Source of the DNA: a virus
IMG/VR virus record: IMGVR_UViG_3300032117_000139
Span: 1 to 25,657 of that record
Strand: one strand, 5' to 3'
DNA: 25,657 nucleotides
Under the pieces are notes generated by a model. It was not told where the DNA came from and made no database searches. It worked only from the letters and a program-made list of their open reading frames with translations. The position numbers were made by a program, and so were the translations under genes. Numbering within the stretch: the first letter of the stretch is position 1; the number at the start of each line of letters is the position of its first letter. Positions 1 to 25,657 of the stretch are shown here, in pieces.

Positions 1-288
1 CTTAGAGTTGTACTGACCGTTCTGGAATACAAGTCCACCGTTGTTAACACTAGCGTAACCGCTACTGGTAATATTGTAGACAAATGTAGTACCACTAATT
101 ACAGCGTTACCGGTTTGAGGTAGGAATGGATAGAACCAGTTCAAACTTGAGTTGGTTTGTGTGTTAAGAGCACCACTGGGTACGATAATACTCAATGGCT
201 CTTGGTTAGTGGGATTGAACGTTGAGACAGCTTCTACTGGGGCCTCTGTCTCATTTACTGCTTTGTTGTCGGCTGTCTCATTGCTCAA
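1..288 (-). CDS. Unknown probable virion protein, N-terminal part only (runs off the window)
   Basis: An open frame of exactly 96 codons runs off the left edge without a stop, so only the N-terminus is present. I chose a TTG start at 288 because AAGGAG lies six bases upstream; the nearby ATG at 284-282 is in another frame and stops after eight codons. Residues 1-24 are acidic and polar (Asn, Glu, Ala, Thr). After that the sequence becomes Ser/Thr/Asn/Gly-rich with alternating hydrophobic residues, which looks like beta-structure typical of phage virion or fibre proteins. The ribosome binding site overlaps the stop of the preceding 200-aa gene, so the two are probably co-translated. No family is recognised. 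Its place after the capsid gene fits a head completion, connector or tail-related protein, but that is inference from position. Confidence 0.6.
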   Translation of the reverse strand, partial: MSNETADNKAVNETEAPVEAVSTFNPTNQEPLSIIVPSGALNTQTNSSLNWFYPFLPQTGNAVISGTTFVYNITSSGYASVNNGGLVFQNGQYNSK

Positions 289-299
289 TTTAAGCTCCT

Positions 300-902
300 T
301 TAGAGAGTGAATTCAGTTTCGCCTGACTTCACGTGTTGTTGGAAGTTCTTAGGAGATTCGGGCTTATTAGTAGACTTGGCCCAAATCTCTGCTGGAGTCT
401 GTCCTCGGCCCTTTGGTTCAGCTTCGTCAGGTAGCGGAATCTTGTACATTCCGTTATTCTCACTAGCGTTAGCACCTAGGGACTCCATAAGGTGAGACAA
501 GTGGTCATCGTGACTACTGGCCTCATCTACGAGGTTGTTAATTCTGTCTGCGGCTTCTTCTTCGGTTAGGAAGCGAATTCTTTCACGCTGTACTGCTCTA
601 AGAACGTAAGGGTCGTTGCGAAGTGCTTCCTCGATTGGTTGAACCGAACCGTGAATGCCATTAGCAGAAAGTTTAAAACCACCCTTATTACTAGTAAAGA
701 TTGTAGTTGAGGCCATAAGGTTCTCAATCCAACCGTTAGTAGTAATGTCCTGCATTCCCTTAAAAGCAGTTGGAAGAGGTGTCTTCGCTGCTACTAGGTC
801 CTGAGGATTGGCCTTGTGCTCTTCAATGTAGCCGTCCATTGCTGGAACGTTTACTGGAGTACTATTGCCGTTATCTCCACTGCGTGATACTGTTTTTGCC
901 AT
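300..902 (-). CDS. Hypothetical protein downstream of the major capsid gene (200 aa)
   Basis: The frame has a good ribosome site (TAGGAGC, about six bases before ATG) and is the first gene after the hairpin that follows the capsid gene. The protein is hydrophilic. It has a polar N-terminus (MAKTVSRSGDNGNS), a middle stretch with helical character around residues 90-145 (acidic/basic heptad-like, with an EEEAADRINNLVDEA segment), and a charged C-terminus. There are no cysteines, membrane segments or catalytic motifs that I can identify. Position immediately after the capsid protein suggests a head-tail connector, head closure or minor head protein. I do not recognise the family, so the functional suggestion rests only on gene order. 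Confidence 0.75.
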   Translation of the reverse strand: MAKTVSRSGDNGNSTPVNVPAMDGYIEEHKANPQDLVAAKTPLPTAFKGMQDITTNGWIENLMASTTIFTSNKGGFKLSANGIHGSVQPIEEALRNDPYVLRAVQRERIRFLTEEEAADRINNLVDEASSHDDHLSHLMESLGANASENNGMYKIPLPDEAEPKGRGQTPAEIWAKSTNKPESPKNFQQHVKSGETEFTL

Positions 903-922
903 TTTAATGCTCCTATTTCAAG

Positions 923-936
923 GGGACCTATGTCCC
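923..936 (-). promoter_or_regulatory. Small perfect hairpin upstream of the 200-aa gene
   Basis: On the minus strand GGGAC-ATAG-GTCCC forms a five-base-pair stem with a four-base loop, lying about 20 bases before the start codon at 902 and just upstream of the TAGGAGC ribosome site. It could act as an mRNA 5' stabilising hairpin or modulate ribosome loading. It has no T-tract, so it is unlikely to be a terminator. Short stems of this size also arise by chance. Confidence 0.3.
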
Positions 937-990
937 TAATAGATACGAAATTTTCATACCTAGTTGTTACGTCGAGGGTATTTCTTTACT

Positions 991-1057
991 ACAAAAAGCT
1001 TACATCAGAATGGAGTCTGAGTCCATTATCTCCCGACAAGAGACCCAGACTCCATTC
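991..1057 (-). terminator. Hairpin terminator after the major capsid gene
   Basis: Two perfectly complementary 12-base arms (plus-strand 1008-1019 and 1046-1057; minus strand reads GAATGGAGTCTG then CAGACTCCATTC) flank a 26-base loop that can itself form an inner TCTC/GAGA stem. A run of five T on the transcript follows about ten bases later (993-997). The stem begins 16 bases past the capsid stop codon. This is the only strong hairpin I see between genes here. It is best read as an intrinsic, possibly partial, terminator or 3' stabiliser that raises capsid message relative to downstream genes. The gap between the stem and the T-run is longer than in a textbook terminator. Confidence 0.65.
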
Positions 1058-1073
1058 GTAGTAAAAGTTAAGA

Positions 1074-2087
1074 CTAGGCCTTAACGATCTTACCAAGACC
1101 ACGTGGGTTAAGAACAATCTCGGATACGAGCTCGTCCATTACCCAACCCTTGTGGAACTTCTCAGGGGTGTGGTTCTCTTCAACATCGAGTGAGTACATA
1201 ACTGGGAATACACCGAGGAACTCTGGTGAAGGAGTCATGTAAACTGTACCCTGAGGTACTTCGATTGAACGCTGAACTTGGAAGCCACCGAATTGAACAA
1301 TACGCTCACCGGCAACAACACGGTCCTTGAAGGCCCAACCAGTTTGGTTGATGTCCCACTTGTAAAGGTCACGGTAGTCGATTGGGTTGAACAATAGACG
1401 ACTGGCCTCCAACTGGTGGACTTCAATCAATGCTACAAGGTCGTACATTGAGTCAGGCGTAATGTATCCTGACAATTCGTTGACGATGTGGTTAGGTGAA
1501 ACGGTGTGGTTAGGGTCAACAGCGTAGTTGTTGATAGCAGCCTCAAGTACAGTGATAAGACGAGCGTCTTCCTGCATCATGATTGCTTGCTTACTCATGT
1601 CCTGAGCATATTCTACGATGTTAACACGCAGGTACCAGAGGTCTTCCTTCTTGATCTGAGGGAAGGTAGCGATACGGAACAAACGGACTGGAACCTTCTT
1701 ACCTTCGAAAGGAGTCACACGGACTTCACCTTCGTTACCGGAAAGAATGTAGGCCTGGCCATATTCGTCCAAAACGTCATACATAACTGGTACACCAGGG
1801 GTTAGTGGGTCTTCCAGAAGAACGTTACGGGTCATACCCTGGTAACGAAGCTTAAGCTGGATAGGACCAATCATACCCTGACCAAGACGAACCATGTAGT
1901 TGTCCTTGTCGGAAAGAATTGAAGCAAGACGACGCTGCTTCTCTTCACGACTAGCTGCGGTGCGGCCAGTAGCAGTCTTTAGACGCTCCTTGGCTTCAAT
2001 AATGTCCGCGACGTAATCGTCCGAACGCTTTGCGGTACGTGGAGCAAGAAAATCTGCTACACCCGCGTTAGGGGTCAATGAACTCAT
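1074..2087 (-). CDS. Major capsid protein
   Basis: This 337-aa protein has the size, composition and place expected of an HK97-fold major capsid protein: after portal, prohead protease and a decoration-type gene, and followed by a strong hairpin. Residues 1-60 are highly charged and helical (Lys/Arg/Glu-rich, including RRLAS at 52-56), as expected for an N-terminal delta-like or scaffold region. From about residue 64 the chain becomes a mixed alpha/beta domain rich in aromatic and Gly/Pro turns. A long helical stretch around 155-190 (EYAQDMSKQAIMMQEDARL) resembles the spine helix region, and the C-terminal part (about 260-337) is beta-rich. The ribosome site AAAGGAATC precedes ATG. Assignment rests on gene order and sequence character; I cannot align it here. 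Confidence 0.8.
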   Translation of the reverse strand: MSSLTPNAGVADFLAPRTAKRSDDYVADIIEAKERLKTATGRTAASREEKQRRLASILSDKDNYMVRLGQGMIGPIQLKLRYQGMTRNVLLEDPLTPGVPVMYDVLDEYGQAYILSGNEGEVRVTPFEGKKVPVRLFRIATFPQIKKEDLWYLRVNIVEYAQDMSKQAIMMQEDARLITVLEAAINNYAVDPNHTVSPNHIVNELSGYITPDSMYDLVALIEVHQLEASRLLFNPIDYRDLYKWDINQTGWAFKDRVVAGERIVQFGGFQVQRSIEVPQGTVYMTPSPEFLGVFPVMYSLDVEENHTPEKFHKGWVMDELVSEIVLNPRGLGKIVKA

Positions 2088-2114
2088 TTGAGATTCCTTT
2101 CTTAATTCAGACTA

Positions 2115-2639
2115 TTAGTTGACGCCGACAGGGATAAGACGAATAACGATTTGGGTTGGCCCAAGAACGTCAATCAACTCAGCAACTGGGGTGGCGTAAG
2201 CGTTAGGAGCTGCAGAAGTGATCTGACCCTTAGCTGAACCGGTACCAGCATACAAGAACACGCGAGCACCAGTGGTACTTACGACGTATGACTGAGTAGT
2301 GTCAAAAGCTGGAGCTGTAATGGTGAAGAAGGCATTCTCGCCACCTAGCCATACGGCCCAAGCATTTACACCAACCTGAGTAACATCATCAATGTTAGGG
2401 TTACGGTCAAGTGAAGCAAGGCCGAAAGGCTTTGGACTTGTCGTACCTGAAATTGCGGTGTTTCCATCGAATAGGGCAACGGTGTCTGGACCGGTACGGT
2501 ACATGACCATACCTGAGTAGACGTTACCTGTTTCGTTGGGATCCAGGAAGGTGTTGTACGGAGTAGCTTCGTACTTCTCGTACAACGGGGTGCACGTACG
2601 GTGAACCCCTACGTTAGCAACAGAGTTGAGCTGTAGCAT
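2115..2639 (-). CDS. Putative capsid decoration / head-associated protein (174 aa)
   Basis: The gene lies immediately before the major capsid gene with a short gap and an AAGGAGAAAG ribosome site. The protein is beta-rich: Gly, Thr, Ser, Val and Asn dominate, with no long helices, and only one Cys (residue 16). Segments such as VALFDGNTAISG (about 52-63) and the hydrophobic C-terminus (QIVIRLIPVGVN) suggest a compact beta-sandwich or barrel. Small beta-rich proteins directly upstream of the capsid gene are commonly decoration (cement) proteins or head fibres in tailed phages, and this is my preferred reading. No specific family is recognised, so the role is positional inference supported by composition. 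Confidence 0.6.
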   Translation of the reverse strand: MLQLNSVANVGVHRTCTPLYEKYEATPYNTFLDPNETGNVYSGMVMYRTGPDTVALFDGNTAISGTTSPKPFGLASLDRNPNIDDVTQVGVNAWAVWLGGENAFFTITAPAFDTTQSYVVSTTGARVFLYAGTGSAKGQITSAAPNAYATPVAELIDVLGPTQIVIRLIPVGVN

Positions 2640-2668
2640 ATTTTTCTTTCTCCTTGTTAATTAGGGGA

Positions 2669-4219
2669 TTAATTAAGTGTCATCAGCCAATCGTCAGCAA
2701 GAACATCCTGACGAGTAACTGGTGAGGCCGTCGTCATACGACCCATTTCGGGCAGGCGATTACTTCCACTTGCCACCTTTTGGCTCCGGGGTTGACGGGC
2801 CCCAGATTCTTCAAGCATGTCCAGGCTAGCCTTGAAACCGGCAAGCTTTGCATCAGACATTTGCTCAAACTTTGCGATATGCTTGGCACGGTCATCTCCT
2901 TGGACCATACCTAGCTTCTCGAGACGCTCTACAACCTGTAGTGCTTCAAAAATCTTCTCACGTGAGGCTTGAACTGATGCTTGGGCTTGGTAGCCAACAA
3001 GAGCAGGGTTCGTGCCGTCATATGGGAATGGATTACGGTCTTCATCAACCTGTGGTGTACGACCGGTCTCTGCACCGTCATTGTAGTAGTTAACGTAACC
3101 GGCAGCTTCACCGTTTACTTCTTCTGGTACTAGAACATTGGTAACGTGGTCTGGGGTAACTGTCTTCTCATAGGTGAAGTTACTGCCTGAGTCATCAAGG
3201 TCACGAACATCGGTAATCTGAAGTGTCTCTTGGTTACCGTTAGTGGCTTGCTTTTGCAAGTCTGGACCAGGTCCCATGCCATGCTCTGCCTTAGCGCAAT
3301 TTGCACACTGGAAGTTAAGACCACCACCTCTTTGAGGACGATTTAGTGACAATTTAGAAGTCATTACACCACAACCGCCAGCACCATGAATACCTTCACA
3401 GTTACCAGCACTTTCAAAGCTGGCTTCCTTTGGCTTCTTCTTACCGTCACAGTTCTCGATCTTGCATCTAGGACCTGAGCACCATTCGGTACGCTCTGCT
3501 AGACGTGAGTTACGAGCGGCAACACGTGCAGCAACTGAGGCCTTCTTCTTGCCTTCACAGTGCTCACAGCCCTTACCGTGGCAGTGCTTGCACTCATCGT
3601 CATCTTCGTCCATGTCTTCGTCCTTAGAAGCATACTTGTTAAGGTCCTCAAGGAATCCTTCAAGGCTCTGTAGGTCACTGTAGGCCTGGTCATAGTTGGC
3701 AGTAACTACTAGGTTGTCTTCGATGTCGTTGACAATACTGGCAATATTACCAATGGTGTAAACCAAGTCCTGGTCTTCACTGGCCGTACGAGCAAAACGG
3801 GTGGTGTCCTGAGCTGCAGTGATTAGACCATTGAAGTCAAAGTCCTGCTGGGTCTCAATAGCACTACGAACGTCACGAGATGCCTTGTAGATACTGTATA
3901 GGCTGTCATCTAGACTAGCATACATAGGACGTCCTTCTGCATAAACTGCACTACTACCAGGACCACCAATGATTTCGCCGTCTTCAGCGGCATCTAGGTC
4001 CTGAACATCAATGGTGCGCTCGGCTGGAGTATTAGCTACCCAGTCGGCCATCTCTTCAGCAGGTGCTGGTGATTGACTACTTAGACCGAATGGACCGTCG
4101 AGGTACATATTAGTCGTCTGGTCATATGGTTCTTGGCGAGGAGTAGTTGGCATTGGGAGTTTTCTCTCCTGCCAAGCATTCTCTGCTTCTTTTACAATCT
4201 CGTTGTCGAAACGACTCAT
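2669..4219 (-). CDS. Cys-rich acidic head-module protein; scaffold/core candidate (516 aa)
   Basis: The start overlaps the stop of the upstream gene by ATGA and has an AAGGAGC ribosome site. Residues 1-205 are acidic with predicted helices (for example 105-200). A very acidic patch (DEDMDEDDDE, about 200-209) precedes a DnaJ-like knuckle CKHCHGKGCEHC (C210, C213, C218, C221). Further cysteines at 247, 252, 257, 274, 283, 305 and 308 could bind more zinc. Residues 310-410 are low-complexity, and 410-470 is helical and charged. Five K/R-x-A-S tetrapeptides are scattered through it (RTAS, KYAS, KKAS, KEAS, KVAS). A gene between prohead protease and capsid is often the scaffold or core protein, which is usually cleaved. 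The zinc knuckles are not typical of scaffolds, so a minor internal capsid protein is the alternative. Confidence 0.75.
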   Translation of the reverse strand: MSRFDNEIVKEAENAWQERKLPMPTTPRQEPYDQTTNMYLDGPFGLSSQSPAPAEEMADWVANTPAERTIDVQDLDAAEDGEIIGGPGSSAVYAEGRPMYASLDDSLYSIYKASRDVRSAIETQQDFDFNGLITAAQDTTRFARTASEDQDLVYTIGNIASIVNDIEDNLVVTANYDQAYSDLQSLEGFLEDLNKYASKDEDMDEDDDECKHCHGKGCEHCEGKKKASVAARVAARNSRLAERTEWCSGPRCKIENCDGKKKPKEASFESAGNCEGIHGAGGCGVMTSKLSLNRPQRGGGLNFQCANCAKAEHGMGPGPDLQKQATNGNQETLQITDVRDLDDSGSNFTYEKTVTPDHVTNVLVPEEVNGEAAGYVNYYNDGAETGRTPQVDEDRNPFPYDGTNPALVGYQAQASVQASREKIFEALQVVERLEKLGMVQGDDRAKHIAKFEQMSDAKLAGFKASLDMLEESGARQPRSQKVASGSNRLPEMGRMTTASPVTRQDVLADDWLMTLN

Positions 4220-4866
4220 TGTAGCTCCTTGTTGTCTTCGGGGTTTTGACCCTCTGTTTGATTCTGGAAATATTCGTCCTGAGACACTTGCTGTAAAAGA
4301 TCTTTACCGCGAGTAACTTTGTCGCTGGAAGCCACCTGGTCGTTGTCGAGACTAGTACCAGGGCCCGGCTTAGAACTTTTCTTGTTCTTCAGCTTATCTT
4401 TTTCTTCTTTGATTTTTTCACTGGCCTTGCTTTTGGCATCGGCACTGGGAATAAATCGTTGTTTCTTATTCTTTAGAAGCTTAGGACTAATACCCGTAAA
4501 CTTCGGTCTCTTGTGATTGAGATCCATTGGTGGTTCTTCGTACATGCACTTCGGATTCTCACATTGAAGATTGAATCCTCTTCTACCGCACTGTGGGCAC
4601 TTGCTATCCTGGTCACTCTGGGCCGTTGGAAACATATCAACAAAAGAAAGACTTCTAAAAGCCGCCTTCTGCTGAATACCCTGTGATTCTTGCCAATCTT
4701 TAATAGCCGACATAACTTCTGGACTAATAAAAGCACAATCTTCACAAACACCACTTCGGTAATTGGTCCCGTTACACTGCGGACAATCACCCAATACAGT
4801 AATTTGGAGTCTAATGACTTCCATGGCTTCTTTACGAAGCTCTTCAGAAACCTTTAGAATCGGCAT
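4216..4866 (-). CDS. Double zinc-ribbon protein of the head module (216 aa)
   Basis: I place the start at ATG 4866, which shares one base with the protease stop codon (TAATG coupling). A TTG ten codons earlier would extend it but lacks a clear ribosome site. The protein has a four-Cys ribbon C28-x2-C31 / C41-x2-C44 and a second group C90-x2-C93 with C102 and C107, both typical of structural zinc sites. Between them is a FVDMFPT segment (75-81) resembling the FTKMF motif found in other proteins of this window. Residues 120-180 are Lys-rich, and the C-terminus is acidic and Gln/Asn-rich. No enzyme motif is seen. Context between protease and scaffold/capsid genes argues for a head assembly or internal head protein. 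Confidence 0.75.
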   Translation of the reverse strand: MPILKVSEELRKEAMEVIRLQITVLGDCPQCNGTNYRSGVCEDCAFISPEVMSAIKDWQESQGIQQKAAFRSLSFVDMFPTAQSDQDSKCPQCGRRGFNLQCENPKCMYEEPPMDLNHKRPKFTGISPKLLKNKKQRFIPSADAKSKASEKIKEEKDKLKNKKSSKPGPGTSLDNDQVASSDKVTRGKDLLQQVSQDEYFQNQTEGQNPEDNKELQ

Positions 4867-5531
4867 TACTGCACGTATTTCTTCTGGAGTAGCCAAGCAC
4901 TCTCATCGGCTGGGTCAAATACATAACTCAGTTCGAAGAAGTTGGGCTTGTGGCAGTTCTCCCAAACGAGAGATTCAATCCTCCTGCCCTGCTTATAAAC
5001 TACAACATTACGACCTTTTAACGCTGGAATGTGGGTGCAATACTCAGAAGGCTTGCTAGCATATTTACCACATGCACTGCAGGAAGTTCCTTCAACATCT
5101 GCACCCATACTTACAGCATTTAATCTGCCTTCCATAATGGCACTGGCCAAACGGGGAAAGCTTTCAGCATCTACTTCCATAAGACAGTAGACACTAGCGT
5201 CTGTGATACCACTAGCGAGTTTGGTCTCTCGATAGACGGCATCCTTGATTACTCCACGAGCTCTCTTGGGGTCACTATTGTTGTGCTCAACAAATACCGG
5301 ACGACCAATAAAACTCTTGTAACTGGTCTTAATTTCGTCAACTGGCCAACCATCATAATTGGCATTCACTCGACTAGAGATTGCTCGGGCCACGGTATAT
5401 AGGTAACCCTTACGCTCTTTGAAATTAAAATCATCAAATGTTACGTTGTGAAGACTGATGCTTTCCTTGTTGGCTAAAGTGGTACTGTGATCACCCATTA
5501 ACGTAACTGTAGGAGCACCAAATTTAATCAT
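4866..5531 (-). CDS. Prohead (capsid maturation) protease with zinc-binding insert
   Basis: Herpesvirus-assemblin-like phage maturation proteases have a His and a Ser in the contexts seen here: H83 in GRPVFVEHN and S141 in NAVSMGADVE. The Ser motif is followed by C151-x2-C154 and C165-x-H167 (CSACGKYASKPSEYCTH), a combination I recognise from prohead proteases of other large phages, and then by FFELSYVFDPAD (198-209), also typical. The enzyme would cleave scaffold, capsid and internal proteins before DNA packaging. Length (221 aa) fits the family. Its own sequence holds three K/R-x-A-S tetrapeptides (KLAS, RLAS, KYAS), possible self-cleavage sites if that motif is its target. The gene is coupled to the zinc-ribbon gene by TAATG. 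The ribosome site is weak. Confidence 0.85.
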   Translation of the reverse strand: MIKFGAPTVTLMGDHSTTLANKESISLHNVTFDDFNFKERKGYLYTVARAISSRVNANYDGWPVDEIKTSYKSFIGRPVFVEHNNSDPKRARGVIKDAVYRETKLASGITDASVYCLMEVDAESFPRLASAIMEGRLNAVSMGADVEGTSCSACGKYASKPSEYCTHIPALKGRNVVVYKQGRRIESLVWENCHKPNFFELSYVFDPADESAWLLQKKYVQ

Positions 5532-5561
5532 ATGTATACGTAGGCTTTGTTAATAGCTCGA

Positions 5562-5894
5562 CTACTTTACATTGTTTGACTGGGAAATATCTTGCTGTCC
5601 CTTATGCCAACCAATGTGTTCAACAAGAATGTCACGTGTGGCCAAATTTTCTTGTCTCATGTCACTTACTATGGTTTTAATCTCTTTGATTGCACCTTCA
5701 CTGCGTGCTGCAATGTCACCAATATTTTGAGTGTTTTTGCCATTAGGACTTACTTTATAATTCAACTCTTTGAGGTCACTAGCAATACTCTTGACGATTA
5801 ATTTCTTGAGGAAGAAAAAGATAGTGGCTCCTCCCACAGTAATGCCAAGAATGTTAGACCACCAACTCATGCTTAGGTGAAGTGCAGCAAACAT
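5562..5894 (-). CDS. Small membrane-anchored coiled-coil protein (110 aa)
   Basis: The frame is open further upstream, but the start at 5894 is preferred: AAGGA lies eight bases before it and the preceding gene stops one base earlier (TAA-A-ATG). Residues 12-30 form one hydrophobic segment (WSNILGITVGGATIFFFLKK), followed by a long charged helix (about 31-95) likely to form a coiled coil and ending in a polar tail. A single-helix membrane protein between portal and prohead protease is unusual for a head module. It might be a lysis or superinfection factor, or an ORF acquired into the operon. No family is recognised. Confidence 0.65.
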   Translation of the reverse strand: MFAALHLSMSWWSNILGITVGGATIFFFLKKLIVKSIASDLKELNYKVSPNGKNTQNIGDIAARSEGAIKEIKTIVSDMRQENLATRDILVEHIGWHKGQQDISQSNNVK

Positions 5895-5895
5895 T

Positions 5896-6081
5896 TTAGT
5901 CGTCCTTGCCAGTGTAGATACTGTTGGACAAATCGAGATCAGAGTAGTTACGAGCCAAGTGGCCTTCACCCTCTTCAATAATTGCAATCTTCTCCAGGGT
6001 ACCAATAACACTTAGAAAGGCGGTCTTGGATTTTGCCATCTTGGGAAGAAATTCTGGATCTTTATCTAGGAATCGGCTCAT
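5896..6081 (-). CDS. Small hypothetical protein after the portal gene (61 aa)
   Basis: The ATG at 6081 has a strong AAAGGAGC ribosome site and the stop is one base from the next start, which supports expression. The protein is charged: a Lys/Asp/Pro N-terminus (MSRFLDKDPEFLPKMAKSK), a short hydrophobic helix (TAFLSVIGTLEKIAII, about 20-35), then an acidic tail ending YTGKDD. It has no cysteines. Function is unknown. Its position suggests co-production with the head genes. Confidence 0.65.
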   Translation of the reverse strand: MSRFLDKDPEFLPKMAKSKTAFLSVIGTLEKIAIIEEGEGHLARNYSDLDLSNSIYTGKDD

Positions 6082-6113
6082 AACTTATAGCTCCTTTAAA
6101 CTACTAAATTACA

Positions 6114-9100
6114 TTAGAAGTCGTCTAGACCAGCTCCGGTTACATCATGGTAGTCCATACCGCCATCGTCACTGTGAGCCTTTGTATTCTCATCTCCATC
6201 CATATTGGGCTTGGGGATTAGTGGACTCTCAGAAGCGGTCTTGGTTTCATCTTCATTGATGATACTAGCCAGGTGTTCCTTAAACTCGTCTTCACTGAAC
6301 TTCTCATAACTATCGTCAACGATAATCTTCATACCCTTGGCCAGTTTCATGCGCTTACGCTTTTTCTGCTCAAAGGGAACTGCAAACTTCATACGGTCAC
6401 CATAGGTAACAGTTTCAAATGGTTCGTCTTCATAGTCATCATCCCAACCACTGACACTAGCGGTCTTTCTCTTAGGTCCATTCTTTGGACCCTTCTTGGA
6501 CGGCTTAGGTTGACTCTTACGTTGTTCGTAACTCTCTTCAGGGCGCTGACGGCCTTGACCAGCAGCACTACTATTGGCTGCACTAGGATAACTCTCTTGA
6601 ACTGTAGTAACATCACTAGGATTACCAGGACCAGTCATGTTAGGGGCACTTGGTGCACTACCCACTCCGGCCATAGCTCCAGGAGCCAATTGAGCCATAA
6701 GAGCTGGATCTTCCATACCGGCAAGATAGGCCTGGTATTCTTGGAAGTATTCAGGAGGAATTGGAAGGCCTAGAGTCATTAGACGATCAAATAGTTCCTT
6801 CTTGAATTGCTGCTCAGCAACCACTGTAGCAATCTTTTCAAGCTTACGAGCCTCTACTTCATCTTCAAAGTCAATAGGAATATTAACTGCAAGAGTTCCA
6901 AGTGAAATTGGGAATCCACTGGCCTGTAGTTGTTGTAGGAATCCTCGTTCTACGGTTTCATCTCGTAGGTTCATACTACGGAATCTTACCTCTGGAATGG
7001 CCAACTTTGGACGTTCTTCTACAAATTCCGCACCGGTCTCTTCATCGACCATAAGTACAGTTTCCATAACAGGAACTCTCTGGCCTCCAACATTACGGAA
7101 CTCATAGTGGCCTTGACGTTCGGCAACAGGTTCCATACGAGAGCGAACAAACTTTTCAATCTTGTGCTGGTAGGTGGATAGCATCTGAGTAATGAGCTCA
7201 CGGTTAAGAGCGCCTGATGCATAGGTACCACCCTGGCCACCCTGGATAAGGTCACTACCAATACCGAATACACCCATAACATTGGTCTGTACTCGCATAA
7301 AGTCTTGGTCAAGTCTAGGCATTGCCTCACGACCGAAAGCATTCTGAATTTGTAGTCCGTGGTGATAGGTCATTAGACGGAAGTCAGAGTTAATGGCCAT
7401 ACTCAAGTCATCACGAAGACTTTGTAGTTCCATTGCATCCGGAATCCATGGACCATCTTGGTCAACATCTGGTAGACCCAAAGTGGCAAGAATTAGAGGA
7501 CTGTAGAGTCGGTCAGCAATAGCATCCTGAGCGGCATTCAAACTTTCTTCCAACATGAGCATACGGAATGCACGAAGAAGAATAGGAGTACCGTGTTCAC
7601 TCCAAGGGTTGGTATTATGTGTTACAAGACCGGCCGTGATGTGACTGTGATAGTCGGCAATACTTAGAGCACAAGTTACTTCTTCCCCAATTACTTCAAT
7701 ACTCTCAATAGCATCCCATTCAATAGTATCTCTATAGGTATTCTTAACTATTTCTCTTGAATGTACTTGCTTTCTAGGGAGGAGAGTATTTAAGTTCTCA
7801 GAAAGTATTGATAGCCCAATATGATTTTGTACTATTACACAACCATTATTTAGAGTACTAGATACTCCAAGTAAAGATAGCATTAATTGTACATCACTCA
7901 ATAGGCCTTCATTACTAGAAGTCCAGTAAACTCTAGGGTAATCTCCGTCTAGGAAACAGCCATCTGTATCTAAGTAACCTGATAAGAAGTTCCACCAAGC
8001 TTGGGGACCACTTTCCCAGATAATCTGGGGGACTATCTTATTGTGACAGGTCTGACCAAATATACCAACTTCACGGAAAAGATTTATTAACTCATTACTT
8101 CTAGTCTTCCCAGCTCTCTTACCAAGATTTTCATTAGACTTAATTCTATATTGCAAAGATGAACTAGCCATTTCGGGTATAGAACAATTATATTTGGCTA
8201 CAAACTTCCTAGTCCAATCTACTATCTCTTGGTCGTTACTAGTTATACTAAAGTCGTAATTATTATATGAGCCATCACCAACCATCATTCCAATAAATCT
8301 AGCTAGATCTGGGTCTATATACTCTGAGCCGAAACTACAATGAGAACCAACACGTACTAGATCCCCAGTCTCAAGGTCTTGTGCCTGTACCCATTCTTGA
8401 CTTATAGAACTAGCTGGGAAGTAGTGGGGGTTTGAACTATTCTTAGAACCACCAATATGACCTGCTTTTGACTTGGGGTTATCAAAGGTTTTATCGCAAG
8501 TCAAGCACGTATTTTCTGACTTAATAATTTTCTTAATCCAGAATGGATGCTCAAGAGTTGTCTTAATAGTGCGCCCAAACTTTGTAGTAATCTTAACTAC
8601 AGTTTCGGGGTCACGTAGACTATTAGCTTCTACATGACTAACTACAGCCCTATCATTCTCGGTATCCCAAGCAAAAACTGGGTCTCCGGCCTTTAACTCT
8701 CCAGCAGGTACTGGTCCAGAAGGTGTAAGTACATCAGTATCAGGAGTTACACACTTGAACTTAATCTGCTTCATGATTACATCAGAGACTGGAATCTCCT
8801 TGTCTTCACGAGCCCAAGCAACAACATCTGGGTAGAGTTGCATAAGCATTGCATACTCTTGAGGAGGGTCACGACGTTCGATGAGACGCTTGATCTCTTC
8901 GGGGACCTTAATGTGATATTGATAGGTTCTTAGAGCCCGATTCTTTGCAACAATAACATCATTCGGGTTAATAATTTCGTCATCTTCCCATGCTCCAATA
9001 CCATCATGCCAGGAACCCATGGCAAATACTTCACCAACAGTCCAGTGCTCACGACCAAGGTCATAAAGAAATTCATTATAGTCTAGACCATCAAAGAATA

Positions 9101-9617
9101 GTTCATTGTAGAACTCGGCAATACGCTTATCCGGGTGGATAAGTTCAATATCGAGAAGAGGAAATCGAGTATAGATATCGATTAGACCAGGTACCAAGTG
9201 GTGGGTGGTGTAGAGTAGACGAGCCCAGTCACGAATCTTACGTGTCTGCTCATCTGGGTCTTCCATATTGAACCACCAGGTGCGTTCACGCCAGTATTCA
9301 AATGGGTCGTGTAGCTTAGGCCAGGCCCACTGAGCATCTGAACCAGTAGCAGCACCTGTTCTACGGTTAGGAGTATTGGCCACTCCACCCTCAAGCATCA
9401 TGTTGTTCTTGAGAGCATTTAGTCTTTGTCGACCCTCTGGAGGACCACCCATGGCCATAGCCATTGGTCCAACATCAGCGGCCATTGAACCGTTCTTGAC
9501 ATTATTGAGCATGTCACGAGCGGCAACACGACCAGCAATTGGGTTTCTAGGAAGGGTAATGCCGGCCTTGCGCATTTTATTAAACTCGGCTGAGGCGCCC
9601 CAATTTCCTTCAGACAT
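6114..9617 (-). CDS. Portal protein, interrupted in frame by a 380-aa intein
   Basis: The 1167-codon frame is a 787-aa portal protein with an intein at residues 289-668. The N-extein has a Gly/Met/Ala-rich lead (1-100), then a portal-like region with WAWPKLHDPFEYWRERTWW (97-115) and an Asp/Glu-rich helical core. The C-extein resumes with TNPWSEHGTPILLRAFRML, a segment characteristic of large-phage portals, followed by helices suited to the crown and stem and a low-complexity acidic/basic tail (from about 1000). The tail holds two KTAS tetrapeptides (KRKTASVSG and ETKTASESP). The ribosome site is AGGACAATA-ATG. The portal is the ring at one capsid vertex through which DNA is packaged and ejected; splicing must occur before assembly. 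The 61-aa gene at 9629 ends 11 bases upstream. Confidence 0.87.
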   Translation of the reverse strand: MSEGNWGASAEFNKMRKAGITLPRNPIAGRVAARDMLNNVKNGSMAADVGPMAMAMGGPPEGRQRLNALKNNMMLEGGVANTPNRRTGAATGSDAQWAWPKLHDPFEYWRERTWWFNMEDPDEQTRKIRDWARLLYTTHHLVPGLIDIYTRFPLLDIELIHPDKRIAEFYNELFFDGLDYNEFLYDLGREHWTVGEVFAMGSWHDGIGAWEDDEIINPNDVIVAKNRALRTYQYHIKVPEEIKRLIERRDPPQEYAMLMQLYPDVVAWAREDKEIPVSDVIMKQIKFKCVTPDTDVLTPSGPVPAGELKAGDPVFAWDTENDRAVVSHVEANSLRDPETVVKITTKFGRTIKTTLEHPFWIKKIIKSENTCLTCDKTFDNPKSKAGHIGGSKNSSNPHYFPASSISQEWVQAQDLETGDLVRVGSHCSFGSEYIDPDLARFIGMMVGDGSYNNYDFSITSNDQEIVDWTRKFVAKYNCSIPEMASSSLQYRIKSNENLGKRAGKTRSNELINLFREVGIFGQTCHNKIVPQIIWESGPQAWWNFLSGYLDTDGCFLDGDYPRVYWTSSNEGLLSDVQLMLSLLGVSSTLNNGCVIVQNHIGLSILSENLNTLLPRKQVHSREIVKNTYRDTIEWDAIESIEVIGEEVTCALSIADYHSHITAGLVTHNTNPWSEHGTPILLRAFRMLMLEESLNAAQDAIADRLYSPLILATLGLPDVDQDGPWIPDAMELQSLRDDLSMAINSDFRLMTYHHGLQIQNAFGREAMPRLDQDFMRVQTNVMGVFGIGSDLIQGGQGGTYASGALNRELITQMLSTYQHKIEKFVRSRMEPVAERQGHYEFRNVGGQRVPVMETVLMVDEETGAEFVEERPKLAIPEVRFRSMNLRDETVERGFLQQLQASGFPISLGTLAVNIPIDFEDEVEARKLEKIATVVAEQQFKKELFDRLMTLGLPIPPEYFQEYQAYLAGMEDPALMAQLAPGAMAGVGSAPSAPNMTGPGNPSDVTTVQESYPSAANSSAAGQGRQRPEESYEQRKSQPKPSKKGPKNGPKRKTASVSGWDDDYEDEPFETVTYGDRMKFAVPFEQKKRKRMKLAKGMKIIVDDSYEKFSEDEFKEHLASIINEDETKTASESPLIPKPNMDGDENTKAHSDDGGMDYHDVTGAGLDDF
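7614..8753 (-). mobile_element. Intein with LAGLIDADG homing endonuclease and inserted zinc finger, in the portal gene
   Basis: The boundaries are exact. Cys1 is portal codon 289 (8753-8751); the C-terminal His-Asn is codons 667-668 (Asn at 7616-7614); the +1 residue is Thr669. Splicing block A is CVTPDTDVLTPSG; block B is TTLEHPFW with the TxxH catalytic motif; block F is LSIADYHSHITAGLVTHN. Between them lie two LAGLIDADG helices, LARFIGMMVGDGS (438-450) and FLSGYLDTDGCF (544-555), with acidic residues D448 and D552 retained, so the endonuclease looks intact. Residues 371-398 form CLTCDKTF...H...H, a C2H2-like finger between block B and the EWVQAQDLETGDLV strand. The segment is visibly more AT-rich and uses AGA arginine codons more than the flanking extein, which suggests later arrival. 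This is a class 1 intein that can splice itself out and home into intein-free portal alleles. Confidence 0.95.
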
Positions 9618-9628
9618 TATTGTCCTAT

Positions 9629-9814
9629 CTAGCTATTGCAACAGCCAATGCCGGGAGCCATTTCTGAACCACAAGTGGCACAAAGGCTAGGTCCACGGCC
9701 TGACAATACGATGTCTCCACCCATACTGTTTTGGTCGATTGCCAGTCCACTTAGAGTGTAGTTAGCACCAACTCTACGAGTGGAGGCTTGACGAATGTTC
9801 TGTTGACGTTCCAT
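9629..9814 (-). CDS. Small Cys-containing protein upstream of the portal (61 aa)
   Basis: The ATG at 9814 has AAGGACT six bases upstream, and the stop lies 11 bases before the portal start. The N-terminal half is basic and Gln/Asn/Arg-rich. The last 20 residues hold four cysteines (CATCGSEMAPGIGCCNS), a CxxC plus CC arrangement that could hold one zinc ion. No family is recognised. The tight spacing suggests it is made together with the portal. Confidence 0.65.
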   Translation of the reverse strand: MERQQNIRQASTRRVGANYTLSGLAIDQNSMGGDIVLSGRGPSLCATCGSEMAPGIGCCNS

Positions 9815-9840
9815 TGATAGTCCTTAGTATAGTACCTTAA

Positions 9841-10647
9841 TTAGCCGATGTAATCGTGATTGGCCTTAATGTTTTCATATGGGCCAGGTAGTGCAACTTC
9901 ATTGGTGACAACTCCACCAGAAATGGTAAGTAGCTCTCCACCTTGGATAGTAGCTTGAGCAATATTGCCATTGGCCCAAGTGGCTTCCTGACCAATTTGC
10001 TGTGCACTAAAGTCAATGAATAGACCTGGGATAGACCAGTCAATAATTCCACTTCCACCACTTGCAATCAAGCGGTAGGCATTGTAAAGAATACCACTAG
10101 CAGCAGGAACCTTAATTAGATAAGGAGTATTGGCTGCACTAACTGTAACTGAAGCAATTGTAGTCCAGTTGTTATTGTTAAAACCACTAACAGTTACTGG
10201 GAGGTAAGCATTAGGGTTATAACGGTTTTGAGTACCCTGTAAGGATACTACTGTAGTACTGGTATAACCAGTTTCTGCACTAAGAGTTGCAGTGAGAGTT
10301 TCAATGTCCTGGATACTCTCTTGGGCTCCTGGTGAGCAAACAAGACTGATATCAAGTCCGTTACTGACCATATTAAGGCCGGGATTAACACTACCGGGAG
10401 TTGCATAACCTGTAGTTCCACTTGTAGAAGGATAGCCCACTTGGCCTCCACTAAAAGTAGTGGGGTATGGAAGAGTGGCTGTATTCTGCTGACCGGTTGT
10501 AGTAACTACTGCTGCCGTCTGACCATTAGGTCCAATACCAGTAAGGGTGTTGGTGGTCTGGGTACCATTACCATAAATTGTAACAAATTGACCTAGGGCG
10601 TAAGCCTTCTTAGTTTGCTTAGGACCTTTACCTTCTGCGAAATTCAT
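9841..10647 (-). CDS. Putative virion structural protein, beta-rich (268 aa)
   Basis: Apart from a basic N-terminus (MNFAEGKGPKQTKKAY) the protein is dominated by Gly, Thr, Ser, Asn, Val and Ile with alternating hydrophobicity, which points to an extended beta-structure. Residues 60-130 are Thr/Ser/Gly-rich low complexity. The region 140-210 (VSLQGTQNRYNPN, then IASVTVSAANTPYLIKVP) reads like a jelly-roll or galactose-binding-like sandwich. Residues 235-260 (IAQATIQGGELLTISGG) look like a further strand pair. It has one Cys and no enzyme motif. Such proteins are usually capsid fibres, decoration proteins or tail parts. The placement upstream of the portal argues for a head-associated role, but I cannot assign a family. 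Confidence 0.65.
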   Translation of the reverse strand: MNFAEGKGPKQTKKAYALGQFVTIYGNGTQTTNTLTGIGPNGQTAAVVTTTGQQNTATLPYPTTFSGGQVGYPSTSGTTGYATPGSVNPGLNMVSNGLDISLVCSPGAQESIQDIETLTATLSAETGYTSTTVVSLQGTQNRYNPNAYLPVTVSGFNNNNWTTIASVTVSAANTPYLIKVPAASGILYNAYRLIASGGSGIIDWSIPGLFIDFSAQQIGQEATWANGNIAQATIQGGELLTISGGVVTNEVALPGPYENIKANHDYIG

Positions 10648-10655
10648 AATTGCTC

Positions 10656-11246
10656 CTATAGACTTAAGTAGTCTACTCCTAGATCTTCATCTTGAGATTC
10701 TTGTAAAAACTTTAGAGCATTTAATCTAATCTGATCTTCATCAGGGTCGAGTTCCTGCTCTTGTTCCTGAACGGGTTGTACTCTTTGTGGAGCACTCTCC
10801 ATTTTGGGTAATTCTGTTCGAACTATGGTTTGAGGTTTTGCATTTGCAATACGCTCAATCTTGCTATCCAAGTCCTTGAGACCCTTTGTAAGGGTGATCA
10901 TTACGTTGCCGATTTGTTTTGCTATAAAGGGTTCAAGTTGGCTTTCAACAGCACTCTCAGGTTGTACAAAGGTTGCTGAGAGTGTTTCCACTGCACTATT
11001 CCAAACAAATTGAGAAACCGTGGAACCAGTCAATCTACTTAGTCTGTTTTGAGTAGTGTCCCATTCAAATTCATATTCTTGGCCATCATAGTCCACTAGA
11101 GTTCCAAAAGTTATATAACTCACTGAACCCTCTACACGAGCAAAGTCGATTGCTACCAACTCTTGCTTTTGTACTACGGGAGCCTTAACCTCAAGGACCT
11201 CTTCTACGGGAGTAGAAACGATCTTAGTTTTTTTAGTTTTGAACAT
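10656..11246 (-). CDS. Hypothetical protein with helical, acidic C-terminus (196 aa)
   Basis: The frame sits five bases after the preceding stop. The N-terminus is Lys-rich (MFKTKKTKIV). Residues 33-90 form a small beta domain (VSYITFGTLVDYDGQEYEFEW) that resembles a compact SH3- or KTSC-like fold, though I would not assign it. Residues 105-135 form a helix (FIAKQIGNVMITLTKGLKDLDSKIERIANA), and 150-185 is Gln/Glu-rich, probably disordered or coiled-coil. No cysteines are present. The role is unknown. It lies between the Cys-rich genes and the beta-rich protein upstream of the portal. Confidence 0.65.
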   Translation of the reverse strand: MFKTKKTKIVSTPVEEVLEVKAPVVQKQELVAIDFARVEGSVSYITFGTLVDYDGQEYEFEWDTTQNRLSRLTGSTVSQFVWNSAVETLSATFVQPESAVESQLEPFIAKQIGNVMITLTKGLKDLDSKIERIANAKPQTIVRTELPKMESAPQRVQPVQEQEQELDPDEDQIRLNALKFLQESQDEDLGVDYLSL

Positions 11247-11251
11247 GTCTG

Positions 11252-11758
11252 TTAGTTCTTAACTACCAATTCGTAGTCACCCTTGCGCTCTACACTAGCA
11301 GTGCGGTCATCCCAGATAACTGCGAATTCTGCATCACCAACAGCTACAACTGTACCAGAAATCTTGGTACTAGCGGTCTTGGCATAAACACGTGAGCCTA
11401 CAAGAGTATCACCCTTGAGCTTGGCTAGAACACCAAAGGTGGCATTCTTGTGAGCCTGCTTATTGTTAAAGCCTCTGGCCTGCTTCTTGGCCTGAACTAG
11501 CTCTCCATAAGGAGCTGTTTGTTGAGCTGGGTTAGTGTCGTCCTTACCGTGAGCTTGGCCTGAAGCATTGTCTCGGTCAATTTCAGCTGCCCAGTCCTTA
11601 CGCCAGTCCATCTCGGTCTGCCAGTTGCGCTGAGCGTCATTACTGTTTTCGTCCATAAAGTCATTGTCCATTTGCTGACCCTGTGGGATAAAGTCGGCAT
11701 CAACGGGACTTGGGCCGTCAAACATGTCGGCAATTCTAATATTCAAACGTGGTTCCAT
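11252..11758 (-). CDS. Hypothetical protein with C-terminal SH3/KOW-like domain (about 168 aa)
   Basis: Three starts are possible in one frame: TTG 11782, ATG 11773 and ATG 11758. I prefer 11758 because a purine run (GGAAAGAGAAACC) precedes it; the other two lack a ribosome site. Near the N-terminus is IADMFDGPSP, resembling the FTKMF-type motif of neighbouring proteins. Residues 25-95 are acidic, Asp/Asn/Gln-rich and likely disordered. The C-terminal 60 residues (LVGSRVYAKTASTKISG, then a DAEFAVIWDD strand and YELVV) look like a small beta-barrel of SH3/KOW type and contain KTAS and RTAS. No catalytic motif is seen. Confidence 0.65.
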   Translation of the reverse strand: MEPRLNIRIADMFDGPSPVDADFIPQGQQMDNDFMDENSNDAQRNWQTEMDWRKDWAAEIDRDNASGQAHGKDDTNPAQQTAPYGELVQAKKQARGFNNKQAHKNATFGVLAKLKGDTLVGSRVYAKTASTKISGTVVAVGDAEFAVIWDDRTASVERKGDYELVVKN

Positions 11759-11821
11759 GGTTTCTCTTTCCATATAGATCAAGATCTACACTCTAAGTTT
11801 AATTTTTCAGGTTTATTACAT

Positions 11822-13870
11822 TTATTTTGCAGGTGGAATAGCTTGACCATTATCACCCAGGTTAGTACTCTTGAGTCTGGTCATTTTTTCTACCTTGGGA
11901 AGTTTAGGCATCTTATTGTCATTTTTAGGAATACCTGGGTCTATTCTCGCTGGAGCACTAGGAGTATCAATACCAATTTCAGTATCTATTTTTCTAGTCT
12001 CTGGAGTAATGCCATAGTTATAACTAGCAATAGCAATAGTACTAGGAATAAAGTCTACTTCTACAATGCCATCATCGGGTAGTGTTCTAAAATTCTCAGC
12101 AAAGGCAAATGGATTGTCACACTCTTCGTGAGCATAAAGAGGACGTCCATTAGCGGCTGTACCGGTTTGGATAATTTCACCCTTACTGTTAGTATTAGAT
12201 GGGTCATCACAGAAACGGCAAGGAACCCCTCTTTGGAATTCATCAGTGACATGAACATAACTCTTCTTGGGAAGAAGTCTACTGATATCCATCTTGGGCT
12301 TTAAAGGAGCCTGTCCGGGTTCAAAGGTCTTTTCTTCACTAGATTCCATAGGTGTATCCCAAAGTTTAGGGTTGTCTTTACGAGCTTGTAATTGGCCCAT
12401 AATAGTAGCAATAGGTTGAATTCTCTTGAGTTTTTCAAAGGAGCCACTATCGGAACCAAATGGATTCTTCAAGTAGGCCATAAAACTTGCAGTAGTGGGT
12501 CTTCCGCCTACAACTCCCTCTTGCTCTCCAAAGAACTGTCTCATGTCTGCCTTACCAGTTCGTTCATTAACGGCAAGGTGATCTTTTACAGCACTACTTG
12601 GAACGTGGATTACACGATCAGGGTTAACTACTACACCTCTACGCATACCACCAATACCGGCCTGTTGCCATTCTGGAAGGACGGTTTCAATAGGGTGATA
12701 GGTACGCTCTTTGGGACTTAGTGGGTCACTGGGGTCAATTGGGTCACTGGTAACGTTTTGAGTAAAAGAGTCGTGTCTAATCTTTGCACGGCCATAGTCT
12801 AGCTTACCCTTAGTTCCAGGATTCTTTTGATCCAGTAGAGTAATATGAAACTGAGTTTGACCTGGTACATATTCACCAGTCTCTGTCATATCATTTATAG
12901 GGCAATTGGCTGCATGCAACCAGGCTTGTTGAGGGGCACCTGGAGCAAAAGGAAGATCTGGGTTATGCTTGGCACAGTGCTCCATGTGGAATCCAATAGG
13001 GCATTCTGGATGGTGGCCTGCAACTGTAGGACCTTCATAGTGGTTACATAGTTCACGATGCTTATCAAGAGCAGCGTCACTAAGTACCTTGGTACGCTTT
13101 GGGTCTCTCTTAACAAGGCCTGTAATCATACCAATATTACGGCCTCTAGTACTCAATCCACCAATGGCTCCATCACCATTCCATACTGTAACAATATGTC
13201 CTAGAGGCCCATGTGGAGTTTTTTCACATGGGATTGTTGGGTCATGATCGCACTGAGCAAAAATCTCATGGTGCTCTTGAGGTTCAAAGATAGGAGGGAT
13301 TCTAATTGGGTTACTGTCTTCTTCATCTCTAATACGTTCACGACAATTATGACAAGTCCCAACTACATTAGGATTGTGACAGCCTTCACATTCAGTGCCA
13401 TAGGTATCTGTATCACTGGCTCTTTTGTTGTGAGTACGAGCGTCCATCTGAGCCCATTCATGCTCACCAACTTTTTGCTCCCACTCTTTGCCCTTTTCAA
13501 TGTGGGCTGCAATTTCAGGGTCACTGTGTTTGACTTCATTTTCGCGAAAGATAAGTGAACGAGCATCACCCAGCCAACTGGCTAGTCGTGGTCTTTTACT
13601 ACTTTCAAGCATGGCTTTACGAGCAGACTCCACTACACCGGCTTCAGGAGCTTTATTGGCAGCTGACTGAGCTTCTTCAATCTGACTAGGAGTCATGGGT
13701 AAACCAATAACTCGTGTCTTATTAGTGTACTCTTCTTCAGCTGCTTTTTGTGCAGGAGTTTTCTTACCTCTACCAGTAGCCGGTAGTGCAGGGGCTCTAA
13801 AGTTGAAGATCTTGGGAGTACGATTCAGTGTACCGTCATTTTCATCAGCAGAGTAGTGAAGATTATCCAT
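11822..13870 (-). CDS. Large Cys/His-rich protein of unknown function (682 aa)
   Basis: The start overlaps the preceding stop by one base (TAATG). Residues 30-160 are charged and helical and contain RLASWLGDARS (96-106). A zinc-ribbon pair follows: C161-x2-C164 and C173-x2-C176. Residues 205-300 hold more Cys and His (C207, C215, C275, C290, C299) among beta-strand-like stretches such as GHIVTVWNGDGAIGG (224-238). Residues 335-435 look like a barrel half ending in GVVVNPDRVIHVPSSAV. A last finger is C551-x2-C554 with H581-x2-C584. The C-terminus is Lys/Pro-rich and ends in VEKMTRLKS-type sequence. No recognised family fits. Similar zinc and SH3-like elements in the 601-aa gene suggest related roles. 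Confidence 0.75.
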   Translation of the reverse strand: MDNLHYSADENDGTLNRTPKIFNFRAPALPATGRGKKTPAQKAAEEEYTNKTRVIGLPMTPSQIEEAQSAANKAPEAGVVESARKAMLESSKRPRLASWLGDARSLIFRENEVKHSDPEIAAHIEKGKEWEQKVGEHEWAQMDARTHNKRASDTDTYGTECEGCHNPNVVGTCHNCRERIRDEEDSNPIRIPPIFEPQEHHEIFAQCDHDPTIPCEKTPHGPLGHIVTVWNGDGAIGGLSTRGRNIGMITGLVKRDPKRTKVLSDAALDKHRELCNHYEGPTVAGHHPECPIGFHMEHCAKHNPDLPFAPGAPQQAWLHAANCPINDMTETGEYVPGQTQFHITLLDQKNPGTKGKLDYGRAKIRHDSFTQNVTSDPIDPSDPLSPKERTYHPIETVLPEWQQAGIGGMRRGVVVNPDRVIHVPSSAVKDHLAVNERTGKADMRQFFGEQEGVVGGRPTTASFMAYLKNPFGSDSGSFEKLKRIQPIATIMGQLQARKDNPKLWDTPMESSEEKTFEPGQAPLKPKMDISRLLPKKSYVHVTDEFQRGVPCRFCDDPSNTNSKGEIIQTGTAANGRPLYAHEECDNPFAFAENFRTLPDDGIVEVDFIPSTIAIASYNYGITPETRKIDTEIGIDTPSAPARIDPGIPKNDNKMPKLPKVEKMTRLKSTNLGDNGQAIPPAK

Positions 13871-14277
13871 TATTCTGCCTTCTTGTTAACATTAAAAATA
13901 CGAGTGAAGTTCTTCATTTTGAGTACAGGCTTTTCATTACGCTTCTTGGTACGGTTAATGGCCTCTTCAGCATAGGCTGATTCTAGTCCACCTGGTAGAG
14001 AAGTATTATCTGTACTTGTAGGGGCTCCAAATGCCGTACGATCTTCATGTAGTCCTAGAATATCTTTTTCTAGGTGGGGAAGACAGTTTAAGCAGACTGT
14101 ACTAAGAACACCATAAGTGTGATAGGGATCAACAAGTGCCTTTTCTGCAGAGCACTGGACGGGCTTTCCCTTATCGTCAGTGTATAGACCTCTAGTTTGG
14201 CACTCTGAGCCTAATTCGGCAGCACCTTCAGTGAGTCTGTCTGAGCCTTTGGTGGCCTCGGCAATTACCTTGAACAT
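13870..14277 (-). CDS. Small Cys-containing protein ending in an FTRIF motif (135 aa)
   Basis: The start ATG at 14277 has no clear ribosome site, so it probably depends on read-through from the 601-aa gene 19 bases upstream. The protein contains C26, C42, C62 and C65 (CQTRGLY...CSAEK...CLNC), a plausible single zinc site, then a polar middle. The last 20 residues are basic and include NFTRIFN at 123-129, the short motif shared with the C-termini of the 601- and 350-aa proteins. Function is unknown. The stop shares a base with the next start (TAATG), indicating translational coupling to the 682-aa gene. Confidence 0.65.
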   Translation of the reverse strand: MFKVIAEATKGSDRLTEGAAELGSECQTRGLYTDDKGKPVQCSAEKALVDPYHTYGVLSTVCLNCLPHLEKDILGLHEDRTAFGAPTSTDNTSLPGGLESAYAEEAINRTKKRNEKPVLKMKNFTRIFNVNKKAE

Positions 14278-14296
14278 AGTATATTACTATTAAATA

Positions 14297-16102
14297 CTAT
14301 TGGTTCTTGGGACCAAACATCTTGGTAAAGTTAGGAACTCGACCGGCTGGAGCATTAGTGGGATTGGCTGCACCAGCTCCACCCATACCACGTCGACGAA
14401 TATCATTAAAGGTACTCTGACGAGACTGCCAGTCTTGGTTATCTGCACCTGGTGTAGCTGGTTGAACAACTTGTGTACGACCGGCTTCATGATCTGTCCC
14501 AAAACTACCAATGCGTGACTCTTCACGGAAACCTACTGGAACTTCTCCTGAGCCATCTGGGAGGGTTCCTCCACCAAACATGCGAGTAAGTCGAGTTCCA
14601 CCCTTGGTCTGCTTACGGAAGGCACCGTGGATAATTGGAAGAATCTTACCACTACCGGCTGCACTTGGGTCTAGGTGACTACCAAATTCTGGGTTAAAGT
14701 CGGCACGAGGTTGGCCACCTTCAGTGTATTGACTTGAACTACCACTAAAGTCACGAGGACCGTGCTCTAGTTGGTAGCTGTCCTTGGCCTCACTACGTGG
14801 ACCACTAGGAGCATCTTCACTATAGGCGTGAGTTGGAGTACTGCGGTTTGTAGTATAACCTACAATCTGGCCAACATTCTTGAACTTAGGAGCCATCTTC
14901 TTGCGAGCGTAACCCATAACTCGAACAAAAGCACCCTGGTCCTTGGTACTCTCGGCATCGTGTAGTGGGTGCTTGCCATTAACATCATAACCAAATGTCT
15001 GAGCATGCTGGTCTAGGAAGTCATGAATATTGGCACTATTACCTTCTGGTAGAGCGGTAAGGTGGTGTGCAGGAACAAAACCAGTAGTTTCTGGAGCTTC
15101 ATAGTGTTGCATTTCACCATTAGCACCTTCTACAATATTAGCTGGGTAGACGTGATTGCCCACTCCTTCTGGGTTCATTGCTCCAATTTCAGCAACATGG
15201 TAGTGACGACCACCACACTGGCAACCGGCATATCCTTCGTGGGTACTACCATTGCAGTTTACATCACTAAGGTCTGGGCTTCCACCCTTTGTAGCTCCAA
15301 GCAGACGACCAAGAGTAACATCCTTGTGACTTCCATCTGGGTTAAACTTGTGGATTAGGACGTAATCGCCTTCCTTGTGCTTAGCAGCTACAGATGGATC
15401 AGCAAGTGTCTGTTGGTGTTCTGGGTCATTAACAATACGACCGAGTTCGCTATTTGCTCCACCCTTGGAGATAAAGTGACTAATGATCTGGTTAGGACTG
15501 TAAGCCATGGCCTCACGAGGAGCAAAACGCTCTTCAAGTGCTGCCATCTTTTCTACGGCCTTACTGGACTTCTTCAAGTGCTTACTGCAAATGTCTAGGT
15601 GACCACGAACATCATCTGCTCTTGAACCATCTGTAAGAGTGGCTCCACATTCATCACAAGTAGTGTCCTTTTGACCGGCATGTGCAGTCTTGGCCTGGCA
15701 ACCAGCACCTGATGGGCAGTGCCATCCCTTACCGGACTTGTGGCCTGTAGCACCCTTGCAAGTTGCACAAGAGCCTACATTATCACCAAAATTGTGGACA
15801 TCAGTACTGGCAACTTTGCAACTAGTGCAGTTAGCGTGACGAATCTTCCACTCTTCGTGAAGTGCACGGACTAGCTTGAACTTACTATCACTTACAGTAG
15901 CCATCTTTCGACGAGCAGCACTCTCAATATCACTTTCTACCATTTGGCAGCGTAGTGCAAATTCCTTGTCAGTGTGTGCAAGGAAGAGAAATTCACCGGT
16001 CTTGGTAAGAACTTCATGCTTGGCCGTTACTAGATTCTTACCGGCAGTCTTGGCCTGGTAAGCGGCATTGAGTGAGTCATCGTAGTCAAAAACTGATGTC
16101 AT
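14297..16102 (-). CDS. Large Cys/His-rich protein of unknown function with FTKMF C-terminus (601 aa)
   Basis: Residues 1-90 are helical and charged (a possible helical bundle: KHEVLTKTGEFLFLAHTDKE). Then comes a zinc-rich block: C92-x2-C95, C112-x2-C115, C129, C135, C149-x2-C152, H168 and C172. Residues 244-350 look like an SH3-like barrel (DYVLIHKFNPDG, VTLGRLLGA, HYHVAEIG, VYPANIV, GFVPAHHL) with a Cys insert (C283, C294, C296). The C-terminal third is Gly/Ser/Pro-rich and probably disordered. It carries LTRMFGG at 505-511 and ends NFTKMFGPKNQ. No catalytic motif is identifiable. The gene follows a short intergenic region after the tRNA block and leads a run of related-looking genes. Confidence 0.75.
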   Translation of the reverse strand: MTSVFDYDDSLNAAYQAKTAGKNLVTAKHEVLTKTGEFLFLAHTDKEFALRCQMVESDIESAARRKMATVSDSKFKLVRALHEEWKIRHANCTSCKVASTDVHNFGDNVGSCATCKGATGHKSGKGWHCPSGAGCQAKTAHAGQKDTTCDECGATLTDGSRADDVRGHLDICSKHLKKSSKAVEKMAALEERFAPREAMAYSPNQIISHFISKGGANSELGRIVNDPEHQQTLADPSVAAKHKEGDYVLIHKFNPDGSHKDVTLGRLLGATKGGSPDLSDVNCNGSTHEGYAGCQCGGRHYHVAEIGAMNPEGVGNHVYPANIVEGANGEMQHYEAPETTGFVPAHHLTALPEGNSANIHDFLDQHAQTFGYDVNGKHPLHDAESTKDQGAFVRVMGYARKKMAPKFKNVGQIVGYTTNRSTPTHAYSEDAPSGPRSEAKDSYQLEHGPRDFSGSSSQYTEGGQPRADFNPEFGSHLDPSAAGSGKILPIIHGAFRKQTKGGTRLTRMFGGGTLPDGSGEVPVGFREESRIGSFGTDHEAGRTQVVQPATPGADNQDWQSRQSTFNDIRRRGMGGAGAANPTNAPAGRVPNFTKMFGPKNQ

Positions 16103-16125
16103 GTTGGATCTGGCTCCTGTATACT

Positions 16126-16141
16126 GTTGCTAGGTAGCAAC
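16126..16141 (-). promoter_or_regulatory. Perfect inverted repeat in the 94-bp gap upstream of the 601-aa gene
   Basis: The sequence GTTGCTAGGTAGCAAC is palindromic except for its centre: seven complementary bases on each side, or six with a four-base loop. It lies 24 bases upstream of the 601-aa start. No T-run follows, so termination is unlikely. An operator for a dimeric regulator or a 5' mRNA hairpin are both possible. The remainder of the gap (16142-16196) contains an AT-rich stretch (GTTTACGTAATAAG on the minus strand) that might be a -10 region, but I see no convincing -35. Confidence 0.4.
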
Positions 16142-16196
16142 GCTGAACTTATTACGTAAACTATCTCTGTAAAACACAATGCTTTACATGGTGAGA

Positions 16197-16481
16197 CTAG
16201 TCTTCTTTTTCTTTTAATTCGGGTATTTCCGGGTGATGCTTTATAATGTGATCGAGCTTTCTATGTAGCTCTTCATTGCCGGCATGAACATGTCTCTTGA
16301 CAAAAGACTCAATGGACTTACGAAGTGGAGGGTAGACGAGACTAGTGACTACGGCTACAATAATGGCCCACCATACACCGGCACCAATATTGGTTTTAAC
16401 CGGCTCCCAGGCCATAGTGGAAATAAATTCGTGTCTAGCGAGATCTAGATAGTGAATTAGTAGATGATAGTACCAATGCAT
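16197..16481 (-). CDS. Single-pass membrane protein downstream of the tRNAs (94 aa)
   Basis: The start at 16481 is chosen because GAGGAGG lies five bases upstream. The longer reading frame extends into tRNA-Gln and is not credible. Residues 33-50 (GAGVWWAIIVAVVTSLVY) form one membrane segment, preceded by an aromatic/His amphipathic stretch and followed by a basic, His-rich cytosolic-type helix (RKSIESFVKRHVHAGNEELHRK). It ends in an acidic tail. This layout could suit a holin partner or spanin-like accessory, but no lipobox or signal peptidase site is visible. Function unknown. Confidence 0.7.
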   Translation of the reverse strand: MHWYYHLLIHYLDLARHEFISTMAWEPVKTNIGAGVWWAIIVAVVTSLVYPPLRKSIESFVKRHVHAGNEELHRKLDHIIKHHPEIPELKEKED

Positions 16482-16526
16482 AAAAGCCTCCTCATTACAG
16501 AGAGGACTTCTGGGGGATTTTACAAG

Positions 16527-16598
16527 TTCCCCAGCCACGGTTCGAACGTGGAATGACAGATTCAAAGTCTGTAGTGTTGCCGGTTACACTACCGGGGA
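16527..16598 (-). tRNA. tRNA-Gln(TTG)
   Basis: The minus strand folds as a complete cloverleaf: acceptor TCCCCGG/CTGGGGA (one G-U pair), anticodon stem ACAGA/TCTGT with loop CTTTGAA giving anticodon TTG, and T-arm CCACG-TTCGAAC-CGTGG. The discriminator is A and CCA is not encoded. It begins one base after tRNA-Asn, so both are processed from one precursor. It would read CAA, and by wobble CAG, glutamine codons. Confidence 0.93.
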
Positions 16599-16599
16599 T

Positions 16600-16674
16600 T
16601 GGCTCCCTGGGATGGATTCGAACCACCGACCAAGTCATTAACAGTGACCCGCTCTGCCGCTGAGCTACCAGGGA
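16600..16674 (-). tRNA. tRNA-Asn(GTT)
   Basis: Acceptor TCCCTGG pairs perfectly with CCAGGGA, the anticodon loop is CTGTTAA (anticodon GTT), and the T-loop is TTCGAAT. The discriminator is G and the CCA end is encoded. It starts four bases after the stop of the 94-aa ORF and ends one base before tRNA-Gln, so the transcript mixes message and tRNA. Confidence 0.94.
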
Positions 16675-16678
16675 ATAG

Positions 16679-16963
16679 TTACTTCTTAAAGTGCAACTTG
16701 CTCACTACTTCATGGAATTCATTTTCCACTTTAGAGAACTCGGCAAGTATATCGCTCTTTATTTGTTCAGGATTTTTAAGAAGATCAAAGTCTTTCTTGG
16801 CCTCATTAAAATAGTTTTCAACTTCACTCTTATAGGCCTTAAGTGAATAGATGAAACTTTGAATCTGATATTTGTCCTGCTTGAGATTATTAATGGTTGA
16901 AATTATATTGCCAATTCCAGCAACACCAGCAAGACTAGCTGTTAGATCAGTGATATTAAACAT
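16679..16963 (-). CDS. Small helical protein whose ATG overlaps the CCA end of a tRNA (94 aa)
   Basis: The only ATG compatible with a tRNA-free product is at 16963-16961; its A is also the last base of the encoded CCA of the upstream tRNA-Thr. A longer in-frame reading would be translation of tRNA sequence and is rejected. The protein has a hydrophobic N-terminus (about 6-22, LASLAGVAGIGNI type) and then a long charged helix (30-92), suggesting a membrane-associated coiled coil. No ribosome binding site is available outside the tRNA body, so translation may need an unprocessed transcript or leaderless initiation after tRNA cleavage. Coding status is supported by helix-like composition only. 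Confidence 0.55.
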   Translation of the reverse strand: MFNITDLTASLAGVAGIGNIISTINNLKQDKYQIQSFIYSLKAYKSEVENYFNEAKKDFDLLKNPEQIKSDILAEFSKVENEFHEVVSKLHFKK

Positions 16964-17037
16964 GGCGATCTTGATGGGATTTGAACCCACGACCTTCGCA
17001 TTACAAAAGCACTGCTCTACCGCTGAGCTACAAGACC
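16963..17037 (-). tRNA. tRNA-Thr(TGT), second of a tandem pair
   Basis: Acceptor GGTCTTG/CAAGATC (one G-U pair), D-arm GCTC/GAGC, anticodon loop TTTGTAA giving TGT, T-loop TTCAAAT, discriminator G, and encoded CCA. The anticodon stem is weak: GTGCT opposite TGCGA gives only two Watson-Crick pairs, one U-G, a G-A at its base and a U-U next to the loop. Bases 8-48 are identical to the first tRNA-Thr, so they are duplicates with diverged acceptor and T stems. The final A is the A of the next gene's ATG. Confidence 0.88.
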
Positions 17038-17041
17038 TTAG

Positions 17042-17113
17042 AGCCCGAAGAGGGATTCGAACCCCCGACCTTCGCATTACAAAAGCACTGCTCTACCGCT
17101 GAGCTATTCAGGC
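17042..17113 (-). tRNA. tRNA-Thr(TGT), first of a tandem pair
   Basis: Acceptor GCCTGAA/TTCGGGC (one T-G pair), anticodon loop TTTGTAA (TGT), T-arm GGGGG-TTCGAAT-CCCTC, discriminator T, no encoded CCA (CTC follows). It has G1-C72 and C2-G71, which match bacterial threonine identity elements better than its neighbour does. It shares the same mismatched anticodon stem. It starts about four bases after the start site predicted from the upstream promoter-like sequence, and four bases separate it from the second copy. Confidence 0.9.
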
Positions 17114-17123
17114 TGGCGGACAG

Positions 17124-17151
17124 TTTATACACATGTCCGTAGGTGTGTGAA
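17124..17151 (-). promoter_or_regulatory. Probable sigma70-type promoter for the tRNA block
   Basis: On the minus strand TTCACA (17151-17146) and TATAAA (17129-17124) each match five of six consensus bases, separated by 16 bases. The predicted start, about seven bases on, falls four bases before the first tRNA-Thr. The site lies just after the stop of the putative holin gene, where a separate tRNA promoter would make sense. A GGACA/TGTCC inverted repeat overlaps the -10 region and could be an operator. Confidence 0.45.
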
Positions 17152-17155
17152 CCTA

Positions 17156-17500
17156 TTAGTTCTTCTTTGGTGCAGACTTCTTAGTTGCTGCCTTGGCCTT
17201 TGCAGGAGCCGGAGCAGGGGTTGGAGCTGGTGCAGGAGTTGGCTCTGGAGTTACAACTGTCTTGGGCTGAGGAAGTGTACCGAGCAACCAACCAAGGTTT
17301 GGATACTTCTTTTCCAAAGCATTAATGGCTGTAAAGTAGAGACCTGAAGCCACTGGCACGAGAGCTGCAAATGTACCGGCGTGGAAACTACCCCACTTGG
17401 ATACTCCCCATGAAATTGCAGAACCAACAACGGCCGCTACAAAAGCACGGAAAGTATTTCTTACCTTGGTTGTTACTACTGGTGTAGGTGTCTTTGACAT
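17156..17500 (-). CDS. Putative holin (114 aa)
   Basis: Two hydrophobic segments (residues 17-33, RAFVAAVVGSAISWGVS, and 42-61, GTFAALVPVASGLYFTAINA) are joined by a short loop. An LGWLLGTLP stretch follows, and then a Pro/Ala/Thr linker and a strongly basic end (KAKAATKKSAPKKN). Two-helix proteins with a charged tail of this type are annotated as holins in actinobacterial phages, and RNTFRAFVAAV resembles those N-termini from memory. Holins form membrane holes that let the endolysin reach the wall. The papain-fold gene lies two genes upstream, which is compatible with lysis. The ribosome region is AGAAAGAAAAAT. Alternatives are another small membrane protein. Confidence 0.6.
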   Translation of the reverse strand: MSKTPTPVVTTKVRNTFRAFVAAVVGSAISWGVSKWGSFHAGTFAALVPVASGLYFTAINALEKKYPNLGWLLGTLPQPKTVVTPEPTPAPAPTPAPAPAKAKAATKKSAPKKN

Positions 17501-17513
17501 ATTTTTCTTTCTG

Positions 17514-17669
17514 TTAGTCCTTGAACTTCAAGGATACTTGGACATTATTGACTTGAGTACGAAGGCTATTGGCCAAACCAGTAATGGTCTCTGTAATTTC
17601 TTGACTTGCGAGAACATCACTCTGTTCATTCATAGCTTCATAATTGATTGAAACTGTAATTTTCTTCAT
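17514..17669 (-). CDS. Small hypothetical protein (51 aa)
   Basis: A 51-codon frame fills the gap between the papain-fold gene and the holin. The ATG at 17669 is preceded by GGGATT, a modest ribosome site. The protein begins KKITVSINYEAM and ends VQVSLKFKD, with a polar helix in between (SQEITETITGLANSLRTQ). This strand-helix-strand pattern with no low complexity supports a real small folded protein. Function is unknown. Confidence 0.6.
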   Translation of the reverse strand: MKKITVSINYEAMNEQSDVLASQEITETITGLANSLRTQVNNVQVSLKFKD

Positions 17670-17700
17670 AATCCCATGATAATGAGTTATTTATAAAAAA

Positions 17701-18255
17701 TCAAGATACCTTATTGCTCTTGGTAGTATCAATATTGAATGCACTTGCAAGATCTGCAGGCATCATTTGATATGGATTACGATTAAAGATAAATCCACCG
17801 GCCCATAGACTTTGTGCTACTACTGCACTACAGATCATACTATTGTTCAATGAGAATTGAAGCTTAATACCGGTAAGTAGTTCTGTAGCAATACTGGCAA
17901 TTGTGAACCAGCCGTACTTATCTTTTACAAAACTCTTGCAAGCGGCAACTGCCTGCTCTCTACTCTGCTTATTGAGTTTTGTATTCACGAGGTAGTATTC
18001 TACATCCTTATACTCATCAATGTGGCTATATCTAACTCCACGACCAACTGCTTCTACAATAGTGCCTTGCTCGTCTACAATCATTGCTGCGTGGTTCCAG
18101 TAAGCAAAAGGCTTCATAGCACCATGATATCTAACAAACTGTCCAAAGCGTATAAACTTGGCTAAGATACCGGTAGTTGAAACCAGGATAAAGTCCCCTG
18201 GGTTAAACTTGGCAGGCTCTTGCCCAGCTTGGTATACTTTAAAACTAGTCGTCAT
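17701..18255 (-). CDS. Permuted NlpC/P60 (YiiX-like) papain-fold enzyme (184 aa)
   Basis: The frame is open further upstream through a Met/Thr repeat. I place the start at 18255, where it overlaps the upstream gene by 11 bases, with a GAGG 12 bases away; ATGs at 18264 and 18267 are alternatives. The domain begins FNPGDFILVSTTG (17-29), a strand typical of permuted NlpC/P60 proteins. Candidate catalytic residues are H55 in WNHAAMIVD, E68 in TIVEAVGRGV, and C142 in SMICSAVVAQSLW. Such enzymes cleave amide or acyl bonds in peptidoglycan or lipids. No signal peptide or wall-binding repeat is present. It could be a lysin, a virion hydrolase or a protein-modifying factor. Three genes before the tRNAs, next to the holin, a lysis role is plausible. 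Confidence 0.75.
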   Translation of the reverse strand: MTTSFKVYQAGQEPAKFNPGDFILVSTTGILAKFIRFGQFVRYHGAMKPFAYWNHAAMIVDEQGTIVEAVGRGVRYSHIDEYKDVEYYLVNTKLNKQSREQAVAACKSFVKDKYGWFTIASIATELLTGIKLQFSLNNSMICSAVVAQSLWAGGFIFNRNPYQMMPADLASAFNIDTTKSNKVS

Positions 18256-19402
18256 CGTCGTCATCATCCTCGTCATCATCGTGGCCGGCTTCATTATCAT
18301 AGGCAAGATGCATTAGTACAGGGTCACGGTGATTCTTGGAACAAAATCTATTTCCCCAACTATCCTGGGTAATGGTATTGCCATTTTCATCAAGGTTACC
18401 GGTTCCTAGTTGACTAGCACCAGGAAGTCCTTGACCACTTTTGGGTTCACCATCTTCTGGTTCTATACCTTTAAGACTACCGGTTGCTCCAGTGCTAATA
18501 AGAGGGGTTCCATTACTAGGAATTGTACTCTCTTCTCCAATTTCTGAAAACCAACTATTGGTGGCACTATCTAGTCCGGTACCAGTATTATTTAAGGTCT
18601 TGCCCTTACCATTTTCATCCCAAGCAGTAGGTCCTCTGGTCTCTAAAGGAGCGTTATTGACATTATCGATCTTGGTCTTTTGGTCAAAGGGTTGACCAAA
18701 TTGGCTACCACCGGCATCATTTTCTGTTGCATAACGATATGCAAATACTTTGGGGAATTCATCCACTACAGTTGCCTTGCTATCTAAATCTTGAGGCCCT
18801 ACAGATTCTGTTGCTTGATCGTCTCCACCAAAACCTTCAGTAAAGGTAGGTACACCTTCACCTCTTAGGGTACCTGGATCAGCAAACTTAAGCCAACTAC
18901 TTCCACCCTTGCTCATACCTAGTCCAAATACTCCAACTGTTTCTTTATGTCGAATAGGGGGTCCATCGGGACGATCAGCATTATCGATCTTATACTCCAT
19001 TTGAGGGACTTGCTTTTCTCCGTCCTCACGAGTATTCTCTTTTAGAACTTCTCCACCAGCAAATGCATTGGCTTCCATTCCATCGAGTTGGCCGGTACCT
19101 AGTTCCTGCTTATCTGCGTTTACCTTAGGTAGACTAAGTATCTTTAACCGTCTTAGACTCTCACCGGTAGTAACACTTTCAATAAAGTAGTTCCAGAGAA
19201 GTTTATCTCTTACTAGAGTGGGAGTTAGTGCATCTCCAACTGTAACTGTAATAGTCAAGATATTCTTGTCTACAGTGACTTCAGGTTCGGCATCTAGGCC
19301 TTCAAATTGAGCAATGAGTGAACGAACAATACCATCACGATTGTCCTCAGTCACATAAGGAACAAATTTACATTTGAAACTTCTTCTAGATACATCACTC
19401 AT
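18245..19402 (-). CDS. Unknown protein with poly-aspartate C-terminus (385 aa)
   Basis: Residues 1-90 form a small alpha/beta domain (FKCKFVPYVTEDNRDGIV, then ILTITVTVGDALTPTLVRDKL). The remaining 300 residues are Gly/Asp/Glu/Asn/Pro-rich with few hydrophobics and look disordered, with repeated short GxGxLD/GTGLD-like pieces. The chain ends HDDDEDDDDDDD. The DNA coding this tail is a GAY-type repeat that also supplies the candidate start codons of the next gene in another frame. No family is recognised. Poly-Asp tails can bind cations or basic proteins, but that is speculation. The start ATG at 19402 is preceded by AGGAGTACT, a good ribosome site. Confidence 0.7.
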   Translation of the reverse strand: MSDVSRRSFKCKFVPYVTEDNRDGIVRSLIAQFEGLDAEPEVTVDKNILTITVTVGDALTPTLVRDKLLWNYFIESVTTGESLRRLKILSLPKVNADKQELGTGQLDGMEANAFAGGEVLKENTREDGEKQVPQMEYKIDNADRPDGPPIRHKETVGVFGLGMSKGGSSWLKFADPGTLRGEGVPTFTEGFGGDDQATESVGPQDLDSKATVVDEFPKVFAYRYATENDAGGSQFGQPFDQKTKIDNVNNAPLETRGPTAWDENGKGKTLNNTGTGLDSATNSWFSEIGEESTIPSNGTPLISTGATGSLKGIEPEDGEPKSGQGLPGASQLGTGNLDENGNTITQDSWGNRFCSKNHRDPVLMHLAYDNEAGHDDDEDDDDDDD

Positions 19403-19442
19403 AGTACTCCTAGGTTATAGACTATGTGAATCTAAAGAAGTT

Positions 19443-20297
19443 TTACAGGTTAGGGTACTTGAGCTTCATAAAGTGCTCAAGGCTAGCACCTTCATAACGT
19501 CGACAGAGATAGTCGAGACTAACAAACATAGGGTCATAGCTACCATCTTTAACTTGGTGCTTGACTACAATTCCACGCCAGTGAGCATTACCTTGTGGGC
19601 CCTTGTAGTCCTCATCATGAAGATAACAGGCTCCAGCCACTAGACCATGTTGACTTCTACCAGCAACAAAACGAAGTCCATACATGAGTGTCTGCTGGTG
19701 ACCCATACTAAATGTGTGACCAATAGTCTTGAGTCGAGTTTCAATATTCTGGCCACCATAGGGTTTACCAGTCATTGGATTATAGAAGAAGTGAGAATAA
19801 CGAACACCGTCTAGATCGATTACTTCTTGATATTCGTGTACTGTCCACCCATGCTTTTCAAAAAGACTATCGTCTAGTTTGAGCATTCCTTCCAGTTGAG
19901 GATTTGCATCAATAGTTCGATTAATTCGATCTTCGTGGTTACCCTTAGTAAGGTGCTTGGGTGGTAGCCAAAGCTTTTGCTTGGTCTTTCTACGCTGATC
20001 ATTAAAGGCCTTAAAGGGTGCATTTAAAACTTCAAATGCTTCATCACCGGCATCTAGGTCATCTTGATAACGACGACCTTCCATCTTTTTCTTGCCTGCA
20101 TCCCAGTTAGAGAGACTAGGCATATCCCAGTGGTCACCAATGTGAATAACTTTGATATTCTTATTGTGATAGTTATCGACAATAAAGTTACCAATCCAGG
20201 ATAGATGATCTGTAGGTACACCCGGCTTGGCCTGGGTATCCGGAATCATAATATGTGTTACGGGTAAATCTAGTACTTCCGACACTTCTTCAGTCAC
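19443..20297 (-). CDS. Calcineurin-like metallophosphoesterase (284 aa)
   Basis: The metal-binding motifs appear in order: D20 in MIPDTQAKPG (D-x-Q instead of D-x-H), HIGDHWDMPSLS (51-62, with D55), GNHEDR (119-124), then H-containing GH motifs near residues 194-200 and 217-227 (SQHG, YLHDED). The pattern GDHWDMPSLSNWD plus MEGRRY (72-77) is one I recognise from phage metallophosphoesterases. The enzyme hydrolyses phosphomono- or diesters with two metal ions; substrate unknown. The first motif has Gln where many members have His, a variation I recall from other phage homologues. It is separated from the 385-aa gene by 40 bases. Confidence 0.85.
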   Translation of the reverse strand: MTEEVSEVLDLPVTHIMIPDTQAKPGVPTDHLSWIGNFIVDNYHNKNIKVIHIGDHWDMPSLSNWDAGKKKMEGRRYQDDLDAGDEAFEVLNAPFKAFNDQRRKTKQKLWLPPKHLTKGNHEDRINRTIDANPQLEGMLKLDDSLFEKHGWTVHEYQEVIDLDGVRYSHFFYNPMTGKPYGGQNIETRLKTIGHTFSMGHQQTLMYGLRFVAGRSQHGLVAGACYLHDEDYKGPQGNAHWRGIVVKHQVKDGSYDPMFVSLDYLCRRYEGASLEHFMKLKYPNL

Positions 20298-20311
20298 TAT
20301 ATCTCCGATTA

Positions 20312-20461
20312 TTAGGCTTCGGAACCGTCATCGTCAACGTCATTACCGGACTCTTCGACCACGTTTCTAGGATCGCTATTCTTCTTAGCTTCCTGCTCTC
20401 GTTCGTCAGCAATTTTAATAGTTCTAGTCCCAGCTTGGGGATTTTGACTATACTTAATCAT
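20312..20461 (-). CDS. Small acidic hypothetical protein (49 aa)
   Basis: A short frame starts at ATG 20461, one base after the stop of the 95-aa gene (TAA-T-ATG), with AAAGG seven bases upstream. It begins MIKYSQNPQAG, contains a charged helix (KIADEREQEAKKN), and ends in an Asp/Glu tail (GNDVDDDGSEA). No known motif. Coupling to the previous gene supports expression. It precedes the metallophosphoesterase by 14 bases. Confidence 0.55.
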   Translation of the reverse strand: MIKYSQNPQAGTRTIKIADEREQEAKKNSDPRNVVEESGNDVDDDGSEA

Positions 20462-20462
20462 A

Positions 20463-20750
20463 TTAATGCCTTTCCTTATGTCCATCAACTTTTTTATTTA
20501 AAGTTTCATGAAGTACTTTAATGGCTTTATCTTTATCTCTGGGAAGTGGACCCTGCCAGGTACTAGAGTTATTTCCAGCAATCTTGATCTGGCCAGTATG
20601 TCTTCCATTTTCTCCGACAAGAAGAACTTCAAATTTGAGTTCACACTTGTCACAGGACCAATTGAACATATTCTGTTCGGGTAGTTCGGGTTCCCAGGTC
20701 TCTGGTTCCGAATCATTGAAGGTTATTCCTTCAGGTAAATCAAATGACAT
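20463..20750 (-). CDS. Small hypothetical protein with one CxxC (95 aa)
   Basis: The acidic N-terminus (MSFDLPEGITFNDSEPETWEP) is followed by a CDKCELKFEVLLVGENG segment (33-49) that looks like a zinc-knuckle-like strand pair, although only one CxxC is present. A later helix is rich in Lys (DKDKAIKVLHETLNKK). Function unknown. Its stop is one base from the 49-aa start, and its start lies three bases after the preceding stop, so this is an operon-like run of small genes. Confidence 0.6.
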   Translation of the reverse strand: MSFDLPEGITFNDSEPETWEPELPEQNMFNWSCDKCELKFEVLLVGENGRHTGQIKIAGNNSSTWQGPLPRDKDKAIKVLHETLNKKVDGHKERH

Positions 20751-20753
20751 AGA

Positions 20754-20984
20754 CTAGATACAGTTAAGAGCAAACATACCCAATTGCTTGAGGTAGTCTT
20801 CTACTTTCTTGTCATGAATTTGAGCAATAGTGGTTAGTGAACTAAGTAGAATTCCCGTTAGTGCACTAAATAGCTCAATAGGGTCACTTTCGAGGACCAT
20901 AGCATAGGCTTCATCCTCTTGCTCACTAATTATTGCTGTTAAGATGGCTACCACACGACTAATGTTCTCTGCAGTAGTGTCCAT
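20754..20984 (-). CDS. Small helical protein coupled to Dps (76 aa)
   Basis: The start at 20984 is preferred over the longer frame because AGGAG lies seven bases upstream and the ATG shares its A with the Dps stop (TAATG). The protein is almost entirely helical and hydrophobic, with Asp/Glu breaks (NISRVVAILTAIISEQEDEAYAM, then PIELFSALTGILLSSLTTIAQI). It has one Cys near the end. It could be a small helical bundle or a membrane-associated protein. Translation is expected to follow Dps closely, suggesting joint use, but no family is recognised. Confidence 0.65.
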   Translation of the reverse strand: MDTTAENISRVVAILTAIISEQEDEAYAMVLESDPIELFSALTGILLSSLTTIAQIHDKKVEDYLKQLGMFALNCI

Positions 20985-21493
20985 TATTTTTCTCCTAGTG
21001 AAGCCTTTAAGAACCAATTCCACTTCTGGTGTTGATCAATTCTTTCAGCAATAAAATTAGCAACACCCTGTTCATTGGCGTCATTAGCAATTATAAATGC
21101 TGATTTAAGATTCTCCAAGTACTTACTATTCATCTCTACAAACTTACGAGTAAGTACTAGAGGATCTACACTATCAAGTCCAGATTCATCAATAGATGAT
21201 AGACTCACTAATTCACTCATCTTAAATGGAGCAACTGAACCTAACTTGACAATATTCTCGGCAATGGGATCAATGTGCTCATAGATGTCATCTACAATTT
21301 CATCATAGAACTTGTGGTACTCATAAAAGTCACTACCTTTTAGATTCCAGTGGAAACCATGGATAGTGTGATAGAGGACATAGGCCTCAGCTAGAGTTAC
21401 TCTTAGAGTGTCAGCAAGAGAAGTTGCAGTCTCTTCTGGTTGGGGTGCTGGTTCTTCAGCAGCAACTACTCTAAAACCGTTCCATTCATTCAT
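20984..21493 (-). CDS. dps: Dps-type ferritin-like DNA-protection protein (169 aa)
   Basis: The whole core matches the Dps family: TLAEAYVLYHTIHGFHWN (33-50) followed by LKGSDFYEYHKFYDEIVDD and IYEHIDPIAENI. The five ferroxidase residues are present with family spacing: H48, H60, D64, D75 and E79. Dps forms a 12-subunit shell that oxidises and stores iron and can coat DNA, guarding it against peroxide. The N-terminal 25 residues are Pro/Glu/Ala-rich and not basic, so DNA binding through a Lys-rich tail is not obvious. C-terminal helices follow, ending KASLGEK. The gene sits in a run of unknown phage genes and is coupled to the 76-aa gene by TAATG. A weak ribosome site precedes the ATG. Confidence 0.88.
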   Translation of the reverse strand: MNEWNGFRVVAAEEPAPQPEETATSLADTLRVTLAEAYVLYHTIHGFHWNLKGSDFYEYHKFYDEIVDDIYEHIDPIAENIVKLGSVAPFKMSELVSLSSIDESGLDSVDPLVLTRKFVEMNSKYLENLKSAFIIANDANEQGVANFIAERIDQHQKWNWFLKASLGEK

Positions 21494-21495
21494 GA

Positions 21496-22206
21496 CTAGA
21501 GCCAGTTGACTGAATCACCAAAAGCGTCATTTACAGAAGTCTCATTGAAGGTACTGGCCAGACGAACTTTCTTGGCAGTAACTTCACGCTTGGCTTCTAC
21601 AACATCCTTCTTGGTCCTACGGCAGATCTCAACATTATCAACAAAGTTGTCAATAATACTGGCTCTCTTGACTACATCAAGAATAGGAAGGGTCTTTTGC
21701 TCTACATAGTATACTGCAGCTTCACGAGTGCTTAGTTGGTCATTGAGTAGGCCAAGGTGTTGGTCTTCTACCCAAATCTCTGCACCGGCAGTTACAAAGT
21801 TAATCCAGTCAGCATCACGAAGTTCATCTTCTACTGTCTTGGCTGCACGGAAAAGGAAACTACCATCATCTTCACCAAGATCACGAGTACCAGCAGTGGT
21901 CATACGATAGGTACTGGCCACAGTTCCACCAGGAAGGCTTTGTAGGTACTCTTCGGTGTCGAAGTCTACATAGTTACTGGCCAAACGCTCTAGTTGGTCT
22001 CGCTCTTCATCCAATTCAGTGATGTAGCTTGCATAACGCTGAAGCTCCAACTCTGTGGTATTAGGACTACTAGCGGCCATGCGCATGTCACCTAGGATTT
22101 CTTGGATGCGATCTAGTCGATTGAAGATGCTGTCAGATGAGCCGTTAAACCATTGAGTGTCGGCCACTACCTTACCAGCTGTGTGTAGAAAATTGTCGTA
22201 GTCCAT
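21496..22206 (-). CDS. Hypothetical helical protein with K/R-x-A-S sites (236 aa)
   Basis: The protein is mostly helical and charged, with likely coiled-coil stretches at about 55-82 (LELQRYASYITELDEERDQLERLA) and 185-220. No cysteine pairs are present (single Cys about 194). K/R-x-A-S occurs four times: RYAS, RLAS, KRAS and RLAS. No enzyme motif. The ATG at 22206 is preceded by an AGAAAGAAAAGATT leader of the same type as before the holin gene. The stop is two bases from the Dps start. Function unknown; the A-S sites group it with the head-type proteins described in the findings. Confidence 0.7.
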   Translation of the reverse strand: MDYDNFLHTAGKVVADTQWFNGSSDSIFNRLDRIQEILGDMRMAASSPNTTELELQRYASYITELDEERDQLERLASNYVDFDTEEYLQSLPGGTVASTYRMTTAGTRDLGEDDGSFLFRAAKTVEDELRDADWINFVTAGAEIWVEDQHLGLLNDQLSTREAAVYYVEQKTLPILDVVKRASIIDNFVDNVEICRRTKKDVVEAKREVTAKKVRLASTFNETSVNDAFGDSVNWL

Positions 22207-22267
22207 AATCTTTTCTTTCTATGTCCTTATTAAATACGAGTAGTTTGAACTTGAATTACATTTAATT

Positions 22268-22879
22268 CTAGAAGCAGGGAGTTCCGGCTTTGTGATTACC
22301 ACCACAACTAGTGCAGTAGCCCATTCCGAGATCATCTTCGTCTTCGTGAGTATTAAAGAATGAAGGGTGAAAGGCAGAGGCCAATGGAGTAATACCACTG
22401 CCTACATCTTGATTATTATTGACCTCTACACCATCTTCAGTTTCGGTGGTACTAGGAACAAGTCTATCGAGAGGATTACTAGCCGTTCTTTCTTCCTTGG
22501 GCTTATCCTCTTCAGTGTAGTCCATATCTCCAACAATTTTAACTGGAGCTTCAGTAAAGTAGGCAATACTCTCAACAATACGAGCAGTATGTGCTCTCTT
22601 TTCTTCCATATAGGCTGATTGATTGGCTTTTTGTTGAGCACGCTTTTCCTGCTCTGCATTACCGGGTGTAAAAGTATAGCATTTAGCTTCTGCACCTGGG
22701 CCCTTCCATCCTGGAAGTCCATCTACACTGCAGCTCTCGGCTCCACCAGCAGCCAACTTAAACTCAAAGCCCAGTGAAGAACTCTTGAGAATATTACGGC
22801 AGGCAAAACAAAAGATCTCTTCTCCGGCACTAGAGATCTTGGTAACAGTGGAACCTGAACAGAGAGGGCAATCATTCAT
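22268..22879 (-). CDS. Zinc-ribbon protein (203 aa)
   Basis: The ATG at 22879 follows the upstream stop by one base (TAA-T-ATG) and is preferred to an in-frame TTG four codons earlier. The N-terminus is a zinc ribbon: C4-x2-C7 (CPLC) and C24-x2-C27 (CFAC). Residues 40-140 are polar and partly helical and contain RTAS at 131-134. The acidic region 143-185 precedes a C-terminal C189-x2-C192 with C202 (CTSCGGNHKAGTPCF). Nothing identifies an enzyme. The double-ended zinc layout with a disordered centre fits a scaffold or adaptor. Confidence 0.7.
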   Translation of the reverse strand: MNDCPLCSGSTVTKISSAGEEIFCFACRNILKSSSLGFEFKLAAGGAESCSVDGLPGWKGPGAEAKCYTFTPGNAEQEKRAQQKANQSAYMEEKRAHTARIVESIAYFTEAPVKIVGDMDYTEEDKPKEERTASNPLDRLVPSTTETEDGVEVNNNQDVGSGITPLASAFHPSFFNTHEDEDDLGMGYCTSCGGNHKAGTPCF

Positions 22880-22880
22880 A

Positions 22881-24323
22881 TTATTCACCAAAAAACTTTG
22901 AAACTACATCTGTGGGGAATTCTAGCTTAGAAGCTACAGTTCTATTGGGTAAGAATAGCTTGGGCTTAGTAGAAACATCTGGGGTAGTAGGACCATTTGG
23001 AAGACTAGCGTGTAGGTGGTGCTCAGAGTCATTGCCTAGAGTTTCACAAGCCTTACATACTGCCTCTGAACCCTTTTCTGCTTGCTCACCCTGATTCATA
23101 AACATCATGTTCTGCATAAGCATTTGCTTATTCATTTGGTGCTGTTGACGTTTGGCAGCTTCATCGGCCATTAGCTGCTGGCCGAATGCTTTTGGGTCTG
23201 CAAGAGATTCTCGAACACTGGCAGTTGCCATAGAGTGGCCATCAGTTAGTTCATTAAGTCCACGATCAGCATCACCCTGCATTAGATCACGAGGAGTGTA
23301 GTTACTATTGGGCTTAATGTCATAAAGAGTTTGTGGAACAGACTGCTGAGGTACTTGGTGGTAGAACTTGAACTGTTCATAACCATGGAAGTAGTCATCA
23401 CTAAGTTCAGCTAGATCTTCATCTAGCTCCTTACTGGACTTGGCATCTTCATATCCACGGTAGTAAAGAGCAGAGTCACTGGCTTCACGAGTAAAGGCCT
23501 CAAGATAGTCATCTGTACTGGCAAGCTTAGTCTCTTCATCACCGGTCTTGATGACATCACCGTCTACAGTGTCACCTTCTTCAATCTTACCGGCAGCAAG
23601 AGTAAAGTGATCATCGGCATTACCATTAGGTACAAAGGTGTGGGGACCTTCTTGGGTATAGTCAACTACTCCCTCAGCATCAGAGCATCCTGGAAATCCA
23701 CAGTGTGCAGTTCGAGCATGTTCAATACTCTCTGGAACATAATACTGTTCACAACTTGCACACTTGCTTTCACCGTGTTCCATAATCCATGCAACTTTGT
23801 TGAAACTTGCAGTAGGCATCATTATTCCTGTCTGGGGCTGTCCGGCCTGGGTAGTAGGAGTAGGGATAGTACTTGGTGGTACTGTAGGAGTAGGAACTGA
23901 TCCAGCACTAGCACCAGCACTGCCTACACCGGCATTGGGCATAATAGGAGCTGGAGTAGGAGCAGCAACAGCAGCAGGAGTAGCCATAGGGCTGTCTGTA
24001 CTGGCCTGGTGAAATTTTGAATTTAGTCTTGTAGGCACTGCATCCTCCACAGGAGTATTAAAAGTCTGGTCAATGCCGAGTTCTGCAAGAGGCCCAACCG
24101 GCACTGGCTTCTTCATTAAATCGGCATGTTGTGTTGTATTGTCTAGTCCATTGTCTTCTAGGTTAGTGGCATTATCTTGAGCAATTCTCTGCTTAAGTTT
24201 GCCGATAACACTTTTAACATTGGTGGTACCAGGAAAAGAAAAGCTTTCACCCTCTTCTACCTTACCAAGTGCTTCAAGATCGTCATCAGCAGATCTATTG
24301 CCTAGTCCACTATCTACTGACAT
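22881..24323 (-). CDS. Large Cys-containing protein with Pro/Ala/Thr linker and SKFFG end (480 aa)
   Basis: Residues 1-110 are charged and helical. Residues 114-165 form a Pro/Ala/Thr/Gly-rich flexible linker. A zinc motif follows: C188-x2-C191, H202, C208, C213 (CASCEQYY...HCGFPGC). Residues 240-325 are acidic and contain KLAS and REAS. The region 385-415 is Gln/Met-rich and helical (KRQQHQMNKQMLMQNMMF), with C423-x2-C426 just after. The protein ends TDVVSKFFGE, close to the FTKMF endings of neighbours. An AGAGGGATC ribosome site precedes ATG. No family is recognised. Confidence 0.72.
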   Translation of the reverse strand: MSVDSGLGNRSADDDLEALGKVEEGESFSFPGTTNVKSVIGKLKQRIAQDNATNLEDNGLDNTTQHADLMKKPVPVGPLAELGIDQTFNTPVEDAVPTRLNSKFHQASTDSPMATPAAVAAPTPAPIMPNAGVGSAGASAGSVPTPTVPPSTIPTPTTQAGQPQTGIMMPTASFNKVAWIMEHGESKCASCEQYYVPESIEHARTAHCGFPGCSDAEGVVDYTQEGPHTFVPNGNADDHFTLAAGKIEEGDTVDGDVIKTGDEETKLASTDDYLEAFTREASDSALYYRGYEDAKSSKELDEDLAELSDDYFHGYEQFKFYHQVPQQSVPQTLYDIKPNSNYTPRDLMQGDADRGLNELTDGHSMATASVRESLADPKAFGQQLMADEAAKRQQHQMNKQMLMQNMMFMNQGEQAEKGSEAVCKACETLGNDSEHHLHASLPNGPTTPDVSTKPKLFLPNRTVASKLEFPTDVVSKFFGE

Positions 24324-24360
24324 TAGATCCCTCTGACGTTCTCATGTTACTAAAATGATC

Positions 24361-25413
24361 TTACTGTGGTTTTACAATTGTTGGAAACATTTTAGTAAAA
24401 CCTTGGAGCTTGGTAGGAGCAGTTCTCTTTAGAGCTCCTTCATGAGTATTGTCATTTAGACGAGCACTAACATAGGCAGCAGGGTCATGATTCTTATTAA
24501 CTGCATCCCAATATTCGGCATGAGTTACACCATTTTGTAGGCCACGAATATAGTGCTCATCACCTGTAGGTTCTATGGCACCAGTGGTATTATTAGGCTT
24601 TAGAAACTTACCCAGGGACTGCTTGGCTTCTTTATGTGTAGCCCCACCTTCACGATAGGTAGCATAGTGATCGAGAATTGATCTAGCAGCAAGCTTATTA
24701 GCTCTAGGATTAACCTGACTATTATTTTGACCATGCTTGACAATATCCACTATGTCATTAAAGTCTTCATGTGCTTCCATGCCTTTAGCTCCTGGGGCAT
24801 TCCTTAGTCTGGCATAAGTGTCTAGGGGGCTATATGACCGAGATTCTTCGTTGTCGGTACCCACTGGAGTATGTTGAAAGTCTATTCTAAAAGGGTGTAG
24901 CATTCTAGCGGCATCCATCACTTCTTCGTGAGTGGCTCCACCAATTCTTGCACTAACATAGTGTGGAAGATTTCCCGGACTATAAGAGCTTGAATACTGA
25001 TCTCGTTCGGCCGGATGCATTCGACAAGCGGCTCTATGAGCTCGAGCTTGTTCAGGACTCATACGTTTAATGTCATTAGGGTTGTAGTGGCCAACATTAT
25101 GTGCACGATTGATATCACTTGGGTCTACTCCGTGATCCCAACCTTCAGCATATAATGCAAGTGGAACTCGAGGATTTAACTCTTGAATACGACTTACTGG
25201 AAAATTAGTACCTGCTCCAGTATTACGAATCATGCGAGTAACGCTGGATACACCCTCAGTGAGATAACGTTGGTGTCTCTGCTCTGGATCTTGCTCTCCA
25301 TTAGGCAAACGATCTAGTTCACGAAGTTTATCTACAGTGAGGCCATTACGAGCCCACTCTAGAAGACTACGATCATCCAAGTTTTGGATATCTAGCTTGA
25401 CATCTCTTGTCAT
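24361..25413 (-). CDS. GATH-repeat protein with FTKMF C-terminus (350 aa)
   Basis: Four copies of a short helical repeat, Y-x3-[RL]-x2-[GN]-x-T-H-x-E, are visible: 152-168, 250-266, 288-304 and 314-330 (best cores GGATHEE and GGATHKE). Copies are separated by unequal spacers, so this is not a strict tandem array. I recall similar GATH repeats in unidentified actinophage proteins, without a defined function. Residues 1-60 are helical and charged (LLEWARNGLTVDKLRELDRL). Only one Cys (130). The tail ends GFTKMFPTIVKPQ, the exact FTKMF found in the 601-aa protein. The start codon directly follows the upstream stop (TAA-ATG). Confidence 0.72.
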   Translation of the reverse strand: MTRDVKLDIQNLDDRSLLEWARNGLTVDKLRELDRLPNGEQDPEQRHQRYLTEGVSSVTRMIRNTGAGTNFPVSRIQELNPRVPLALYAEGWDHGVDPSDINRAHNVGHYNPNDIKRMSPEQARAHRAACRMHPAERDQYSSSYSPGNLPHYVSARIGGATHEEVMDAARMLHPFRIDFQHTPVGTDNEESRSYSPLDTYARLRNAPGAKGMEAHEDFNDIVDIVKHGQNNSQVNPRANKLAARSILDHYATYREGGATHKEAKQSLGKFLKPNNTTGAIEPTGDEHYIRGLQNGVTHAEYWDAVNKNHDPAAYVSARLNDNTHEGALKRTAPTKLQGFTKMFPTIVKPQ

Positions 25414-25657
25414 TTACCAGTCACTATCCAAGTTAGAATACTGATCTACCCAACTACTGGCCACTACTTGACGACCACACTTGGGGCAAGTTTCAAGGCC
25501 GCAGTTACAACCACATTGGCAAGGAGTTTGGCCACAAGTGCACTTATCTCTATCCTTAATTTCTGCAGCCTTAGCAGCACAGTCTTCATCACTGGTGCAG
25601 GGACTCTGACCGTTTTCACGGTGCCAGTCATCATGGCCCTTATCGTGTCTAAGAACT
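25414..25657 (-). CDS. Cys-rich zinc-binding protein, C-terminal part only (starts beyond the window)
   Basis: About 80 codons of the C-terminus are present; the start lies off the right edge. The segment holds ten cysteines, eight of them packed in CTCGQTPCQCGCNCG and CPKCGRQVV, consistent with a multi-zinc or metallothionein-like cluster followed by a short zinc-ribbon-like pair. The end is acidic and aromatic (VDQYSNLDSDW). The stop is directly joined to the next start (TAA-ATG). No family is recognised. Confidence 0.65.
   Translation of the reverse strand, partial: VLRHDKGHDDWHRENGQSPCTSDEDCAAKAAEIKDRDKCTCGQTPCQCGCNCGLETCPKCGRQVVASSWVDQYSNLDSDW

Follow-up and report, generated by a model that had tools for sequence, protein, structure and literature searches.

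The portal protein gene of the freshwater phage represented by IMG/VR record IMGVR_UViG_3300032117_000139 carries an intein, and a stretch of this intein with two cysteines and two histidines resembles a zinc finger. The whole record, 25,657 nucleotides long, is referred to here as the window. The question raised by this locus is what a finger of this kind would do inside the splicing domain of an intein. Features of the locus are listed in Table 1.

Table 1. Features of the portal gene and its intein in the window.
Feature	Positions	Strand	Details
Portal protein precursor, one intein	6114-9617	minus	1167 aa ORF
Intein, 380 aa, precursor residues 289-668	7614-8753	minus	Cys1 to His379-Asn380, then Thr
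Splicing block B TLEHPFWI (T66xxH69), precursor 354-361	8535-8558	minus	aligned to relatives
Insert, ~45 residues (intein 75-119), between HPFW and EWVQA	8397-8531	minus	alignments; strands 70-78 and 115-123 flank
C2H2-like motif C83-x2-C86-x12-H99-x10-H110	8424-8507	minus	precursor C371, C374, H387, H398
Hint strand EWVQAQDLETGDLV, precursor 408-421, downstream of insert	8355-8396	minus	
LAGLIDADG homing endonuclease domain, intein residues ~144-340	7734-8324	minus	Pfam LAGLIDADG_3, E 3.9e-10
DOD motif IGMMVGDGS, D160	8268-8294	minus	G/D columns conserved in relatives
DOD motif LSGYLDTDG, D264	7959-7985	minus	G/D columns conserved in relatives
C-terminal splicing region YHSHITAGLVTHN	7614-7652	minus	alignment with relatives

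Both exteins matched the portal protein family PHROG 2833 (E 1.3e-113 and 2.5e-44), and the intein matched Pfam Intein_splicing (E 1.1e-9) and the NCBI intein N-terminal model TIGR01445 (E 6e-9). All class 1 splicing residues were present (Cys1, T66xxH69, H379-N380 and Thr at +1), as were two LAGLIDADG motifs with both catalytic aspartic acids intact. W121 and L127 of the strand EWVQAQDLETGDLV were nearly invariant in the alignment of intein relatives. The element is a canonical class 1 LAGLIDADG homing-endonuclease intein. Since the splicing residues and both LAGLIDADG aspartic acids are intact, splicing and cleavage are expected, and the portal intein probably cuts DNA.

An earlier note on this DNA described a CxxC-x12-H-x10-H motif at precursor residues 371-398, between block B and EWVQAQDLETGDLV, and translation of the ORF bears this out. 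The coordinates given at the time, 8455-8545, were off, as C371 to H398 are encoded at 8424-8507 on the minus strand and positions 8535-8545 belong to block B. In 200,000 shuffles of the intein, the strict pattern C..C...F.{8}H.{2,12}H occurred at a rate of 3.5e-5 and the looser pattern C..C.{12}H.{2,12}H at a rate of 1.3e-3; the motif is unlikely to be there by chance. Classical C2H2 fingers have a C-x2-4-C-x12-H core with an aromatic residue at Cys+4, followed by H-x3-5-H. The core is found in the insert (C83-x2-C86, F90 at Cys+4, and H99), but the classical H-x3-5-H spacing is found neither here (x10) nor in the second finger intein described below (x11). The motif is called C2H2-like, not C2H2, because the second histidine lies 10 residues on, outside the classical spacing of about 3-5. 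Analysis of the isolated insert against Pfam gave zf-C2H2_jaz as the best match (E 0.0014, 19.2 bits, curated cut-off 22.6), which ends just past the first histidine. The match to zf-C2H2 reached 13.3 bits, below its curated cut-off of 25.2, and zf-C2H2_2, also under its cut-off, was likewise weaker than zf-C2H2_jaz. The insert is mildly basic, with seven K/R and four D/E. From this pattern we infer that the two cysteines and two histidines of the insert are zinc ligands.

Structure prediction and profile alignment placed the insert within the Hint domain. The AlphaFold2 model of the intein, built on a 40-row alignment, had a pLDDT of 87.5 and showed a Hint domain with a nested endonuclease domain; the single-sequence model had a pLDDT of 39. 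The best structural match was TliVMA (Z 32.3, rmsd 2.8 over 317 residues), and PI-SceI matched with Z ~24. Strands 70-78 and 115-123 of the model make up a hairpin stalk that ends in the insert, and the insert itself, modelled without zinc, has a pLDDT of ~47-55 and no helix. Comparison by hhalign (alignment A5 against PI-SceI, the PI-SceI sequence being identical to PDB 1dfa) put the insert at the position of the DNA recognition region of PI-SceI, a slot which in the profile alignment lies between the block B histidine and the FEWTIEARDL strand. PI-SceI, the yeast VMA1 intein, thus resembles the window intein in being a LAGLIDADG intein with an accessory module at the same Hint slot, from block B to EWxxxAxDL. 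The likeness is one of position: no sequence similarity was seen between the insert, which is of low confidence in the model, and the PI-SceI region. The latter is longer, has no Cys2His2 and is known from a solved DNA complex, whereas the window finger is known from its sequence and a low-confidence model.

Comparison with related inteins showed how the slot is filled elsewhere. One relative (L001) is 99.96% identical to the window virus over 9140 bases and is no independent evidence, because it is practically the same virus. In two others (L002 and L003) the intein is 91% identical, with the four putative ligands and F90 kept and T85, D87 and K88 altered. Between the window and L002 the insert shows 17 synonymous and five nonsynonymous differences (dS 1.17, dN 0.046), against a dN of 0.041 for the intein overall. 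Since these values are close to those of the rest of the intein, the insert appears to be under purifying selection. The fingerless portal inteins of related freshwater phages (L019, L021 and L025) have an unbroken HPFLT(E/D)NGWVEA at this point. The portal inteins of Bxz1-like mycobacteriophages (ET08, Gizmo, Colt, Cane17 and Blubba), which are full-length relatives with 27-29% identity but occupy a different portal site from that in the window, have an unbroken HPFWTDQGWVKA and no finger. Many further relatives hold other loops at the slot, often basic, for example RLRTPGGR and RPRSPGKR. Because relatives hold such differing loops, the slot is best described as a variable hairpin tip, with the finger as one of several fillings. 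An insert between block B and the strand is thus not unexpected. Conservation of the cysteines and histidines, named earlier as a check on the finger, holds for the insert-bearing relatives of this type, which keep every ligand, but in the nearest relatives the insert is missing altogether.

The insertion site was compared among 39 related portals. At the site KQIKFK/TNPWSEHG, 34 were uninterrupted, three had a finger intein (the window's own virus included) and two had a fingerless intein. One portal that is empty at the site (L184) is 95% identical in its C-terminal half. In the alignment, the fingerless inteins of L019, L021 and L025 share the portal insertion site of the window intein exactly and are 41-43% identical to it. 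Between the window and L002, dS was 0.80 for the intein and 2.0 and 1.3 for the exteins, values so high as to be imprecise; the lower divergence of the intein would follow from its having moved once the phages had separated. Judging from these comparisons, the portal intein is a mobile element. The presence of two intein lineages, ~41-43% identical, at one portal site suggests competition for the homing site. As fingerless inteins share the insertion site, the finger is not required for recognition of the portal site, and its being essential for target choice was ruled out on this ground. The portal ORF of L021 (contig IMGVR_UViG_3300032665_000070) holds two inteins, one after ...HDPFEYWRER and the other, fingerless, at the site of the window intein.

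A second finger intein was found in Eggerthella phage LE2-3. An ORF annotated as a tRNA synthetase contains an intein with SCICGRSFKSHRSLAAHVREAAKNGVDGH between HPVW and GWVIASDL. Its finger, CxC-x12-H-x11-H, has a Cys-Cys spacing one residue shorter than that in the window, and both cysteines, the phenylalanine and both histidines align to the window finger. Scanned alone, the LE2-3 insert gave an independent match to zf-C2H2 (E 0.0067). The fingers of the two inteins are alike and fill the same slot; the inteins differ in host gene, are ~25% identical and have linkers of unequal length, the longer in LE2-3. By eye, from shared sequence, the LE2-3 ORF is homologous to the head-maturation-protease-like gene of the window (4866-5531). 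The portal-gene intein of LE2-3 has no finger. In a tree built with the inserts removed, the two finger lineages were not united (p-AU 0.037), a value to be read with the long branch of LE2-3 in mind and with the tested group having been chosen after the data were seen. This suggests that the finger was gained repeatedly or transferred as a module. The LE2-3 genome (L011, L222-L224) has several inteins, one of them finger-bearing.

The search for the same insert in other phage inteins, proposed in the earlier note, yielded the allele of L002 and L003 and the LE2-3 intein, and strict scans added no others. The pattern HP-x-W followed by CxxC-x3-F-x8-H, read in frame, was found in this lineage only, both in 2.9 million viral contigs and in 84,980 species genomes, and the remaining strict-pattern matches were chance frames. 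With a looser pattern, none of the matches listed lay in an intein. Pattern scans of this kind do not establish uniqueness because they miss other spacings, that of LE2-3 among them. Searches for a donor with the insert or the finger alone returned weak or chance matches, except for LE2-3; two of the three matches inspected lay opposite annotated genes. Two low-scoring matches (L012 and L014) were rejected as not being inteins.

Elsewhere in the window, four tRNA genes lie at 16526-17113 on the minus strand, one for Gln, one for Asn and two for Thr with the same anticodon. The start of the ORF at 16679-17077 is probably wrong, because this ORF overruns the tRNA-Thr genes. CxxC pairs resembling zinc ribbons occur in many ORFs on the minus strand (2669-4896, 4866-5531, 11822-16102 and 22268-25656), and the density of candidate zinc-binding sites in the phage ORFs appears unusual.

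We hold with moderate confidence that the splicing domain of this mobile LAGLIDADG intein gained a C2H2-like finger of ~45 residues that aids homing through DNA contact. The two cysteines and two histidines would bind zinc, and the finger would fold at the tip of the hairpin and touch DNA flanking the cleavage site. From this contact homing cleavage would gain affinity, specificity or register, as it does in PI-SceI from the DNA recognition region. For splicing itself the finger is probably dispensable. An accessory DNA-binding finger is the best reading because its slot equals that of the PI-SceI region. The suggestion in the earlier note that the finger adds DNA contacts thus gains from this slot, from the recurrence in LE2-3 and from retention of the ligands in the L002/L003 allele, and loses from the finger being dispensable for the site. 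Against a DNA-contacting arm there are also the low pLDDT of the insert, the Pfam scores below cut-offs, the H-x10-H spacing, the only mild basicity of the insert and the finding of no more than two finger lineages.

Several of these points could be met by a tolerated loop expansion without zinc or particular function, its Cys/His pattern being partly fortuitous. Length at the slot varies across relatives and the nearest of them have no insert, the AlphaFold2 insert is of low confidence, and only two lineages with a finger were found. Such an origin is nevertheless unlikely in view of the chance rate of the strict motif, the retention of every ligand despite an insert dS of ~1.2, and the recurrence of the motif in LE2-3 with almost equal spacing. 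It is also improbable that the finger binds zinc but makes no direct contact with DNA, its role being to cap the structure or to switch splicing or the fidelity of the endonuclease in response to redox state or zinc. The zinc finger of I-TevI serves as a distance ruler and reportedly responds to redox conditions (PMC2988022), and the target site is common to fingerless inteins, so that direct recognition by the finger is inessential. However, the insert sits on an extended hairpin in the model and nothing here ties it to regulation. Zinc-sensitive splicing, the other role proposed earlier, is without support, because the reported inhibition of inteins by zinc acts at active-site residues (PMC7765530) and not through an insert of this kind. 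A redox switch made of the CxxC disulfide alone was thought less likely, since both histidines and the phenylalanine also recur.

The finger might instead be a vestige of a different target, left by retargeting and now dispensable at the portal site. The LE2-3 finger intein does lie in another gene, a homologue of the head maturation protease, and fingerless inteins also occupy the portal site; with an insert as constrained as the rest of the intein, this history is very unlikely. Little probability is given to a finger that contacts RNA or protein (a nascent transcript, the portal or a host factor) in place of homing-site DNA. The best Pfam match, zf-C2H2_jaz, is named as a double-stranded RNA-binding finger, but that match is weak and the slot corresponds to a DNA-contact module. 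An accessory finger that contacts homing-site DNA remains our preferred reading.

Related arrangements are known from two other systems. HO and WHO of yeast were described in 2020 as the sole known fusions of an intein with a zinc finger, and, like the window intein with its putative finger, they combine an intein-like LAGLIDADG nuclease with zinc-binding motifs (PMC7282813). In HO/WHO the zinc domain lies at the C-terminus and has several CxxC repeats, exteins and block G are absent, and HO does not splice (PMC7282813), whereas the window intein has an internal finger together with exteins, block G and the full set of splicing motifs. I-TevI of phage T4 is, like the window intein, a phage homing endonuclease with a small accessory zinc finger (PMC2988022). 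It differs in being a GIY-YIG enzyme encoded by an intron, not an intein, with the finger in a linker adjoining the DNA-binding domain. In the open-access literature, which leaves most subscription papers outside, no further description of finger inteins was found. The module looks like one of a known kind, the accessory DNA-recognition module of inteins, and what appears to be new is an internal finger in an intein that has its splicing motifs and lies inside a host protein.

Homing endonucleases are thought to shift targets partly through gain or loss of accessory DNA-binding modules. Possibly, though we put this forward only tentatively, the window holds a splicing-competent phage intein whose finger is an exchangeable arm for DNA recognition at the PI-SceI slot, similar modules having arisen or been transferred two or more times among related phages, and thus a natural finger-assisted meganuclease that coexists with fingerless competitors at one target. 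Because finger, fingerless and empty alleles share the portal site, the share of the finger in meganuclease targeting is measurable in a natural setting. Should the finger prove both to bind zinc and to contact DNA, the hairpin slot would offer a ready-made joint for small DNA-binding modules on a splicing meganuclease.

Follow-up and report, generated by a model that had tools for sequence, protein, structure and literature searches.

Three proteins encoded in the head-gene cluster of the window (the whole stretch of DNA that was analysed, 25,657 bases, an incomplete sequence of an actinobacterial myovirus that is related to cluster C mycobacteriophages) are non-homologous and end in almost the same short peptide, F[TS][KR][MI]F, and this similarity is real, narrow and lineage-specific. 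The proteins have 350, 601 and 135 aa. The first has the C-terminal ending LQGFTKMFPTIVKPQ, with the tail listed as GFTKMFPTIVKPQ; the second ends in the tail VPNFTKMFGPKNQ, preceded by a Gly/Ala/Pro-rich linker; and the third ends KNFTRIFNVNKKAE. We tentatively interpret the peptide as a lineage-specific C-terminal docking SLiM that would bring the three head-cluster proteins to one common partner during head assembly. The positions of these and other features are given in Table 1.

The minus strand carries nearly all genes of the window, and the portal protein is ~35-40% identical to those of cluster C/E3-like myoviruses of Mycobacterium, Gordonia and Rhodococcus. A scan of viral contigs with the major capsid protein (MCP) yielded 80 related contigs, several of them 105-133 kb long. 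We made gene calls in 24 contigs including the window, reading several of the long contigs and the relevant parts of the others, and the 1951 proteins obtained formed the set for motif counts. Two contigs are particularly close to the window, namely G001, which is near-identical (same phage), and the sister contig G002. Pfam and PHROGs searches gave no match for the tagged proteins, and isolate phages gave no tblastn match to the 601-, 480- or 516-aa protein. Viral-contig searches for relatives of the 350- and 135-aa proteins returned, beyond the known contigs, only G006-like ones.

Table 1. Positions in the window of the shared tails, the peptides compared with them and the genes and domains discussed in the text
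Feature	Position	Strand	Remarks
FTKMF, residues 339-343 of the 350-aa protein	24385..24399	-	CDS 24361-25413
FTKMF, residues 592-596 of the 601-aa protein	14315..14329	-	CDS 14297-16102
FTRIF, residues 124-128 of the 135-aa protein	13894..13908	-	CDS 13870-14277
LTRMF, residues 505-509, internal in the 601-aa protein	14576..14590	-	LTRML in sister
Helical N-terminal domain, residues 1-100 of the 601-aa protein	15803..16102	-	Alignment, AF2
PTDVVSKFF, residues 470-478 of the 480-aa protein	22890..22916	-	CDS 22881-24323, ends PTDVVSKFFGE
IADMF, near the N-terminus of the SH3-like 176-aa protein	11720..11734	-	
FVDMF, internal, residues 85-89 of the 226-aa zinc-ribbon protein	4630..4644	-	Motif not conserved
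RMTTAS...DDWLMTLN, C-terminal tail of the 516-aa scaffold-like protein	2672..2740	-	
MCP	1074-2087		phrog_2522, E 3e-109
Head maturation protease, 221 aa	4866-5531	-	phrog_18299, E 6.6e-24
Portal protein, intein-interrupted	6114-9617		phrog_2833; Pfam LAGLIDADG_3 and intein splicing

A first-pass annotation of the window had proposed that four otherwise unrelated proteins share a C-terminal motif. All of the endings that it quoted were found in translated minus-strand ORFs, although the 135-aa protein does not end in FN as quoted, and the core of the proposal, a common C-terminal peptide on otherwise unrelated proteins, was borne out for the three proteins above. A position bias, which the annotation had suggested looking for, was evident: the window proteins contain the strict pattern F[TS][KR][MI]F three times, always within the last 14 residues. 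Only ~0.0008 such copies were expected by shuffling, for a motif that was picked post hoc, and we therefore added a motif-agnostic test, in which 29 tails from unrelated families were compared and we determined how often the two best matches of a seed score as high as those observed. This test gave P = 0.003 for 6-mers and P = 0.015 for 5-mers, both uncorrected for window length. Elsewhere among the 1951 proteins, a C-terminal strict motif was found only in the G001 and G002 orthologues, and a pattern scan of viral contigs for F[ST]KMFGPK returned only two already-known contigs and one unrelated internal match.

The codons differ among the three tails and the flanking DNA is unrelated, indicating that the likeness lies at the protein level; a recent duplication of 3΄ ends is thereby ruled out as the source of the tails. 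In an AF2 model of the 350-aa protein, which was built from two sequences only and has a mean pLDDT of 64, residues 336-350 fall below pLDDT 50 and lie outside the folded body. A looser pattern, [FILVM][STAG].[LMI]F, was present at the C-termini of 5/95 families of the head cluster and 3/410 other families, an excess that is suggestive only. We also considered a sliding-clamp-type motif as the identity of the tail, and dropped it as a loose resemblance.

We then compared the tails with those of related phages. In the 601-aa orthologue of the sister contig (~75% aligned identity), the tail is VPSFSKMFGPK; its codons for F, K, G and P carry synonymous changes, and the adjoining linker is more variable. 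In the sister's 135-aa orthologue, FTRIF is identical and the DNA almost unchanged. This conservation is that of a single sister contig, which does not cover the 350-aa gene. None of the other related contigs that were fetched has the strict tail. The 350-aa protein has a single distant orthologue, in G006 (33% identity), and its ending, GTFDISSLF, fits an alignment of the form Phi-[ST]-x-[ML]-F; the G006 orthologues of the 601- and 135-aa proteins end ADIVNRLLGKE and SEFIKGIINKTKAGE, respectively. The 135-aa orthologue of G033 is without the motif. In G026, the 601 homologue ends DLGDLFGDSNE and the adjacent 149-aa protein, a weak homologue of the 135-aa protein (E = 0.004), ends DLSNLFD. Conservation in orthologues, on which the annotation had staked its motif, thus holds for the 601 and 135 tails in G002, but gives way to other tails in G006, G033 and G026.

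These results leave a reading by coincidence almost as likely as docking. Short hydrophobic endings are common, and three of ~30 tails could be alike while each serves its own protein, for example as the end of a helix or as part of its own complex. The unbiased P values are 0.003-0.015 before any correction for window length, tail pairs scoring at least 26 arise about once per 800, and the motif is not kept beyond the sister contig. However, two observations argue against coincidence: of the 1951 proteins, only these and their nearest orthologues carry the strict motif at the C-terminus, and the 601 tail is retained under synonymous substitution in the sister. The same two observations, together with the motif-agnostic P values, the differing codons and flanks, the place of the 350-aa tail outside the folded body, the slot-pair match described below and the setting in a head-gene cluster, are the points in favour of docking; against it stand the absence of the tail in G006, G033 and other relatives, its conservation in a single sister contig, the lack of general tail sharing and the post hoc nature of the slot-pair comparison, the last two of which are described below.

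The tails of the neighbouring 601 and 135 slots resemble each other in three lineages, and their sequence is different in each: NFTKMF/NFTRIF in the window, DLGDLFG/DLSNLFD in G026 and EFKRQML.../ELIRRQL... in G020, where the neighbouring proteins end EFKRQMLNCRGEAE and ELIRRQLEAQGEGE. Over 14 lineages, the matched slot-tail sum was 196, compared with 156 +/- 15 in permuted genomes (P = 0.009), and in 10 of these 14 lineages nothing was seen at the slot pair. When all gene pairs within genomes of related phages were considered, there was no general excess of shared tails. Because the slot pair had been noticed before testing and no general excess was found, we treat the match as suggestive.

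The slot pairs raise the possibility that the 601- and 135-aa proteins form one complex, in which their tails would be equivalent contacts, for example on the product of the neighbouring 682-aa gene, and that the match of the 350-aa tail is due to chance. The tail match is strongest between these adjacent slots (window, G020 and G026), a gap of 19 bp separates the 601 and 135 genes, and the 135 gene overlaps the 682 gene. However, we consider this explanation unlikely: exact FTKMF is common to the 601- and 350-aa proteins rather than to the 601- and 135-aa proteins, and the G006 orthologue of the 350-aa protein also has a tail of the form Phi-S-x-L-F (ISSLF).

Under the docking interpretation, FTKMF or FTRIF on a flexible tail would recruit the three proteins to their common partner during head assembly, and this partner may be a fast-evolving protein of the cluster, such as the large 682-aa product of the adjacent gene or some variable region of a scaffold-like core. 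Since the tails are swapped from lineage to lineage and the MCP is almost invariant (94-97% identical in most of the relatives with other tails), a variable partner appears likelier than the MCP shell, and a capsid-shell partner is disfavoured on these sequence comparisons. It should be noted that we infer the binding, the common partner and the packaging of the tagged proteins alike. If the tails do dock cargo, their sequence would help to pick out which of the many unknown proteins of cluster-C-like actinophages enter the head, and they could serve as tags for packaging foreign proteins.

In T4, the capsid targeting sequence (CTS) sits at the N-terminus and is removed by the prohead protease. 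The internal proteins of T4 are a highly diverse set in which the conserved CTS is the only common part (PMC3012670), and the likeness to the CTS of IPI-III and Alt is that of a short peptide common to otherwise diverse proteins of phage head assembly. As the annotation suggested, FTKMF could dock to the inner capsid wall, the portal or the scaffold, and it would then take cargo into the prohead. The genes lie in a head cluster with the portal, the protease, a scaffold-like protein and the MCP; the tagged proteins are members of a variable group, like the T4 internal proteins (PMC3012670); and a protease-site-like sequence is enriched in the cluster. However, the tails are wholly changed among relatives with nearly the same MCP, the putative scaffold itself ends in DDWLMTL and not in FTKMF, and no [KR]xA[STG] candidate site was found within 80 residues of the 601, 135 or 350 tails. 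In contrast to the T4 CTS, FTKMF is C-terminal and confined to one lineage, and this position and the absence of an adjacent candidate cleavage site indicate that it does not belong to the T4 type. Targeting of the T4 type is therefore very unlikely.

Encapsulin cargo-loading peptides are short C-terminal sequences that are carried by unrelated cargo and bind an HK97-fold shell. The position of FTKMF, at the C-termini of unrelated proteins, matches that of such peptides, whereas the MCP shell here hardly changes while the tails vary. These peptides are reviewed in PMC7355545. By analogy, FTKMF could work like the T4 CTS or like an encapsulin cargo peptide. A broader version of the docking interpretation, which we regard as improbable, is that unrelated head-cluster proteins of this phage family carry matched C-terminal docking peptides, which lineages swap along with a variable partner, and that a head protease cutting at [KR]-x-A/[ST] works beside them. 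Such peptides would correspond to a T4 CTS that is C-terminal and swappable, and the protease would cut at A/S as herpesvirus assemblin does.

Several other peptides had been grouped with the motif by the annotation, and these did not withstand comparison with orthologues. The tail of the 480-aa protein, its fourth member, represents a conserved peptide of its own, P-[ITVL]-D-[VI]-[IVLF]-x-[KN]-F-[FL], which is found in most of 14 aligned orthologues of 237-480 aa with different middles; in the motif-agnostic test it contributed only 11 points, a random-level score. The second, internal copy reported in the 601-aa protein is present in the window, but the sister has LTRML at this position, so that it is not a conserved copy. 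As for the looser forms, IADMF belongs to an N-terminal element, LNI[KR][IV]A[DE][LIM]F, that most orthologues of the SH3-like protein retain. FVDMFPT lies inside its protein and varies, the orthologues having FTDYF, FVDML, FLDAM, FADML and others. Co-variation of IADMF with FTKMF (M versus L) was ruled out, as the sister with FSKMF has IADLF.

At its other end, the 601-aa protein has a helical domain that is conserved across homologues of 102-826 aa, which otherwise differ, with an AF2 pLDDT above 90 for most of residues 20-90. A Foldseek search of viral models with this domain gave top matches that are, as far as named, all from actinobacteriophages; the best three (E 0.07-0.16, TM ~0.45) were an uncharacterised protein of Mycobacterium phage Shifa, a protein of Rhodococcus phage Finch and M9MUC8 (524 aa), which we infer from protein length alone to be gp68 of Rhodococcus phage E3. 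The gene for E3 gp68 lies just upstream of the E3 portal gene. A direct hhalign comparison of the domain with E3 gp68 was weak (E = 0.0095, probability 4%), and the domain had no match in the PDB.

A stronger and more robust lead than the shared tails is a candidate site for the maturation protease, [KR][TLVIMY]A[ST]. This pattern occurred 23 times in the window proteins, compared with 2.7 +/- 1.7 by shuffling (~9-fold), and 14-18 times in the head clusters of four relatives, compared with ~2.5-3.5 expected; outside the head cluster of the same genomes there was no excess. In the cultured relatives Rhodococcus phage E3 and Gordonia phages Pupper and Skog, we counted 7, 5 and 6 copies, respectively, compared with ~1.4. 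Some of the copies fall within conserved folded regions (MCP, SH3), and these are not necessarily cleaved. The 221-aa head maturation protease presumably cuts [KR]xA[ST] sites, a motif that would predict which head proteins are processed, and where, and that is relevant to the common origin of the maturation proteases of phages and herpesviruses. By comparison, the protease of giant phage SPN3US cuts after A-X-E with Ser preferred at P1΄, and its propeptides are almost all N-terminal (PMC10052503); a KxA/S specificity combined with C-terminal tails would differ from this.

Within the cluster, A[ST/G] is often found upstream of conserved C-terminal peptides. The 516-aa protein, a putative scaffold judging from its position between the protease and the MCP, retains the pattern GR[ML]TTAS...DDWLMTL in 17 aligned orthologues, with TTAS ~15 residues upstream of the tail; the 236-aa protein has RLAS or KLAA followed by an NWL tail, and T[VA]A[SG]K precedes the 480-aa tail in many orthologues. 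Herpesvirus scaffolds are cut at Ala-Ser, and herpes UL26 is a protease-scaffold fusion. The C-terminal ends of the herpesvirus scaffold and protease bind the MCP (PMC8539031). It is the 516-aa protein, and not the FTKMF proteins, that likewise ends in a conserved hydrophobic tail after A-S, from a gene between those of the protease and the MCP; the A-S cleavage in this protein is suggested by motif enrichment only, and we claim no sequence homology. Similarly to UL26, gp77 of Rhodococcus phage E3, annotated as a prohead protease, has 895 aa and ends RIAAATATTNDVADDIYLHL, and it appears to be, consistent with this length and ending, a fusion of a protease with a scaffold-like protein.

The pattern [KR][TLVIMY]A[ST] was enriched approximately 9-fold in the head-cluster proteins of the window (23 observed, compared with 2.7 expected). 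This enrichment was seen again in the relatives and isolates, and no excess of the pattern was found outside the head cluster, that is, in the remainder of the same genomes. Judged from sequence, the pattern is a candidate maturation-protease site; examples are listed in the table.

Two protein families of the cluster also retained C-terminal peptides. The ending TTAS...DDWLMTL of the 516-aa scaffold-like protein was retained in 17 orthologues, and a related ending is carried by gp77 of Rhodococcus phage E3, an annotated prohead protease, which looks like a protease–scaffold fusion. In the 480-aa family, P.DV..[KN]F[FL] was kept at the C-terminus, although member lengths ranged from 237 to 480 aa, and in many members it was immediately preceded by A[SG]K.

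In the 601-aa protein, the conserved part was an N-terminal helical domain (residues 1–100), to which exchangeable C-terminal parts were attached, giving proteins of 102–826 aa; the related contig G023 encodes two adjacent paralogues. In two relatives, an apparently metabolic gene block, recognized from gene order and termini, separates the C92 peptidase gene from the gene in the position of the 601-aa protein.

The portal gene of the window contains an intein with a LAGLIDADG domain. The portals of four relatives (G017, G024, G026 and G032) were likewise long, at 1168–1582 aa, and those of the other relatives were 769–794 aa. A gene for a Ferritin/Dps-like protein is located within the head cluster, and at the same place in most relatives. 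Separately, a 1770-aa protein of the related contig G003 contains many imperfect PE[IV]PF[AT]RLFR repeats.

Locations of the features in the window, its proteins and related contigs
Feature	Sequence	Position
TTAS...DDWLMTL ending, 516-aa protein	window	2672-2740
Portal gene with intein	window	6114-9617
601-aa protein	window	14297-16102
Ferritin/Dps-like protein gene	window	20984-21493
P.DV..[KN]F[FL] peptide, 480-aa family	window	22890-22916
[KR][TLVIMY]A[ST] example sites	516-aa protein	residues 144-147, 481-484
[KR][TLVIMY]A[ST] example sites	portal	residues 1051-1054, 1126-1129
[KR][TLVIMY]A[ST] example site	SH3-like 176-aa protein	residues 135-138
Repeat-containing 1770-aa protein	G003 contig	75256-80568
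Apparently metabolic gene block	G015 contig	90719-96929
Apparently metabolic gene block	G014 contig	31272-37571
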